Made by a program: the position numbers and the translations under genes
The notes under the pieces: generated by a model
What the model was told of the DNA's origin: nothing
What the model saw: only the letters and a program-made list of their open reading frames with translations
Database searches by the model: none
Part shown: positions 1 to 62,191 of the stretch, in pieces
Numbering within the stretch: position 1 is the stretch's first letter
How the letters are laid out: the number at the start of each line of letters is the position of its first letter
IMG/VR virus record: IMGVR_UViG_3300032561_000021
Location: 1 to 62,191 of that record
From: a virus
Strand: one strand, 5' to 3'
DNA length: 62,191 bases

Positions 1-1
1 T

Positions 2-199
2 ATCGTAGAGTTAGTTGAAAACTACGACAAGGAGTCTAGAGCCATTAGAGATGAAGCGTTAAGAATGAGTTGGTATATGCGTGGGGGTATATCTTACGAT
101 GATGCTATGGCTTTAAGTTCTCAAGAACGAGAAATCATAGGAAACATTATTAAGAAAAATATGGAAACTACTAAAGAGAGCGGCCTTCCATTTTTTTAA
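2..199 (+). CDS. C-terminal part of a small phage protein, function unknown (partial)
   Basis: An open frame enters from the left edge and ends at TAA 197-199, giving 65 visible residues. The visible part is charged and contains SWYMRGGISYDD, an SSQERE stretch and the ending SGLPFF. I associate this style of ending with short conserved proteins of T4-like phages near baseplate or tail genes, but I cannot name the family. The start lies outside the window. It is transcribed towards the leftward operon, so the two converge on the non-coding stretch after it. Coding status is likely from the uninterrupted frame and phage-like composition; function is not assigned. Confidence 0.6.
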   Translation: MVELVENYDKESRAIRDEALRMSWYMRGGISYDDAMALSSQEREIIGNIIKKNMETTKESGLPFF

Positions 200-332
200 C
201 AGATTTAAGATCTACTTCGCAGATCTATTGCTTTCATTTCATTCAGCAATCGTTTTCTTCTTAAAGATATTAAACAGATAATGTTAAGACATACGTAAGT
301 CTTCTAGTATTATCCAGATTAATCAGTCACAC

Positions 333-352
333 TTTGCCCGATAAAGGGCAAA
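333..352. repeat. Perfect 7-bp hairpin TTTGCCC/GGGCAAA
   Basis: The arms TTTGCCC (333-339) and GGGCAAA (346-352) are separated by GATAAA. The hairpin lies between converging genes, where a terminator is expected, but no clear U-tract follows on either strand. Confidence 0.5.
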
Positions 353-488
353 ATGAAAATTGTAGCATTATCCGAGTAGCACAATCACATCACGTTACAC
401 TAATTACAGAGGCGGTCGTCCGGTACCTCGAAGTGCGTCTTTATTACGACGGCGGCTATTAAATATACGTGAACATATTTAATAACGT

Positions 489-503
489 AGGAGTATTACT
501 CCT
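489..503 (+). terminator. Possible terminator palindrome
   Basis: A 15-base palindrome, AGGAGTATTACTCCT, is followed on the plus strand by TCTTTTA. As RNA it could form a short stem with a five-base loop before a U-rich run, so it may stop transcripts from the rightward gene at the left edge. The stem is short. Confidence 0.35.
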
Positions 504-541
504 TCTTTTAGCCTTTCCTAAAATCTTTTCAAATAGCAAAA

Positions 542-651
542 CCGGTTGTTAATAGGCATATCCGATCATCGTCCTGTTAAGGATAGTTGCTAAGTGCTTG
601 CTACAGCGGCAAGACTTCCGTCCCCGTTATTATCCGGTTGTCATAGGCACA
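542..651. repeat. Imperfect direct repeat (CCGGTTGT...ATAGGCA)
   Basis: Two related stretches of about 18-19 bases begin at 542 and 634. Both read CCGGTTGT, then a variable base or two, then ATAGGCA. They lie 92 bp apart in otherwise unexplained non-coding DNA. This may be chance, a duplicated RNA element or a protein-binding pair. Confidence 0.35.
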
Positions 652-721
652 TGATATTAACCTGTGCGAGTCACTACTGTATATTGATTGTTACTACTGA
701 GCAGACTTTGTGTCTATTGAA

Positions 722-1150
722 TTAAATCTTGTTGATAATGTGTGAGCCATGTACACGGACCTGGATGTGTCCGTTATAATAATCGTTGCTTTCTAATACT
801 CTACGAGCAAATTGTTCTCTTGCTTCAATGTAACTACATTCGGATTTTGATCGACAATAGTAAAGTATTTCTCTACTAAAGTTTTCGACCCCCAATGCAA
901 CTACATCTTTTGTTAGTTCCGGGCTAGAACCATAATAGTCTTGCCAGTCACTGTCAATCTTGCTACGAATCTTCTTTTTCTTCTTAGTTCCGTTCTTCAG
1001 CTTAACTACTTTATACGCTGTTTTACTAAACTTTGCGAGCTTTTTGCCAATATATTTTCTACCAGACAGTTTATTAGTAATCAAATAAACAAATCCGACA
1101 CAATCTTCGGGAAGAGATTCTACTAGAGAGGTTTCGTAAAGCCATGACAT
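722..1150 (-). CDS. GIY-YIG family nuclease, phage type
   Basis: A 142-residue protein. Residues 19-36 carry the GIY-YIG opening in divergent form: GFVYLITN followed by GRKYIGKK. A lysine-rich stretch (KKKKK) and a DWQDYYGSS motif follow. Glu in the EAREQFARR segment near residues 109-117 could be the metal-binding acidic residue of the fold. Stand-alone GIY-YIG proteins of this size are common in T4-like phages and include homing (Seg-like) endonucleases. It is the last gene of the leftward operon, 19 bp after the radical SAM gene, with AGAG about 12 nt upstream as a modest ribosome site. It could be a mobile gene or a nuclease used in recombination; no zinc finger or NUMOD tail is visible, unlike the second GIY-YIG gene in this window. 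Confidence 0.75.
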   Translation of the reverse strand: MSWLYETSLVESLPEDCVGFVYLITNKLSGRKYIGKKLAKFSKTAYKVVKLKNGTKKKKKIRSKIDSDWQDYYGSSPELTKDVVALGVENFSREILYYCRSKSECSYIEAREQFARRVLESNDYYNGHIQVRVHGSHIINKI

Positions 1151-1169
1151 GCATAGTAGTTATCTCTTT

Positions 1170-2192
1170 CTACCAGGAAGTTGCATATTCTTGATTTACT
1201 ACATTTCTGGTGCACTTAGTACGGCATTCTTGCCATGCAAACTGCTTAAAATCTCTAATCCAAAACTTGTCATTTACAGCATCTTGAAGAGTTCTAGTGT
1301 TTAAATTAAAACGACCAGCAATTTCCTGCCATTCTGTATTGTGGCTATAGCGATTAGCTACCCAACAACAAGGAAACAATCTACCTTGTGCATCTATGTA
1401 CAAGCCCTTGTTACCAATTTCGCATAAAGGAACTACATTAGGTACAACATCGCCTTGCGGCCGGGTCTTCTTAAATAATTCCAAATTGATCTGCTTAACT
1501 TCAGCATTAAGTCCGCGCTTGGTCAATACTACAACATCTCTTTCAAACCTGTGTGAACTACTTACATATCTATCGCTAGGTTGTAAGGGATCATCAATTC
1601 CGTAGCTAGGATATATCTTTCCAAACTTAGTACTACGAGTTAATTGGAAAGCATCCATTCCTAATTTTGTTGCTAAAGACTGCATGTATTCTATATGATC
1701 TTCGTTAAATTTAAACGCAATAGCGGCCCATACTAAACGACACCGGCTGGTAGCCCTTAGAGCCTCAATACCTTGGACAATAGACACGAAATCGCTGTTT
1801 ATCCTGTACAAATTGTTACTTGCATTGTCATACCCGTCCACGCTAAAGTGTACAGTATCTACTTCTGTGAGCACATTGCCTAGTGCTGTCCACCATTCTG
1901 TTTTCTTATGACTACCATTGGTAACAATAACAATCTCAACAGGTTTAATACTTTTGATATATTCAATTACTGCAATTAAATCGTGTGCATATATAGGATC
2001 GCCATCGTCGCCGCAGAACGTAATCTTCTCAACATTAGCAAGAATAAATTCTGATGTAAAATTTCTTTTAAAAAACTCTAAATCTAACTCAGTATTAACT
2101 AAACTATCTGGGACTTCTTGTCGGGCACACCGAGTACACCGTAAAGTACACTTACTAGATATTTCAATATGAAAATGCCACGTGGCTAGCAT
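1170..2192 (-). CDS. Radical SAM protein with C-terminal twitch/SPASM-like region (short type)
   Basis: A 340-residue protein. The radical SAM [4Fe-4S] motif is C15-x3-C19-x2-C22 in SSKCTLRCTRC. The position usually held by GGEP reads CGDDGDP, a variant shared with the next gene and with the gene at 45758. Later strands include VTNGS and FSVDG. Near residue 255 onwards a Cys, then YIDAQGRLFPCCW, then ECRTKC form an auxiliary Cys-rich region like a twitch/SPASM domain, which in characterised relatives binds one or two extra FeS clusters. The family uses SAM to make a 5'-deoxyadenosyl radical and modifies peptides, sugars or nucleotides; the substrate here is unknown. The start overlaps the preceding gene by 7 bp, so the genes are probably translationally coupled. 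Confidence 0.85.
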   Translation of the reverse strand: MLATWHFHIEISSKCTLRCTRCARQEVPDSLVNTELDLEFFKRNFTSEFILANVEKITFCGDDGDPIYAHDLIAVIEYIKSIKPVEIVIVTNGSHKKTEWWTALGNVLTEVDTVHFSVDGYDNASNNLYRINSDFVSIVQGIEALRATSRCRLVWAAIAFKFNEDHIEYMQSLATKLGMDAFQLTRSTKFGKIYPSYGIDDPLQPSDRYVSSSHRFERDVVVLTKRGLNAEVKQINLELFKKTRPQGDVVPNVVPLCEIGNKGLYIDAQGRLFPCCWVANRYSHNTEWQEIAGRFNLNTRTLQDAVNDKFWIRDFKQFAWQECRTKCTRNVVNQEYATSW

Positions 2193-3058
2193 AGTTCAAC
2201 CTCGCGTTGCCATTGACTTTCAAATACAGTTATATTGGCCTTGGCGGTGCAAGTGATAACACACACAGGATCTGCCAATTCTGGGTTATCCCAGTGTATT
2301 GCAACTTGATTAATATCTGTGATAAAATCTTGTTGCCTTGCGCCTAACCAGCAACAAGGACTAATATTGCCTTGTGCATCTATGTAAATGCTTGCTTCTG
2401 CCAGTGCGTGACAATCGATTTTACCTGGGGTGTATGTTGGTCGTTGCCAATTGGCTGGTTCCTCTAGCCCGTTAATATATTCTCGCTTGCTAACCTTGGC
2501 ACGGAACCATTTGAACTTCATTCGTTTTGCTAGTGCTTCGCAAGCATCAACTTGATGTTCATTGTGTTTGTAGACCAGCATGTCCCAGTGGGCAGGGCCA
2601 CCGGCAGCAATAAATGATGCTACGTTGGCTTCTAGCACTTCCCAACTAACGTTTTTGCGGTATATGTGGTTGGTATCTTCTAACCCGTCTATACTGAACA
2701 CAACAAAATCGTTTGGCTTTCTGAGCAATCGTGCTAGTTTAATCCACCAGGTCATACTTTGTAATCCACCGTTGGTATTCATACCTAAGGTAATATCAGG
2801 ATTGATACTTCTAAAATATTCAAAAATTTCTAATGTGTATTTGCCTGCGGCAGGATCACCGTAGTTACCACACATAAACATTTTGTCCAGCCCGCGAATA
2901 AAGTCTTCGCTAAACTTTTCTTTAATTTGATCAACAGATAAATGATGTTTGATAGTTTTATCAAACGCAGGATCGATCTCACGAGCGCAAAGGGCACAGG
3001 CCGCCTGACAAACATCAGTTGGCTCAATGTGCAGTACTTTTATATCTCTGTTAAACAA
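2186..3058 (-). CDS. Radical SAM protein with C-terminal twitch/SPASM-like region (short type)
   Basis: A 290-residue protein related to its downstream neighbour. The cluster motif is C17-x3-C21-x2-C24 (DVCQAACALC). The SAM-binding loop reads CGNYGDPAA in place of GGEP, followed by NTNGG and FSIDGL. The C-terminal part has DCHALAE, then YIDAQGNISPCCWLG and a last Cys pair in VCVITC, which fits an auxiliary cluster domain. It overlaps gp46 by 8 bp upstream and the next radical SAM gene by 7 bp downstream, so it is embedded in the recombination-nuclease operon. Similarity to the protein at 45758 is strong in layout (same PCCWLG segment, same spacing of NGS and IDGL), so the two were probably copied from one ancestor. 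Substrate unknown. Confidence 0.85.
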   Translation of the reverse strand: MFNRDIKVLHIEPTDVCQAACALCAREIDPAFDKTIKHHLSVDQIKEKFSEDFIRGLDKMFMCGNYGDPAAGKYTLEIFEYFRSINPDITLGMNTNGGLQSMTWWIKLARLLRKPNDFVVFSIDGLEDTNHIYRKNVSWEVLEANVASFIAAGGPAHWDMLVYKHNEHQVDACEALAKRMKFKWFRAKVSKREYINGLEEPANWQRPTYTPGKIDCHALAEASIYIDAQGNISPCCWLGARQQDFITDINQVAIHWDNPELADPVCVITCTAKANITVFESQWQREVELC

Positions 3059-4820
3059 TGTCTACGTCCGTATTATAACTTGTGTATCCGTTTTCTTTAA
3101 TAACATGCAAGGTATTGTTTACCCGGCCTGCCAGTTCGTCTTTGTGAGATACTAACCAAATTGACTTGTTGGCTTCACGGCTCATCTTTTTAAGAATACT
3201 TAAACTATTTTCAACACCGTTACTGTCCATGCCCGAATCGATTAGCTCGTCAATAAACAATAAGTTAATTGGTTGATATAAACTTTCCCATACATCACGG
3301 AACGACCAGGATAGAGATAAGATAAGTCTATTGCGCTCGCCTCTGGATAAATTATCAAAGTCTAGGTCACGTCCCAGTTCTGTAATGCTTACACTCAGAT
3401 CATTATTAAACTTAACTGTGTGTGGTAAGCCGATGCGATCCAGGTACTGCCCTAATCTGGCATTTAAATAACTTAAATTCTGATCAATGATACGCTTACG
3501 AATAAACGAATCTTTGTTTGTTAACAGTTTAAGCAAGAATTCTTGGTGATCTTTTAAGTTAGATAACTCGTTAATAACATCATATGTAACTTCTTCTAAT
3601 GCTGTAGTTTGCATTTCTGCAATTTGCTCATTATAAGGATCCGACTCTGCGGCTTTGGCAGTTAATTGTTTAATTAAATTATCTACCGTGGCTTGATGAT
3701 GAATAGCATCCGCTTCTTTATCGTAGAACATTACTGGACGGGTGCCGAGTTTGCCCAGCCCAGACTCAGCTTGTTGTAACTCAGCCAAAGTGGCAACATG
3801 AGATTCCGCACTCTCCCGTGCCACTGATAATTCTCTCTGCTTTGATCCCAGGACCTGTTGGTGCTTTTCGTCATGGAACTCTTGTCCGCACGTATGGCAC
3901 GTATGACTTTCCAACGAAACAAGTTCTGCTGATATCTTGCTAATCGTTTTCTCCTCGCGGTTACGGTCCAATTTGGTACGGCTAATCGCCGAAGATAATT
4001 CATTGAGATCCTTTCGAGTCTGATCCCAGGCTTTGAACGCTTGGTGTGCCTGAATCTCGGCCTGGATATCGATCTTCTGAAGCTCTTCGATCGCATCTTG
4101 TGTCTTGTTAATCTCTTCATCGTGCTTGTTGTTCCACAGGGTTTGTCTACGCTTCAATGCTTCGATCTGTTCTTGTATACGAACGTTGGCATCTGTTACG
4201 GCCTTAATGCGGAACTCCTCTGAGGTAATAGCATCCTTAGTTTTTTTGTTTAGCTCTTTTAAACTATCTGCTTTTTCTGACAATAAAGTAATGCCCAGTA
4301 ACTGTTCAATGATAGTACGTTGATCGTTTGATCTTAAACTAAGGAACGGTTCAGTGTAGGTGTTTAGTGCTACAATATGCTTGAACATATCGTGGCTCAT
4401 ACCCAACATACGTTCTATCTCTGCTTGTGTTTCTCTACTATCGCCCTGTGCATCATCGGTGATTTCTTTTTCTGTATCACCCACAAAGAACTTCATTATA
4501 TTTGGCTTGCGCCCACGTTCAATGCGGTAGTTAACTCCGTCTTTTTCAAAATCAATACAAACCATCATGTTTTTACCATTGGTCTTATTGATTAAGTTAT
4601 CTTTCTTAATGTTAGTAAGAGCATTGCCGTAAAGTGCAAAACTTAAGGCATTAATAATAGTAGTCTTACCTGTGCCATTCCGTGCACCAGAATCGTCGCC
4701 ACCCAGGTCCAAGTTTTCACCTAGTACCAGGGTTAAGTCTTGCCGGTCAAAGTTAACAGCCTGGGTAGTATTACCCACGCTCATAAAGTTCTTAACGGTT
4801 AAATCTTTTATTTTAAACAT
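3051..4820 (-). CDS. 46: Recombination endonuclease subunit gp46 (SbcC/Rad50-like ATPase)
   Basis: A 589-residue SMC-type ATPase. Walker A is NGTGKTT near residues 48-54. Two coiled-coil arms flank a zinc hook CHTCGQ. The ABC signature LSRGERNRL near residue 490 and Walker B LLFIDELID follow, with the H-loop in SHKDEL. In T4 gp46 and gp47 form the Mre11/Rad50-like complex that resects DNA ends for recombination-dependent replication and host DNA breakdown. gp47 lies in the same operon, separated by an SGNH-like gene, an unusual interruption. The start overlaps the SGNH gene by 13 bp. Length matches T4 gp46 (about 560 residues). Assignment is firm. Confidence 0.95.
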   Translation of the reverse strand: MFKIKDLTVKNFMSVGNTTQAVNFDRQDLTLVLGENLDLGGDDSGARNGTGKTTIINALSFALYGNALTNIKKDNLINKTNGKNMMVCIDFEKDGVNYRIERGRKPNIMKFFVGDTEKEITDDAQGDSRETQAEIERMLGMSHDMFKHIVALNTYTEPFLSLRSNDQRTIIEQLLGITLLSEKADSLKELNKKTKDAITSEEFRIKAVTDANVRIQEQIEALKRRQTLWNNKHDEEINKTQDAIEELQKIDIQAEIQAHQAFKAWDQTRKDLNELSSAISRTKLDRNREEKTISKISAELVSLESHTCHTCGQEFHDEKHQQVLGSKQRELSVARESAESHVATLAELQQAESGLGKLGTRPVMFYDKEADAIHHQATVDNLIKQLTAKAAESDPYNEQIAEMQTTALEEVTYDVINELSNLKDHQEFLLKLLTNKDSFIRKRIIDQNLSYLNARLGQYLDRIGLPHTVKFNNDLSVSITELGRDLDFDNLSRGERNRLILSLSWSFRDVWESLYQPINLLFIDELIDSGMDSNGVENSLSILKKMSREANKSIWLVSHKDELAGRVNNTLHVIKENGYTSYNTDVDIV

Positions 4821-5521
4821 AAGTGATTATATAATAATTCTGCCAAGTGAGTGTGACCAGCTTCTAATATGTGTCCATTTGGTCCACACGGAAATTTGTT
4901 ACATAAATCTTGAATATAAAACGCATTCCAATTATAAAACATTGATGTGTCGATTAGTTGTACATAGTACTGTATTTCGTTGTATTCGTCAAATATTTGT
5001 TCGTCAGTCATGATATTAAAATTGATTAACTCTCTGACAGAATCTATAAACTGCTCCTTAGGTGCAAACCATTTACCTATATTATTATGCATTGTATTGA
5101 TCATCAGACATGGTGCTTTGATAAAAGATTGTAATTGTATAATTTGCTGAAGCCATAATTTAAAAGCATACAGCTCGTTGTACCAAACATTGTATAGGGT
5201 CTCGCCCCAATTATGATAAAATGAGCTATTACCGTACATGCTGTTTTGCAATGCCGGATTAAAGTTTATCTCGTAATTGTTGTCTGACTTATAAAAAGTA
5301 AATCTGGTATTAGTGGTCCATGCTATAACGTACAAATCAAAATTATGTTGATATTGCTTAATGGTGCGGTATATAGTTCTATAATTTGTACCTCCACTCA
5401 CCCCATCGTTGACAGTTGTTGCACCTAATAGATTACCTAACAGCACTGGCCACGCAGATGTATCGGGTGACTGTAATTCGTCACCGTAAGTAAATGAACA
5501 TCCGTTGGTATAAATCCTCAT
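4808..5521 (-). CDS. SGNH/GDSL-like hydrolase domain protein
   Basis: A 237-residue protein. It opens with GCSFTYGDEL, the nucleophile-Ser block of SGNH hydrolases, followed by a Gly block (GVSGGTNYR) and an N block (WTTNTR). The C-terminal block reads NGHILEAGHTHLAELL; the usual Asp two residues before the first His is Asn here, so either the His or a distant residue completes the catalytic set or the enzyme is altered. SGNH enzymes remove or transfer acyl groups on glycans and lipids. Three related proteins lie in the accessory island. It sits between gp47 (4-bp ATGA overlap) and gp46 (13-bp overlap), so it is co-translated with them. Substrate unknown. Confidence 0.75.
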   Translation of the reverse strand: MRIYTNGCSFTYGDELQSPDTSAWPVLLGNLLGATTVNDGVSGGTNYRTIYRTIKQYQHNFDLYVIAWTTNTRFTFYKSDNNYEINFNPALQNSMYGNSSFYHNWGETLYNVWYNELYAFKLWLQQIIQLQSFIKAPCLMINTMHNNIGKWFAPKEQFIDSVRELINFNIMTDEQIFDEYNEIQYYVQLIDTSMFYNWNAFYIQDLCNKFPCGPNGHILEAGHTHLAELLYNHLCLK

Positions 5522-6534
5522 AGATTCCTGTAGATATCCAATAATAAATTTGGATTGTACTGGTTACTGTCAATACTGCTTAACTGACTATACACAATCT
5601 GATCGACTGACTCGAATTCAATATTACCAGCTATTTCGTAATCGGTTAGATCAGTTACCTTGGCTGGAATAAGAGTAATCTCTCTCAGCTTGTATGTTTC
5701 AATAAATGTTTCTTTAATAAAGGTTGCTTCTTCGTAGCTAATATCTACATCTAAGTTTACACGAACATGCATATTTGGTTTAAGCATAGTTTCTGTATGA
5801 TTCAATACATCCTTTAAGCTGAACACACGATACATAGGTTGATCGGGCCAACTATGGTATACAGGGGGCTTGTCCCATTCTAAAATAGTTAACCCTCTAT
5901 CATCATCGCCGGCATCGGCATAGTTATGTGGGAACGCATTACCAATATAGGTAACGTTGCGCTGGGTTTGTCGTTTGTGAAAGTGGCCAGAAAAAACATG
6001 CTCAAACCCTTGCATATCATCTCCGGTGATCTCACCATGGTCCGGCATAGCAACCATGGCATTCATTAAATATCCGGGCAACTCAAAGTGCCCAAACATG
6101 TACTTACCTTTTAATTTTTTAAGTCGCTTGTGGTCATCTCCAACCAGCCACGGAGCAATAGTGACATCCCCGAAAGTAGTCCAATCGTTGCAAATGTGTA
6201 TATTGCTGAGGTGCTTGGCCCATTCCACAGACTGTACGTCACGCTTGTCGCGATAATAAAGATCATGATTGCCGGGAATGAAGTAAGTATTGTCAAAGTT
6301 TTCATTTAGGTGCTCTAATGCACGTAGGCTGTAGCCTAAGGTTAAAATATTAAGACTTGCTCTATTGTTATGCCAATCTCCCAAGAATAAACAGGTTTCG
6401 CATCCTTCTTCTTTGGCTTTGGCAGTGGCCCATTTTACAAATGCTAAACAGTCTTCATTGTGTAGCGTACTATTAGACTTCAACCCAAAGTGTATGTCAG
6501 TAAAGATTGCAGCTTTTTTAAATAGATTTGTCAT
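5518..6534 (-). CDS. 47: Recombination endonuclease subunit gp47 (Mre11-like nuclease)
   Basis: A calcineurin-like phosphoesterase of 338 residues. Metal-binding motifs appear in order: TDIHFG, LGDWH, GNHD and GHFHKR. In T4 this is the nuclease partner of gp46. I chose ATG 6534 (MTNLFKK) because the frame upstream offers only a TTG at 6570, and homologues begin close to the first strand that leads into DIH. No strong ribosome site is visible before it; translation may rely on coupling to the small lipoprotein gene that ends about 50 bp upstream. It overlaps the SGNH-like gene by 4 bp at its end. Confidence 0.93.
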   Translation of the reverse strand: MTNLFKKAAIFTDIHFGLKSNSTLHNEDCLAFVKWATAKAKEEGCETCLFLGDWHNNRASLNILTLGYSLRALEHLNENFDNTYFIPGNHDLYYRDKRDVQSVEWAKHLSNIHICNDWTTFGDVTIAPWLVGDDHKRLKKLKGKYMFGHFELPGYLMNAMVAMPDHGEITGDDMQGFEHVFSGHFHKRQTQRNVTYIGNAFPHNYADAGDDDRGLTILEWDKPPVYHSWPDQPMYRVFSLKDVLNHTETMLKPNMHVRVNLDVDISYEEATFIKETFIETYKLREITLIPAKVTDLTDYEIAGNIEFESVDQIVYSQLSSIDSNQYNPNLLLDIYRNL

Positions 6535-6586
6535 AATAATCAGTATAGAGGAAAGATTGAGTAAACTCAAATCTTATTTTGCTCAA

Positions 6587-6763
6587 TTAGAATTGGTGAT
6601 CGACTATGTTAAATGGCCCAAGTTTAATACCGCCTGGGCCGCCACCTAAGGAAAAACAGTTCTTATTGGTAGGTACTCCTACTACACAGGCTTCGGGGAA
6701 ATCTGAGTGTAAGTTACTACACCCAGATAATGGTAAGAGTAATAAAAGTACTAGGTACTTCAA
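6587..6763 (-). CDS. Small predicted lipoprotein (58 aa, TTG start)
   Basis: A short gene hidden between gp55 and gp47. It starts with TTG 6763-6761, which shares two bases with the gp55 stop TGA. The protein begins MKYLVLLLLLPLSGC: a Lys, a nine-residue hydrophobic core and a lipobox LSGC with Cys15, a textbook lipoprotein signal peptide. The mature part is about 44 residues with two further Cys (CVVG and NKNC) and a Gly-rich turn (GGGPGG). An in-frame stop just upstream leaves TTG as the only possible start. It may be an outer-membrane-anchored protein, for example a spanin-like or superinfection-exclusion lipoprotein. No family recognised. The signal peptide is the main evidence; its combination with stop-start coupling makes chance unlikely. 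Confidence 0.65.
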   Translation of the reverse strand: MKYLVLLLLLPLSGCSNLHSDFPEACVVGVPTNKNCFSLGGGPGGIKLGPFNIVDHQF

Positions 6764-7653
6764 TCATCGTATCCGCCGTCGCTGCCACCCGATGTGGAAC
6801 TAATCTTTTGTCCCTGGCGTGTGTAACTAGGCGTTAAATTATTCATTTCTAAAATATCATCGCGTAAGTTTTGGTTACGCTTTTCTATGTTAAGAACACG
6901 AGTAAAACTATTAGTGATAGCGGCAGTATAATAAGCAAAAGGGTTCTGGCTCTTAAACTCGTCGAACTGTAGTCCAATTTGCGATAGTTGTAGCAATGCT
7001 TGGCTACGCATCTCATCATTGTATGTATATCCTCTCCAGTTAGAGCGTGTAGCATAACGCTCGCACAGCTTAATAAACATATGAGCAAGTTTTGGTGTCA
7101 TTTTACCGTGTTCGCGGCTAAACACACCAGCAACAAAATCACCTTTCCAGTGACTACGTCCTACTAGCACAGGAGTACCATCTTCGGTAACTTGAAAATG
7201 TTCAAATGGTGGAAAATTTACTTTAACGTATTTGGTATTACCTGCAATATCTAATTCGTCGTCATCATATTCTGAACGAGCAGGACCATCATCTTCTAAT
7301 TCCATTGCCTTGACAGCAGCTTTACGGCTTTTAACATCGTCTACAGGAATATGGTCCCATGTCATTACACGGAACACAACATCGGTATCGGCAATCTCTT
7401 TTAATTTAATTTCAAATTCGTCCATTTTATGCTTAGTACCATCTGCACTAGCGGCTTCGTGGGCTAATTTTTGCAATCGGACAGCACGATCTTTACGTGC
7501 TTGCATGATATTCTTTTTATTAATTTTGCTTACGTCTGGCAAAATCATATCATAATCTGCAACAGATGGGTCTGTATAGTGGCAGTAAGTGTTTTTGCTT
7601 TTGTGAATTTCTTTGAGAATATCTTTGTTATTCAGATAATTATTGCGAGCCAT
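6760..7653 (-). CDS. 55: Late-transcription sigma factor gp55
   Basis: A 297-residue protein. The C-terminal half (from about residue 195) has the sigma region-2-like stretch of T4 gp55: KLCERYATRSNWRGYTY, then MRSQALLQLSQ, FAYYTAAITNSF and a basic helix ending LNIEKRNQNLRDD. gp55 replaces host sigma70 and recognises the late promoter TATAAATA together with the sliding clamp. The N-terminal half is longer than in T4 (T4 gp55 is about 185 residues), as in T4-like phages of aquatic bacteria. The tail is GGSDGGYDD. It is the first gene of the leftward operon, with AAGGA about 9 nt before ATG. Late motifs matching its expected target occur across the window. Confidence 0.88.
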   Translation of the reverse strand: MARNNYLNNKDILKEIHKSKNTYCHYTDPSVADYDMILPDVSKINKKNIMQARKDRAVRLQKLAHEAASADGTKHKMDEFEIKLKEIADTDVVFRVMTWDHIPVDDVKSRKAAVKAMELEDDGPARSEYDDDELDIAGNTKYVKVNFPPFEHFQVTEDGTPVLVGRSHWKGDFVAGVFSREHGKMTPKLAHMFIKLCERYATRSNWRGYTYNDEMRSQALLQLSQIGLQFDEFKSQNPFAYYTAAITNSFTRVLNIEKRNQNLRDDILEMNNLTPSYTRQGQKISSTSGGSDGGYDD

Positions 7654-7678
7654 CCGGTGATTCCTTTAAAGTTAGCAC

Positions 7679-7708
7679 ATACTAACATATTTAATTGCCA
7701 AAGGTCAA
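7679..7708 (-). promoter_or_regulatory. Candidate sigma70 promoter for the gp55-gp46/47 operon
   Basis: Reading leftward, TTGACC (7708-7703) is followed after 18 bases by TAGTAT (7684-7679), about 25 bp before the gp55 start. The -35 box matches the consensus at five of six positions and equals the -35 box of the island promoter at 38515. The -10 match is moderate. Confidence 0.5.
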
Positions 7709-7756
7709 CCTAATTTTGAAATGTATCCTAAACATAATATGGGCATATTATACAGC

Positions 7757-7766
7757 CGATAAATAC
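7757..7766 (+). promoter_or_regulatory. T4-type late promoter motif CGATAAATAC
   Basis: A core close to TATAAATA just before the rightward baseplate block. It ends only 4 bp before ATG 7771, so an mRNA starting at the normal distance would have almost no leader. Confidence 0.6.
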
Positions 7767-7770
7767 TTGT

Positions 7771-8778
7771 ATGCCAGTGCTACCTAACCAACCTCTAAAT
7801 AATGCAGTAAACCAAAGCCAGGGTTTACTAACTCAGATTGGCCAAAGCGTCCTTAATTCAGTTGAGGGACAAGTTGGTTACAATCCTACAGCCAGTAGAC
7901 AAAATGTCAATGACATGTTTGCATATAGTACATCAAATCCCGGCGGTTCCAGAACAGTAGGACCACAGGTGGTAGTTAACTACCCGCAGGCAAACTATGA
8001 TTGGCGTGTGCGTATTACACTTCCGCCAAACAGCAAGTACTTCTACAATGATCCAACTAATAATTTACTATCGCCGCTACGCACAGAAACTAATAATGGT
8101 GTAACCAGCGCAGTGGCACAGGGAATGAACAGCTTATTTGGCCCAGCAGGACAAACCCGTGTTGGTGTAATTTTTCCATATACCCCATCAATCTCAGTTA
8201 CACACGTAGCAAACTATTCTGCACAAAAATTACTACACAATAACTATGCCCAGTACTTCTATGATAACTCAGAAGTGCAACCAATTACAATCACAGGCGA
8301 CTTTACAGTACAGAACGTAAATGAAGGTCAGTACTTATTGGCAACAATTTACTTTTTTAGATCATTGACAAAAATGTTCTTTGGTGCAGATCCACTAGCA
8401 GGTAATCCGCCACCGATTGTATACTTAAACGGATATGGTCAATACTACTTGCCCAACGTGCCTTGCGTGGTAACAAGTTTTAATCATGCTATGCCAACTG
8501 ACAGCGATTATATGGATATTCCAGAACCTGGCGTAACGTATAATCCTTTTGTAACCAATCCTGTATTGAATAGTACTAGATTACCAACAACCAGCACAAT
8601 AACATTAACAGTTCAACCTGTGTACAGTCGCCTGGCACAGAGCCAGAGATTTAGTTTACAAGATTTTGCCAAAGGTGCATTGATTAATAGTGCAGGCTCG
8701 GGCAACCCAGGAAGTGCATTTGGTGCTACACAACAAGCCAGCAATGGCGGAGTAGCTGGGCCTGGAGGATTCTTATAA
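7771..8778 (+). CDS. Tail tube/baseplate hub-associated structural protein (gp48/gp54-like candidate)
   Basis: A 335-residue protein. After a low-complexity N-terminus (Asn/Gln-rich) comes DWRVRITLPP near residue 75. A conserved-looking core follows: FPYTPSISVTHVANYSAQ, then NNYAQYFYDN, TITGDFTVQN and LLATIYFFRSLTKMFFG. The layout matches proteins next to the baseplate hub of T4-like phages, where tube-cap and tube-initiator proteins (gp48, gp54) sit, but I cannot choose between them. The C-terminal tail is Gly/Ser/Ala-rich. It is the first gene of the baseplate block and its stop overlaps the start of the next gene (TAATG). The start codon lies very close to the late promoter, so the true start could be downstream, but no better ATG exists before residue 48. 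Confidence 0.65.
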   Translation: MPVLPNQPLNNAVNQSQGLLTQIGQSVLNSVEGQVGYNPTASRQNVNDMFAYSTSNPGGSRTVGPQVVVNYPQANYDWRVRITLPPNSKYFYNDPTNNLLSPLRTETNNGVTSAVAQGMNSLFGPAGQTRVGVIFPYTPSISVTHVANYSAQKLLHNNYAQYFYDNSEVQPITITGDFTVQNVNEGQYLLATIYFFRSLTKMFFGADPLAGNPPPIVYLNGYGQYYLPNVPCVVTSFNHAMPTDSDYMDIPEPGVTYNPFVTNPVLNSTRLPTTSTITLTVQPVYSRLAQSQRFSLQDFAKGALINSAGSGNPGSAFGATQQASNGGVAGPGGFL

Positions 8779-9077
8779 TGGCAACATACGCAACAACTAG
8801 TCCTTATCGTAATACCCCTGTATGGGGACCGTTCCTTGACATTTGGAAAGGAATTGTATTCCCATCGGACGTAAGCGATGCGCTATATCAAATTGACCCA
8901 CCGTACAATCTACGTCCGGATTTGTTAGCATACGATATGTACCAAGATAGTAATCTGTGGTGGTTATTTGCAGTACGCAACCCAAATACACTGGTAGATC
9001 CGTTATTTGATTTTGTGGCACCAACTATTATATATGTTCCATCAATGTCAGTGGTAAAAGCAACCTTAGGATTGTAA
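8778..9077 (+). CDS. 53: Baseplate wedge protein gp53-like
   Basis: A 99-residue protein. The segment LRPDLLAYDMYQDSNLWW followed by FAVRNPN and LVDPLFDF is characteristic of gp53-family wedge proteins, and the ending APTIIYVPS resembles the LysM-like strand that closes the domain. In T4 gp53 joins the wedges to the hub. This copy is about half the length of T4 gp53 (196 residues), as commonly seen in distant T4 relatives. It starts in a TAATG overlap with the preceding gene and is followed 3 bp later by the hub gene. Confidence 0.8.
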   Translation: MATYATTSPYRNTPVWGPFLDIWKGIVFPSDVSDALYQIDPPYNLRPDLLAYDMYQDSNLWWLFAVRNPNTLVDPLFDFVAPTIIYVPSMSVVKATLGL

Positions 9078-9080
9078 CCA

Positions 9081-11501
9081 ATGGCAGATCCAACCCCAAT
9101 TTTTTCAGCTGACCAAGTTAATCAAGATTTAACTGGTGTTGTGGCCGCAGGTGTAACAGCGCCTATCGCTGGTGCAGCAAATTCAGCATTATCCAGCGGA
9201 GTTACTGCATTGGCTGGATCGGTGTCTGGACCAATTGGCGGCGCATTAGCAGGTGCGTTAAGCGGGGCATTGTCTGGTGGCCTAAGCGGCGGATTAAACG
9301 GTGCACTCAGTGGAGCATTGGCAGGACTTCTTGGTAGCGTTATCAAAGCTCCAGTGGCAGGATCTGCGATTCCAAATCCAATGCATCAATATGCTAGTTG
9401 GACCTATGCAACAAGTTTATGGTGGTTAGACATCAATGATTACAATGCATTAATTGATAGCGGCGATGCTGGTACAGGTACAACTACACCGTTATTAAAT
9501 AGTTATGTAATTGCTGAAGACAGTGGACTATACCCAGACCGTAGATTGCCAACGCAACGGGGCCTAAACTATAATATTCAAACAATAGATTTTAATACTG
9601 TAGTAGGACTAAACTCTACTAGTAAAAGTAGCAACATGACAGACGGTACATTAACTATAGCAGAACCGTATGGCGTTACTTTATTAGACACGCTAGTAAA
9701 AGCAGACACAGTACTAAACCCTTCAGGCAAATCAAATTATCTTCAGCAACCTTATATGTTGCAAATAGATTTTGTTGGATACGACGATGCAGGGAATCAA
9801 GTACCTGCAAGCCAAACCAGCATATACAGAAAACGTTTTCCGATTAATATTCGAGAATTTAAAATACAAGTATCTAACCGCGGCGCCGAATACGCACTTG
9901 CATTTACTGCCGCAGGACACGAAGCACACGCAGACGAAGTTGCTAAGATTCCCAAAAATATAACAGTAATCGCAAAAACAGTAGGTGAATTTTTTGATGC
10001 AACATTACCTAATTCATTTACTAGTCAATTGAATAAATTTTTACAACAAGAAGTAACTGATAAAAAAGCTGAATCTGCTCACAGTTATAAATTTGACATA
10101 GACTCGTCTATTGCCTCTAGTAAAATTGTTTATGACAAACAAATGAGCCTGAGCCAGGCCAACCCAAACGCTAGTTCAATTGACTTGTCAACTGGAAACT
10201 TTAGTATTGCATCGGGTACGTCAATACAGGAAATTATTAATAAAGTATTAATACAATCAGACTACCTGATAGGACAGCTTGGATTAGATTTACAAAGCTC
10301 AACACCAGACCAAGTACAAACGTCAATGACGCAAGTACTAAACACTTATAAAACGGTAGTTCAGACTACCTATGCAGGAACAAGTGCTGCTGGGGTAACA
10401 ACCAATGGAGTATTTGATTCTATCAGAAACATATATCCCAAGGTATACACCTACAACATACACCAATATAGTGTATACGACGCAAAGCATCCAGCAGCAC
10501 CATTATTGACAGACAGTAGACCATATACGTCAAAAGCATACAGCTATATATACACTGGACACAACATTGATATCCTAGATCTCAATATTCACTTTGACGC
10601 AACATTCTTTACAGCGGTAAATGCGTATACTTCATCTGTTGCTGCAACGCAACCTACTGCCAGTACTGGGCTAGATACTGTATTAGCTAGTGGGCCCGCA
10701 ATATCGTTAAGTTCTGCACTGATGGGAGCATTAAATTTGATTCCAAACTTTGGATCAATACAAAATCTCACACCATTGCGATACAAAAATATTGTAAACG
10801 ATCAACGCGATAATACTGGTATGAACATTATTGCTAATCCGGCTGCACAAACAACAGCGAACTTGATGAGAAGTGTATATAGTGAATTACAGGGCGATAT
10901 GCAGAATCTCGAGTTAACTATTGTTGGTGATCCTACGCTACTTAAACAGGACGATTGGCTATATAGTCCAAGCCCAACAACAAGTACTAACTGGTTGGCA
11001 GAAATATCTCAATCAGATTTTGCACAACAATATGGACATATTAAAATGGACAATGGTGACTTAATTGCATCTGTTACAATTAATACACCAGTGGATATAG
11101 ATATAGATCAGACCAACAAAGGATTAATGACACCAACAATTGGTACAGTACCTAGTTTGTTCAGCGGGCAGTATATTATAAAAACAATTAAAAACACGTT
11201 CACTGGCGGCACATTTACACAAGTATTAAGTATGATACGATTATCAAACGATGCACTTGTTGCTGCCGGCGGAGCTCCAAATACTGGACGTGGCGCAGTT
11301 GGTACAAGTCAACTAGCACAAGGCCTAGTCAATAGTGCGGTGCAAACATTGGGCGGACTAGTAAATACTGGACTAGGCGCAGTTGCTACAGCAGCAAGCG
11401 ATTTATATAATTCAGCAACAGGCAACAACGGACAAGCAACACTTAACTCATCTGGCGCAGTAGATTCAGCATACGACGCCACTAGATGGGGCGAAGGTTA
11501 A
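9081..11501 (+). CDS. Baseplate hub protein (gp27-like candidate) with Gly/Ala-rich N-terminal segment
   Basis: An 806-residue protein. Residues about 25-95 are nearly all small residues (Gly, Ala, Ser, Leu) with repeated GGAL and GALSG steps, like an amphipathic or membrane-inserting helix. The central part (residues about 225-285) has LQIDFVGYDD, KRFPINIREFKIQVS and YALAFTAAG, typical of hub proteins. Near residue 700 GQYIIKTIKNTFTGGTFTQVL matches the last hub domain of gp27/gpD-type proteins that precede the spike. A low-complexity tail follows. It lies directly before the spike gene, as expected. The identification as hub rests on order and these motifs; the Gly/Ala-rich segment is unusual. 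Confidence 0.65.
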   Translation: MADPTPIFSADQVNQDLTGVVAAGVTAPIAGAANSALSSGVTALAGSVSGPIGGALAGALSGALSGGLSGGLNGALSGALAGLLGSVIKAPVAGSAIPNPMHQYASWTYATSLWWLDINDYNALIDSGDAGTGTTTPLLNSYVIAEDSGLYPDRRLPTQRGLNYNIQTIDFNTVVGLNSTSKSSNMTDGTLTIAEPYGVTLLDTLVKADTVLNPSGKSNYLQQPYMLQIDFVGYDDAGNQVPASQTSIYRKRFPINIREFKIQVSNRGAEYALAFTAAGHEAHADEVAKIPKNITVIAKTVGEFFDATLPNSFTSQLNKFLQQEVTDKKAESAHSYKFDIDSSIASSKIVYDKQMSLSQANPNASSIDLSTGNFSIASGTSIQEIINKVLIQSDYLIGQLGLDLQSSTPDQVQTSMTQVLNTYKTVVQTTYAGTSAAGVTTNGVFDSIRNIYPKVYTYNIHQYSVYDAKHPAAPLLTDSRPYTSKAYSYIYTGHNIDILDLNIHFDATFFTAVNAYTSSVAATQPTASTGLDTVLASGPAISLSSALMGALNLIPNFGSIQNLTPLRYKNIVNDQRDNTGMNIIANPAAQTTANLMRSVYSELQGDMQNLELTIVGDPTLLKQDDWLYSPSPTTSTNWLAEISQSDFAQQYGHIKMDNGDLIASVTINTPVDIDIDQTNKGLMTPTIGTVPSLFSGQYIIKTIKNTFTGGTFTQVLSMIRLSNDALVAAGGAPNTGRGAVGTSQLAQGLVNSAVQTLGGLVNTGLGAVATAASDLYNSATGNNGQATLNSSGAVDSAYDATRWGEG

Positions 11502-11517
11502 AGGAAAAATTCAATAA

Positions 11518-12924
11518 ATGGCAACAGGTCAATTTAGACGCTCGGGCGCAGATCCAGCTAGTAAAGCGGATAGTAAAAACACAGAATCCACAGTAGACTC
11601 TGGCCCCTATGAAGCGGTTGTAGTTTCTCACGTGGTTGGTACACGTATGGGCCAGTTAATGGTGTACATTCCGGACTTTGGTGGAGAAAAAACAGACCCA
11701 AACAATCAAATTCCTGTAAGCTATTGTAGTCCATACTATGGAACAACCTATAACACAGACTCGCAAGATTCAAGTGACACAGCACCCGACGCACAATTTA
11801 TCACAGGTCAGAGTTATGGCATGTGGATGGTACCTCCCGACATTGGTAATAAAGTTTTAGTGGTATTTGCTGCAGGGGATAGAAAGCGTGGCTATTGGAT
11901 TGGATGTATCTATGATAGTATGAGCCACCATATGGTTCCCGGGTTAGCTCGTAATATCAGTTCAGACAAAAGTAAAACACTACCGCCAAATCCAGCAGAC
12001 ACACTAACTCCTGCACTTAACAGTAAGAGTGTTAGTCCGGTAGTAGAAGCATACACTGGTGATTCATCTAGTTTTACTCCAGATGGAATTACAAGCACAC
12101 CGCGCTATGTACATGAGTACCAAAATATTATTTTAGTTGGACAGGGATTAGATCAAGACTTAGTACGCGGTGCAATTAGTTCTAGTAGTTTACGTGAATC
12201 GCCTAGTAATGTATACGGTATTAGTACTCCTGGGCGTTCAATGACCGGGAACAATCCGCAGGTTAGTGCTGCGCCTGGCGAAAATGCAAAACAAGCAGTT
12301 ATAGCACGTCAGGGCGGCCATAGTTTTGTAATGGATGACGGTGATGTTTCTGGAGTAGACAGATTAATCAGATTACGATCAAGTGGTGGTCATCAGATTT
12401 TAATGAATGACACAGAAGGTATTTTTTACATAGCTAGTGCCAGTGGTAATCAATGGATAGAGTTTGGATCCAACGGACAAATCAACATATTTGCAGATAC
12501 AGGTTTTAATGTCAGAACAAAAGGCGATTTAAATTTACATAGTGATGCAGCATTAAACATCAACAGCAATGATACTGTAAACATTAGTGGTGCAAAGGGT
12601 GTTAAAATCAGTAGTCCGCAAACTATTGATATTCAAGCATTGAGCTCGTTGACTGCAGGTACAAACGGACAAATAAAACTGTTTGGTGGCGGCGGCGCAA
12701 GTTTATTAAGCGGTGGCGGACTAAGTATGAGCTCCAATGGTCCTGCTACCATAGCCGGCCAATCAATTAACCTGGGCGGCGGGTCAGGCAATCCCCCATC
12801 TGCTACCATGCCAACTATGAATAGCTTACCAGATGTTTCGTTTAATGGCACAAACTGGACAGCGTCGGGATCAATCAGTAGTATTTGTACCATTGCTCCG
12901 GCACACGAACCTTGGAAAAGATAA
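11518..12924 (+). CDS. 5: Baseplate spike protein, gp5-like OB-fold and beta-helix needle, no lysozyme domain
   Basis: A 468-residue protein. Residues about 28-140 form a gp5/VgrG-type OB-fold: YEAVVVSHVVGTRMGQLMV, then WMVPPDIGNKVLVVF and YWIGCIYD. From about residue 310 short repeats such as GQINIFADTG, LNLHSDAALNINS and VKISSPQTIDI build the triple beta-helix needle, ending in Gly-rich loops. T4 gp5 has a lysozyme domain between OB-fold and needle; here that space holds a linker, and a separate hydrolase candidate is encoded next. It would form the membrane-piercing tip. A ribosome site AAAGGAAAAA precedes ATG 11518. Confidence 0.85.
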   Translation: MATGQFRRSGADPASKADSKNTESTVDSGPYEAVVVSHVVGTRMGQLMVYIPDFGGEKTDPNNQIPVSYCSPYYGTTYNTDSQDSSDTAPDAQFITGQSYGMWMVPPDIGNKVLVVFAAGDRKRGYWIGCIYDSMSHHMVPGLARNISSDKSKTLPPNPADTLTPALNSKSVSPVVEAYTGDSSSFTPDGITSTPRYVHEYQNIILVGQGLDQDLVRGAISSSSLRESPSNVYGISTPGRSMTGNNPQVSAAPGENAKQAVIARQGGHSFVMDDGDVSGVDRLIRLRSSGGHQILMNDTEGIFYIASASGNQWIEFGSNGQINIFADTGFNVRTKGDLNLHSDAALNINSNDTVNISGAKGVKISSPQTIDIQALSSLTAGTNGQIKLFGGGGASLLSGGGLSMSSNGPATIAGQSINLGGGSGNPPSATMPTMNSLPDVSFNGTNWTASGSISSICTIAPAHEPWKR

Positions 12925-13574
12925 TGGATGCAGGAATAGCCGCTTCTCTTGGGCAACCAATTGTTAATGCACTACCAACCAGTTTACTTGGTATTGCGGC
13001 CGCCACTACCTCTGCAGCACCAAGTTGGGCTACCATTGGTATTCTAACACCTACACAGATACAAAATTTACAAGCACAAATTGGGTACAGTCAAAGTAAC
13101 TGGAATTATAATTTAATTGGCGCAGGCAACGCACTTGGTCGTTATCAATTTACACCAGCTCTATTAGAATCATACGGACTGATTGCATTTGGATCCAATG
13201 CCGCATATGGCACTGATTGCGTAAACTATCGTCATTGCTGGCGCCCAACGTATGTAAACAAAGGATTAAATGTTTACGAAAACTATTTTTATAATATTAC
13301 TAGTCTAAACGGATTCTTAACAACCACTGTGGCACAAGATCATTTAGCATACCAGTATCTAAATGATTTATATGTTTCTGCTACACACGTGGGAGCAATA
13401 ACACATGATGATACTGCTGATGTAGTAGCTGGCATGCTTTACGTATGTTGGATACTTGGCACTGGATCACGAACAAGCGGAACAGGTGCATGGGCATGGC
13501 GCTACAATAATACTGGCGCCGGTACAAATGTCTTTAATGCAGGCCGTTATGCTGTGACAGTTTTAAGTAGGTAA
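12924..13574 (+). CDS. Putative baseplate peptidoglycan hydrolase
   Basis: A 216-residue protein starting at ATG 12924, which overlaps the spike stop in TAATG and has GGAAAAG as ribosome site. An upstream TTG at 12885 is in frame but less likely. The motif GAGNALGRYQFTPALLESYG resembles the G-x-YQF segment of phage muramidase/transglycosylase-like enzymes, and the later region has DHLAYQYLNDL and a Gly-rich end. Its place immediately after a spike that lacks the T4 lysozyme domain suggests it supplies the cell-wall cutting activity in trans, as part of the hub. The catalytic Glu cannot be assigned by eye (E in LLESYG is a candidate). Confidence 0.6.
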   Translation: MDAGIAASLGQPIVNALPTSLLGIAAATTSAAPSWATIGILTPTQIQNLQAQIGYSQSNWNYNLIGAGNALGRYQFTPALLESYGLIAFGSNAAYGTDCVNYRHCWRPTYVNKGLNVYENYFYNITSLNGFLTTTVAQDHLAYQYLNDLYVSATHVGAITHDDTADVVAGMLYVCWILGTGSRTSGTGAWAWRYNNTGAGTNVFNAGRYAVTVLSR

Positions 13575-13582
13575 ATATTAAT

Positions 13583-13960
13583 ATGGCAATAGTATATCGC
13601 GGATTTAGCACCTTAGTTAACAAAAAACGTTATAGCCTAACGGACTATGCACTGGCCAAACAAGATTTAATGAATTACTTTAATATCCGTAAAGGATCTA
13701 AGCTAATGCAACCAAATTTTGGCACAATCATCTGGGATCAGCTGTTTGAGCCATTAAACGAAACAACTCAAGACATTATCACGTCGGATATCAAACGAAT
13801 TGTTAGTTATGATCCTAGATTAACTGTTTCTAGTATAAATGTTACACAGCAAACCAATGGATTGCAAATTCAAATATCTCTATCGTATATCCCGTCAAAT
13901 CAATCAGACACTATTCTGCTAAACTTTAATAAAAATGCATCAACTTTGACCACGAATTAA
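13583..13960 (+). CDS. 25: Baseplate wedge protein gp25-like
   Basis: A 125-residue protein of the gp25/T6SS TssE family. The signature QPNFGTIIWDQLFEPL occurs near residues 43-58, where GTxxWxxLFEP is typical, followed by helix DIITSDIKRIV and strands ending SDTILLNF. Length matches T4 gp25 (132 residues). In the wedge it binds gp6 and the sheath-initiating surface. The leader AGGTAAATATTAATATGGCA is almost the same as that before the gp6 gene. It is followed by a late promoter and gp6. Confidence 0.9.
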   Translation: MAIVYRGFSTLVNKKRYSLTDYALAKQDLMNYFNIRKGSKLMQPNFGTIIWDQLFEPLNETTQDIITSDIKRIVSYDPRLTVSSINVTQQTNGLQIQISLSYIPSNQSDTILLNFNKNASTLTTN

Positions 13961-13978
13961 CTGCCCATATTATTTTGC

Positions 13979-13990
13979 CGATAAATATAC
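13979..13990 (+). promoter_or_regulatory. T4-type late promoter motif CGATAAATATAC before gp6
   Basis: The core GATAAATA lies 22 bp before the gp6 start, leaving room for a short leader with an AGGTAAA ribosome site. The same core occurs at 7758, 27324 and 55391. Confidence 0.65.
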
Positions 13991-14009
13991 AATATAGGTA
14001 AACATTAAT

Positions 14010-17000
14010 ATGGCACAAACAACACGTCAAACAAATCTTTTAGTAAACCAGGACTGGACTAAGGTCTATCAGAGCTTTACTAATGCGGACTTCACTAGTT
14101 ACGACTTTGAAACACTTCGTAACTCAATGATCAACTACCTGCAGACCTATTATCCAGAAACATTCAATGACTTCTTAGAATCAAGTGAGTACCTGGCACT
14201 GATTGATATGATTGCGTTCTTGGGTCAAAGTTTGAGTTTCCGCACAGATCTAAACGCACGTGAAAACTTTATTGATACAGCGCAACGTCGCGACAGTATT
14301 CTAAAATTAGCACGTATGTTGAGCTATAATCCGACCCGTACACAAAGCGCAAGCGGTCTAATTAAATTTAACAGTATCAGTACAACAGAGAACATCACTG
14401 ACAGTAACGGCAATAGTCTAGCCAATACTACCATTTATTGGAACGATTTAACCAATACCAATTGGTTAGAGCAGTTCACTACAATTTTAAATGCTACCTT
14501 GGTTACTAACCAAGCAATCGGCAAACCTGGTAACACACAGGCTATCAATGGCGTACAAACTAGTGAATACACAATTAGTTTAAATCGCAATACATTACCC
14601 CTGGCACCATTTAGTGTTAATATTCAGAATACAAAAGTTAACTTTGAAGCTGTTAGTGCAAGTACACTAGGTCAAAGTTACATATATGAGCGCGACCCAA
14701 CTAACTTGGGTCAATTTAACATTCTTTACCAAAACGACAACAATGGTAATAACAGTAATAACACTGGCTTCTTCTTGTACTTTAAACAGGGAAGTATGCA
14801 GGCCACCAACTTTAAAATACAAAATGCTATTCCAAACAACTTTGTTACAGTTGCAACAAACAACATTAATAATTCCGATGGCTGGTTGTATAGCTTAAAC
14901 GTAAACAATGTTCCGCAAACACTATGGACTCAAGTGCCTGCGCTACCCGGTATCAATGTTGTTTTTAACCAATCAACAAACAAGAACTTGTACCAAGTTA
15001 ATACATTAAACAATGACCAGGTCAGTTTAGTGTTCGGTGACGGCTCTTTTGCCAACATTCCGCAAGGCGCATTTAATTTTTACTTCCGCACAAGCAATGG
15101 TCTTTCATACACTATTACTCCAGATGATTTATCAAACGTTGTAGTTGCTATTCCCTATGTTGATGCTCATGGTAACGGACAGACTCTAACAGTTGTGGCT
15201 AGTTTACAATATACTGTAACCAATGCAACAGCTACTCAAAGTTTACAAAGTATTAAAACATACGCACCGCAAAATTATTATACACAGAATCGTATGATCA
15301 CTGGTGAAGATTATAATATCTTTCCATTAACAAACTTTACTAGTATACAAAAAATTAAAGCAGTTAACCGCACAAGTAGTGGTGTAAGTCTATATCTTGA
15401 TACGCTAGATACAACCGGCAGTTTTAGTAGCACAAATATTTTTGCCGACGATGGTATATTGTATGCCAATGCTATCACTGGGTCAGAAACATTTAGTTTC
15501 TTAACCACTAACGATATCTACTCTGCAATCTATAATGACGTTATTCCTGTATTAAGTTCTACCGGAATGACAAACTACTACTATGCAAATTATCCACGCT
15601 ATGCGCCAACGCACAGTAATGTTACTTTTGTGCAAACAGGTAATACTACATCAAGTAGTTACGGTAATTTAACCTACAATGGTAACGTAATCAACGTGGG
15701 CAATGTTGCCAGTGGCAATTTAAAATATGTCACAACAGGATCAAGCGTAAAGTTCCTAACAAATGCCAATTCAAATGCAACATCATTCTATTCGTCAGTT
15801 ACTAACGTAGTTGGCAATTCACAAACCTACTTTGGCATGGTTGTACCAACCGGATCTATTGTAAGTTCTATTATTCCTCCAATTAAAAATGATTTAACTG
15901 GATCGGTGATTACAACTATAGCCACACAAATTCAGTCAATGGTCAACTTTGGCTTATATTTTGATCAAGTAAATCAAGTGTGGGCCAATATTCCTCCAAG
16001 TCAAATTGGTTCAAGTACCAATTGGTTATTGAAGTTTACATACAATGCCGGCTTATACAATATTCAATACAAAACATTACAGTATAGTTTTGCTAGTGCA
16101 TCTGAGACCAATTTCTACTTTGATCCAACTGTTAAAGTTTATGATTCAACAATTGGTGCTCCTGTTGCTGACTTAATTAAAATCTTAAAGATAAACTCAC
16201 ACCCTGGTAATAGTACCCCGCTTGGCACAGATATTATCTGGGATATATACGATGTCATCACAGCAAACGATGGCTATGTTAGTCGCAATGAAATTTTAGT
16301 ATCGTTCCCGCAAACACAAATGACCGGCACACCAGACAATCCTGATTTATATACTACAGTTGCCAACACCGCAACATCACGTAGCAGTCTATATTTCCAG
16401 TATAAACACAATAGCCCAAATCGTAATCGTGTTGATCCTACACCGGTTAACTTGATTGACCTATATGTATTAACAGCAGACTACACAACAAGCTATATGA
16501 ATTGGATACAGGATTTAACAGGTACTCTAGTAGAGCCTGTTGCACCAACTTCAAGTAGTTTAGAAATTGCCTATAGTAAATTAGACAATTTTAAAACAGT
16601 TAGTGATAGTTTAATTTACAATCCTGCTAAATTTAAACCACTCTTTGGATCTAAAGCTGATCCTAGTTTACGTGCTCGCTTCCAGGTTGTTATTAACCCT
16701 GCAGTTAGTATTACACCTAACGAAGTTAAGAGTCAGGTTATTGCTGCGATCAACGCATACTTTAACATTGCAAACTGGGACTTTGGTGACACATTCTATT
16801 TTAGTGAATTAGCGGCATACCTACATACAAGTTTAGTTCCTACTATTGCTAGTGTGTTAATTGTGCCAGCAGACGACAACTTGGTATTTGGTAACTACTT
16901 CCAGATTAACGCTGAACCTTGGGAAATTATTACAAGTGCAGCAACGGTCAATGACGTAGATATTATTAGCGCAGTAACAGCAGCACAACTTAATCTTGGC

Positions 17001-17024
17001 AACACTATCGTAGGCACATATTAA
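14010..17024 (+). CDS. 6: Baseplate wedge protein gp6-like
   Basis: A 1004-residue protein. The N-terminus contains the gp6 hallmark around residues 25-120: YDFETLRNSMINYLQ, then LIDMIAFLGQSLSFRTDLNA and REN, followed by LKLARMLSYNPTR. gp6 dimers form the ring that joins wedges and triggers sheath contraction. It is longer than T4 gp6 (660 residues), with Asn/Thr-rich beta-structured inserts, as in many aquatic T4 relatives. The C-terminal part (LIVPADDNLVFGNYFQI) keeps the dimerisation-like region. A late promoter precedes it and its stop overlaps the next start (TAATG). Confidence 0.88.
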   Translation: MAQTTRQTNLLVNQDWTKVYQSFTNADFTSYDFETLRNSMINYLQTYYPETFNDFLESSEYLALIDMIAFLGQSLSFRTDLNARENFIDTAQRRDSILKLARMLSYNPTRTQSASGLIKFNSISTTENITDSNGNSLANTTIYWNDLTNTNWLEQFTTILNATLVTNQAIGKPGNTQAINGVQTSEYTISLNRNTLPLAPFSVNIQNTKVNFEAVSASTLGQSYIYERDPTNLGQFNILYQNDNNGNNSNNTGFFLYFKQGSMQATNFKIQNAIPNNFVTVATNNINNSDGWLYSLNVNNVPQTLWTQVPALPGINVVFNQSTNKNLYQVNTLNNDQVSLVFGDGSFANIPQGAFNFYFRTSNGLSYTITPDDLSNVVVAIPYVDAHGNGQTLTVVASLQYTVTNATATQSLQSIKTYAPQNYYTQNRMITGEDYNIFPLTNFTSIQKIKAVNRTSSGVSLYLDTLDTTGSFSSTNIFADDGILYANAITGSETFSFLTTNDIYSAIYNDVIPVLSSTGMTNYYYANYPRYAPTHSNVTFVQTGNTTSSSYGNLTYNGNVINVGNVASGNLKYVTTGSSVKFLTNANSNATSFYSSVTNVVGNSQTYFGMVVPTGSIVSSIIPPIKNDLTGSVITTIATQIQSMVNFGLYFDQVNQVWANIPPSQIGSSTNWLLKFTYNAGLYNIQYKTLQYSFASASETNFYFDPTVKVYDSTIGAPVADLIKILKINSHPGNSTPLGTDIIWDIYDVITANDGYVSRNEILVSFPQTQMTGTPDNPDLYTTVANTATSRSSLYFQYKHNSPNRNRVDPTPVNLIDLYVLTADYTTSYMNWIQDLTGTLVEPVAPTSSSLEIAYSKLDNFKTVSDSLIYNPAKFKPLFGSKADPSLRARFQVVINPAVSITPNEVKSQVIAAINAYFNIANWDFGDTFYFSELAAYLHTSLVPTIASVLIVPADDNLVFGNYFQINAEPWEIITSAATVNDVDIISAVTAAQLNLGNTIVGTY

Positions 17025-20000
17025 TGGCAATAAGATCAACACTTAATTTTTTACCAGATACCTTTAAATCGGTAACCAACCAACGCTTCCTTGGCGCAAC
17101 TATAGATCAGTTATTAACTGATGCAGTTAACATTCCGGTTAGTGGATATATTGGTCGAACATTTGCTCCAACATATAAACTAGGCGACAATTATGTTCCT
17201 GAGTTTAGTACTCAGCGTGCCAACTATCAACTTGAGCCAAGTGTTGTGGTTAAAGATAAAAACAACAATGTGGTATTAAACAGTGGATATATTGACCTAC
17301 TACAAAGTATTGCAAACAATGGCGGACTAGTAGATAATCATCAACGTTTATTTACATCTGACTATTATAATTTTGATGGACATTTTGATTACGATAAGTT
17401 TGTAAACTATAACAATTACTACTGGATACCAAATGGCCCGGACTCAGTTGAAGTAACATCCGGCGCAACTCCACTACTGGCAGACTACACAGTTACAAGA
17501 AATACAGCAGTGGGTGGTTTTACATTTAGTACCTATGGCGGACATCCTAATACGCAATTGACATTGGCTCGTGGGGGTACATATAAATTTATAGTTGACC
17601 AACCTGGCTTTAACTTCTGGATTCAAAGTGAAGAAGGCGTTAATGGCGTAGATCCCAACGTGGCAACTATTAATACCAGAGAAGTATATGGTGTTAGTAA
17701 CAACGGCACAGACTCTGGCGTAATACAATTTAATGTTCCGCAATCAAATGCACAAGACTTTTTTGTTAGTATGCCCACTAATGCTACAGTTAGTGCCGCA
17801 GTAACATTTAATTATACTGACATACAAAACGTATTATTAAGTACCTTCCTGAAGAACTTTCCCGAAGGCCTAGATGGCATTACTAATCAATTACAAAATA
17901 AAACATTTATTTTTATTAACAATGCACAAGACGATAGTTTCTGGACAGTGGCCGGCGGCCTAATGCCAGGCGTTGTTCCTACAGCTAACCGCCCGGGCGT
18001 ATGGCAAATTAATTTGGTACCCACAGGATCAGATTATACAATACAAATTCGTCCAACCGTTGGTGTAGCTTCATTACAAAAGATCTTTATTGGATCCGGT
18101 AAAACGTATGCATCAACTCAATTCTGGTTGAATCAAAATAACATATATCAACGTGTGCCATTGATCACAGCTCCTGCTGCTTACTTGTTTTATCAAGATA
18201 GTAGTAATCCAGAATTTGTAGGACAAATCAAATTAGTAGATAACGTATCAACACCAATTGATATTAATAACGACATTCTTGGTAAAACCAATTACACAAG
18301 TCCAAACGGCGTGATATTCACCAATGGACTTAAAGTTCAGTTTGATAGCTTAGTTGTCCCTGGCACCTATGCAGGCAATCAATATTATGTTGATGGTGTT
18401 GGCACTGGTATTGCACTTGCCCCAGTTGATCAATTGATTGTACCTGAATCGTTTGCATCAGAAATCGCAACAACCACAGATTATATAACTATTAATCGCT
18501 CTAGCCAGGATCGTAATGCCTGGAGCCGTAGTAACCGTTGGTTCCATAAAGATGTATTGAATGCCACAGCCGCATACAATAACACTTCAGTCAACTACGG
18601 GCCTAATATGTCCGGCCGTCGTGCTATCATTGAATTTGAACCCAACCTACAGTTATTCAACTTTGGATCACAAGCTAAGAATAGTGTTGATTTAATTACA
18701 TTTGATAGTACAGATGCCTTCGTTCACATTGAGGGACAGCAGTCGTATACGCTTGATGGAATATTGTTGACTCAAGGTATGCGTGTTATTTTTGCAAATG
18801 ACTACGATACCACCGTTGCAAATGAAATTTGGCAAGTTGACATTGAATATATTAATAGTCAATATTTCTTAAGATTAATTGAAACATCGGATGATCCAGT
18901 TATTGCTGGACAATCTGTTTTAATTTCTCAGGGTGCCAACGTTGGTAAAACATTCTGGTTTGATGGAACCAGCTGGCATAGCAGTCAAGAAAAAACAGCG
19001 TTTAACCAAGCACCACTGTTTGATCTAGTAGACAATAACGGATACAGTTTCAGCGACACTACAGTATATCCTAGCAGCACATTTAGTGGAACAACATTCT
19101 TTAGTTATCCAACTGTGGCAACAGGCACCAATGATTCTGTATTGGGCTTTCCTTTACAGTATCAAAACTTTAATAACATTGGCGATATTGTATTTGAAAA
19201 CTCATACGACACTGATACCTTTACTTACGAGTCTGGTGTAAACACCACATCAAAGATTGCATGTAACACAGGATACCTGGTTAAAAATAATGCCAATGGT
19301 GAAACAATCAAGTTGAATAATTGGTTGGTGGGTATTGAGCCAACTGAACAATATCAACTTATAACTAAGTTTTTTGATGGTCGCTCTTTATCTATTGTAC
19401 AAGATACTAGTGCAACATATCCAATTGGATCAATTACTCCAGCTGGTGCTTATGCAGCTATTCAACTTGATGCATTGCCTGTAGATTCTGCAACTATTCC
19501 GCATCTTAAGGTTTATGTAAATAATCAAATACTAGAACCTGGCAACGATTACAATTTAATACCTTATGGTGTTTACAATGTTATAGCATTGATGTCTACA
19601 CCGGCAGTTGGTGATAAAATTGACATTGCAGTATTCGGTGATAGCGTTAGTGCAATTGGGTTTTATCAGATTCCGCAGAACCTCGATCTTAATCCATTAA
19701 ATCAAGTATTCCCGGCAGTTGGTTCAGCGAACTCTGGGATTACACTTGGTCAAATTCGCACACACTATAATAAGTTACTTGAAAATACAACATTTAGTTC
19801 TAGTGCCACTATTCCTTCTCAAGACAGATATTTAAAAGCACAGGGCGGCACGCTACTACAACATAGTAGTCCGGCAATCTATGCAATGACTTTCATGACT
19901 GATCCAGTGGTTAATATCGTTAATGGCCTAACACTGGCAAGAAATGAATATCAGCGTTTTAAGAATAAGTTTTTACACCTGTGTCAAACGCTAAAAGGAT

Positions 20001-23000
20001 TAGATTATAACGATCCAATCTCTGGTGTTGACACAATCATGTCAAGTATTAACTCTGTTAAGAACAGTAGTTTTCCTTGGTATTATAGCGATATGGTACC
20101 ACAAGGTAGTAACTATTCTACAATTAACTATACTGTATTAAATGCTCGTCAGACAAACTACGAAATTAACAGCATCTTTGACACCACTGCGTTGAGCAAT
20201 CGCGCAGTTTTGGTATATCATAATGGCGTTCAATTAATTGGTGATGGCAATGATTATTCTTTTAATCCTGTTAGCCCAGAAGTTATAATTAATATACCGC
20301 TAACATTTGGTGACAAATTAATGATCCGCGATTACTCGGACACTGATGGAAATTATGTTCCTGAGACTCCAATCAAGTTGGGATTAGCACAAGACTACCC
20401 CCCGGCAATATTTACAGATACTACTTACCTAACCCCAGTCACGGCTATTCAAGGACACGATGGTAGTATTACTCCGGCGTTTGGAGACTTCAGAGACGAA
20501 TTCTTATTTGAACTTGAAAAACGTATCTACAACAATAACAAATCTACAGTTGAACGTGGTATTCTAAATCACTACGATGTGATCCCTGGGCGTTTCCGTA
20601 AAACCGATTATAGTTTGCCCGAGTGGACACAATTAATCACGCAGAATTTCTTGGAATGGGTTGGTAGTAACAACATTGATTATACATCAAACGAATCTTA
20701 CAATGAAAACAATCCGTGGACTTGGAACTACGACCAATGGACAGACAGCGTAGATGGTAGTTACTTACAGGGGTCTTGGAGAGCCATTTACAACTACTGG
20801 TTCGACACAGATACCCCACACACTAGTCCATGGAACATGTTGGGATTGACAAAAATACCATCATGGTGGGCAACTCGATATGGTCCTGCACCCTACACAA
20901 GTGGTAATACAACATTGTGGGCTGACTTAGAAGCTGGATATGTATGGAACGGCAGTAACGCTCTAGCATACCACGACGTAAGATTTGCTCGTCCGGGACT
21001 AACCAAGTTTATACCTGTTGATTCTGCCGGTAACCTATTAGATCCAACTGCAATTGGGATTGTTGGTAAACAAAATCCAACATCTGCTAGTAATAGTTTT
21101 CAAGTTGGGGAATATGGTCCTGTAGAAACAGCATGGCGCCGTAGTAGTGATTATCCTTTTGCTATTCAGCAGGCACTGGCATTGGCTCGTCCGGCGCAGT
21201 ATTTTCCTACAATGTTAGACTTGAGTCGCTTTTATAAAAATCCAGTTACCGGACAATTCAGTAATCTAGCTAATCAAAAGATTGCCCCAACATTATTGAC
21301 CGTAAATGGCGATACTATGACCAGTCCTGGCACAGTACTAAGAACATGTGGTTACTTAAACTGGATTGCTGACTATGTTAAGAATCTTGGCATGGATCCT
21401 GTTGCTAAAATTGAAAGTTACTTTAATAACTTTAGTGTACAACTAGCATATAAAGTTGCTGGATTTACAGATCAGAATCTGATTAGCATTACAGCCGAGC
21501 AAACAAGTCCCGGCAGTACCAATTCTAGTATTATTATTCCTACGGAAAATTATGTTGTTTATCTTGGCAAGCCGGTTCCTGTTAAAACTATTTCGTATAG
21601 CGGTGTAGTAGTAACAAAAACCAACAACGGTTATTCTGTGTCTGGATACGATACGTCACACCCATTCTTTAATATTTTACCAAGTGTTGCAAATAATAAT
21701 TCGCAAACAATTACTGTAAATAATTTAACAGCTAAGATATATCAGACAGGTAGTAAAACTCCGTTAACTATTCCATACGGGACTACATTTACTTCGCCAC
21801 AACAGGTAGCAGACTTTTTAATTAGTTATCAACGGTATTTGTCCAGTCAAGGTTTCTTGTTCACAACATTTGACATAGAGTTGCAAACCACACGAGATTG
21901 GATATTGAGTATACGTGAGTTCCTAACCTGGGCACAACAGGGTTGGGCCACTGGCACAATATTGGTATTAAATCCTGTAGTAGATGTGCTAGAAGTTAAT
22001 ACAATTGGGACTGTCATTGATGAAATTACTAATATTCCCAACGGTAGCCGTTTATTAAATACAAACTTTGCACCAATTAAGAGTACTAATTTTAATATTC
22101 TTAGAAGCGATAGCCCTACGGCACCATTGTACAATCAGTTCCAGGTTAGTACACTAGACACTACCGGTATTGCATTTGCAGAGTTGGACTTAATTCAATA
22201 CGAAACTACATTAATATTTGACAATATTGATGACTTTGGCGATATTATTTATATTCCCGAGCAAGGCACACGTCAATTCCGATTAAAACTAAACGGAGTA
22301 AAAACCGGTGGATGGGACGGCGCATTAAGTGCAGCTGGGTATATCTACAGCAATCCAAAAATTGCAAATTGGCAACCTGGCACTGATTACAAGCAAGGCG
22401 ACTTGGTAACCTATAACAATGCAACTTATACAGCACCTATAGATATTGTTGCTAGCCAGAACTTTGCATTAAGCAACTGGACACAAATCAATATTGGTGA
22501 TATTCAAACAGGTTTACTTCCTAGCTTTGGTCACAATGCACAAGTATTTGAAAATATCTATGACGTAGACAGTCCGCCACAAGATAAGAATTTCCAACTA
22601 TTCAGCGCAGGTTTAATTGGCTTCCGCGAACGCCCGTTCTTGAGCAATTTAGGAATTAGCGTCCCAACGCAGACTAAGTTCTACCAGGGATATATTAAAC
22701 AAAAAGGTACAATTGATGCTATCACAGCATTGACTAGTGCAACCTTTGACACGATTGCAGGCAACATCAACGTATACGAAGAATGGGCATTTCAAGTTGG
22801 GCAATACGGATCAGTTAATAGTAACCAATACACAGAATTTGTTTTAGACCAAAGTGTATTTTTAACAAACCCTGTGTCACTCACTGCAACTAATAATTAC
22901 AATACTGGAAACATCATTGTTAATTTAGCAGTAACTGGAAATACCACAACATCAAACGTGTATAATGCTAGTAACATATACAGTACTTCTACCTCATTGT

Positions 23001-26000
23001 ATAACAACAGAGCGAATGTTGCATACTCGTCGGACTTACCTACATCTGGTTACGTAAACTTAGCCGATGTTGATTATCAAATTTTTGATATTTCAACTAT
23101 TACTGCATTACCTGGTATTGTTGATGGTAATAAAATTTGGGTAGCCAAAGATTTTGGCGGCGGTTGGAACGTATATAGAACTAACGCAACACCATTGACT
23201 ACAGCAAACTTGAACTATTCATTAGGATCAACTGCACAATTGGTCTTTAATACTACACATAGTTTAACCCAAAATGAATTCTTTGTAGTACAAGGATTTA
23301 GTAGTGTATATGATGGTTTATATCAAGTTAATAGTATTCCAAATAATACAAGTGTAACAATTACAATACAAAACACCGCAAACATTATTGCGTCGGGTGG
23401 TAGTATATCAAGCACTGGTAATATCTTTACATTGCAATCTATGGTAATATCAAATGACGCATCAATTGGCAATAACCCTCCGCCCAACGGTTGGTTAACT
23501 AATGATCGTCAGTGGGTAAACACAGATACAAATGCTGGCGCAACAGGCTGGGCAGTATATACTTACAATGCTGGTTCAAGTACCTGGTCCCGCACAAGAC
23601 AACAAGCACCTACAGTAGATATCAACAGCATTGGTAGAACATTCATTTACAATAAGTCAAACAATGTTATATTATCTTCTATAGATTATATTGACCATGC
23701 TAAAGGAAAACTATTAAATGCAATTGGTGCGGATATTGATTACCAATTGACTTCCGATCCTGCGTTATATAATGCAGGAACTGGAACAATATATACAGAC
23801 TATCACTGGGGTCCTGATCAAGTTGGTAAAATTTGGTGGGACGTTGATGCAGTTAGATATATTAACTACGAACAAGATCAATTGATTTATAGATTAAACC
23901 AATGGGGCACAACATTCCCGGGCAGTCAGATTGCAGTTTATGAATGGGTACAAAGTCCTGTTCCGCCTAGTGAGTATGTGGCCACTGTTGGCAACGGCGT
24001 TCCGTTGGCCGCAGATGATAGCGCATTTAGTGCCATGGCATTTGTTGACGATACAGGTGCAGTACAAGTTGGGTACTATTTCTGGGTAGCAGGTAAGACA
24101 TCAATCAATACAGCAGCCGGAAAATCAAATAGCGTATACAACATTACTGCTGCAATTATAAATCCACAAGCACAGGGCATACCGTACGCAACAGTATTGC
24201 GCGACGATACCATTGCATTATATAATGTTAATTCTGCATTAACTGGACAAAATAGTGTTCTACACATTGGCGCACGTAACGTTCAATCTGGTGTAGTACA
24301 CAGTGAGTACCAATTGGTACAAGAAGGTAATCCGCACAGTCAAATTCCTGCTGTTATAAAGAGTAAAATCGTTGACAGTATAGTTGGACAAGACGCCGCT
24401 GGTAACGCAGTACCCGATCCAGCGTTAACCCCAGCACAAGCATACGGCATTGGTATTCGTCCTCGTGAAAGTATGTTTATTAACCAGTCGCTGGCACTGA
24501 GTAATTATCTAACATTTGTAAATGGGATTCTCGCAACATATCCAGTAGTTGAACGCAAGTTAATGACTGGGTTAAACAGTGAGCAAGCCATTCCAAATCC
24601 AAGTTCTGGCAGTTATAGCCGAGTAGTTGATACCTATGCCGAATTAGCGTATGTAGATGCAGGCCTGCTAACAATTGGTTATAAAATTTTAGTCAACAGC
24701 GATATTAATAATTTGGGCAAGTGGGCAATTTACGAATTAGCTACAAAGACTACAACCAATTCTGTAACAGTAGGAACATGGTCATTGGTTACAGTACAGA
24801 GTTTTAAGACTAATTTATATTGGACATTCCAAGATTGGTACCAGACTGGATATGATTATACAGTAACACCTGACATCGCGGTGGCCAATTTACTCGAATA
24901 CGGTAAACTAACACCAACAGCAAATACTTACGTTAAAGTACTGAATGCCAGTAACAATCAATTTGTTGTTTACTATGTTGATAGTAATTTAACATCATCT
25001 CTGGTAGGAATTCAGAATGGCACTATTCAAATTGAAACTGCAACAATTCCTCCGGCACTTGAGCTAAGAGAAATACTAACAGCAATAGAACATGACATTT
25101 TTGTTGATGATTTAGCACTAGACTATAACCAATTGTTTTTTACTATGGTTAAGTATGCATTGTCAGAACAAAAGAATCTTGATTGGGTATTTAAAACTAG
25201 TTTCTTAAGTGCAACTCAATACCTACGCCAGTTAGAACAGGTACCTGCGTATGTAGCAGATAACCAACAATACTACTTAGATTATATCAACGAAGTTAAA
25301 CCATACAGAACAACAATCCGTGAATTTGTTGTGGATTATCAAGGCAATGATCAATTCTCCGGAGACACAACCGACTTTGACTTGCCACCATACTGGGATG
25401 CAAACTTAAATGTATATCGTAGTCCAAATGGAGAACAAGCCGGTGATGCAAACTTATTAAGTACAACTAATAGCGTATATAGTCAGTGGTATCAAAACTA
25501 CACATACGATGTCGTTAATGTGATTGTAGAAACACCGGGCGAAGGCTTCTTATTTGCGCCTCAGATAATAATTACCGGTGGCGGCGCAACGGTTAATGCC
25601 ACTGCTTACGCTACACTCAATGGCACAGGCGGCATTGGTAGCATTGTAATTACAGATTCTGGTAAAGGGTACACAACCACTCCGACTATTTTAATCAATG
25701 GCACAGGCACCGGTGCAACTGCATATCCGGTATTGCGTAATGTGTTTGATAATAATAATTCTGGACATAATGTGATCAGAAGTATTGCAACCACGGTGAA
25801 GTTTGACCGTGTTAACTATACTGCGGCCAATACCTTTGTATTCTGGAGTAATATTACAACAGCAAACATAGGACAAACATTAACTGCCAATACTATTATT
25901 GTTAACAATGATATACTATATGTTCTAGCTAATGCTTACACGATTGATGCAAACGTTGATTTCCCGGTTGCTAATGTATCCACAATTAATGCTGGTGCAT

Positions 26001-27325
26001 TTAACAATGCAAACGATCGTATTGTTGCCTACAACGGGTATATCAATTTGGCAACAACACAGTCTGGATTAGAGTATCCGGGTGTGATTGTCGACGGCAA
26101 CACATTTACTAGTAACATATACGATTCTGTTATCCAAAGTTTCTATGGAAATACATTAGGAGTCAATCCTTATGATATTAACATTGATGGCGGATCATAT
26201 GTAAACACTTTTAACAGCCATGCACCTGAAGAATTAGTTCCGGGCCGTATGTTTGATAGTTTAAATTTAACTGTATATGATACATCTGGCTTAGATTATA
26301 GACTATTCAACAATATGACAGGTAACGTACAATCATATAGAATTGCAAAAGCCAATGTAACAACATTGTCCAGCAACCTACACTTAACAGACAGTACAAT
26401 CTCTGTGGTTAATGCTAGTATATTACCGTTGCCAAGTATTGCTCAAAATACTCCAGGTGTAGTGTTTATCAACGGTGAGAAGATTACATACTGGAGAAAC
26501 TACGCACTTGAAACACAAACTCCATGGACTGCAAATGCTGTCATTGCTACTAATACGTTAATTAGCTACAGTGGAAATACCTATATTACAATTGGTAATG
26601 TATACGGTTTGTTGTTTGCTAACATTGCAGCAAATGTGCAACAAGTAAGTATAAACACACTGGCACAAATTCGACGCGGGGTTGATGCAACATATTCGCC
26701 TGCTATCCAATTAGCAACGAGTCGTGTTGTTGATTCAAGTGTACAACAATTAATTCCAAACTCAACGATTATTTCATCTTCTACAACAGGAAATGTCGTT
26801 TATTCAACATCTGCATCTACCGCAGTGAGTTACGGATTAACTTTAAACTTGCCACTGAGTGCCAACTGTGGTGATATTATTACACAAAGAGATATGACTT
26901 CAAATGTAGTGACTGCTACTATGCGTGTACTGGAAACTGTTACAACTGCTAATGTAATTCCGGTTATTATTCTAAGTGGCGCAGTCAATGGACCTGTATT
27001 CTACGACGACGGAATTGGATTTGACGAAGAATTATTTGATAACACGTCTGCATCGGCATTCGTTAACGGGGTACAAACAACCAGCTACATTAAAGGTGTG
27101 TATATGTTAGGCAATCCTGCAAACATAGCAACCCCAGGATTAATAACTACCAGCGGTGCAATAACAGTTCTAGTAAATACAGCAATATCTGTTGGTAACT
27201 GTTGGTACACACCAGGAACCGGCGTTCCTGCAAACGGATTTGGATTAGATGCAAGCACAACCGCACAAGCTACCTTCTTACTAGCTAGTTTAGGATTTGT
27301 TGCAACCCCAGGAACTACACCATGA
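17024..27325 (+). CDS. Giant baseplate/tail structural protein (3433 aa) in the gp7 position
   Basis: The largest gene here, 10.3 kb. The N-terminus has FLPDTFKSVTNQRFLGATID, then GYIGRTFAPTYK and NYQLEPSVVVKD, a start seen in very large virion proteins following gp6 in T4-like aquatic phages. T4 gp7 (1032 residues) holds this place, but I see no clear gp7 homology. Residues about 1781-1815 read NWQPGTDYKQGDLVTYNN, resembling a ChtBD3/CBM5-type carbohydrate-binding module. Residues about 2832-2905 hold two GxGYxxxPxIxI units, a repeat found in phage beta-structured proteins. The rest is Asn/Thr/Ser-rich and beta-like with no transmembrane segment. It may brace the baseplate and carry side fibres. 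The frame is unbroken. Confidence 0.75.
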   Translation: MAIRSTLNFLPDTFKSVTNQRFLGATIDQLLTDAVNIPVSGYIGRTFAPTYKLGDNYVPEFSTQRANYQLEPSVVVKDKNNNVVLNSGYIDLLQSIANNGGLVDNHQRLFTSDYYNFDGHFDYDKFVNYNNYYWIPNGPDSVEVTSGATPLLADYTVTRNTAVGGFTFSTYGGHPNTQLTLARGGTYKFIVDQPGFNFWIQSEEGVNGVDPNVATINTREVYGVSNNGTDSGVIQFNVPQSNAQDFFVSMPTNATVSAAVTFNYTDIQNVLLSTFLKNFPEGLDGITNQLQNKTFIFINNAQDDSFWTVAGGLMPGVVPTANRPGVWQINLVPTGSDYTIQIRPTVGVASLQKIFIGSGKTYASTQFWLNQNNIYQRVPLITAPAAYLFYQDSSNPEFVGQIKLVDNVSTPIDINNDILGKTNYTSPNGVIFTNGLKVQFDSLVVPGTYAGNQYYVDGVGTGIALAPVDQLIVPESFASEIATTTDYITINRSSQDRNAWSRSNRWFHKDVLNATAAYNNTSVNYGPNMSGRRAIIEFEPNLQLFNFGSQAKNSVDLITFDSTDAFVHIEGQQSYTLDGILLTQGMRVIFANDYDTTVANEIWQVDIEYINSQYFLRLIETSDDPVIAGQSVLISQGANVGKTFWFDGTSWHSSQEKTAFNQAPLFDLVDNNGYSFSDTTVYPSSTFSGTTFFSYPTVATGTNDSVLGFPLQYQNFNNIGDIVFENSYDTDTFTYESGVNTTSKIACNTGYLVKNNANGETIKLNNWLVGIEPTEQYQLITKFFDGRSLSIVQDTSATYPIGSITPAGAYAAIQLDALPVDSATIPHLKVYVNNQILEPGNDYNLIPYGVYNVIALMSTPAVGDKIDIAVFGDSVSAIGFYQIPQNLDLNPLNQVFPAVGSANSGITLGQIRTHYNKLLENTTFSSSATIPSQDRYLKAQGGTLLQHSSPAIYAMTFMTDPVVNIVNGLTLARNEYQRFKNKFLHLCQTLKGLDYNDPISGVDTIMSSINSVKNSSFPWYYSDMVPQGSNYSTINYTVLNARQTNYEINSIFDTTALSNRAVLVYHNGVQLIGDGNDYSFNPVSPEVIINIPLTFGDKLMIRDYSDTDGNYVPETPIKLGLAQDYPPAIFTDTTYLTPVTAIQGHDGSITPAFGDFRDEFLFELEKRIYNNNKSTVERGILNHYDVIPGRFRKTDYSLPEWTQLITQNFLEWVGSNNIDYTSNESYNENNPWTWNYDQWTDSVDGSYLQGSWRAIYNYWFDTDTPHTSPWNMLGLTKIPSWWATRYGPAPYTSGNTTLWADLEAGYVWNGSNALAYHDVRFARPGLTKFIPVDSAGNLLDPTAIGIVGKQNPTSASNSFQVGEYGPVETAWRRSSDYPFAIQQALALARPAQYFPTMLDLSRFYKNPVTGQFSNLANQKIAPTLLTVNGDTMTSPGTVLRTCGYLNWIADYVKNLGMDPVAKIESYFNNFSVQLAYKVAGFTDQNLISITAEQTSPGSTNSSIIIPTENYVVYLGKPVPVKTISYSGVVVTKTNNGYSVSGYDTSHPFFNILPSVANNNSQTITVNNLTAKIYQTGSKTPLTIPYGTTFTSPQQVADFLISYQRYLSSQGFLFTTFDIELQTTRDWILSIREFLTWAQQGWATGTILVLNPVVDVLEVNTIGTVIDEITNIPNGSRLLNTNFAPIKSTNFNILRSDSPTAPLYNQFQVSTLDTTGIAFAELDLIQYETTLIFDNIDDFGDIIYIPEQGTRQFRLKLNGVKTGGWDGALSAAGYIYSNPKIANWQPGTDYKQGDLVTYNNATYTAPIDIVASQNFALSNWTQINIGDIQTGLLPSFGHNAQVFENIYDVDSPPQDKNFQLFSAGLIGFRERPFLSNLGISVPTQTKFYQGYIKQKGTIDAITALTSATFDTIAGNINVYEEWAFQVGQYGSVNSNQYTEFVLDQSVFLTNPVSLTATNNYNTGNIIVNLAVTGNTTTSNVYNASNIYSTSTSLYNNRANVAYSSDLPTSGYVNLADVDYQIFDISTITALPGIVDGNKIWVAKDFGGGWNVYRTNATPLTTANLNYSLGSTAQLVFNTTHSLTQNEFFVVQGFSSVYDGLYQVNSIPNNTSVTITIQNTANIIASGGSISSTGNIFTLQSMVISNDASIGNNPPPNGWLTNDRQWVNTDTNAGATGWAVYTYNAGSSTWSRTRQQAPTVDINSIGRTFIYNKSNNVILSSIDYIDHAKGKLLNAIGADIDYQLTSDPALYNAGTGTIYTDYHWGPDQVGKIWWDVDAVRYINYEQDQLIYRLNQWGTTFPGSQIAVYEWVQSPVPPSEYVATVGNGVPLAADDSAFSAMAFVDDTGAVQVGYYFWVAGKTSINTAAGKSNSVYNITAAIINPQAQGIPYATVLRDDTIALYNVNSALTGQNSVLHIGARNVQSGVVHSEYQLVQEGNPHSQIPAVIKSKIVDSIVGQDAAGNAVPDPALTPAQAYGIGIRPRESMFINQSLALSNYLTFVNGILATYPVVERKLMTGLNSEQAIPNPSSGSYSRVVDTYAELAYVDAGLLTIGYKILVNSDINNLGKWAIYELATKTTTNSVTVGTWSLVTVQSFKTNLYWTFQDWYQTGYDYTVTPDIAVANLLEYGKLTPTANTYVKVLNASNNQFVVYYVDSNLTSSLVGIQNGTIQIETATIPPALELREILTAIEHDIFVDDLALDYNQLFFTMVKYALSEQKNLDWVFKTSFLSATQYLRQLEQVPAYVADNQQYYLDYINEVKPYRTTIREFVVDYQGNDQFSGDTTDFDLPPYWDANLNVYRSPNGEQAGDANLLSTTNSVYSQWYQNYTYDVVNVIVETPGEGFLFAPQIIITGGGATVNATAYATLNGTGGIGSIVITDSGKGYTTTPTILINGTGTGATAYPVLRNVFDNNNSGHNVIRSIATTVKFDRVNYTAANTFVFWSNITTANIGQTLTANTIIVNNDILYVLANAYTIDANVDFPVANVSTINAGAFNNANDRIVAYNGYINLATTQSGLEYPGVIVDGNTFTSNIYDSVIQSFYGNTLGVNPYDINIDGGSYVNTFNSHAPEELVPGRMFDSLNLTVYDTSGLDYRLFNNMTGNVQSYRIAKANVTTLSSNLHLTDSTISVVNASILPLPSIAQNTPGVVFINGEKITYWRNYALETQTPWTANAVIATNTLISYSGNTYITIGNVYGLLFANIAANVQQVSINTLAQIRRGVDATYSPAIQLATSRVVDSSVQQLIPNSTIISSSTTGNVVYSTSASTAVSYGLTLNLPLSANCGDIITQRDMTSNVVTATMRVLETVTTANVIPVIILSGAVNGPVFYDDGIGFDEELFDNTSASAFVNGVQTTSYIKGVYMLGNPANIATPGLITTSGAITVLVNTAISVGNCWYTPGTGVPANGFGLDASTTAQATFLLASLGFVATPGTTP

Positions 27326-27332
27326 TAAATAC
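27323..27332 (+). promoter_or_regulatory. T4-type late promoter motif TGATAAATAC
   Basis: The motif overlaps the end of the giant gene and lies 34 bp before the GTG chosen as start of the following gene. This spacing would give a leader of about 25-30 nt containing the ribosome site AGAGGA. Confidence 0.6.
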
Positions 27333-27366
27333 TGATAACAACCAAACAAAATTAGAGGAAAACGCA

Positions 27367-28011
27367 GTGGAAAATAAACAAAAACGCCCAGATGAACAGT
27401 CTGGAATCTATGTACGTGGTCATATTAAGATTTTTGACCCAGTATCAAAGGAAGTCTTCATTGACAAACCTAATGCTATCCACTACGAAAACTTTAGTGT
27501 TGCTTTGGCTAGTGCCATTGCAGATAAAGGACAAAACTTTATCTATGAAATGGACTTTGGCAATGGCGGTACAAGTGTTGACCCTACTGGGATTATTACT
27601 TACTTGCCTACTAATACTGTGGGTCAAAATGCCAACTTATATAATCCTACTTATAGTAAGATTGTTGATGATACAGCTATTGCTAACCCAGATCCAGTTA
27701 ATAATAAAATGACTGTTACGCATATTCCTGGCACAGTTTATACAGACATCTTGGTTAGTTGTTTATTAGATTACGGCGAACCAAACGGCCAAGCAAACTT
27801 TGACAACAGTCAAAATTTAAACGGTGAATTTGTGTTTGACGAATTGGGTCTACGTGGTCGTAGTGTAGATGGCACAAGCGGTTTAACTTCAACTGGGTTA
27901 CTATTAACTCATGTTGTATTCATGCCAGTACAAAAATCCCTAAACAGATTAATTCAAATTGACTATACCGTGCGAGTTCAAACATTAACTAATTTAAGCT
28001 CACAAGGATAA
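27367..28011 (+). CDS. Virion structural protein (baseplate/fibre attachment candidate)
   Basis: A 214-residue protein. I place the start at GTG 27367, not ATG 27322, because AGAGGA (27354-27359) lies at ideal distance from the GTG while the ATG overlaps a late promoter core. The sequence has SGIYVRGHIKIFDP, then HYENFSVALASAIAD and YEMDFGNGGTSVDPTGIITY, a pattern seen in structural proteins of large phages. No enzyme motif is visible. It lies between the giant baseplate protein and the first fibre, so it may link the fibre to the baseplate. The exact T4 counterpart, if any, is unknown. Confidence 0.65.
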   Translation: MENKQKRPDEQSGIYVRGHIKIFDPVSKEVFIDKPNAIHYENFSVALASAIADKGQNFIYEMDFGNGGTSVDPTGIITYLPTNTVGQNANLYNPTYSKIVDDTAIANPDPVNNKMTVTHIPGTVYTDILVSCLLDYGEPNGQANFDNSQNLNGEFVFDELGLRGRSVDGTSGLTSTGLLLTHVVFMPVQKSLNRLIQIDYTVRVQTLTNLSSQG

Positions 28012-28017
28012 TAGACA

Positions 28018-29394
28018 ATGAGTTATATTATCAACTTAACCAGTGGTAACGTTTTTGCAACAATTCAAGACGGAACCACTAATACCACAACCGGTCTAAC
28101 ATTAATCGGCCGTAACTATAGCAGCTACGGTGACTCACAAAACGAAAACTTTGTAAAGCTACTAGAAAACTTTGCAGACAATGTTCCGCCTACGCAGAGC
28201 CAATTGGCATTAACGCCATTGATTGGAACATTATGGTACGATTCCGTTGGAAAAAGATTACGTGTATATGATGGATTAAACTGGGATTCGGTTAGTGAAC
28301 GTTATGTTGCTAATACAGCTCCAACATCGGCTACATACACTCTTAAGAGCGGCGACCAATGGTGGGACTCAGTTAACTATCAACTAAGCACATGGACAGG
28401 TAGTGCATGGCAATTGGTAGGCCCTGCCTACACAGCAAGTGAAGGCAAGTCTGGCGCTATCGTTGAAACCTTGCTTGATAATCATGGTGGAACTCACACA
28501 GTAGTAAGCGACTACACAAACGGCAATCTAATTGCTATTACTAGTCACGATTCGTTTACCCTGGCCAGTCAGTACAATGGATTTGCTGTTATTGCTGACG
28601 GTATCAATGTGGCCAATAATGTTGTTATAAGCGATAATCTATCTGTTGGTGGAACAACCACCTTGACAGGTGATACTACAATTAATGGACAAGTAACATT
28701 AAGCCCAACGGATTCTGGATCTGCATTAGTTCCTGGATCAGCTAATGCATACAGTATTGGATCTACGACACAACCATTTAAAGACGTATTCCTGGGCGGC
28801 AACGTAGTCATGGGATATGCTAATGTACATTTTACTAGCAACAATAATTTAGTATTTCATAACCATGCATACAAAGGAAACATTGATGCATACGTGAATT
28901 CCACGCTTGGAAATGTTAATGCAATGCATGTGGATGGTAGTTCTGGATTAATTAGTGTATTTGCTGACCCACAACAACCTGCACAGATCAGCACTAAAAA
29001 TTATACAGATACTAGTGTAGCAGTAGTTAATGCCGCACTTAACACTACAGCCGGACTTATTAATGCCAATGTAACTGCATTAACTTCCAATGTAAATACC
29101 AACTTTGGTATTATCTATGCAAACATCGCTAGTCTTCAACTTGGACTAGCAACAGAAACAACAGCTCGTGCCAATGCTATTGTTACCGCAACTGCTACAA
29201 AAGCAAATATTGCAAGTCCTGCACTTACAGGAACCCCAACTGCGCCAACACCAGCATTTGGAGATGCAACTACAAAACTTGCAACTACAGCGTTTGTGGC
29301 CAATGCTATATCTAGCTCTGCGTTTAATTATACAGTTTCCACCTTACCCCCAAGTGGTGGTAATCCTGGTGACTTCTGGTTCCAAGTAGGATAA
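28018..29394 (+). CDS. Tail fibre protein with shared N-terminal anchor domain (paralogue 1)
   Basis: A 458-residue protein. The first 100 residues contain LTLIGRNYSSYGDSQNENF, LLENFAD and LIGTLWYDS, matching the N-termini of the proteins at 33808 and 35999, so these probably anchor at the same baseplate site. The shaft has short beta-repeats (NLSVGGTTTLTGDTTINGQ) and a helical stretch near residues 330-390. A lambda Stf-like unit follows: SPALTGTPTAPTP then ATTAFVANA. The end is NPGDFWFQVG; there is no collar domain. Adhesion function is inferred from architecture. Confidence 0.75.
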   Translation: MSYIINLTSGNVFATIQDGTTNTTTGLTLIGRNYSSYGDSQNENFVKLLENFADNVPPTQSQLALTPLIGTLWYDSVGKRLRVYDGLNWDSVSERYVANTAPTSATYTLKSGDQWWDSVNYQLSTWTGSAWQLVGPAYTASEGKSGAIVETLLDNHGGTHTVVSDYTNGNLIAITSHDSFTLASQYNGFAVIADGINVANNVVISDNLSVGGTTTLTGDTTINGQVTLSPTDSGSALVPGSANAYSIGSTTQPFKDVFLGGNVVMGYANVHFTSNNNLVFHNHAYKGNIDAYVNSTLGNVNAMHVDGSSGLISVFADPQQPAQISTKNYTDTSVAVVNAALNTTAGLINANVTALTSNVNTNFGIIYANIASLQLGLATETTARANAIVTATATKANIASPALTGTPTAPTPAFGDATTKLATTAFVANAISSSAFNYTVSTLPPSGGNPGDFWFQVG

Positions 29395-29397
29395 GCA

Positions 29398-30627
29398 ATG
29401 GCAATTGAACCACGCGGCATTTTTGTTAACCAACCCGACGGAACATGGGTTGAAGTATTACAACCCAAAGTTAAACAAAATTCAACATGGGCTAACGTTA
29501 GATACGGTTACACAAAAGTTGATGGCGATTGGAAATTATTTTTCCCTGCGAGCGGAACACAAGAATTTACTGAACCCGGCACATATACATTTACAGTCCC
29601 TGGCGGAATCTATAGCATTACTTTAGACGCCACTGGCGGTGGCGGTGGTGGCGGCGGCAGCACTGGACCAGCAAATAGCAATTCAGGACAAACGGTTGTT
29701 GATGGTACTACAGTAATTCCGGTTCAGTATTCCAATTTTGCAAACAATTCAGGGTTAAGTTTAGCCGTAGTAAATGAAGTAGCTTCATTATATACTACAT
29801 CTGGATTAATTTCGGGTGTATATGGATTAAATAGAAAACCTGAATCTGGTGGCTTGATTTATTGGATTCAACAATATATTATTCATGGCAATAGCTTATC
29901 GGCCATTGCTCCTTTGTTTAGTGCCGCAGCAATAGCCGAAGGTAGTGGCAATGATTACATAAATGCTACGCAAGGTCCAGCTGGTAACTTACCGTTTAAT
30001 GCTGGACCGTATCAAGGCGATTTTCTTGATATACCAGATCAGATAATTACTAGCTATAAAGACATAAATGATAACGGTGGCAACACAGGCGGCTCGGGAG
30101 CAGGAGGAGCAAGCGGATTCTTTAGTCAAAATAATACAATGACTGTAGTGCCCGGTGAAACAATAACAATAGTAGTTGGTACAGGTGGTCTTGGTGGGCA
30201 TATTGCTGGCAACGGACAACCCGGCAGTCAGACATACGTAGTTGGGCAAAATGGTTCGCGTATTTTCTCGGGCGGCCCCGGCGGTAATGGAAATCACGGT
30301 GTTTATATACCTCCACCACCACCCCCTCCACCATATGTTCCACCCCCACCCCCACTACCGCCATTTGTGTATCCACCGCCACCACCACCCCCACCCCCAT
30401 ATGTTCCACCACCGGTGGTTCCTCCTGTAGTGGTTCCTCCTGCACCTACACCCCCTCCTGCACCAATTCCTGAACCACCACCACCAGCAGATAGTGGTTC
30501 AGGCGACGGAACTGGTCCTGGTAGCAGCGATGGTGGAGAAGGCGACGGGAACGGAGACGGCTCGGGCGATGGTTCAGGCGATGGCGGCGATGGCGGAGGC
30601 GGCGGAGGCGGCGCAGGCGGCGATTAA
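29398..30627 (+). CDS. Glycine/proline-rich tail adhesin with DUF4214-like insert
   Basis: A 409-residue protein. Residues 1-75 form a small domain (RGIFVNQPDGTWVEV, YTFTVPGGIYSITLDATG) common at the start of Gly-rich phage tail proteins. Residues about 140-180 (GLNRKPESGGLIYWIQQ) resemble a DUF4214 unit. A Gly-rich section with TITIVVGTGGLGG follows. Residues about 305-365 are mostly proline, in blocks of up to nine interrupted by YVPPP. The last 45 residues are Gly/Asp/Ser. Such Gly-rich proteins act as distal adhesins in T-even phages. The final strand usual for the domain (NGYVKIYW) is missing but present in the 78-residue protein at 33528. The proline tract may be a substrate of the oxygenase encoded downstream. 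Confidence 0.7.
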   Translation: MAIEPRGIFVNQPDGTWVEVLQPKVKQNSTWANVRYGYTKVDGDWKLFFPASGTQEFTEPGTYTFTVPGGIYSITLDATGGGGGGGGSTGPANSNSGQTVVDGTTVIPVQYSNFANNSGLSLAVVNEVASLYTTSGLISGVYGLNRKPESGGLIYWIQQYIIHGNSLSAIAPLFSAAAIAEGSGNDYINATQGPAGNLPFNAGPYQGDFLDIPDQIITSYKDINDNGGNTGGSGAGGASGFFSQNNTMTVVPGETITIVVGTGGLGGHIAGNGQPGSQTYVVGQNGSRIFSGGPGGNGNHGVYIPPPPPPPPYVPPPPPLPPFVYPPPPPPPPPYVPPPVVPPVVVPPAPTPPPAPIPEPPPPADSGSGDGTGPGSSDGGEGDGNGDGSGDGSGDGGDGGGGGGGAGGD

Positions 30628-30628
30628 A

Positions 30629-30680
30629 ATAATTTCCCGGGCAACTTGTTACGTAAATAATAACAAACCCTGGAAATTAT
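30629..30680 (+). repeat. 52-nt inverted repeat directly before a start codon
   Basis: Outer arms ATAATTTCC (30629-30637) and GGAAATTAT (30672-30680) are perfect complements. Inside them GGG/CCC and TTGTTA/TAACAA can also pair, giving a long interrupted stem that ends at the base before ATG 30681. The only ribosome-site-like GGA lies in the 3' arm. It may be a terminator after the adhesin gene, a translation switch, or both. Confidence 0.6.
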
Positions 30681-31388
30681 ATGTCTACACTAACCAATTT
30701 TTTAGAATTGCCCCGAAAATACAAAAAACAGCAAAATATATCAAAATTTGATTACCATGCTGTTTTTGATATTTCAACCTATCGTATTGTTTCTGTTTCG
30801 CGTAATATATCCAGTGTTAAAAAAATTAATGACAGTATCCTAAATACTGGACTATTCCTGTTTTTAAATAACTATTCATTACCTGCAGATTTTAATAATC
30901 TGGCTCCGTACTGTTCCCAAGTTAACGATCCCTATGGGCAATCCTCTATCAGTAGTTCAACTACAGTACTAAACGACGACGATTTGGAATACTACGCTTT
31001 GATAACAGAAAAAGGGTTCGCACTTGAGTATCTACTAAACACTATAGCAAATCATCGTAGACGACAATATTCTAGTACTATATTACAATACGAAGTTTAT
31101 GCAATGAAACACCAAGAAGCACAACGAGTATTATCAACAGGCGCAACAGAATTAGATGAGCTTAACTATCCGTTTGTGACGGATTATGCTCAACTTGAAA
31201 ACTTGTCTCTAGTAGAATCGGCAAAAGAAATATCCTTCCAGCATAACTTATTCTATACAAAAATGTCAACGATAGAATCGATGAGATTGCGTTATAGTAA
31301 ACAGATAATTGAATGTGATAACATTACTCAAATACCAGCTATTGTAGCAGATTTCTTAAACCGGAGTCGTTTGTATGCAATATCCTAA
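30681..31388 (+). CDS. Protein of unknown function between adhesin and PP-loop genes
   Basis: A 235-residue soluble protein that I do not recognise. It starts MSTLTNFLELPRKYKKQQ and has no signal peptide or membrane segment. The second half is helical and charged, with YAMKHQEAQRVLSTGATELD, then YPFVTDYAQLE and MSTIESMRLRYSKQIIE. This mix resembles small tail-fibre assembly or virion-associated proteins, but no family motif is certain. Its start abuts a 52-nt inverted repeat and its end overlaps the PP-loop gene by 14 bp, so it is probably translated as a unit with it and the oxygenase. Confidence 0.6.
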   Translation: MSTLTNFLELPRKYKKQQNISKFDYHAVFDISTYRIVSVSRNISSVKKINDSILNTGLFLFLNNYSLPADFNNLAPYCSQVNDPYGQSSISSSTTVLNDDDLEYYALITEKGFALEYLLNTIANHRRRQYSSTILQYEVYAMKHQEAQRVLSTGATELDELNYPFVTDYAQLENLSLVESAKEISFQHNLFYTKMSTIESMRLRYSKQIIECDNITQIPAIVADFLNRSRLYAIS

Positions 31389-32490
31389 GTTAAATTGGTA
31401 TTACAGTATAGACTTAGTAACAGATACTACCAACAAACAGTATAGAGATCTTCCGGGATTTGCTAATTACAAAGATATACATAAATTTTTTGCAGCCAAT
31501 TTAAGTTTAACAGACAGATATCAAACAACTCAATTACCTATACAAACCAATATACTTGATGTTTGCAAACCGCCAGCATTTGTTAAACAAACCTTAGAGT
31601 ACGACGAAATATGTTTGTTTCGTGCCAAGCAGTTAATGAATCATGCTATTAATACAAATAGAAAACTGTTTATTATGTACAGTGGGGGAATTGATTCATC
31701 TGCAATTATTTGCAGTTTTCTATTGGCATGCACCCCAGACGAAATTAAAAATAATATTGTAGTGGGATTGTCAGAATCCAGTATTAAAGAAAATCCTATA
31801 CTATACAAAAAATTCATAGTTGGTAAATTTGAACGAGTTTCAAGCAATGTATTTTCGTACTACCTGGGGCATCCTGATTATATTACTATCAATGGGGAAG
31901 GTAACGATCAGCTATTTGGATCAGACCTAATACAAAGTTTGACTCTCAGATTTGGAGAAGGAATATTACATACACCTCGCACTGATGCAATCATATACGA
32001 TTGTTTTAATAATGGATCTATATCTGCAAAGACCTGCGATAAATTCATTGAAGTATTTAACAAGGCAACTAGCCGCGCCCCTGTTGGTATAGATACAGTA
32101 TTCCACTATTTTTGGTGGATTAATTTTCAATACAAGTGGCAAAATGTTTATATGCGTATGTTGTCATTTGCCAAGGCTGAAAACGTCAGCGCAATTAAAC
32201 CAAATGATAATTATTTTTCGTTTTTCCAAACAGACGAGTTTCAGTTGTGGACGTTAAATAATACTAACAGCTTAATCAAAGACACATGGAAATCCTACAA
32301 ATATGTATGCAAGGACTTTATCTATTCTGTTACTAACGATGCTAACTACCGAGATAGAAAATCAAAGTTTGGTAGTCTTAGCCAAGTGACAATGTATAAG
32401 CCAGTATTTCATACTATTGATGAAAACTTTGTACCAAGCAATACCCCAGTAGATACAGCATATTGGAATATGCAGAATGATTTTATTTAA
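31375..32490 (+). CDS. Asparagine-synthase-like PP-loop ATP pyrophosphatase
   Basis: A 371-residue protein. The PP-loop is YSGGIDSSAI at residues 102-111 (SGGxDS), and GEGNDQLFGSD near residues 174-184 matches the second conserved block of the asparagine synthetase C domain (GEGxDELFG). There is no N-terminal glutaminase domain; residues 1-95 are unlike it. Relatives adenylate a carboxylate and form an amide, or modify peptides and nucleosides. It lies between an unknown gene and a 2-oxoglutarate oxygenase (TAATG overlap), all inserted between two pieces resembling one tail adhesin. It might amidate the adhesin or a sugar; the substrate is not shown. Confidence 0.75.
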   Translation: MQYPKLNWYYSIDLVTDTTNKQYRDLPGFANYKDIHKFFAANLSLTDRYQTTQLPIQTNILDVCKPPAFVKQTLEYDEICLFRAKQLMNHAINTNRKLFIMYSGGIDSSAIICSFLLACTPDEIKNNIVVGLSESSIKENPILYKKFIVGKFERVSSNVFSYYLGHPDYITINGEGNDQLFGSDLIQSLTLRFGEGILHTPRTDAIIYDCFNNGSISAKTCDKFIEVFNKATSRAPVGIDTVFHYFWWINFQYKWQNVYMRMLSFAKAENVSAIKPNDNYFSFFQTDEFQLWTLNNTNSLIKDTWKSYKYVCKDFIYSVTNDANYRDRKSKFGSLSQVTMYKPVFHTIDENFVPSNTPVDTAYWNMQNDFI

Positions 32491-33482
32491 TGACTATACA
32501 AACATTTGAAAATTTCTTACCTGCACAGTTAATTGAAGGAGTAGCAGATCAGATAGACAGTATTGGACATCGTTACGGGTGGAAGTCTAATCCTAAATTT
32601 GACCAATATCACTGGAATTGCGATCTAGCCAAAACAGGCGGTATAATGAATGGCATAGACATATCTGCAGAACTTGATGGGGTAGCATTGGAATGCTGGC
32701 GCCACATACAGCAAAACTATTTCCCAAATACAGTATTGTTACGTTGTTATTCAAATGCACATACCTACGGTGTTGAAGGATATCCGCATACAGATTCTCG
32801 TAGACCCCAAGATCAAACCATTGTGGTGTATCTAAATAAACAATGGCGCAGAGAATGGGGCGGAGAAACAATGATATACAATGGGCAGGATATTGCTAAT
32901 GCAAGTTTGCCGGCATACAATCGTGCTATAAGTTTTCCCGGGATGTCTTGGCACACAGCTCGGGGTGTATCTAGAGTATGTAAAGTGCTACGAACTACGT
33001 TGATGTTTAAATTTGCTCCTGCTGATAGCGACCCAACGAGAGATAAAATACAACAATTTTTACAATCACTTGGTACAGATACCAAAGCACATTCAGGTCG
33101 TACACTTTTTGTTCACTTGTTATCAGTATATGACTTATTAAAATTAGCTGGGCAAGATGAAATTACATGCTGTGCTGGCGCAGTCCATAGTATTTTTGGA
33201 ACAACTGCATTCACTGATCAAACACTCACATTGGATGATCGTAAACAAGTAATTGATATAGTTGGCGCACGTGCCACTGAACTTGCTGCAATATTTTCAC
33301 GTTTAGATAGACCATTGGTATTAGAAAATTATTTAACTACAGGTGCAAGTACAGGATTCAACGACGAAACAACCCGCATTTTATGCGCTATTGAGGGAGC
33401 GAATTTATACGATCAAAAAGCACTAACTTCGTACCCAAAATTAAAGGAATTTTGGAATAATATTTTTAAGTATGACTGTTAA
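32490..33482 (+). CDS. Prolyl-4-hydroxylase-like 2OG-Fe(II) oxygenase fused to a DUF6817-like domain
   Basis: A 330-residue, two-domain protein. Residues about 1-180 have the 2-oxoglutarate oxygenase iron triad: YPHTDS (H100, D102) and SWHTARG (H155), with a following Arg in LRTTLMF that can bind 2-oxoglutarate. The spacing and GGETMIYN segment match the prolyl 4-hydroxylase/PHD group. Residues about 188-330 contain LFVHLLSVYDLL, then CCAGAVHSIFGTTAF, similar to the HD-like DUF6817 domain. Domain fusion with this partner is unusual. It lies three genes after the polyproline adhesin, so hydroxylation of those prolines is an attractive but unproven role. Confidence 0.75.
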   Translation: MTIQTFENFLPAQLIEGVADQIDSIGHRYGWKSNPKFDQYHWNCDLAKTGGIMNGIDISAELDGVALECWRHIQQNYFPNTVLLRCYSNAHTYGVEGYPHTDSRRPQDQTIVVYLNKQWRREWGGETMIYNGQDIANASLPAYNRAISFPGMSWHTARGVSRVCKVLRTTLMFKFAPADSDPTRDKIQQFLQSLGTDTKAHSGRTLFVHLLSVYDLLKLAGQDEITCCAGAVHSIFGTTAFTDQTLTLDDRKQVIDIVGARATELAAIFSRLDRPLVLENYLTTGASTGFNDETTRILCAIEGANLYDQKALTSYPKLKEFWNNIFKYDC

Positions 33483-33499
33483 AAGCAATGGTTATTTAG

Positions 33500-33508
33500 T
33501 GATAAGTA
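33500..33508 (+). promoter_or_regulatory. Possible variant late promoter TGATAAGTA
   Basis: One base differs from the TGATAAATA core. It lies 19 bp before ATG 33528, with TAGGAG as ribosome site between. The same variant occurs at 33779. Confidence 0.35.
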
Positions 33509-33527
33509 AGTAATAATAGGAGATTAT

Positions 33528-33764
33528 ATGTCAGGAGTTAATAATCCAGGTCACCCGGGCTCGGGACAAAATGGCGGAGAAGGCGGTGCCACACCGTTTG
33601 GTGCAGGCGGAACACCTTCTATGACTGATGGAAATAATGCAACAGGCGCAGGCGCAGGTGGCGGCGGTGCAGGAGATACTATTTCTGCAATAGGCGGCAA
33701 CGGCGCCAACGGATACGTAAAAATCTACTGGGGTCCAAATAATGACCCAAATTGGGTTACCTAA
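33528..33764 (+). CDS. Small glycine-rich tail protein, like a detached adhesin C-terminus
   Basis: A 78-residue protein with over one third Gly. It ends GGNGANGYVKIYWG, the closing strand typical of Gly-rich phage tail adhesins (NGxVxIxW). It starts at ATG with a clear AGGAG ribosome site and has a variant late promoter upstream, so it is probably expressed. The adhesin at 29398 lacks just this closing segment. The two may come from one ancestral gene split when the unknown/PP-loop/oxygenase genes were inserted, or this may be a small partner. Confidence 0.65.
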   Translation: MSGVNNPGHPGSGQNGGEGGATPFGAGGTPSMTDGNNATGAGAGGGGAGDTISAIGGNGANGYVKIYWGPNNDPNWVT

Positions 33765-33778
33765 TAATAATCCGTTTT

Positions 33779-33787
33779 TGATAAGTA
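33779..33787 (+). promoter_or_regulatory. Possible variant late promoter TGATAAGTA
   Basis: It lies 20 bp before the fibre gene at 33808, with an AAAGAGA ribosome site between. It is identical to the core at 33500 and one base from the core at 55390. Confidence 0.35.
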
Positions 33788-33807
33788 TACTATAAAGAGA
33801 TATAAAA

Positions 33808-35961
33808 ATGGCATATACAATAACAAAAAGCGATGGAACAACATTAACCACTATCAATGATGGCGGATTAGATACTGTATCATCTAGCTTGCAATTACCC
33901 GGTCCTAATTTTGTAGGATATGGACAAAAACTCAATGAAAATTTAGTATACCTACTAGAAAATTTTGCATCTAATACAGCACCTAGTGGAACAAATTTAC
34001 AAGGGCAGTTATGGTTTAACAAAAGTAACCAAACATTAAACGTATTTACTAATCAGGGATATTTACCCGTTAATGGTATTATTATATCTGGTACACAGCC
34101 ATCAAACGTTAACGCTGGCAACACCTGGTTTAACACATCGACTAATCAATTCTCACTATATGACGGAACCAATTGGAATCTAATTGGCCCAGTTTATACA
34201 AAAGCTCAAGGAGTAAGTGGTGCAATACCAACAGTAGTTGCTGATGCAGTATTAGTGGGTACCACACATAACATTTTACAATTACAATACGGTAATACAG
34301 TTTTTGCCACCATCAGTGCAGATCCTGCATTTATGCCAACACCGGCAATTCCTGGATTTACTACAATTAATTCTGGTATTACTATTAATAACACAATTAC
34401 TAATCCTGTTATTAACACCAATGTTCTTGGTAACTTGACCGGTAATGTTACTGGTAATTTAATAGGTACCACGGTTGTTGCTAGTACGTTGGCTGGAAAT
34501 TTAACTGGAAACGTTGTTGGTAACGTAACCGGTAATGTTGTAGGCACAACTGTTACCGCAACTACACTGACAGGTACACATTTTGGTAACGTATATTCCA
34601 CAATTGGTATTATTAATAATCTTACTTCGAGTAATATTTTAGTCACTGGCGGAAGTATTAGCGGATTGGCCTCCTTGAATACAGGCACCTTAACAACTGG
34701 TGCAATCACAGGAACAACTGCAATCTTTACTGGTGCTGTTACATCATATAATTCAGTACTTAACGGTGCACCAACTGCAACTACTGCTGCTCCTGGTACA
34801 AATACTTCACAGGTTGCTAGTACAGCATTTGTTCAAACTGCTATTACTCTTGCAACTAGTTCACTAGGAACAATGTCAACTCAAAACGCCAATGCTGTTG
34901 TAATCAGTGGCGGGTCCGCACAAAATTTAACAACATTATCGGCGTCAACTGGAGCTGTTACTAACTTAACATCAAATGTTCAAACTGTTAACTACTCAAA
35001 CGTGGTAAACTTGTCAACGGCCAATGCGTTAATCACTGGTGGCAATATCAGTAGCATTGTAAATCTTGGTGCAACTAATTTAACAGTGACAAAATCTACA
35101 GTTGGTACAGAAGTTGTTGCTAATTTCTCTACCGGCAATGCTCAAATTACCGGTGGTAACATTACCGGTGCTACTAGCATTAGTGCAACTAGTGGAACAT
35201 TTACTAACATTACCACAGGAGTTATTACTGTCACAGGTGGTAACATTAGCGGAACAGCAGTTTCAAATACCACATTGTCTAATGTTAATGTAGTGGGTTC
35301 TACAGCAACTACTAAAACCTACAGCGATAATAGTACCGCTATTGCTACTACGGCATTTGTACAAAGTTCTGTGCCGGCTGGTGTTATTTGGATGTGGAAT
35401 AGTTCAGTTAACCCAATTCCAACAGGTTTCCAACTTTGTGATGGTACAAATAATACTCCAGATTTACGTGATAGATTTATTGTTGGCGCCGGCGGCCTAC
35501 TAGCCAACGGCGCAACTGGCGGCGTAGGGTTATCAACATTAACTATAAACAATTTACCCTCGCATACTCACGCAGTTAGTCTAACAGGAACTTCTGCAAC
35601 AGGTGGCGGACATAGTCATACAGCAGTATCGAGCTCGTCGGTATCAGACCCAACCCATGCACATATTTTCCCTGGTGATGATCAGCTGATATTTGCCGCA
35701 GGGTACGCAGGGTGGGCTGGCGCAAGTGCTGGCGGATTCCCGTATGATGCAGTATCGCAACATGCTGGCGGAGCTCAAATGTGGTATACTACAGAAGCTT
35801 CTACAGGTATTACAGTAGCAACAGCAACTACCATCAGTTCTGTGGGCGATCATACACACGGTGTTACCCTAGCTGGGACAACAAGCCCTACAGGTAGCGG
35901 AGCATCATTTGAAAATCGTCCTCCATTCTATGCCCTATGTTTCATACAGAAGATGTTCTAA
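33808..35961 (+). CDS. Tail fibre protein with C-terminal phage collar domain (paralogue 2)
   Basis: A 717-residue protein. The N-terminal 95 residues share the anchor domain (GPNFVGYGQKLNEN, LLENFAS, GQLWFN) with the proteins at 28018 and 35999. Residues about 205-270 are short repeats of the NLTGNVTGN type, a common fibre shaft. Two Stf-like units ending STAFVQ and ATTAFVQ follow. From about residue 525 a phage tail collar domain begins: GVIWMWNSS, GFQLCDG, DLRDRFIVGAG, then His-rich loops (LPSHTHAV, GGGHSHT) and the end FENRPPFYALCFIQK. Collar domains form the metal-binding tip of T4 gp12-like fibres and bind the host surface. Confidence 0.88.
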   Translation: MAYTITKSDGTTLTTINDGGLDTVSSSLQLPGPNFVGYGQKLNENLVYLLENFASNTAPSGTNLQGQLWFNKSNQTLNVFTNQGYLPVNGIIISGTQPSNVNAGNTWFNTSTNQFSLYDGTNWNLIGPVYTKAQGVSGAIPTVVADAVLVGTTHNILQLQYGNTVFATISADPAFMPTPAIPGFTTINSGITINNTITNPVINTNVLGNLTGNVTGNLIGTTVVASTLAGNLTGNVVGNVTGNVVGTTVTATTLTGTHFGNVYSTIGIINNLTSSNILVTGGSISGLASLNTGTLTTGAITGTTAIFTGAVTSYNSVLNGAPTATTAAPGTNTSQVASTAFVQTAITLATSSLGTMSTQNANAVVISGGSAQNLTTLSASTGAVTNLTSNVQTVNYSNVVNLSTANALITGGNISSIVNLGATNLTVTKSTVGTEVVANFSTGNAQITGGNITGATSISATSGTFTNITTGVITVTGGNISGTAVSNTTLSNVNVVGSTATTKTYSDNSTAIATTAFVQSSVPAGVIWMWNSSVNPIPTGFQLCDGTNNTPDLRDRFIVGAGGLLANGATGGVGLSTLTINNLPSHTHAVSLTGTSATGGGHSHTAVSSSSVSDPTHAHIFPGDDQLIFAAGYAGWAGASAGGFPYDAVSQHAGGAQMWYTTEASTGITVATATTISSVGDHTHGVTLAGTTSPTGSGASFENRPPFYALCFIQKMF

Positions 35962-35966
35962 ACAAT

Positions 35967-35976
35967 GCATAAATAT
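35967..35976 (+). promoter_or_regulatory. T4-type late promoter motif GCATAAATAT
   Basis: The core ATAAATA lies 23 bp before the third fibre gene, with AAGGATAGAG as ribosome site between motif and ATG. Confidence 0.55.
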
Positions 35977-35998
35977 AACAAGCATACAAGGATAGAGC

Positions 35999-37525
35999 AT
36001 GTCTTATACAATTAATTTAACCAATGGTACATCACTAGTTCCGGGCGGATTGTCCGACGGTACAGTTGATACTACGCACTCAAGTTTAACTCTAATCGGC
36101 CGCGATTATGCCGGTTATGGTCAATTTTTAAACGAAAACTTTGTGTATCTGTTGGAAAATTTTGCCAACGGGGCAAGTCCAGCAAATCCTTTAAAAGGAC
36201 AATTATGGTGGGACACTACTAATAATATTCTACGTGTTTGGTCCGGCGCAACATGGAAGATTAGTACTGGTGCAACATCGGGTAATACAGCCCCCGGTGA
36301 TCTAAGCGCACTAGGCGGCGATTTATGGTTTGATACAGCAAATCAACAGTTAAAAGTATACTCTGGAACAGCATGGATTGTAGTTGGACCTGCTGCTACA
36401 TCGGCTACAGGTAATACTGGTGCTGTACCTGCGTTGATGAATGATACATCATCTGCATCACACATTGTTATTCAGTTTACAATCAATGGCACAATTTATG
36501 CTATTTTATCCAAGGATATTTTTAGTACAACAGTACCAGGATTCAATTCAATTGGTGCCGGCCTAAATTTCAGTACTACTGCATCTCCAGCATGGGGATT
36601 AAGTACACAAGCAATAGCTGCAACACCAAGCACATTGGTTCAAAGAGATACAGTTGGAAATATTAACGTTGTTGGTATTACTGCATCTGGTGCCATTTCT
36701 GCAGGATCTATTACAGCCACTACAATTAATTCCCCAAGCGGAACTGCAACATTTACTGGCAATTTAAACGGTAACGTAATTGCAACATCAGTTACATCTA
36801 CAACAATTCAAACTCAGGGTATCAACGCTAGTTCGGGATACACTGGTACAATATTAACAGCAAGTCAACCAAACATTACAACTTTATCTGGCTTAACATC
36901 GGTTACTATCAATGGTAGTGCAACATTAAACGGTGTTGCGATTGCCACAGTTGGGGGTAGTGCTAGTTTTAGTTCTATCAATAGTACCCCAATTGGCAAC
37001 GCTACTCCAAGTACAGGTGTGTTTACTACTGTAACCGCAACTACAAGTATTCTTCCGGTATCAAACGTAGCAGTAAATATCGGTAGTGCGTCTGCTTGGT
37101 TTAATAACATTTATGGTACTGCTATCCACGCTCAATACGCCGACTTAGCAGAACGCTTCCATGCCGATGCAGAATATGCTCCTGGTACCGTTGTTGAAAT
37201 GGGCGGAGCCAACGAAATCACCAAAGTGGTAGCTGAATTAAGTGATAAAGTGTTTGGAGTGATAAGTACTAATGCTGCATACTTAATGAACTCTGGTGCA
37301 GGTGAAGATGCAACACATCCACCGATTGCTATGAGCGGGCGAGTTCCTGTTAGAGTAGTTGGTCTTATTAACAAAGGTGATCGTTTAGTGAGTGCTGGTA
37401 ATGGGTTAGCCCGATCAGCACTAGTATCAGAATTAACCCCATTCAATGTGATTGGACGTGCATTAGTTGACAAGACTGAAGCATCTGAGGGTATAATTGA
37501 AGCAATAGTTAAAATTAATTCATAG
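35999..37525 (+). CDS. Tail fibre protein with peptidase-G2-like C-terminal domain (paralogue 3)
   Basis: A 508-residue protein. The N-terminus repeats the anchor domain (LTLIGRDYAGYGQFLNENF, LLENFANG, LKGQLWWD). The shaft has beta-strand repeats (GITASGAISAGSITATTIN). From about residue 370 a different domain starts: HAQYADLAERFHADAEY, then PGTVVEMGG and VFGVISTNAAYLMN, ending GIIEAIVKIN. This domain occurs at the end of many phage fibres and resembles the G2/IMC autoproteolytic group; self-cleavage cannot be judged by eye. The three paralogues thus carry one anchor but different tips, which suggests alternative receptors. Confidence 0.8.
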   Translation: MSYTINLTNGTSLVPGGLSDGTVDTTHSSLTLIGRDYAGYGQFLNENFVYLLENFANGASPANPLKGQLWWDTTNNILRVWSGATWKISTGATSGNTAPGDLSALGGDLWFDTANQQLKVYSGTAWIVVGPAATSATGNTGAVPALMNDTSSASHIVIQFTINGTIYAILSKDIFSTTVPGFNSIGAGLNFSTTASPAWGLSTQAIAATPSTLVQRDTVGNINVVGITASGAISAGSITATTINSPSGTATFTGNLNGNVIATSVTSTTIQTQGINASSGYTGTILTASQPNITTLSGLTSVTINGSATLNGVAIATVGGSASFSSINSTPIGNATPSTGVFTTVTATTSILPVSNVAVNIGSASAWFNNIYGTAIHAQYADLAERFHADAEYAPGTVVEMGGANEITKVVAELSDKVFGVISTNAAYLMNSGAGEDATHPPIAMSGRVPVRVVGLINKGDRLVSAGNGLARSALVSELTPFNVIGRALVDKTEASEGIIEAIVKINS

Positions 37526-37537
37526 GAATAAAGAAAA

Positions 37538-38503
37538 ATGGCGTATTCATCAGGCGGGCTAATTGCCGCAACAGACTACAATGGCTTTGTTGGAGCAAAC
37601 CCAGTAACTGGTTCTGGTAGTATCAACGCAGTATGGGGAATCGGAAACGGACAATACGGATACGGACAAACCGCGGTTACTCAAGCTGCTGCTTCTGCAG
37701 GATTAATTACTGCTACACAATGGGCATCATTGATCAACACTATGAATAGTGTTAGTACTCACCAAAGTGGTAGTGGATCTGGATTAACTATCCCAACCAC
37801 TGGCGCAACTGTTACCTATTTAAGTGCGCTTAGTACAAACCTTGGTACTTATTATACCAACGCTTTAAGTGCAGCAACCAACGGTGCAACCACAACTGGT
37901 TCAGTTATTGCTGGTACAGCAATTACAGCCACTAACAATACCACATACGGCCCAACAACATTTGCAACACGCACAGTAACATTTGCATCAGGAGATGCTG
38001 CACGTTACTTCTTTAATGCAGGCGGCAAATTAAATTTAGTTATCACCGGTGTAGTCAACGGTGATAGTACTGCTCGTAGTACTGACGCAGTAAACACAAT
38101 TCTTACATACTTTGGCGGCGTGTCAGCATTCAACGCAACTACAAACGGTGGACGCACTGGTACTGGTGGTACAGTAACTACTAATACCACAGCATTTGGT
38201 TATTATAACTTAACTACAACTTCTACACAGATTTGTAAGATAACTACAACTAGTGCAACTTACACAGGCGACTACGTTGCATTAAACGTATTTTCAAACG
38301 GTGTTAACTTGGCCGGACACGGCGACGCAGGTAGTGTAATCTCATTTGCATTGTCTTACTATTCAGCACACACTAGTACAACATCCGGTTTATATGGCAG
38401 TTCTGGAGACACGTTAAACGTAACTCCAAGTATGCGTATTGACATTGTATATCCAGAATCAACCAACTTAACATCAAGTTGGGGAACTCCAACAGTCGCT
38501 TAA
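37538..38503 (+). CDS. Tail-associated virion protein
   Basis: A 321-residue protein with the recognisable start SSGGLIAATDYNGFVG, followed by GSINAVWGIGNGQYGYGQT and ITATQWASLINTMNSV. This N-terminal pattern recurs in virion proteins of marine and freshwater phages, usually within tail-fibre clusters. The middle has Thr/Ala-rich beta-strands and the end reads PSMRIDIVYPES. No catalytic motif. It is the last gene before the promoter/terminator at 38515-38560, closing the structural block. A receptor or fibre-tip role is inferred from location. Confidence 0.7.
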   Translation: MAYSSGGLIAATDYNGFVGANPVTGSGSINAVWGIGNGQYGYGQTAVTQAAASAGLITATQWASLINTMNSVSTHQSGSGSGLTIPTTGATVTYLSALSTNLGTYYTNALSAATNGATTTGSVIAGTAITATNNTTYGPTTFATRTVTFASGDAARYFFNAGGKLNLVITGVVNGDSTARSTDAVNTILTYFGGVSAFNATTNGGRTGTGGTVTTNTTAFGYYNLTTTSTQICKITTTSATYTGDYVALNVFSNGVNLAGHGDAGSVISFALSYYSAHTSTTSGLYGSSGDTLNVTPSMRIDIVYPESTNLTSSWGTPTVA

Positions 38504-38514
38504 TCCATTTTGAG

Positions 38515-38543
38515 TTGACCTTAAGGGTGTAGTATAGTATAAT
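38515..38543 (+). promoter_or_regulatory. Near-consensus sigma70 promoter of the accessory island
   Basis: TTGACC (38515-38520), a 17-base spacer and a perfect TATAAT (38538-38543) precede ATG 38569. It is the best host-type promoter I see in the window. A start near 38550 would give a leader of about 20 nt. The -10 box lies in the loop side of a terminator-like hairpin. Confidence 0.75.
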
Positions 38544-38560
38544 TGCTATCTACACCTTTT
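38523..38560 (+). terminator. Rho-independent terminator of the tail operon, overlapping the promoter
   Basis: GGTGTAG (38526-38532) pairs with CTACACC (38550-38556), extended by ATAG/CTAT inside with one bulged base and by AAG/TTT outside. TTTTATT follows. It should stop transcripts from the tail genes. A transcript starting at the embedded promoter would lack the 5' arm and escape termination. Confidence 0.7.
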
Positions 38561-38568
38561 ATTCTATT

Positions 38569-38883
38569 ATGAGCGAACTCGAAAAACTTACAGCTGAAAT
38601 TAAATTAGCAACTGATTACCAGATTAATAAACGTATCCTGCGTGAGAAGATCCAAACGGACTTGCACATAGCACACAAGGGAGGCTTGTTTAAGATTACT
38701 CCCGAGCTGTTGGCATTTATGCAGGGTTGGCCCATTGATGATATGTATTTAGAAGATACATATGGCAATCCTATACAAATTGATCGTCATGTATTTCTAG
38801 TAATAGCCCAACAACACTATCAAAAAGTAATGAACACGTGGCATCAACAACATGAAGAACTCAAAAAAATCCGCCGAGTCTAA
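38569..38883 (+). CDS. Small phage protein of unknown function
   Basis: A 104-residue protein, the first gene after the sigma70 promoter. It begins with a charged helix (MSELEKLTAEIKLATDYQ), has DLHIAHKGGLFKITPELL and MYLEDTYGNPIQIDR in the middle and ends in a helix with HQQHEELKKIRRV. No signal peptide or known motif. The helix-strand-helix form resembles small proteins in T4-like phages without known role. It overlaps the glycosyltransferase-like gene by 32 bp, so both are probably made together. Confidence 0.65.
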   Translation: MSELEKLTAEIKLATDYQINKRILREKIQTDLHIAHKGGLFKITPELLAFMQGWPIDDMYLEDTYGNPIQIDRHVFLVIAQQHYQKVMNTWHQQHEELKKIRRV

Positions 38884-39670
38884 GGGTGTTGTAGTATTTG
38901 CATTTAACACACACATAGACTACGTTGCTATAGCTGATCAGACTAGTCGTTTAATTGCACACTCTCTGAACTTACCTATTACGTTGGTCACTGACAACGA
39001 TAGTGACCCTAAGTTTGTATACGATAATATCGTACGCATCAACAATAATGATGGAAATAATTTTATAGGTAGTGATACAACAAAACAGTGGCGAAACTTT
39101 GGCAGATACCTAGCATATGACCTGAGCCCGTACGATAACACTATTCTTATTGACACAGACTACCTTGTATTAGATGATAGCCTTCTTACATTATTTAAAA
39201 CAGACTTTGATTATCGGCTAATGCATCATAATCAAACACCTGCAGGACCTAGTCCAGAATCAATGGGCGAAACAAGTTTGCCATTTGTATGGGCAACTGT
39301 AGTACTTTTTAGAAAGACAGAACGTGCAAGATTATTTTTCAACCTTATCGGCCGCATACAAAGAAACTATTCGTACTATCGTGCCTTATACAATGTTCGC
39401 GAAAGAAATTACAGAAATGATTATGCTTTTGCTATTGCTAATTGTATTATCAGTGGCTACACGTTAAACGAACAGCAAGGAATTCCTTGGACAATGTTTA
39501 CCATAGAAAAAACTATTAACCGCATAATGCTCACAGACAATTTTATACAAGTCTATCACGACGGCGAAGCTACCATGGTACCATACCAAAACATACACGT
39601 GATGGATAAAGAATACCTACAGAGTAGAGACTTTGAACAAGTAGTGGAGGCCATCTGTGAGCCAGCATAA
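38852..39670 (+). CDS. GT-A fold glycosyltransferase-like protein
   Basis: A 272-residue protein. It starts with a Rossmann-like strand (GVVVFAFNT), has LPITLVTDND near residue 45 and a metal-binding DTD (D101-D103) in ILIDTDYLV, as in nucleotide-sugar glycosyltransferases with GT-A fold. FVWATVVLFRK follows where the acceptor site is expected. Family cannot be fixed (GT8-like layout). It overlaps both neighbours (32 and 14 bp) and has a sister gene next to it. It probably adds a sugar to a phage or host product; donor and acceptor unknown. Confidence 0.7.
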   Translation: MKNSKKSAESKGVVVFAFNTHIDYVAIADQTSRLIAHSLNLPITLVTDNDSDPKFVYDNIVRINNNDGNNFIGSDTTKQWRNFGRYLAYDLSPYDNTILIDTDYLVLDDSLLTLFKTDFDYRLMHHNQTPAGPSPESMGETSLPFVWATVVLFRKTERARLFFNLIGRIQRNYSYYRALYNVRERNYRNDYAFAIANCIISGYTLNEQQGIPWTMFTIEKTINRIMLTDNFIQVYHDGEATMVPYQNIHVMDKEYLQSRDFEQVVEAICEPA

Positions 39671-40514
39671 AGAACAACAAGGTTTTGTAACCTTTGCTAT
39701 CAACAACACAGATACCGATTACTTAGAACTTGCATACTTGCAATGCCTAAATGTTAAGGCAACACAGAAGCACAACAAGTATGCGGTCTTGGTTGATACA
39801 GAAACATTGAACTCGGTAACTGATCGACAGCGTCGAGTATTTGATTACATTATTGAATTAGATAATGTAAGTAGTGAACACGCAGATGGATCTATATATG
39901 CCTGGAGCAAGGAACCTGATGTTTTTCGCAAAACTCCGTTTAAAGAAACTATCAAGTTGGAAGCAGACTTGCTGTTTACTAGGTCAATTGACCATTGGTG
40001 GACGGCATTTAGATTACGTAATGTTTGTTTAAGTACAGGCGCACTAAATTATCGTTCGTTAAAAAGTGATGTGCGAAAATATAGAGAAGTATTTGATGCC
40101 AATCAACTGCCTGATGTGTATAATGGCCTGATGTATTTTAGATACAGTCAAGAAGCTGCGGCCTTTTTCAATCTAGCCGGGCTTATTTTTCATTACTGGG
40201 CGGACATATCTAAAGAGTTAAAGACATGTGAAGATGAACCAAGCACAGATGTTGTATATGCTATAGCCGCACGGATACTAGGAGAAGAATTAGTAACTAT
40301 GCCTAGCATGGACTTTATTAACTTTGTGCATATGAAATCTGGATTTAATAAATGGAGTGATGCACGTAGTTGGATAGAAACTGTTATGGCTGAACACGAC
40401 GGCGATGTTATTCGAATTAACAATATAAATCAACTCAACCCTGTACATTATCACGAAAAGACCTACGCTACTCACGAACTAATCAAATACTATGAATCCA
40501 GAATACCTAGCTGA
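39657..40514 (+). CDS. GT-A-like protein with altered DxD (sister of the preceding gene)
   Basis: A 285-residue protein starting at GTG 39657, chosen because GTGGAGG sits 6 nt upstream and no ATG is near. It shares layout with the preceding protein: GFVTFAINN, a strand HNKYAVLVDT, and KLEADLLF where the metal site would be; the DxD is replaced by EAD. LPDVYNGLMYFR resembles the acceptor segment of the sister. It could be a divergent or inactive glycosyltransferase. Overlaps of 14 and 23 bp link it to its neighbours. Confidence 0.6.
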   Translation: MSQHKEQQGFVTFAINNTDTDYLELAYLQCLNVKATQKHNKYAVLVDTETLNSVTDRQRRVFDYIIELDNVSSEHADGSIYAWSKEPDVFRKTPFKETIKLEADLLFTRSIDHWWTAFRLRNVCLSTGALNYRSLKSDVRKYREVFDANQLPDVYNGLMYFRYSQEAAAFFNLAGLIFHYWADISKELKTCEDEPSTDVVYAIAARILGEELVTMPSMDFINFVHMKSGFNKWSDARSWIETVMAEHDGDVIRINNINQLNPVHYHEKTYATHELIKYYESRIPS

Positions 40515-40845
40515 ATTACACGCACTAATCAAATTACCAGTGCAACCAACTATTGAATATCGGTTATACTATAATCAATTTGGCGAAATAACTATGGGGT
40601 CAATGACCATGGATACGTTGACCACGGATCCGTATGTTATAGTTACTCAGCAGGAATACGATCGGTATTTTGATTACAAAATAGTTGCTGGAAAACTTAA
40701 AAAGATTGACCATGATGCTGGTTATCGTGTAAAATTACAAAAGTCTAATAATGGTTATTGCGTAGTTAAAAACCACGCAGGATTATTGCTGGAACCCGAA
40801 GATACACACACAACAATAGAATACTATGCCCACAGAAATAATTGA
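40492..40845 (+). CDS. Small protein of unknown function
   Basis: A 117-residue protein. It has a central hydrophilic part with YRLYYNQFGEITMGSM, then YVIVTQQEYDRYFDYKI and a Lys-rich segment LKKIDHDAGYRVKLQK. The alternation looks like a small beta domain of the kind found in phage proteins that start with a short N-terminal helix. No known family. It overlaps the previous gene by 23 bp and the next by 20 bp, inside a glycosyltransferase gene group, so it may be an accessory subunit. Confidence 0.6.
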   Translation: MNPEYLAELHALIKLPVQPTIEYRLYYNQFGEITMGSMTMDTLTTDPYVIVTQQEYDRYFDYKIVAGKLKKIDHDAGYRVKLQKSNNGYCVVKNHAGLLLEPEDTHTTIEYYAHRNN

Positions 40846-41722
40846 TGTAGCAGACTTAGACTGCATTTACTTGACCTATGATGAACCTAATAAAGAACAA
40901 AACTGGATACATATACAAAATATGGTCCCTTGGGCAAAACGAGTGGACGGCGTTAAGGGTTCAGATGCTGCACATAAAGCAGCCGCTGATGCGAGTGACA
41001 GTGATCGCTTTGTACTTATTGACGGCGACAATATTCCAGATCCTGCTTTCTTCAATCTCCAACTCACATTAGATGATAATAACCGAGATTGTGTATTTCG
41101 GTGGAAAGCTCGTAATATCGTTAACGGCCTTTTATACGGTAACGGGGGAATGAGTTGCTGGACTAAAGACTTTATCTACAATATGCGTACACATGAAGCA
41201 ACGGATGGCACAGCAGAGAACGATGTAGAGTTTTGTTTTTATCCTAACTACTGGGCAATGAATGATTGCTACTCAACTACATTCCCTAACGCTACTCCTT
41301 TCCAAGCATGGCGAGCCGGCTTCCGTGAGGGTGTAAAGATGGCATTAGACCGTGGAGCAAAAATATCTGCAGCAGAATTTGAAAAGCGAGTTCATGGTCG
41401 CAACTATGATCATTTGTGTGTTTGGCAAACAGTAGGAGCAGATGCAGACAATGGTTTCTGGGCTATATACGGAGCACGTCTTGGCACATACATGATGATG
41501 TTAGAAGGATGGGATCATCGTCAAGTACAAGACTTTGACACGCTTGCTAAGTTGTGGGAAGTATTTAAAGATGATGATCAAGATGCATGTAGACGTATAG
41601 GCAGTACGCTACGCACACGCTTGGGATTGCCTATTGTAGACATGGACGCAGAAGAAAGCAAATTCTTTAAGCATCATTACAAAGCAGTATTTAAAAACTT
41701 AGGACCAATGGCACGTGAGTAA
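40826..41722 (+). CDS. Phage GT-A-like glycosyltransferase
   Basis: A 298-residue protein. It starts LDCIYLTYDEPNKEQNW, followed by AKRVDGVKGSDAAHKAA and FVLIDGDNIPD with a DGD metal motif (D66, D68). WKARNIVNGLLYGNGGM follows. I associate the series YDEPN, VxGVxG, DGD and N-x-LxYGxGG with a glycosyltransferase-like family common in T4-like phages. The C-terminal module of the 1013-residue protein at 58151 is homologous (EPDEERW, VRGVNG, NPVNGLEYGHQG) but lacks DGD. It is followed, with an 8-bp overlap, by the radical SAM array. Confidence 0.7.
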   Translation: MPTEIIDVADLDCIYLTYDEPNKEQNWIHIQNMVPWAKRVDGVKGSDAAHKAAADASDSDRFVLIDGDNIPDPAFFNLQLTLDDNNRDCVFRWKARNIVNGLLYGNGGMSCWTKDFIYNMRTHEATDGTAENDVEFCFYPNYWAMNDCYSTTFPNATPFQAWRAGFREGVKMALDRGAKISAAEFEKRVHGRNYDHLCVWQTVGADADNGFWAIYGARLGTYMMMLEGWDHRQVQDFDTLAKLWEVFKDDDQDACRRIGSTLRTRLGLPIVDMDAEESKFFKHHYKAVFKNLGPMARE

Positions 41723-43100
41723 ATCAGATTTTATGGCATCGGCAGAGTTTATGAAGGACAACTTAGGTCCTGCACTCTGTTTAGCCAAATGGAAGCAAGT
41801 AAGCCTGCACTTACCAACAGGACTTAATAACTCCTGTTACCATCCGCCACTACATCAAATTGATGCAGACGCACTTAAAGACAATCCTGGCGCATTACAT
41901 AATACTGAGCATAAGAAACAACAACGTGTTATCATGCTCAAACAAGAAAAACCTAGTGAGTGTAGTTATTGTTGGAATATAGAAGCACACGGCCAATTAA
42001 GTGATCGTCATTATAGATCCGGTGAGCCCTGGGCAGCAAGTGATTACGATGCAATCATAAACAGTACCGGAGAAGAAAATGACGTTATTCCTAGTTATGT
42101 GGAAGTTAATTTTAACCACGCTTGCAATTTGTCTTGTAGTTACTGTAGCCCGCAGTTTAGTTCAACTTGGCAAGCAGAAGTTGATAAGTGGGGAGGATAT
42201 CCTACAAGCACTATTCATAACGATAGCAGTCACTTTACTGGTCGTAACCGTCCTATACCTAGTCGCGACACCAATCCCTATGTTGATGCATTTTGGCAGT
42301 GGTGGCCCGAGCTGTACCCAAAACTAAAACATTTCCGTATGACCGGTGGTGAACCGCTAATGGATAAGAATACATACAAAGTATTTGACTATGTATTAGC
42401 ATTACCCAATCCCGAACTACACTTAAACGTAACCAGTAACTTTAGTGTGGAGCCAGCATTAATGGAGAAGTACTTAGGTTACGTTAAGCAACTTTGTAAT
42501 ACCCAAATTGAACACTTCATGCAGTTTGTTAGTTTGGATTCCGGAATTCCTGCACATGCCGAATATATCAGGCACGGGATGAATGCAAATCGTGTGGTCG
42601 ACAACGTAGAACGTTTCTTAACAGAAATTCCATATCGCAATAGTTTGACATTTATTATTACAATGAATAATTTAAGTGTATTAGGAATACAACGTCAGCT
42701 AGATTATATACTAAGTCTACGTAGAACACACAGTACAACATATCAGCGTGTCTGGTTCGATACTCCCTTACTACGCACACCTACATGGCAAAGTATACAG
42801 ATACTACCTGAAGTATATGTAGGTGTACTAGAGCGTGTAGCAGACTGGATGGAACTCAATTTAGAAACCGCAGATAAACCATTCCAAGGATTTAAAGATT
42901 ACGAAGTACAACGTATGCGTCGTGACATAGACTGGATGCGAGAAGGTCGTAATTTAGACCCAAACTATGTTAAACTACAAAGAGCAGATTTTTATCGTTT
43001 CTTTAATGAACACGATAAACGTCGCAAGACTAATTTTTTAGAAACCTTTCCTGAAATGAAAGAGTTTTGGAACGAATGTAAATACCATGCCCAGAATTAA
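41715..43100 (+). CDS. Radical SAM protein, long type with N-terminal Cys-rich module
   Basis: A 461-residue protein starting at GTG 41715, overlapping the previous gene by 8 bp. The radical SAM motif is C137-x3-C141-x2-C144 (ACNLSCSYC) and the SAM loop reads MTGGEPLM. Before the core lie C22, C41 in SCYHP and C83/C86 in ECSYCW, a likely auxiliary FeS site placed N-terminally; in standard SPASM proteins it follows the core. The next protein has the same plan. The C-terminal end (FLETFPEMKEFW) recurs in the neighbouring proteins and may be an interaction tail. Substrate unknown. Confidence 0.85.
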   Translation: MSKSDFMASAEFMKDNLGPALCLAKWKQVSLHLPTGLNNSCYHPPLHQIDADALKDNPGALHNTEHKKQQRVIMLKQEKPSECSYCWNIEAHGQLSDRHYRSGEPWAASDYDAIINSTGEENDVIPSYVEVNFNHACNLSCSYCSPQFSSTWQAEVDKWGGYPTSTIHNDSSHFTGRNRPIPSRDTNPYVDAFWQWWPELYPKLKHFRMTGGEPLMDKNTYKVFDYVLALPNPELHLNVTSNFSVEPALMEKYLGYVKQLCNTQIEHFMQFVSLDSGIPAHAEYIRHGMNANRVVDNVERFLTEIPYRNSLTFIITMNNLSVLGIQRQLDYILSLRRTHSTTYQRVWFDTPLLRTPTWQSIQILPEVYVGVLERVADWMELNLETADKPFQGFKDYEVQRMRRDIDWMREGRNLDPNYVKLQRADFYRFFNEHDKRRKTNFLETFPEMKEFWNECKYHAQN

Positions 43101-44436
43101 TAACGAAACAGATTTTGAATACAAGCGCAGAGTAATTGACATCAAGTCAGAAAGCTTCTGTGGCGCCAAATGGTACAACGCTACTATATGGCTGGGATCA
43201 GGGCAGACTACTAGTTGTCATCATCCCTTACCGCACCAAGTTAGTATAGCAGATGTTCAAGCAAATCCTAAAGCATTACATAACACAGCTAAGAAGAAAT
43301 CTGAACGTGCAATGATGCAAAAAGGCGAACGCCCTGCAGGTTGCGAGTACTGCTGGAAGATAGAAGACATTGGCCGCGATAACATTAGTGATCGTGTTTA
43401 CAAAACAGTTATATACGAAGACAAGGATTTAGATGATGCGTTCAACTTGGATAGCAATGCAGACGTGGATTTGCAAACACTTGAAATTGCCTTTGACCGC
43501 ACCTGCCAGTTTGCTTGCTCTTACTGTAATCCGGCGTTTAGTAGTACTTGGGTTAAAGATATCAAGCAGAATGGTCCTTATACTAATCTTACTAGCGACG
43601 GTCGTAATCACTTTACTCACATACATGATAGCAGTCAGTTATACCGCTTTGGAGAAGTTAATCCGTATGTTGAAGCGTTCCACAAATGGTGGGAAACCGA
43701 CCTGCACAAAACATTAAAAGAACTACGTGTCACTGGCGGCGAACCGCTCATGTCCGGTGATACATGGAAGCTATTAGATTGGTTTAAGACCAACAAGGGT
43801 AAGAGTAATACACGCTTGGCATTTAACAGTAACTTAGGCACAGATGTTGATGTTGATCGGTTACTAGCAAGCATTGATGGAGTAGTATTTGATCTTTACA
43901 CCAGTAACGAAGCAATGAATCTGCAAGCAGAATATATACGTGATGGCCTAGTATTTGATGATTGGGCAAACAATGCTGAGAAATTAATGACGTCGGGTAA
44001 ATTGCGTGGGTTTCATGTGATGTGTACAATTAATGCATTGTGTTTAGATTCATTGGATAGTTTCCTGGAATGCATGATGAACTGGAAACGCGAATATGGA
44101 AAAGACTTCCCTACATTTTCGCTAAATATATTACGCTTTCCAAGTTTTCAAAGTCCATTAGTTCTTCCAGATAATATTCGTACACACTTTAAAATTCGTT
44201 TGCAAGATTGGCTCGATACCAATTGCAATGATCCTATGCTTCACGAGTTTGAACGCAATCAATTGCAACGCTTGATTGATTATCTTGATGTGGTTAAAAC
44301 ACCGCACATGGGCGCAGCAGAACAATCAGTACTACAGCAAGACTTTAAACAATTTTACATACAATATGATCAGCGTCGCGGTAAGAACTTTGCAGACACA
44401 TTTCCTATATTAGCCAATTGGTACAATTCAATATGA
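43087..44436 (+). CDS. Radical SAM protein, long type with N-terminal Cys-rich module
   Basis: A 449-residue paralogue of the preceding protein. Radical SAM motif C140-x3-C144-x2-C147 (TCQFACSYC), SAM loop VTGGEPLM, N-terminal Cys at C25, C44 (SCHHP) and C86/C89 (GCEYCW). The stretch PAFSSTW after the core matches PQFSSTW of its sister. The end reads FADTFPILANWY. It overlaps its neighbours by 14 and 4 bp. Two such similar enzymes side by side point to duplication followed by specialisation, or to a heteromer. Confidence 0.85.
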   Translation: MPRINNETDFEYKRRVIDIKSESFCGAKWYNATIWLGSGQTTSCHHPLPHQVSIADVQANPKALHNTAKKKSERAMMQKGERPAGCEYCWKIEDIGRDNISDRVYKTVIYEDKDLDDAFNLDSNADVDLQTLEIAFDRTCQFACSYCNPAFSSTWVKDIKQNGPYTNLTSDGRNHFTHIHDSSQLYRFGEVNPYVEAFHKWWETDLHKTLKELRVTGGEPLMSGDTWKLLDWFKTNKGKSNTRLAFNSNLGTDVDVDRLLASIDGVVFDLYTSNEAMNLQAEYIRDGLVFDDWANNAEKLMTSGKLRGFHVMCTINALCLDSLDSFLECMMNWKREYGKDFPTFSLNILRFPSFQSPLVLPDNIRTHFKIRLQDWLDTNCNDPMLHEFERNQLQRLIDYLDVVKTPHMGAAEQSVLQQDFKQFYIQYDQRRGKNFADTFPILANWYNSI

Positions 44437-45761
44437 CAGACAATACAGTAGCAGGATTTTACGATAAAGGGTACGACTATAATGCACGTGCTCCGTATTT
44501 CATTGAACGCAGTGAATTAACAGAAGACGAATATCGTAAACTAACACACAGTGACACATTCTGTATGTTACCATGGATGCACATGCATGCCTTTCCGGAT
44601 GGTCGGGTGTATCCTTGCTGTTTAGCAGACTACTGGCACCCTGTCGGAGACCTGCGTAAGAATACAATGAAGGAAGTATGGAATCAAGACAAGTACAAGA
44701 CTATGCGTAGCAATATGCTACAGGATAAACCTTGTGTTGAATGTACCAAGTGCTACGAGCAAGAGAAGCACGGTGCGTTTAGTATGCGTAACGATGCTAA
44801 CCGTAACTACGGGCATATGATCAAAGAGATAAAGGACACCAAAGATGATGGCACACATGAAGAATTCAAGATTCGTTATTGGGATGTGCGTTTTAGCAAT
44901 CTCTGCAATTTCCGCTGCCGTTCCTGCGGTCCTATTTTCAGCAGTAACTGGTACAACGATCATGTTAAGTTATACAAGCGTGTACCCGATGTTCTTGGTC
45001 GCGACATGGCACGAGTGGAATATGCTACAGGAACAGAAGATGGCATGCTTGAACAAATGGAAGAACATATCCCCCACCTAGAGCAAGTGTACTTTGCTGG
45101 TGGCGAGCCGCTGATTATGAAAGAGCATTATTACTTGCTAGAGAAGCTAATTGACGCAGGTAAAACAGATATTCGTTTACAGTACAATACAAACTTTAGC
45201 GAAATGCGCTATAAAGATAAACACGTATTTGAATACTGGAAACACTTTAAAAACGTAAGTGTTGGTGCTAGTTTAGATGGCATGGGCCCACAAGCAGAAT
45301 TAATACGCAAGGGTGCAGACTGGAAGCAAACAATAGAGAACCGCGAACGCATGATGAAGGAAGTCCCGCACGTGGACTTTTATGTTAGCTCCACAGTTAG
45401 CTCCATGAACATAATGCATGTATTAGACTTTCACAAAGAATGGACAAAGTTGGGATTGATTCAAGCAAAGGATTGGAATATCAATATTTGCCAAAGTCCC
45501 GAGTGGTATCGTTGTGATATATTTCCCCAGGAGTTCAAAGAGCGTGTAATCTATCCTGCATATGAAGAACATATTGCCTGGCTAGATCCACAGGATACGT
45601 TACGTAGAGCAACCACTGGGTATCAGAGTTTGTTAAGTCTAATGAAAGACAATCATGCTACGGAACACTGGCCACGTTTTGTAGAAGAAACACGTGTATT
45701 AGATGAATTACGAAAAGAAAGTTTCTGGGACTTATTTCCAGAGTTTAAAGAATTGCAATGA
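44433..45761 (+). CDS. Radical SAM protein, long type with N-terminal SPASM-like module
   Basis: A 442-residue protein. ATG 44433 overlaps the previous stop as ATGA, the favoured start; a TTG 15 bases upstream is in frame but not needed. The N-terminal module reads CMLPWMHMHAFPDGRVYPCC (C44, C62, C63), then CVECTKC (C101, C104, C107), very like a SPASM cluster site. The radical SAM motif is C158-x3-C162-x2-C165 in LCNFRCRSC and the SAM loop FAGGEPLI. SPASM normally lies after the core; here it precedes it. The protein ends FWDLFPEFKELQ. It is followed by an ATGA overlap. Confidence 0.87.
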   Translation: MTDNTVAGFYDKGYDYNARAPYFIERSELTEDEYRKLTHSDTFCMLPWMHMHAFPDGRVYPCCLADYWHPVGDLRKNTMKEVWNQDKYKTMRSNMLQDKPCVECTKCYEQEKHGAFSMRNDANRNYGHMIKEIKDTKDDGTHEEFKIRYWDVRFSNLCNFRCRSCGPIFSSNWYNDHVKLYKRVPDVLGRDMARVEYATGTEDGMLEQMEEHIPHLEQVYFAGGEPLIMKEHYYLLEKLIDAGKTDIRLQYNTNFSEMRYKDKHVFEYWKHFKNVSVGASLDGMGPQAELIRKGADWKQTIENRERMMKEVPHVDFYVSSTVSSMNIMHVLDFHKEWTKLGLIQAKDWNINICQSPEWYRCDIFPQEFKERVIYPAYEEHIAWLDPQDTLRRATTGYQSLLSLMKDNHATEHWPRFVEETRVLDELRKESFWDLFPEFKELQ

Positions 45762-46756
45762 TTGAGTATAAAGATATACAGCAAGTGCATTTAGAAATAA
45801 GCACACGATGTAATGCTGCCTGTCCAGATTGTCCTCGTAATTTTCGTGGAGTTGATGTAATAGAAGGCACGTATCCTTTATGTGATATGAAGTTAGAACA
45901 GGTAAAGAAGATTTTCTCTGTGGCCTTTATTCGTCAGTTAAACAAACTATTGATAAATGGCAATCACGGTGACTTTGTTACTGCAAGTGATGGGTTAGCC
46001 ATTGTTGAATATTTTATTGATGCTAATCCTGATATTGAAATAGAAATCAGCACCAATGGCAGCGCAAAACCTAATATATGGGCCAAGCTAGGGCAACTAT
46101 CTCAAGTTAAAATTGATTTTAGAATTGATGGACTTGTTGACACACATCATTTGTATAGACAAAATACCGATTGGCAGTTTATAATAGATAACGCAACTAA
46201 GTTTATCACAGCAGGCGGCCGTGCAACCTGGGCAATGATAGTATTTGATCATAATCAACATCAAGTTGAAGAGTGCCGTGAGTTGAGTAAGCAACTAGGA
46301 TTTGAAAACTTTTGGTTAGTGGATAACGGAAGAAACTCGTTCCCTGTGTTTACTTCAGACAAAAGGTTAAGTCATATAGTTGGTAACTATCAAGGTAAAA
46401 CAGACTTTGATGAATTATGGGATGATAGTCACACATATCTCACAGACCCCGGCGGTGCAGTCCGTAATGAAAAAAGTAATAGACGTATAGATTGTTACTC
46501 AATAAAGAATAAAGAAATTTATGTAAGTGCTAACGGAGAAGTATATCCCTGTTGCTGGTTGGGATTTTATCCGCTTAACAGTACTAGAAGATCTAGTAAT
46601 GCACAATTACAACCATTGATATCAAACAATAATGCTTTAGAATACAGCATCGAAGATGCTATTAAATGGTTTAATAAGATAGAAACAACATGGCAACTAA
46701 GTGTGCCGGAAGGCAAAATATTTGCCTGTAACGAACAATGCGGAATTAAAGAATGA
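45758..46756 (+). CDS. Radical SAM protein, short type with C-terminal twitch/SPASM-like region
   Basis: A 332-residue protein of the same short type as the two at 1170 and 2186. Radical SAM motif C18-x3-C22-x2-C25 (RCNAACPDC); the SAM loop reads NGNHGDF, with GGEP replaced and the usual Pro missing. EISTNGS and FRIDGL follow. The C-terminal region has DCYSIKN, then YVSANGEVYPCCWLGF and CNEQCG. It is the only short-type member among long-type ones and is coupled to both neighbours by ATGA overlaps, so it is likely made in fixed ratio with them. Confidence 0.85.
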   Translation: MIEYKDIQQVHLEISTRCNAACPDCPRNFRGVDVIEGTYPLCDMKLEQVKKIFSVAFIRQLNKLLINGNHGDFVTASDGLAIVEYFIDANPDIEIEISTNGSAKPNIWAKLGQLSQVKIDFRIDGLVDTHHLYRQNTDWQFIIDNATKFITAGGRATWAMIVFDHNQHQVEECRELSKQLGFENFWLVDNGRNSFPVFTSDKRLSHIVGNYQGKTDFDELWDDSHTYLTDPGGAVRNEKSNRRIDCYSIKNKEIYVSANGEVYPCCWLGFYPLNSTRRSSNAQLQPLISNNNALEYSIEDAIKWFNKIETTWQLSVPEGKIFACNEQCGIKE

Positions 46757-47967
46757 CACTACCAAAAACAATCTGTATGCTACCCTGGGTTAGTATTGAA
46801 ACAAGCCCGATGGGAACAACACGCCCTTGTTGTATGGCGCACGATGAAATCACAGATGAGAACGGAAAAAAGTACGATCTCAAAGAAACAAACTTAGAAG
46901 TTGCATACCATAGTGAGTATATGCAAGACCTTCGCCGTCAATTCCGGCGAGGTGAAAAACCAGCAACATGTAGTCGTTGTTGGGAAGAAGAAGATGCAGG
47001 CCGTGATAGTAAACGTATACACAGTCAAGTCAGACTCAAAGAACTATACAAGCAAGTTGACTGGCAAAACGACGACCCAGATCAACTATGGTTTGTTGAT
47101 TTAAAGCTAGGTAATATTTGTAATCTTGCATGTCGTATATGTGGGTCATGGTCTAGTAGTACCTGGGCCGCAGAAGAACTTGCATATATGCCCAAGGACT
47201 TCAATAAGAAAGAACATATTGCTTATACTTGGTTAAAGTCGGGAGCATGGCCGCGCAAGACCGAAACGTTCTGGGATAACATGCGAGACCTGTTGCCCAA
47301 CATCAAGTACTTTGAATTCACCGGCGGTGAGCCATGGATGATACAAGAACATTTTGATTTATTAAAATATGCAGCAGCCATGGGACATAGTAAACATATT
47401 GATATTCATTACAACACTAATGCTACACAAGAGCTAAGTGATAACACACAGATATGGAATCAATTTGGACGAGTAGATATTGCATTTAGTATCGACAACG
47501 TGGGCAAAAGATTCGAGTACGAACGTTATGGCGCTAAATGGGATCTAGCAAATAAAATTATTGACGATGTGCATCTAGCTCGCCGTATAGATACTCCAAA
47601 CATTACTACACAGTTATGCTTTACTATTAACATACAGAACGTTTATTACCTAGATGAACTACTTGCTTGGGCAGATACCAAACCGTTTGGTAGTATTTAC
47701 TTCAATATGATGCACAGCCCAGATCATATGAGCATACAAAAAATGACTCCTACCGCGCAGGAGTTGGTATTAAACAAACTGAAAACAACCTTCTGGTCGT
47801 CTGCCAAGTATCAACAAGAAATAAACAATGTAATTAAGTTTATTGAAAATGGTACAGGTAGCGACGGCAGTGAGTTCTTATTTAAAATGCAACGTACAGA
47901 TGCCCATCGCAAACAATGTTTTACAGATACACATCCTGAAATAGCTCGAGCTATGGGATATGAATAA
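46753..47967 (+). CDS. Radical SAM protein, long type with N-terminal SPASM-like module
   Basis: A 404-residue protein. The N-terminal module starts at once: ICMLPWVSIETSP, then PCC (C8, C26, C27), later TCSRCW (C73, C76). Radical SAM motif C123-x3-C127-x2-C130 (ICNLACRIC), followed by GSWSSSTW and SAM loop FTGGEPWM. It overlaps the preceding gene as ATGA and the next by 8 bp. It ends near FTDTHPEIARAMGYE. The close arrangement supports a common pathway with its neighbours. Substrate unknown. Confidence 0.86.
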   Translation: MTLPKTICMLPWVSIETSPMGTTRPCCMAHDEITDENGKKYDLKETNLEVAYHSEYMQDLRRQFRRGEKPATCSRCWEEEDAGRDSKRIHSQVRLKELYKQVDWQNDDPDQLWFVDLKLGNICNLACRICGSWSSSTWAAEELAYMPKDFNKKEHIAYTWLKSGAWPRKTETFWDNMRDLLPNIKYFEFTGGEPWMIQEHFDLLKYAAAMGHSKHIDIHYNTNATQELSDNTQIWNQFGRVDIAFSIDNVGKRFEYERYGAKWDLANKIIDDVHLARRIDTPNITTQLCFTINIQNVYYLDELLAWADTKPFGSIYFNMMHSPDHMSIQKMTPTAQELVLNKLKTTFWSSAKYQQEINNVIKFIENGTGSDGSEFLFKMQRTDAHRKQCFTDTHPEIARAMGYE

Positions 47968-48973
47968 AAAAACAATTCTGTATCATCCAGTAACTGGATT
48001 ACAATCTCTTGTTTGTAACAAAAAGTGGCATCCGTACTTGCTTGACTATTTTAATATAGAACCATATGACGTAACTGCTACCTACAACAAAGTTGATTAT
48101 GTATTATGGGCGTGGTGGAAAGAATCAAATTGGTATCAAGATTTAGTTGATGACGGATACAAACTAGTTCATGATTATCTGTGGGATCATTCTGGTACGC
48201 CAGTAACCACCAACAATGTGTTAAATTTAAAATCCCCAAATTGGATAATTGCCAATCAAAGTCTATTAAGAGATAACAATACTATAATACCTATTCCAAC
48301 AAAGCCGACCAAGTTTATGTTATGTCTTATGAATGCCGAAAGAGATCATAGAACACAATTATATGATAATATAAAACAGTATCATGCATCTTCATTGATA
48401 AGCTATGCATCTCGCAATGTGTTTATTCCCGACGATATTGCATACAATAATGCCAGTGGCGAATGGCAAACCTACGTAAATCAATCTTGGTATTCTACTA
48501 CACAATTTAGTTTAGTAGCAGAAACAACCATGGAAGACGACGAGTTTATAAGTGAAAAAAGTATTAAACCTTTTGCATACAAACATCCAATGATTATACT
48601 AGGGCACACCGGAATACTGGATAGATTTAAAAAATTAGGATTTGCAACATTTAGTCACAAAATAAATGAATCGTATGACACTATCCCGAGTGATGTTACA
48701 ATAGAAAAGAAATTTATCGACAAATCGTATTATTACAGCTCAACATATCACGGTACATCAAGAATAACTGCGGTAACAGAAGTAGTAGCAGAGTTATATA
48801 AGTTATATAGAGAATACGCAGATTCGGGCAATAGCGTTTCATTATTTGGGGATAGTCTATCTGCAGAGATAATTGAGCACAATTTTAATCATTTATATAG
48901 TGAAACATTTATCTCAGGCATAATACAAAAAGAAATATTAGATCCTATTTTGGAGTTTATAAATACCCTATGA
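47960..48973 (+). CDS. Glycosyltransferase-like protein (fucosyltransferase/exostosin-type C-terminal region)
   Basis: A 337-residue protein. The C-terminal half contains FISEKSIKPFAYKHPMIILG, then LKKLGF-like FKKLGFATF and INESYD. The minus-strand protein at 57001 has the matching series LTEKIFKPIISKMPFVLVG, LREYGFKTF and IDESYD. This E-K-x-x-KP segment resembles the nucleotide-sugar site of GT10/GT47-like glycosyltransferases. The N-terminal half is divergent. It follows the radical SAM genes with an 8-bp overlap and precedes a Rossmann-like gene (ATGA-type overlap). Confidence 0.65.
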   Translation: MNKKTILYHPVTGLQSLVCNKKWHPYLLDYFNIEPYDVTATYNKVDYVLWAWWKESNWYQDLVDDGYKLVHDYLWDHSGTPVTTNNVLNLKSPNWIIANQSLLRDNNTIIPIPTKPTKFMLCLMNAERDHRTQLYDNIKQYHASSLISYASRNVFIPDDIAYNNASGEWQTYVNQSWYSTTQFSLVAETTMEDDEFISEKSIKPFAYKHPMIILGHTGILDRFKKLGFATFSHKINESYDTIPSDVTIEKKFIDKSYYYSSTYHGTSRITAVTEVVAELYKLYREYADSGNSVSLFGDSLSAEIIEHNFNHLYSETFISGIIQKEILDPILEFINTL

Positions 48974-49644
48974 ATGCAATCATTGGCACACATGGATTAA
49001 TTGGCGGATATCTCAAAGAGACAATTCCGTATACACATGAGTTTAATTCAAGTAATATTAATCAGATTTCCGATTATAAATTTGATAAAGTGTATATAGC
49101 AGCCCCAACAGGCAACAGGCTAGTGGCCAATGCTGATGCCAATGCTGATCTTGTTAATATTCAGAATCTCGCTACTGCACTAAAAGCTACAGAAATTGGC
49201 ACAGTAATATTGATCGGTACAGTAGATAGTATCTTGCGTCCCAATTTACCTTACGGTAAAAATAGACTATGGTTAGAGGAATTTGTTAAATCCAATTTTA
49301 ATTCGTATATACCAAGATTAAGTTCATTGATACACAAGGACCTTAAAAAGAACCCGTTGTATGATCTCAAGCATAACGTGTACACCGATAAAATAAATCT
49401 AGATTATACGCTACAATGGTACGATTTAACCAACATAGAATTTGATATTAGTAACATGATCAACTCCGGCACACGAGAACAAAATTTAGTATCGGAACCA
49501 ATTGCCAATAGAGAAATTGTTGATAAATTTTTCCCCAGCTTAAATTTAACATACAGTCGGGTAGAAAACATTACGCTATTGACTCCGTATTTGTACACCA
49601 AAGATCAAATCTTTAATTCAATTGAGCAGTATCTACATGTCTAA
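48970..49644 (+). CDS. NAD(P)-binding Rossmann-like protein, reduced epimerase type
   Basis: A 224-residue protein. It opens AIIGTHGLIGGYLKE, a compact GxxGxxG dinucleotide-binding loop, followed by KVYIAAPTG where extended SDR proteins have the A-A-x-x-G strand end. VILIGTVDS and LPYGKNRLWLEEFV fit the Ser/Thr and Tyr-x-x-x-Lys region of sugar-nucleotide epimerases, though spacing is reduced (YGKNR). It is shorter than typical epimerases (about 300 residues). It may act on a sugar nucleotide used by the adjacent glycosyltransferases, or only bind cofactor. Overlaps link it to both neighbours. Confidence 0.6.
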   Translation: MNAIIGTHGLIGGYLKETIPYTHEFNSSNINQISDYKFDKVYIAAPTGNRLVANADANADLVNIQNLATALKATEIGTVILIGTVDSILRPNLPYGKNRLWLEEFVKSNFNSYIPRLSSLIHKDLKKNPLYDLKHNVYTDKINLDYTLQWYDLTNIEFDISNMINSGTREQNLVSEPIANREIVDKFFPSLNLTYSRVENITLLTPYLYTKDQIFNSIEQYLHV

Positions 49645-50254
49645 GTCTGTCTATATATGTGGTGATAGTTTTGCAGTAAGCGATCCAGAATACGGTCCTT
49701 GCTGGGTTGACATGTTATCTAACCAGTTTAACATTACTAATTTGGCCAGGGTGTGTTCGAGTAACTTATTAATTTCTATGCAGGTCGATCAAGCGATTGC
49801 AAACGACCCGGATTACATTATCTGTTTAGGTACAAGTTGTACTAGACAAGAGGTACGATTTAATAATACAATAGTATCATACTCTATTCATTCTATAGAT
49901 GATACTACACAGTTTAGTATGCCACAACGGAAATTATTACGCAACTATGTGTCAGAGTTTTTTGACTTGGAAGTATCTATATACCAAAGTAAGTGTATTA
50001 TTGAAAATACTTTACAAAAATTAATCAACAGCAATATTCCATTTAAATTTGATCAAGGTGGATTTGAGCATAAATCATTTGCTAATGCTGGCGCTCAATA
50101 CTTTGAACAGTATCAAAATTTTATAGCCGACATTAACTTGTGGGACTATCCAGTTACAAAGACATTTAGGCCTTTTTACCACATTACAGAATTGGCAACT
50201 CATACTATGATAGCCGAATACTATACTAATCTAATAGAACGCATTAATGAATAA
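49637..50254 (+). CDS. SGNH-like hydrolase family protein, divergent
   Basis: A 205-residue protein starting at ATG 49637 (MSKSVYICGDSFAVS), which overlaps the previous stop by 8 bp. GDSF is the nucleophile block. The strand CLGTSCTRQE stands where the block III Asn motif is expected. The final block (FRPFYHITELATHTMIAEYY) has two His but no clear Asp-x-x-His, so activity is uncertain. It lies between a Rossmann-like and a radical SAM gene. An acyl-transfer or esterase role on a glycan is inferred from the family only. Confidence 0.6.
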   Translation: MSKSVYICGDSFAVSDPEYGPCWVDMLSNQFNITNLARVCSSNLLISMQVDQAIANDPDYIICLGTSCTRQEVRFNNTIVSYSIHSIDDTTQFSMPQRKLLRNYVSEFFDLEVSIYQSKCIIENTLQKLINSNIPFKFDQGGFEHKSFANAGAQYFEQYQNFIADINLWDYPVTKTFRPFYHITELATHTMIAEYYTNLIERINE

Positions 50255-51539
50255 ACCAGAAACACTATGCATGGCACCGTGGGTACACACTTACCTAAGT
50301 CCTCAGACTGAACGTCGTATGTGTTGTGCAAGTCGCGAACCAGCACAAAACTTTGAACAGTACATAGATACAAAGGCAGGCACTGGCCGATATATACCAA
50401 TTACTCTGGATGAACATTGGAACAGCGACCACATGAAATCGGTACGTCAGCGTATGATGGCCGGGGAAACCTTACCCGAGTGCGAAGTATGTAATGACAA
50501 GCTATTAAACACAGACGTTTACCGTAGTTATTTTAACCAACTGTTTGGTCATAAGTACTTACAAGCTATGGAACATACTGATGTGACAGGCTACACGACA
50601 ATGAAACCAGTATCGTGGGATTACAGATTTAGCAATCTTTGTAATTTTAAATGCCGCATGTGCGGTGACATGTTGTCAAGTGCTTGGGAGAGTGAGCAGA
50701 AGCAACACGGGATGATCGACTTAACAAATCCAAAAAATAATTGGATGCGTCCTGAAGTCAAGGTAGAAATTGAAAAGTTTCAAGACACCCAGGTAGAGCA
50801 AGAGTTTGCTACTGCTGTTGAGGAACACCGAGTGGAAGAGGTGTATTGGGTGGGAGGTGAGCCGCTAATGTACGAGCAACACTGGCGCTACATGAAACGG
50901 ATTATAGAACTTGGAGATGGAAAAAATGTTTATGCTAGATATAACACAAATCTTAGTCACATCAATTATCGCGGTATCAATCTGTATAGGGATATTTTAT
51001 CTGGGCTACGTGACTGGCAAATCTGTGCAAGCATCGATGGTACAGGCAGAATTGGAGAGTATATTAGATCAGGTCTTGATTTTACTTCATGGCTTGAGAA
51101 CATCCGCGAAGGACTTGCATACAGCACTCACCGCCGCCAGGTCCGTTTGGACTTCACTCTTACTACACCAGGACTCTTTGAAGTACAAAAGATACAAGAA
51201 CTCGCGCAAGAACTCGGAGTAGATGTTTTAGCAAAAGTGGTGTTCTCGTTTAGTCCGGACATCATTATGTCACCGCTGGCACTACCTAGGGACGTATTAC
51301 ATCCTTGGGTAGACGAAATCTTGCACACCATTGATAAAGGTGCTCTACACGACATACTTGTTCAACTTAAAACAAGACCCACTTTTGCCGAACACTGGCC
51401 CAACGAATACCAAGCAGGACTCAAAAAGGGCAAAGCCCGTGTATTAGAACTTGAAAAAATTCGAAAAGATGTGTATACTTTTAGAGATATAATGTCTGAA
51501 AGACCCGAAGCACTTGAATGGTATGACTCAATTAATTGA
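50247..51539 (+). CDS. Radical SAM protein, long type with N-terminal SPASM-like module
   Basis: A 430-residue protein. N-terminal cluster site LCMAPWVHTY, then MCC (C8, C26, C27) and ECEVC (C79, C82). Radical SAM motif C132-x3-C136-x2-C139 (LCNFKCRMC) inside WDYRFSNLCNF, a segment shared with the protein at 44433 (WDVRFSNLCNF). SAM loop WVGGEPLM; ICASIDGTG follows. It is the last radical SAM gene of the island, separated from the other five by three sugar- and ester-related genes. Overlaps: 8 bp upstream and 17 bp downstream. Confidence 0.86.
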   Translation: MNKPETLCMAPWVHTYLSPQTERRMCCASREPAQNFEQYIDTKAGTGRYIPITLDEHWNSDHMKSVRQRMMAGETLPECEVCNDKLLNTDVYRSYFNQLFGHKYLQAMEHTDVTGYTTMKPVSWDYRFSNLCNFKCRMCGDMLSSAWESEQKQHGMIDLTNPKNNWMRPEVKVEIEKFQDTQVEQEFATAVEEHRVEEVYWVGGEPLMYEQHWRYMKRIIELGDGKNVYARYNTNLSHINYRGINLYRDILSGLRDWQICASIDGTGRIGEYIRSGLDFTSWLENIREGLAYSTHRRQVRLDFTLTTPGLFEVQKIQELAQELGVDVLAKVVFSFSPDIIMSPLALPRDVLHPWVDEILHTIDKGALHDILVQLKTRPTFAEHWPNEYQAGLKKGKARVLELEKIRKDVYTFRDIMSERPEALEWYDSIN

Positions 51540-52605
51540 TCAAATAACAATGATATTAAAGGATGATCGCTCGGGCGATTTACTACCTGTATATATCAAC
51601 GTCCACAACAACAGTCTAAGTCGTAAATGGCTTACTGCACTAAACGAACTAATTAAAAATAACTATCATCTAGAAAAGAATTATTGCTTTTTAGGATTTA
51701 CTGAAAGTACTCGCAACGCAGGGTATATAATGAATCAAGTAAACCATAGTATATCTGCTATTAATCTAGCTGGGCTTGGCTATCAAATCGATGATTACTT
51801 TAGTGTGGACAATACTATTGTTCCTGGGGAGATCACTGAGGAATCCTTGGGCGGAACACTAGTACATGACAAGTTAAACCGGTTACATAGATATTTTGAA
51901 GATCTACAAGGTGTTAGTGGAAGTATGTCTCCTTTTTACGATAAAGCAGATAACACTATACGTTGGCATATACGTCAACTAAACTTATTATGCCACGAAT
52001 ACGAAAGTCTTGTGCTTAGTATGCGTAAGGCAGTACACGCACCCGAATGGCGCAGGCCTAGTCAACTAATGTGTTGGTTACACGCACCACGTTTTGTGCT
52101 CGACGAAGAAGATTACGAACTATTTGGTATAGATACAATCAATAGACCATTAGGCGGTGTGTTTGTTGGGGTAAACAAAGCGGTAGGAAAACATCATTAT
52201 GAAGTATTCCAAGACGAAGGTAGAGATAGTCGCATAGGTGAACTTACAACCACTACCTTACGTGGGCAGACAGAAGCTGCTGGAGACTTTGATATAGAAT
52301 GGGCAAACAATCCCGGTGAATACCATTGGCAACAAACAAAACTAACAGAATTTAAAGAATGGTTAATTGCAAATAAATTTGATCCCGATGATAAAACATT
52401 AACCATTGGTCATCCGCAGGTTGGGCAAGTAGACTTAGCACGTAGCTTTAATTCTGCCGACTACCGAGATATATGGGCATTGCTGGGCAATCACTTAAAC
52501 GTGTACAGCATTGAAACTAGCGATAGTAAAGCAACGTATAACTATAACTGGTCAGACAAAAATTACACAGATCAACAAGTTAAAATAATTTACAAAAACA
52601 GATGA
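51523..52605 (+). CDS. Conserved-looking protein of unknown function in the radical SAM island
   Basis: A 360-residue soluble protein, start at ATG 51523 inside the preceding radical SAM gene (a TTG nine bases earlier is less likely). It is rich in His, Trp and Asp. Visible stretches include LPVYINVHNNSLSRKWL, RLHRYFEDLQG, CWLHAPRFVLDEEDYELFG and GVFVGVNKAVGKHHYEVF. No family is recognised and there is no Cys cluster or signal. Its 17-bp overlap with a radical SAM gene and ATGA overlap with an SGNH-like gene suggest a role in the same pathway. The conserved-looking His residues could bind metal. Confidence 0.6.
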   Translation: MTQLIDQITMILKDDRSGDLLPVYINVHNNSLSRKWLTALNELIKNNYHLEKNYCFLGFTESTRNAGYIMNQVNHSISAINLAGLGYQIDDYFSVDNTIVPGEITEESLGGTLVHDKLNRLHRYFEDLQGVSGSMSPFYDKADNTIRWHIRQLNLLCHEYESLVLSMRKAVHAPEWRRPSQLMCWLHAPRFVLDEEDYELFGIDTINRPLGGVFVGVNKAVGKHHYEVFQDEGRDSRIGELTTTTLRGQTEAAGDFDIEWANNPGEYHWQQTKLTEFKEWLIANKFDPDDKTLTIGHPQVGQVDLARSFNSADYRDIWALLGNHLNVYSIETSDSKATYNYNWSDKNYTDQQVKIIYKNR

Positions 52606-53201
52606 TTATAGTAGGCGCCGGGGATAGCTTTATATTCGGTAGTGAATTAACAGATTCACCCGACGGCAGACAAACAAGCTACAGTCGCAATACCTTTACT
52701 GCCTTGTTAGCTGAAGATAACGAATACGTATGTGTTGCATATCCCGGGATGAGTAATAAGGGTATTGTTGAATCGGTTAAGGGTTATTGTGATAACGTGA
52801 GAGAACATTACCCTTTGTTACTAGGAGAGTTATTTGTTATTGTATGCTGGACTTGGCCTAGTCGTGATAACAAGATTGATGCCATAGACGAAATCTTTGG
52901 GTTACAGTTTTATCTGCAGAAGCATGGCATACCGTTTATGTTTACTTGTGCAGATAACTGTGCGTACCCAACACTATTAGACAAAGTAACTAATTCAGAT
53001 TTTGAACATTGGTTTATGTTTCCGGCTGGTATTATGCCGCACGAAACTATGGATCCAAGAGGTTTTTACCAGTGGGCAGTAGAGAATAAATACGATGTAG
53101 GTCCGCAAGATCACCCCTTAGAACAAGCACATATAGACGCATCCAAATTGATGCAGGAGAAATTCAATGAATTGGTTAAAAAGCATATACAACAGAATTA
53201 A
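52602..53201 (+). CDS. SGNH-like hydrolase family protein
   Basis: A 199-residue protein. It begins IIVGAGDSFIFGSEL (nucleophile block GDS). A Gly block reads YPGMSNKGI, and CWTWPSRDN stands at the Asn block. The C-terminal block is PQDHPLEQAHIDASKLM, with Asp-His in the catalytic place, the best preserved of the four SGNH-like proteins here. It starts in an ATGA overlap. A small basic microprotein gene overlaps its 3' end in another frame. Probably an esterase or acyltransferase; substrate unknown. Confidence 0.7.
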   Translation: MIIVGAGDSFIFGSELTDSPDGRQTSYSRNTFTALLAEDNEYVCVAYPGMSNKGIVESVKGYCDNVREHYPLLLGELFVIVCWTWPSRDNKIDAIDEIFGLQFYLQKHGIPFMFTCADNCAYPTLLDKVTNSDFEHWFMFPAGIMPHETMDPRGFYQWAVENKYDVGPQDHPLEQAHIDASKLMQEKFNELVKKHIQQN

Positions 53202-53268
53202 GTTAGAAATAAGCTATCGCAAGAAATTAAAAGAGTTGCGTAAAAGAGATCCTTTTATCTACAAATGA
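53167..53268 (+). CDS. Basic microprotein of 33 residues between two SGNH-like genes
   Basis: A short gene that overlaps the 3' end of one SGNH-like gene by 35 bp and ends in an ATGA overlap with the start of the next. It encodes MNWLKSIYNRIKLEISYRKK, then LKELRKRDPFIYK: an amphipathic, Lys/Arg-rich helix. It exactly fills the otherwise empty 63 bp between the two genes, which supports real coding and coupling. I recall similar short proteins ending in RKRDPFIYK or close in T4-like phages but cannot name them. It may bind a membrane or nucleic acid. Confidence 0.6.
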   Translation: MNWLKSIYNRIKLEISYRKKLKELRKRDPFIYK

Positions 53269-53891
53269 TCTTAACAGTAGGCGATAGTTTTACATATGGT
53301 GAAGAACTGACTAACAGAACTTTGGATGCATGGCCGTATGTATTGTCTCGATTATTAAGCAATGAAGTATTAAACTTAGGTAAAGGTGCTGGTAGTAATC
53401 AATATATAGTTCGCACAGTAATCGAAGAAACTGCTAAACAAAAGTTTGATTTAGTTATCATTGGGTGGAGCGATACTAGCAGAATTGAAACGTGGACTAA
53501 CGGTATGCCTATTTGTATTAATCACAATGGCCGTCGCGGTATACCGTGGGTACCAGCATATTACAAGTACAGCTATGATGAAAAGTTTAGTTTTCGCACA
53601 TGGTTTACGCAGGTATTAGTATTACAACAATATCTAATTAGTATCAATCAACCGTATTTATTTGTAAATGTTGCAGGATTGCAAGGTCACTTTGAATTAT
53701 ACAAAGATGATTTTTTGTTCTTGTGGGACAAATATAAAGTTGAAAATTATGTAGGTTGGCCAATTAATGGCATGTTAGAGTTTCAGGGCGATTGTCCCAA
53801 AGGTCCAGGCGGTCATCCTCTAGAATTAGGACACGAACGAATAGCAGAAAAAATCAATGAACATATTAGGAATCTCGGCTGGCTTCCATGA
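53265..53891 (+). CDS. SGNH/GDSL-like hydrolase family protein
   Basis: A 208-residue protein and a close relative of the one at 4808. It begins ILTVGDSFTYGEEL (compare GCSFTYGDEL). GAGSNQYIVRT and GWSDTSRIE are the Gly and N blocks. The last block is GGHPLELGHERIAEKI, lacking the usual Asp. Its start overlaps the microprotein stop as ATGA and its 3' end overlaps the carbamoyltransferase by 35 bp. Probably co-translated with both. Confidence 0.75.
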   Translation: MILTVGDSFTYGEELTNRTLDAWPYVLSRLLSNEVLNLGKGAGSNQYIVRTVIEETAKQKFDLVIIGWSDTSRIETWTNGMPICINHNGRRGIPWVPAYYKYSYDEKFSFRTWFTQVLVLQQYLISINQPYLFVNVAGLQGHFELYKDDFLFLWDKYKVENYVGWPINGMLEFQGDCPKGPGGHPLELGHERIAEKINEHIRNLGWLP

Positions 53892-55347
53892 TGCTGCCGC
53901 TACAGTATTAAACAATCAAGGTGAAATCTTATTTGCTGGGCATTCAGAACGCTACAGCAGAATCAAGAACGATCCCAACATTGACACAGGACTTATTGTA
54001 GATATCCGCGGCTACTGTAGTTATAACGATATTGAATCGATTGCCTACTACGAAACTCCCTGGAAGAAACAACTACGACAATTATACAGCGGGCAAGGCT
54101 TTGAATGGAATAAACTAAGTGCTCGTCGGATTGTGCAGGATCAACTACACTCAATGCTAACACACAAGGTTCCTGTTATTACTTGCAATCATCATTTAAG
54201 TCACGCGGCCGCAGGATTCCAAACAAGCCCATTTGATCGTGCTACAGTGGTTGTTATTGATGCTATAGGTGAATGGGACACTATCAGTATTATTGGTGCA
54301 GAGTATGTTGATGGTCGTGCAACATATAAAGTGTTGTGGAAGCAAAAATATCCGCATAGCATTGGGCTATTTTATAGTGCAATGACACAAGAAGCAGGAC
54401 TAAAGCCCAACGAAGATGAATACATCTTAATGGGCATGAGCGCATATGGTAGTCGGGTAGCAAGCGCCTGGATGAAGATGCGGTTAGTGGCCGATGAGAA
54501 TGAAGTGATATTCAGAGAAAACTTACATACCGGATCCAATTACGAGTGGGGCAGACATTTTGACGACAAAGACGTTGCCAGTTCTGCACAGGATTTATGT
54601 GAGAATTTGATATATAATGTAATGCGTCGTGCAAAGGATTTTAACTGGAGCACGAACTTGTGTTACATGGGCGGTGTTGCCCTTAACTGTTTAGCTAATA
54701 GAAACCTCGGTGAGTATTTTGAAAAAATTTGGATCATGCCTAATCCTGGCGATGCTGGTAGTAGCCTTGGTGCAGCCGCGCTTGCTTACGGCGGACGAGT
54801 TGAGTTTAAAGACGCATTTCTTGGTACAGACATTAGCGGACCGTACCCTGTCAATGCCGTCCTTGATAGTTTACTCAGCGATAAAATCACTGGAGTTGCT
54901 TCCGGAAGAGCAGAATTTGGACCCAGAGCTCTCGGCAACCGAAGTCTCCTTGCCGACCCAAGAGGACCCGATATAAAGGATCGAGTAAATGCAATTAAAA
55001 AACGACAAGAATTTAGACCTTTCGCCCCAATTATTTTGGAGGAGCATGTTAATGATTATTTTAATATGCCTCGTAGCTTCGTTAATACTAGGTATATGCA
55101 AGTCATCGGTACTTGTCGGTATCCTGACTTATTTCCTGCTATCGTTCATTATGATGGGACTAGTCGTATACAGACAGTACCAAAAGATGGTTCGGGAATC
55201 CGCGAACTACTAGAAAAGTGGTATGTGGTAACAGGCTGTCCTATGTTACTTAACACTAGCTTAAACATCAAAGGCGAGCCATTAGTAAACACCCGTGCAG
55301 ATGCTGAAGCATTTGAAAAACATTATGGAGTAAGAGTACATTCCTAA
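53857..55347 (+). CDS. NodU/CmcH-type carbamoyltransferase
   Basis: A 496-residue protein. N-terminal Kae1-like domain: ILGISAGFHDAAA, HHLSHAAAGF near residues 112-121 with metal-binding His, VVVIDAIGEWD and PHSIGLFYSA. C-terminal YrdC-like-associated region: GRAEFGPRALGNRS near residues 350-363, then RQEFRPFAPIILEE and PMLLNTSLNIKGEP. These are hallmark motifs. The family uses carbamoyl phosphate and ATP to put a carbamoyl group on sugars or antibiotics. It probably decorates the glycan made by the island. The last codons are duplicated as part of a 20-bp tandem repeat and a homing endonuclease follows directly. Confidence 0.92.
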   Translation: MNILGISAGFHDAAATVLNNQGEILFAGHSERYSRIKNDPNIDTGLIVDIRGYCSYNDIESIAYYETPWKKQLRQLYSGQGFEWNKLSARRIVQDQLHSMLTHKVPVITCNHHLSHAAAGFQTSPFDRATVVVIDAIGEWDTISIIGAEYVDGRATYKVLWKQKYPHSIGLFYSAMTQEAGLKPNEDEYILMGMSAYGSRVASAWMKMRLVADENEVIFRENLHTGSNYEWGRHFDDKDVASSAQDLCENLIYNVMRRAKDFNWSTNLCYMGGVALNCLANRNLGEYFEKIWIMPNPGDAGSSLGAAALAYGGRVEFKDAFLGTDISGPYPVNAVLDSLLSDKITGVASGRAEFGPRALGNRSLLADPRGPDIKDRVNAIKKRQEFRPFAPIILEEHVNDYFNMPRSFVNTRYMQVIGTCRYPDLFPAIVHYDGTSRIQTVPKDGSGIRELLEKWYVVTGCPMLLNTSLNIKGEPLVNTRADAEAFEKHYGVRVHS

Positions 55348-55384
55348 ATGTTAGGTTAATGGCATAAATGTTAGGTTAATGGCA
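55345..55384. repeat. Tandem 20-bp direct repeat at the end of the carbamoyltransferase gene
   Basis: TAAATGTTAGGTTAATGGCA occurs twice in exact tandem (55345-55364 and 55365-55384). The first copy begins at the stop codon of the carbamoyltransferase. It lies just before a homing endonuclease gene, so it may mark an insertion or repair event. Confidence 0.85.
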
Positions 55385-55389
55385 CAGAA

Positions 55390-55399
55390 TGATAAATAT
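55390..55399 (+). promoter_or_regulatory. T4-type late promoter motif TGATAAATAT before the homing endonuclease
   Basis: The core GATAAATA lies 19 bp before ATG 55418, with AGGAG in between. It gives this mobile gene its own late expression inside an island otherwise without such motifs. Confidence 0.6.
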
Positions 55400-55417
55400 C
55401 TATGCAGGAGAAAAGAT

Positions 55418-56032
55418 ATGGACTCATTCGTTTATAAATGGACAAATAAAACATTAAACAAGATTTACGTAGGATTTCACAAAGGGACAGAGACCGATGG
55501 ATATGTATGTTCCTCTGCGTCGAACAAATTTTGGGAAGATTTTAATAACCCCGAATATATTTGGCAGAGAGAAATATTATATAAAGGTACTATGAAAGAA
55601 TGCCAGGAATACGAAAGTTCTCTATTAGATAAGTTAGATATTACGTCAGAGGATATTTATAACCAGAGAAATAATATAATGTTTAATTTAGACGATGAAG
55701 TAAGAACTAAATTAAGCAAATCTGCTAAAAAAAGAAATCAAAACCCAGAATATATCAAAAAATTGAGAGACGCATCGGTTGCCCTATGGAAAGACCCTGC
55801 ACATAGAAAAAGAATAACCGAAACGCACACAGGGAAAACCGTAAGCGCAGAGACCAAAGAAAAAATACGACAAGCCCGTACAAAGCAAATTATTACTAAA
55901 GAATCTCGGGAAAAATCTGCAAATACTATTAAATCAAAATCTAACGTAGTATGCCCGCATTGTAAAACAGAAGGCAGATACCCGGGGAGTATGAAAAAAC
56001 ATCATTTTGATAATTGTAAGGAGAAATTATGA
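55418..56032 (+). CDS. GIY-YIG/NUMOD3 homing endonuclease
   Basis: A 204-residue protein; start at ATG 55418 after the ribosome site GGAG, following a late promoter. The frame runs back to 55379 but the upstream ATG precedes the promoter. N-terminus FVYKWTN then NKIYVGFHKG is a GIY-YIG variant; E in YESSLLDKL may bind metal. Residues about 100-170 contain NUMOD3-like DNA-binding units (SAKKRNQNPEYIKKLRDAS and HTGKTVSAETKEKIRQAR). The end CPHCKTEG then HHFDNC is a zinc finger. This is a free-standing mobile gene; it overlaps the next gene by 4 bp. Confidence 0.85.
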   Translation: MDSFVYKWTNKTLNKIYVGFHKGTETDGYVCSSASNKFWEDFNNPEYIWQREILYKGTMKECQEYESSLLDKLDITSEDIYNQRNNIMFNLDDEVRTKLSKSAKKRNQNPEYIKKLRDASVALWKDPAHRKRITETHTGKTVSAETKEKIRQARTKQIITKESREKSANTIKSKSNVVCPHCKTEGRYPGSMKKHHFDNCKEKL

Positions 56033-56388
56033 GTTTTGATTGGAAGGCACCAACAACTATGCTACTCGGGAGGTGGCAACCATGGCATGCAGGCCATCGT
56101 GCGCTATTTGATCGTGCCGTTGCTAAAACTGGACAAGTGTGTATTATGATTCGAGACTGTGAAGGATGGAATGACAGTAATCCTTTTAAAAAAGAAGAAG
56201 TAGAAAACTTTATACACGCAAACTTAAAGGAAAAATATGACGGACAGTATTGCATTTTATTTGTTCCTAACATTACAAATATCACTTATGGTCGTAATGT
56301 TGGTTATAAAATTGAAAACGAAGTATTCGACGAAGATACCCACGCAATCTCAGCAACCGATATTAGAAAGTCGATGGGCCTCAAATGA
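56029..56388 (+). CDS. Small cytidylyltransferase-like nucleotidyltransferase
   Basis: A 119-residue protein. LLGRWQPWHAGHRALF carries the HxGH nucleotide-binding motif (H20, H23) and the end ISATDIRKSMG matches the ISxTxIR motif of the nucleotidyltransferase superfamily (NMN, pantetheine-phosphate and glycerol-phosphate transferases). It is shorter than most stand-alone members (about 130-160 residues). It starts in an ATGA overlap with the homing endonuclease, and the next gene, an APS-kinase-like fusion, also overlaps by 4 bp. Together they could activate a sugar, lipid head group or sulfate. Confidence 0.8.
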   Translation: MSFDWKAPTTMLLGRWQPWHAGHRALFDRAVAKTGQVCIMIRDCEGWNDSNPFKKEEVENFIHANLKEKYDGQYCILFVPNITNITYGRNVGYKIENEVFDEDTHAISATDIRKSMGLK

Positions 56389-57008
56389 CAAAAAAAATAC
56401 TTGTGATGGGACTACCGGGCTCTGGTAAAACTACACTGAGTCAAGAACTAGTTAAGAAGTTGATGCTTAACCACACAGTTGCGTGGTTTAATGCAGATAC
56501 AGTACGTGAACAATTTAACGACTGGGACTTTAGTGTAGAAGGAAGAACACGACAAGTTGAGCGTATGAGTAAGTTAGCAGATGAATCCAATGCAGACTTT
56601 GCTATATGTGACTTTGTGTGCCCTACAGAAGAACTGAGAAAAATATTTAAAGCAGATATTTTAATCTGGATGGACACAATTGAAGCAGGTCGATTTGAAG
56701 ATACCAACAAGGTATTTGTTAAACCTACTAGTGCTACTTACCACGTAACTGATTGGTCTGATAAATGGGTTCGAGCAATTGCCGCAGACTTAACACAAGC
56801 ACCTAGTGATAGCAATTTACGCAGTATAGTAAAAGCCATAAGTTGGCGTACTCTTGGAACGTTTGATACCTTTGTGCTTAGTTGGTTAATTACTGGCGAA
56901 GTTAAACTGGCTGTGGCCATTGGCGGAACGGAAGTATTTACCAAGATGTTCTTGTACTGGGCCCACGAGCGTGTATGGAATAAAATTAAATTTGGAAAAA
57001 CTACCTAA
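56385..57008 (+). CDS. APS-kinase-like P-loop kinase fused to a DUF2061 membrane domain
   Basis: A 207-residue protein. Residues 1-140: GLPGSGKTT P-loop (G9-T17), then WFNADTVREQFNDWDFS, FAICDFVCP and LIWMDTIEAGRFEDTNKVF, all as in adenylylsulfate kinase (CysC). Residues about 148-203 form a DUF2061 domain: SIVKAISWRTLGTFDTFVLS, a hydrophobic stretch, and HERVWNKIKFG. DUF2061 proteins have two predicted membrane helices. The fusion would place the kinase at the membrane. It could make PAPS for sulfation or phosphorylate another nucleotide. It converges with the minus-strand glycosyltransferase, overlapping by 8 bp. Confidence 0.8.
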   Translation: MTKKILVMGLPGSGKTTLSQELVKKLMLNHTVAWFNADTVREQFNDWDFSVEGRTRQVERMSKLADESNADFAICDFVCPTEELRKIFKADILIWMDTIEAGRFEDTNKVFVKPTSATYHVTDWSDKWVRAIAADLTQAPSDSNLRSIVKAISWRTLGTFDTFVLSWLITGEVKLAVAIGGTEVFTKMFLYWAHERVWNKIKFGKTT

Positions 57009-58152
57009 GATATTCAGGCATAGCATTTTTAAGATTAGTAACTAGTTCGTTCCAACAGTCATCTAAGAATTCGTTACTATAAAATCTATTATAATTGTGA
57101 TCTAGTACTTCTTGCATATCAATTAACATGTCCTGCAATTCTTCTAAGCTATATGCACAGATCTTATTCATAGTATTACCAATTGCAGTCATGCGCTCAA
57201 TGGGATCTTCTATATCGTCATAACTTTCGTCGATCCACTTATCAAATGTTTTAAATCCATACTCACGTAGGTATTTTAAATTATGTGCAGGCCCTACTAA
57301 TACAAAAGGCATTTTACTTATAATAGGTTTAAATATTTTTTCTGTTAGATGGTGTTTACTTTCCCAGTAGCAGGTTTCAGTTACCAAGTAGCAAAAACTT
57401 TCTTGGGTTTCTTTTACTGCACTTAATACAAAACTATGATTTGGAATAAATGCTTGGTCTTGATAATCGATGCGTAATGGCAATGATATATTTGCAATAT
57501 TTGCTTCTGCTTCTGTAGCAAGTTCGGCCGTAATTAACTTGTTGGTAACTGCCAGTGCTAAGTTTTCTTGATATGTGCCACCATCGGGACATACATCATT
57601 ATAACTAACGTAACCTTGATCTAGTAGATCTCGTTTGCATAGTTCGTTAATCAGTATAGTACGATATACTCGTGTGCTACTGGTTAACCGATTAAACGAA
57701 ATATATTTTTTGGTTAATTTACGGTCTGCCGGCGCTACCAAGTCGGCACAATAGCGATACCCGCGGAACCAATCGTGTGCAGCAAATGCATGATGGAAGT
57801 AGTAGGCAGTTTCCCATTTGTATTTTTCTTTAAGTTTATCTAATGGTACACTATTTTTTTCGGTCGTAACAAGAACAAATGGGCCGGCATAGTTGTTTTG
57901 GATATAATCAAACAAGCCGTGATTATATTCACCATAAATTGGTTCTTGGTCGTAGAAGATAAACATTGGGTTATTGTATACTGTTTGAGCAGGATCAAAT
58001 GGGTCAAACGATGGGTGAACATCGTCGGATATGCGCTCTACATTCTCTGGTTGAGTTGAACCATAAGGTGTTAGGTAAATTAGCCGTCGATATGCTACAA
58101 TGTTTTTTAATTGCAGGAAAATGTTTTCGTAATGACTATGGATATTATACAT
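57001..58152 (-). CDS. Glycosyltransferase-like protein (fucosyltransferase/exostosin-type C-terminal region)
   Basis: A 383-residue protein, the only leftward gene between 7.7 and 61 kb. It has FIFYDQEPIYGEYN near residue 68, KYISFNRLTSSTRVYR near residue 150 and a C-terminal region LTEKIFKPIISKMPFVLVG, YLREYGFKTF, WIDESYD that matches the protein at 47960. FSxNR and TEK-KP segments suit nucleotide-sugar binding. Its ATG (58152-58150) overlaps the ATG of the rightward neighbour (58151-58153) in the tetramer CATG, so promoter and ribosome site lie inside the other gene. Confidence 0.75.
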   Translation of the reverse strand: MYNIHSHYENIFLQLKNIVAYRRLIYLTPYGSTQPENVERISDDVHPSFDPFDPAQTVYNNPMFIFYDQEPIYGEYNHGLFDYIQNNYAGPFVLVTTEKNSVPLDKLKEKYKWETAYYFHHAFAAHDWFRGYRYCADLVAPADRKLTKKYISFNRLTSSTRVYRTILINELCKRDLLDQGYVSYNDVCPDGGTYQENLALAVTNKLITAELATEAEANIANISLPLRIDYQDQAFIPNHSFVLSAVKETQESFCYLVTETCYWESKHHLTEKIFKPIISKMPFVLVGPAHNLKYLREYGFKTFDKWIDESYDDIEDPIERMTAIGNTMNKICAYSLEELQDMLIDMQEVLDHNYNRFYSNEFLDDCWNELVTNLKNAMPEYLR

Positions 58153-61100
58153 GTTTGATGTTTTTTATTGTGGACCAAAACCGGGCTTGTTTGCTTTTGA
58201 ACAACCTGCGACTAGCCTTGAGGATGCGGCCAGTAAGAGTAGAACAACATACTACTGGTATATTTATGGACTCAATGATTACACAGGATTTGATTTTGAT
58301 TATGTTCCTGTTCCGTGGCAAAGTCAATTTATTCATGTATGGCCCAATCAGTATCAACCCAACGGAGAAGTGTACCTAGCGCAAAAGACCAACAGTGGCG
58401 AGTTCCATTTCCATAGTGAACAAGGTGTGCATAGACTGCCGGACCCTACCTACTGGAATATTCCCAACACCGTGGATCCCGCAAGCATTGATTGGCGTTG
58501 GTGCCCGGACCCAGCAGATCCTCCTTACAATTATGTGTTTGGTAACCAATGGCATCCTGGCACAATAGATCCTACTGCTACGTATTGTATTCCTGGCGCT
58601 ACAGAATCTAAGTTCGTGCATGACTTTGTTGTAACTGTTAAGCCCAACATGGAACGATGGGAAATCCTAGACGATATCACTGGATTTGATTATAGTTGGA
58701 AACCAGATCCTACAGAGCCTCCTTACATTTATGTATTTGGTAATCAATGGCTAACTCCTGAACAACGTCCTGCACTACAATATCGGGTAGCTGGAGCCAC
58801 ACAATACAAATACCTAGATGAACCTAAAGCAACACGCATGGACCATCCTGGTAAGTTTAAGACACATTATCTCTGTGAGTTCGATTACTCGTGGGAGCCT
58901 GATCCCGGAAGCCCTCCTTACAATTATGTGTTTGGTAACCAGTGGTATCCTGGCGAAGTTATGCCCACGGTAGAATATCCCATGATAGGTGCAACAGAAA
59001 CCAAGTTCATGGATATACCTGCTAGGCTATTAGAGAAACATGATAATCACTGGCATACACTAGTAGATTGTGAGTTTGATTATAGTTGGCTACCAGATCC
59101 GGGCGATACACCTTACATATATGTGTTTGGTAACCAGTGGTACCCTGCAGAAGTAATGCCCACAGTAGAATATACTGTACCCGGGGCAACTGAACGCAAG
59201 TACATGGATGTAAATCCTGCTCGGCTAATAGCAGATATGTCTCTATGGACCGTCCCCGAGGAAATTGATCAAACTAATATAGACTTTACATGGTGTCCGC
59301 ATCCTAACGATGAACCCTACATACATCACTTTGGGTCAGACTATCAGATTAGTACCGGACTCATGTATACAGTCCCTGGTGCAACAGAGCCCAAGTTTGA
59401 AAGCGAGCCTCCTAAATTAGAAAAAGAAAAGACTGCGGTTACTGCGCTAGATATCTTCTTTATAGATAAGAATAACGCTACAGCACAGACCAGATTCGAA
59501 CTGTTAAAACAGAAGTATCCTAAAATACACAAGGTACGTTATGCCAACAACATAATGGATACTATCAGTCGTTGTGTTACCCGTGCAAAGACCAATAAGT
59601 TCTGGATCGTAAGTAGTGAATATAACTACACCAACTTTGATTTTGCATGGCATGCAGAACCCTGGCAAACCTACATGACTCATGTATTTCCAAGCCAACA
59701 TCAGAAGTGGTCCGATACATTCTTAATAAACAAATTTGAATTTAACAGACATACCAAGTGGGCAACTACCTTAGAACAATTTCCTAACTTGAACTTTGTA
59801 ACAGATCAAACTGTAAGCAAGCCGGATAACCTGCATAATATCTATTATGTTGATCACGGTAATCCTACTAGCCGTCACCAATATGAATACTTACGCACTC
59901 AGCACCCTGATATTGTCATGACACGTTTCGTAGACAATTATCTAGATACGTTTAAGCGTATTATGACAACAGCGGAAACGGAATACGTGTGGATTGTTAA
60001 CAGCGTATGCGATTACACCCAATTTGATTTTACATGGCAACCTGAGCCTTGGCAAAAAGAAATGATTCATGTATTCCCTAGCGGTATGGAAGATCGTGGA
60101 GACACATTCTATATACACGTAGAATCATTTAAGAAACAAATGATTGAATTAGACCTACTAGATTGGTTTAATGTTATCAATTATTGTCATGACCAAGTGG
60201 TGGAACGATTTGATGCACCTGTGCATTATTACGACACAGACGATCTTGTAACCGAAATTAAAAACTACAAGTTTGAAACTCCCTATGTGACATTTACAAA
60301 CCAAAAAGATATACAGATAGTAATTGCACCCTGCTTATGGACCAAGAAAGACCGCGTAGTTCAGCGGTTATCGCGTGCCGGAGCTACCTGTGTAGTACCA
60401 AGAGATATCAAGGCTGATTTGAAGACGCAAATCTACGATTACCCCTTCATTAGTGACAAGAAACCTATACTAAACGACTACTTTGGCAGCCGCAAAGTTG
60501 GTGGCCTAGACATAGTATACATTAGTAACGGCGAACCAGATGAAGAACGTTGGTACGATCATTTATGCTATCAAAGTAACCATTGGGCAAAATGGGTACG
60601 TGGTGTTAATGGGCGTACAGCCGCTTATCAAGAAGCTGCACGTCAAAGTTCAACACCCTGGTTCTTTGCGGTGTTTGCCAAGTTGGAAGTTTTGGGTAAT
60701 CAATTCCCCTGGTACGACTGGACTCCAGATTACTTCCAAGAGCCCAAACATTATATCTTCAACAGTCGTAACCCTGTAAATGGATTAGAGTATGGGCATC
60801 AGGGAGTAATTTGTTATAACAAGCGACTAGTGCTAGAAAACAATAACCCGGGCATTGACTTTACACTAAGTCAACCACACGAATCAGTTCCTATCCTAAG
60901 TGGCATAGCACACTATAATCAAAGTGAGTGGATGACATGGCGTACTGCGTTCCGCGAAGTAGTTAAGTTAAAACACTTTATGGCAACTGACCCTACCGTA
61001 GAAACAGAACATCGTTTACGTGTATGGTCAGATGAGAATTATCTTAAACATGCAGAATTTGCTGAGTGGAGTGTGCGTGGCGCACTAGATGCTATTGCTT

Positions 61101-61192
61101 ACTATGATGAAGTTGGTGGAGACTACGAGCGGTTAAAACTGAGTTTCGAATGGGCCTGGTTGGAACAACGTTTTAATTCAAGTAAGCGGTAA
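58151..61192 (+). CDS. 1013-residue repeat protein of degenerate GT-A-like modules
   Basis: A long protein made of repeats. A unit of the form FDxxWxPxPWxxxxIHVFPNQ occurs eight times, starting near residues 47, 113, 179, 244, 309, 379, 496 and 625; units 3 to 5 are spaced exactly 65 residues apart and share YVFGNQW. Two fuller modules precede units 7 and 8 (LDIFFIDKNNA and IYYVDHGNP, each then FWIV or VWIV). The last 240 residues match the glycosyltransferase-like protein at 40826 (NGEPDEERW, VRGVNG, NPVNGLEYGHQG). The DGD metal motif is lost in all modules I can see. It may be a carbohydrate-binding or scaffold protein, or use different residues. Confidence 0.75.
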   Translation: MFDVFYCGPKPGLFAFEQPATSLEDAASKSRTTYYWYIYGLNDYTGFDFDYVPVPWQSQFIHVWPNQYQPNGEVYLAQKTNSGEFHFHSEQGVHRLPDPTYWNIPNTVDPASIDWRWCPDPADPPYNYVFGNQWHPGTIDPTATYCIPGATESKFVHDFVVTVKPNMERWEILDDITGFDYSWKPDPTEPPYIYVFGNQWLTPEQRPALQYRVAGATQYKYLDEPKATRMDHPGKFKTHYLCEFDYSWEPDPGSPPYNYVFGNQWYPGEVMPTVEYPMIGATETKFMDIPARLLEKHDNHWHTLVDCEFDYSWLPDPGDTPYIYVFGNQWYPAEVMPTVEYTVPGATERKYMDVNPARLIADMSLWTVPEEIDQTNIDFTWCPHPNDEPYIHHFGSDYQISTGLMYTVPGATEPKFESEPPKLEKEKTAVTALDIFFIDKNNATAQTRFELLKQKYPKIHKVRYANNIMDTISRCVTRAKTNKFWIVSSEYNYTNFDFAWHAEPWQTYMTHVFPSQHQKWSDTFLINKFEFNRHTKWATTLEQFPNLNFVTDQTVSKPDNLHNIYYVDHGNPTSRHQYEYLRTQHPDIVMTRFVDNYLDTFKRIMTTAETEYVWIVNSVCDYTQFDFTWQPEPWQKEMIHVFPSGMEDRGDTFYIHVESFKKQMIELDLLDWFNVINYCHDQVVERFDAPVHYYDTDDLVTEIKNYKFETPYVTFTNQKDIQIVIAPCLWTKKDRVVQRLSRAGATCVVPRDIKADLKTQIYDYPFISDKKPILNDYFGSRKVGGLDIVYISNGEPDEERWYDHLCYQSNHWAKWVRGVNGRTAAYQEAARQSSTPWFFAVFAKLEVLGNQFPWYDWTPDYFQEPKHYIFNSRNPVNGLEYGHQGVICYNKRLVLENNNPGIDFTLSQPHESVPILSGIAHYNQSEWMTWRTAFREVVKLKHFMATDPTVETEHRLRVWSDENYLKHAEFAEWSVRGALDAIAYYDEVGGDYERLKLSFEWAWLEQRFNSSKR

Positions 61193-62191
61193 TACTGTCA
61201 ACTACATGTTCTACTTCGTAGTTGGTCATTTCGGGATAGATCGGAAGGCTTAATGCTTCTTGTGCGTGAGCACTACTACCACGCATTAAATCTCGTGCGT
61301 AATCAATATAATCCCACCCCACTGGATGTTCAAATAAAGGTTGCTCGTAATGTATCTTAGTTTCGATACCTTTACTAGCTAAGTAACCTTGCATTTGACT
61401 ACGATTGCCTGTACGCATAACAAATTTGTGCCAGGCATGTTCTACATCTTGATTAGGCAACATAACATCTACCCAATCAGTTAAGTGTTCTGCATAGTAA
61501 TCGGCAATTTCTGCACGACGGCGTTGCCATGTATCAAAGTATTTTAACTTAACTAACATTTGAGCACAATCAGATTCTGACATCTTGCTGTTGGTTCCAG
61601 CAAAGTCGTGACCTGCAATCTTACCATTATCACGTAACGATAAACATGCTTGATAGATATCGTAATTGTCGGTTAATATCATGCCGCCTGATCCGTAATT
61701 GGGTAAGTTCTTTGTAGGATCAAAACTAAGCACACTAACATCGCCTAGTTTACCACTAGGGATACCGTTATATGTAGCACCAAAAGATTGTGCCGCATCT
61801 TCAATAATCATAACATCTTCATTAAAGAACTTGGTTACGTTTAGTAATCGATCGTAATCTAATACATTACCAAATATATTAACGTACATAACAGTATCAA
61901 CATTGCCATCTAATGCATAATCGATACTGTCAATATCTAATAGGGCATTGTGATCTACATCACAGTATACAGGTTTATTGCCAGCCATTAGTACAGAGTT
62001 AAGTGTAGCAATAAAACTAATACCCGGAATCATTATGTTTTCAAAGTTTTCGCTACGTGATGTAGCCATTTGGGCAAACACAAGAGCTTGTGTCCCGGAG
62101 TTAACTGCTACTGCATATTGACGCATACAACGTTGAGCTATATGTCGTTCAAACATCTGGGTATAAGGACCATCTAACACATGTCCGCTTA
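61173..62191 (-). CDS. DegT/DnrJ/EryC1/StrS-type sugar aminotransferase (partial, N-terminus outside window)
   Basis: At least 338 residues; the frame is open to the window edge (SGH before LDGPYTQMFE), so the true start lies outside. PLP motifs: NSGTQAL, MIPGISFIATLNSV, IIEDAAQSFGATYNG and SFDPTKNLPNYGSGG, where the Lys of PTKN is the PLP lysine. ETKIHYEQPLFEHP near the C-terminus is also typical. The family moves an amino group to a keto-sugar nucleotide to make amino sugars. It converges with the 1013-residue gene (20-bp overlap). It is consistent with phage-made modified sugars. Confidence 0.92.
   Translation of the reverse strand, partial: SGHVLDGPYTQMFERHIAQRCMRQYAVAVNSGTQALVFAQMATSRSENFENIMIPGISFIATLNSVLMAGNKPVYCDVDHNALLDIDSIDYALDGNVDTVMYVNIFGNVLDYDRLLNVTKFFNEDVMIIEDAAQSFGATYNGIPSGKLGDVSVLSFDPTKNLPNYGSGGMILTDNYDIYQACLSLRDNGKIAGHDFAGTNSKMSESDCAQMLVKLKYFDTWQRRRAEIADYYAEHLTDWVDVMLPNQDVEHAWHKFVMRTGNRSQMQGYLASKGIETKIHYEQPLFEHPVGWDYIDYARDLMRGSSAHAQEALSLPIYPEMTNYEVEHVVDSITAYLN

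Follow-up and report, generated by a model that had tools for sequence, protein, structure and literature searches.

The locus analyzed here raises the question of whether a phage chemically modifies its own tail adhesin and, if so, at which residues. Our source sequence is a 62,191-base virus record (IMG/VR IMGVR_UViG_3300032561_000021), which is referred to as the window in its full length. A first-pass annotation of this DNA had noticed a proline tract of about 60 residues in an adhesin and, three genes on, a 2-oxoglutarate (2OG) oxygenase with an HxD...H triad of prolyl-hydroxylase type. It had proposed that the phage hydroxylates, and possibly glycosylates, the prolines of its own tail fibre. 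Not part of that account were the C-half of the adhesin, the DUF6817 half of the oxygenase protein, an asparagine-synthetase-like (AsnB-like) gene and the Gly/Asp-rich tail that follows the prolines. The features of the locus are as follows:

29398..30627, plus strand: N-half of a split glycine-rich tail adhesin, 409 aa (weak PF21722 and phrog_863 matches; synteny with intact single-ORF adhesins)
30307..30486, plus strand, aa 304-363: proline tract, probable rigid spacer (41 Pro in 60 residues)
30487..30624, plus strand, aa 364-409: Gly/Asp-rich C-terminal tail, proposed oxygenase substrate (similar tails beside the oxygenase in unrelated proteins)
30681..31388, plus strand: 235-aa protein (C-terminal part resembles the extension of a DUF6817 protein on a Polaromonas plasmid)
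31375..32490, plus strand: 371-aa asparagine-synthetase-C-like ATP-pyrophosphatase (SGGIDSSA PP-loop and GEGNDQLFG motif, read by eye)
32490..33482, plus strand: 330-aa fusion of a 2OG-Fe(II) oxygenase (aa 1-181) and an HD-like DUF6817 domain (aa 190-274) (Pfam, alignment and model)
33528..33764, plus strand: C-half of the split adhesin, 78 aa (own AGGAG ribosome-binding site; phrog_863 and L042 alignments)

The adhesin N-half consists of an N-terminal part, a Gly-rich part, the proline tract and the Gly/Asp tail. It matches model positions 26-115 of PF21722 (Gly_rich_2) with 18.6 bits, below the gathering cut-off of 24.3, which is passed by several relatives' proteins at the syntenic adhesin position, and it matches phrog_863 at positions 398-441. 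Like the glycine-rich tail-tip adhesins of these two families, it is a Gly-rich protein beside tail fibres that varies between relatives, and it presumably resembles those of the gp38 type. In contrast to them, the window adhesin is divided into two ORFs with enzyme genes in between. Searching isolated phages with the adhesin by tblastn returned no match. The proline tract was located at 30307-30486, close to the 30310-30490 given before. All four proline codons are used (CCA 22, CCT 10, CCC 6, CCG 3) and thus the tract is kept at the protein level rather than being a simple DNA repeat. It is not a product of chance either: its density reaches 16 prolines per 20 residues, while at least 7 per 20 are found in only 9 of 1220 comparison ORFs. 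Behind it follow 46 residues of Gly, Asp and Ser. A near-identical phage is present in one other assembly, where its contigs (L007 and L002) break off on either side of the Pro/Gly-Asp stretch, and a 35-base probe over the start of this stretch matched no other viral contig in a scan from which the window's own record was perhaps excluded. Consequently, the exact tract length depends on a single assembly.

The adhesin coding sequence falls into two ORFs, which a small enzyme cassette separates. The Gly-rich family match is interrupted between the ORFs at 29398-30627 and 33528-33764; the latter is matched to positions 535-603 of phrog_863 (E 1e-4) and aligns (E 0.006) to the C-terminal end of L042's undivided adhesin. 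The 78-aa ORF thus encodes the final part of this Gly-rich adhesin, and the three intervening genes therefore sit inside its locus. In the other lineages, C-halves are assigned mostly by position and composition, since Pfam delivered no adhesin-family match for the relatives' C-halves, and only the window, L009 and L052 gave significant BLAST alignments to intact adhesins.

Such a split also recurs without the oxygenase. A scan with the 229-aa neighbour protein gave 444 matches, 80 loci of which form our syntenic set, sharing the order of a large structural gene, the 229-aa gene, a fibre, the adhesin, further fibres, transferase-like genes and radical SAM genes. Within this set the adhesin locus is a variable cassette site: most loci encode a single Gly-rich ORF, other payloads split the adhesin in L009, L012, L013, L015, L049 and L052 (a C-terminal domain and an ORF of 69-147 aa), Hint domains occur in L048 and L051, and a subtilase in L034. 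The oxygenase was found at the adhesin in none of these 80 loci, the near-identical phage being set aside (its contig L007 stops before the insert). One might consider the three genes mobile DNA that inserted into the adhesin gene and disrupted it, both ORFs being mere remnants. A GC content of 0.353 in the insert, under the 0.487 of the adhesin, would fit such an event, as would the payload that differs among relatives. However, the same layout, C-half ORF included, is found in eight oxygenase lineages and again in several that carry other payloads, the window's C-half possesses its own ribosome-binding site and all frames are open, which makes this scenario very improbable.

The oxygenase is encoded by the third gene 3' of the adhesin N-half, behind those at 30681-31388 and 31375-32490. 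Its first half matches PF13640 (E 6.5e-8, 33.9 bits, cut-off 27) and thus belongs to this oxygenase superfamily; the iron triad H100, D102 and H155 and the 2OG-binding R168 are invariant in seven full-length sequences. The AlphaFold model (pLDDT 91) shows a prolyl-hydroxylase-like fold, with PHD2 and bacterial 2OG oxygenases, including the Pseudomonas putida prolyl 4-hydroxylase (P4H), as top Foldseek matches (E about 1e-7, TM (target) 0.5-0.6). The catalytic residues are shared with these enzymes as well. However, identity amounts to 13-17%, the window enzyme carries an additional HD-like domain, and the likeness is one of a predicted fold that oxygenases with many substrates have in common. 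The second half matches DUF6817 (PF20680; E 6.4e-17, 61.9 bits, cut-off 25.2). Its fold is nearest to alarmone hydrolases at E 0.07, no Foldseek E-value being significant. The HD metal motif of HD-domain hydrolases and of diiron oxygenases of the PhnZ/MIOX type is absent, with His-Ser at that position in 19 of 19 aligned members. A two-step oxidation of the PhnY/PhnZ type by 2OG and HD diiron enzymes, although attractive, was rejected on account of this motif and because PhnZ was found as a weak fold match only.

Relatives of the oxygenase were collected by alignment-based scanning, twice of viral contigs and once of genomes, and many of them have DUF6817, either within the same protein or encoded by the neighbouring gene. 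In eight lineages the oxygenase gene separates the adhesin halves: in the window, accompanied by the 235-aa and AsnB-like genes, and alone in L091, L093, L187, L189, L195, L199 and L201, which belong to the same phage family. In seven of the eight lineages the N-half carries a Gly/Asp block at its end or close to it, compared to 0/41 Gly-rich adhesin ORFs lacking the oxygenase (p 9e-8), under a fixed rule by which L201 is borderline (two Asp, three needed) and L189 was scored on the stretch preceding a Hint domain. A long Pro tract is present in two of the eight N-halves (window and L189) compared to 0/41 (p 0.02). Both p-values are descriptive, since the block rules were fixed after the first examples had been seen. 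In L189, Hint cleavage could expose the Gly/Asp block.

These counts bear on the idea that the oxygenase hydroxylates the Pro tract of the adhesin and thereby stiffens it or creates sites for sugars. The likeness to PHD2 and P4H, the shared locus and the over-representation of Pro-rich stretches near the oxygenase, which extends to the C-half of L199 as well as to L173 and L103, speak for it. A virus-encoded 2OG oxygenase of this kind, the P4H of chlorella virus PBCV-1, is thought to modify the virus's own proteins and was tested on peptide substrates (as cited in PMC9301287). PBCV-1 is a eukaryotic virus, and the consistent neighbour of the window enzyme is a Gly/Asp block. Six of the eight N-halves and most other 2OG-DUF6817 loci have no long Pro tract, nor do the examined tail fibres that adjoin cyanophage oxygenase relatives. 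Thus the oxygenase is not consistently paired with a Pro-rich substrate (two of eight split adhesins and few other clusters), and proline was rejected as the shared feature or general rule. Since Pro-rich stretches are over-represented near the enzyme, hydroxylation of the tract survives as a minority possibility that we consider unlikely. Glycosylation of hydroxyproline, the further step that had been proposed, found no specific support: the transferase-like genes nearby (38852-40514) have no Pfam match and are kept in most relatives that lack the Pro tract as well as the oxygenase. Their role as hydroxyproline glycosyltransferases was consequently rejected.

The association with Gly/Asp blocks extends beyond the split adhesins. 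Of 34 clusters whose upstream gene is visible, 13 have a Gly/Asp tail on its product, compared to 1 of the 791 remaining ORFs in these loci and 0/1525 control-locus ORFs; the control sets are mainly from one phage family and cyanophages, while the same-locus control covers composition. Examples are GGGDGGGGGGDGGAG (L094), DTGDGDTGDGDTG (L101), DGADGADGADGG (L196) and DTGDTGDTGD (L198). In L182-L186, L191 and L200 the block is found in the downstream gene instead (GDGGGGDGGGG), several with long DDS/DDA repeats. Altogether, a gene next to the enzyme encodes an Asp/small-residue block in 20 of 37 distinct 2OG-DUF6817 clusters, compared to 19/1857 control ORFs (about 1%); the other 17 have none by the fixed rule, some contigs being cut there and L195, L199 and L201 being near-misses. 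Apart from the pairs L091/L093 and L094/L095, the tail-bearing proteins (window, L090-L102, L176, L173 and L096) are mutually dissimilar. Cyanophages (Kyanoviridae) possess 2OG clusters behind a short tail fibre, which likewise encode members of the superfamily beside tail fibre and chaperone genes. These enzymes, in contrast, are mostly single-domain, and none of the 67 cyanophage or related loci lacking a DUF6817 fusion (0/67) has a Gly/Asp tail. Some Gly/Asp tails stem from phages of high GC content, in which low-complexity tails could be more frequent; the same-locus count of only 1/791 argues against this account. Thus association across about 40 related loci suggests that the Gly/Asp tail is the most likely substrate of the oxygenase. 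Asp would be the likeliest modified residue, since apart from small residues it alone is constant.

Bacterial relatives of the oxygenase point toward peptide tailoring. The best NCBIfam families for the oxygenase half are FlmC (NF052475; E 1.5e-21, 77.3 bits) and YhhC (NF041706; 28 bits), both matched far under their curated cut-offs of 240 and 150 bits. YhhC is named a peptide-modifying enzyme, and FlmC probably is one too, because FlmE is named a peptide maturase. In Paraburkholderia (L176), a relative is the third of four consecutive genes: the first encodes a precursor-like protein of 119 aa that ends in a Gly/Asp tail, the second a radical SAM/SPASM protein similar to DynA and YhhB, the third the 2OG oxygenase and the fourth DUF6817. 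The row looks like a RiPP cluster whose precursor is rich in Gly and Asp; such a precursor and maturase next to the oxygenase were seen in L176 and not in the window. The window enzyme differs from FlmC and YhhC in its fusion to DUF6817 and in its proposed substrate, a tail adhesin instead of a small peptide. Of the first proposal, therefore, the part that assigns the oxygenase to the adhesin is well supported by the split locus in eight lineages and by the prolyl-hydroxylase-like fold, while the choice of proline is not, in view of the Gly/Asp blocks (seven versus two of eight) and of RiPP maturation oxygenases as the closest named families.

The two remaining genes of the cassette are found beside the oxygenase, within the phage family, in this phage only. 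For the AsnB-like protein neither Pfam nor a PDB sequence search gave a match, and tblastn against isolated phages gave none; a relative (28% over 163 aa) is encoded near a 2OG and DUF6817 pair in L104. The 235-aa protein has no curated family match, reaching phrog_8983 at E 0.07 only, and its C-terminal part resembles the C-terminal extension of the Polaromonas plasmid DUF6817 protein (L213:3962-4876; phmmer E 9e-5), which adjoins a 2OG oxygenase. A useful precedent for the AsnB-like gene, by analogy, may be the order of events in nitrilobacillin RiPPs, where the C-terminus is modified by an AsnB-like enzyme only once Asp has been beta-hydroxylated (PMC13060819). Asp hydroxylation and an asparagine-synthetase-like enzyme acting on a C-terminus would be common to both systems. 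However, the Asp hydroxylase of the nitrilobacillin (pes) pathway is an MNIO and not a 2OG oxygenase of this fold, and its product is a small peptide (PMC13060819).

It might also be that the target of the oxygenase lies elsewhere, be it a small molecule or a protein of host or phage, and that its gene is only a passenger of the variable adhesin locus. The P. putida P4H was solved in complex with EF-Tu (PDB 4iw3), the HD-like domain has its nearest fold matches among alarmone hydrolases, and cyanophage 2OG oxygenases have been interpreted as part of a modulation of 2OG levels (PMC3037559). Nevertheless, the enzyme repeatedly neighbours proteins with Gly/Asp tails, in unrelated phages as well as in a RiPP-like cluster of a bacterium, and we regard an unrelated substrate as rather unlikely.

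Our preferred reading, to which we assign a probability of about 0.5, is a two-chain adhesin whose Gly/Asp tail is modified by a RiPP-like cassette, with the Pro tract as spacer. The locus would give rise to a two-chain glycine-rich tail-tip adhesin, in which the first chain comprises the Gly-rich part, a stiff Pro spacer and the Gly/Asp-rich tail, while the 78-aa second chain would complete the Gly-rich fold. The genes between both halves would form a tailoring cassette of a 235-aa helper, an asparagine-synthetase-like ligase and the oxygenase fused to the HD-like domain. The oxygenase would hydroxylate residues of the tail, probably at the beta carbon of Asp, as do oxygenases of RiPP maturation. 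A further step, on the hydroxylated residues or on tail carboxylates, might then fall to the HD-like domain and, in the window phage, to the AsnB-like ligase, and the modified tail might be displayed at the fibre tip and bind to surfaces.

A wider claim, which we hold tentatively and at somewhat under even odds, is that tailed phages modify Gly/Asp tails of their own adhesins by a RiPP-like system of a 2OG oxygenase, HD-like DUF6817 and an optional AsnB-like ligase, placing for example hydroxyaspartate on the virion, while the substrate block moves between non-homologous tail proteins. If true, chemistry in the style of antibiotic peptides would take place on a virus particle, and the receptor-binding tips of phages could carry enzymatically made residues that are invisible in sequence. 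A group of phage 2OG oxygenases would gain a testable substrate and DUF6817 its first context. In the literature collection searched, no work on DUF6817 or on FlmC as an oxygenase was found, and the PHROG containing these phage 2OG oxygenases is labelled 'DNA endonuclease V'.

The split of the adhesin is not confined to the oxygenase-bearing phages. Among syntenic relatives of the window, six loci (L009, L012, L013, L015, L049, and L052) have the Gly-rich adhesin interrupted at the equivalent position by a different payload, namely a domain beginning GGGG-CCVISSALAEK or GGGG-IICTKLYELG together with a companion ORF of 69–147 aa. In these split adhesins the payload is sometimes repeated 3' of the C-half. 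In L199, a member of the window's own phage family with the oxygenase inside the split adhesin, the C-half (L199:11024-11413) has at its own end a Pro tract and then a Gly/Asp tail (PPPVVPPPPPNPPPYNGDSGGAGGDGGGTD). Further domains were found in the tail adhesins of related loci:

L048:12261-13229, Hint/intein-like domain within or at the end of the adhesin
L051:12715-14919, the same
L189:8738-9967, the same
L034:12306-16058, adhesin with a subtilase domain (PF00082)

In L189, the Hint/intein-like domain immediately follows a Gly/Asp block. The N-terminal part of the L093 adhesin (7264-10002) looks protease-like by eye, and Pfam gave no protease match for this adhesin.

Bacterial relatives of the oxygenase were found as well, and one Paraburkholderia oxyphila locus is an apparent RiPP cluster:

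L176:2031-4650, genes for a Gly/Asp-rich precursor-like protein, a radical SAM/SPASM protein, a 2OG oxygenase, and DUF6817

The Caballeronia plasmid L214 and the Paraburkholderia plasmid L215 encode a 2OG oxygenase/DUF6817 pair. Before the pair comes a domain resembling the C-terminal region of the 235-aa window protein, and after it come genes for TcpQ and a CAP-domain protein. L214 also encodes a PilV shufflon pilus-tip adhesin, about 4 kb from the pair.

The window itself encodes at least three radical SAM proteins (41715-51539) plus further ORFs of similar look. Within 41715-45761, PF04055 (radical SAM) matched three proteins, one with SPASM; two of these three matches fall under the Pfam cut-off. 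Many members of the phage family that lack the oxygenase have a radical SAM relative. Another gene of the window is:

Window 53857-55347, NodU-type carbamoyltransferase

In cyanophage records, 2OG-Fe(II) oxygenases of phrog_274 bear the label 'DNA endonuclease V', apparently an annotation error that has been propagated.
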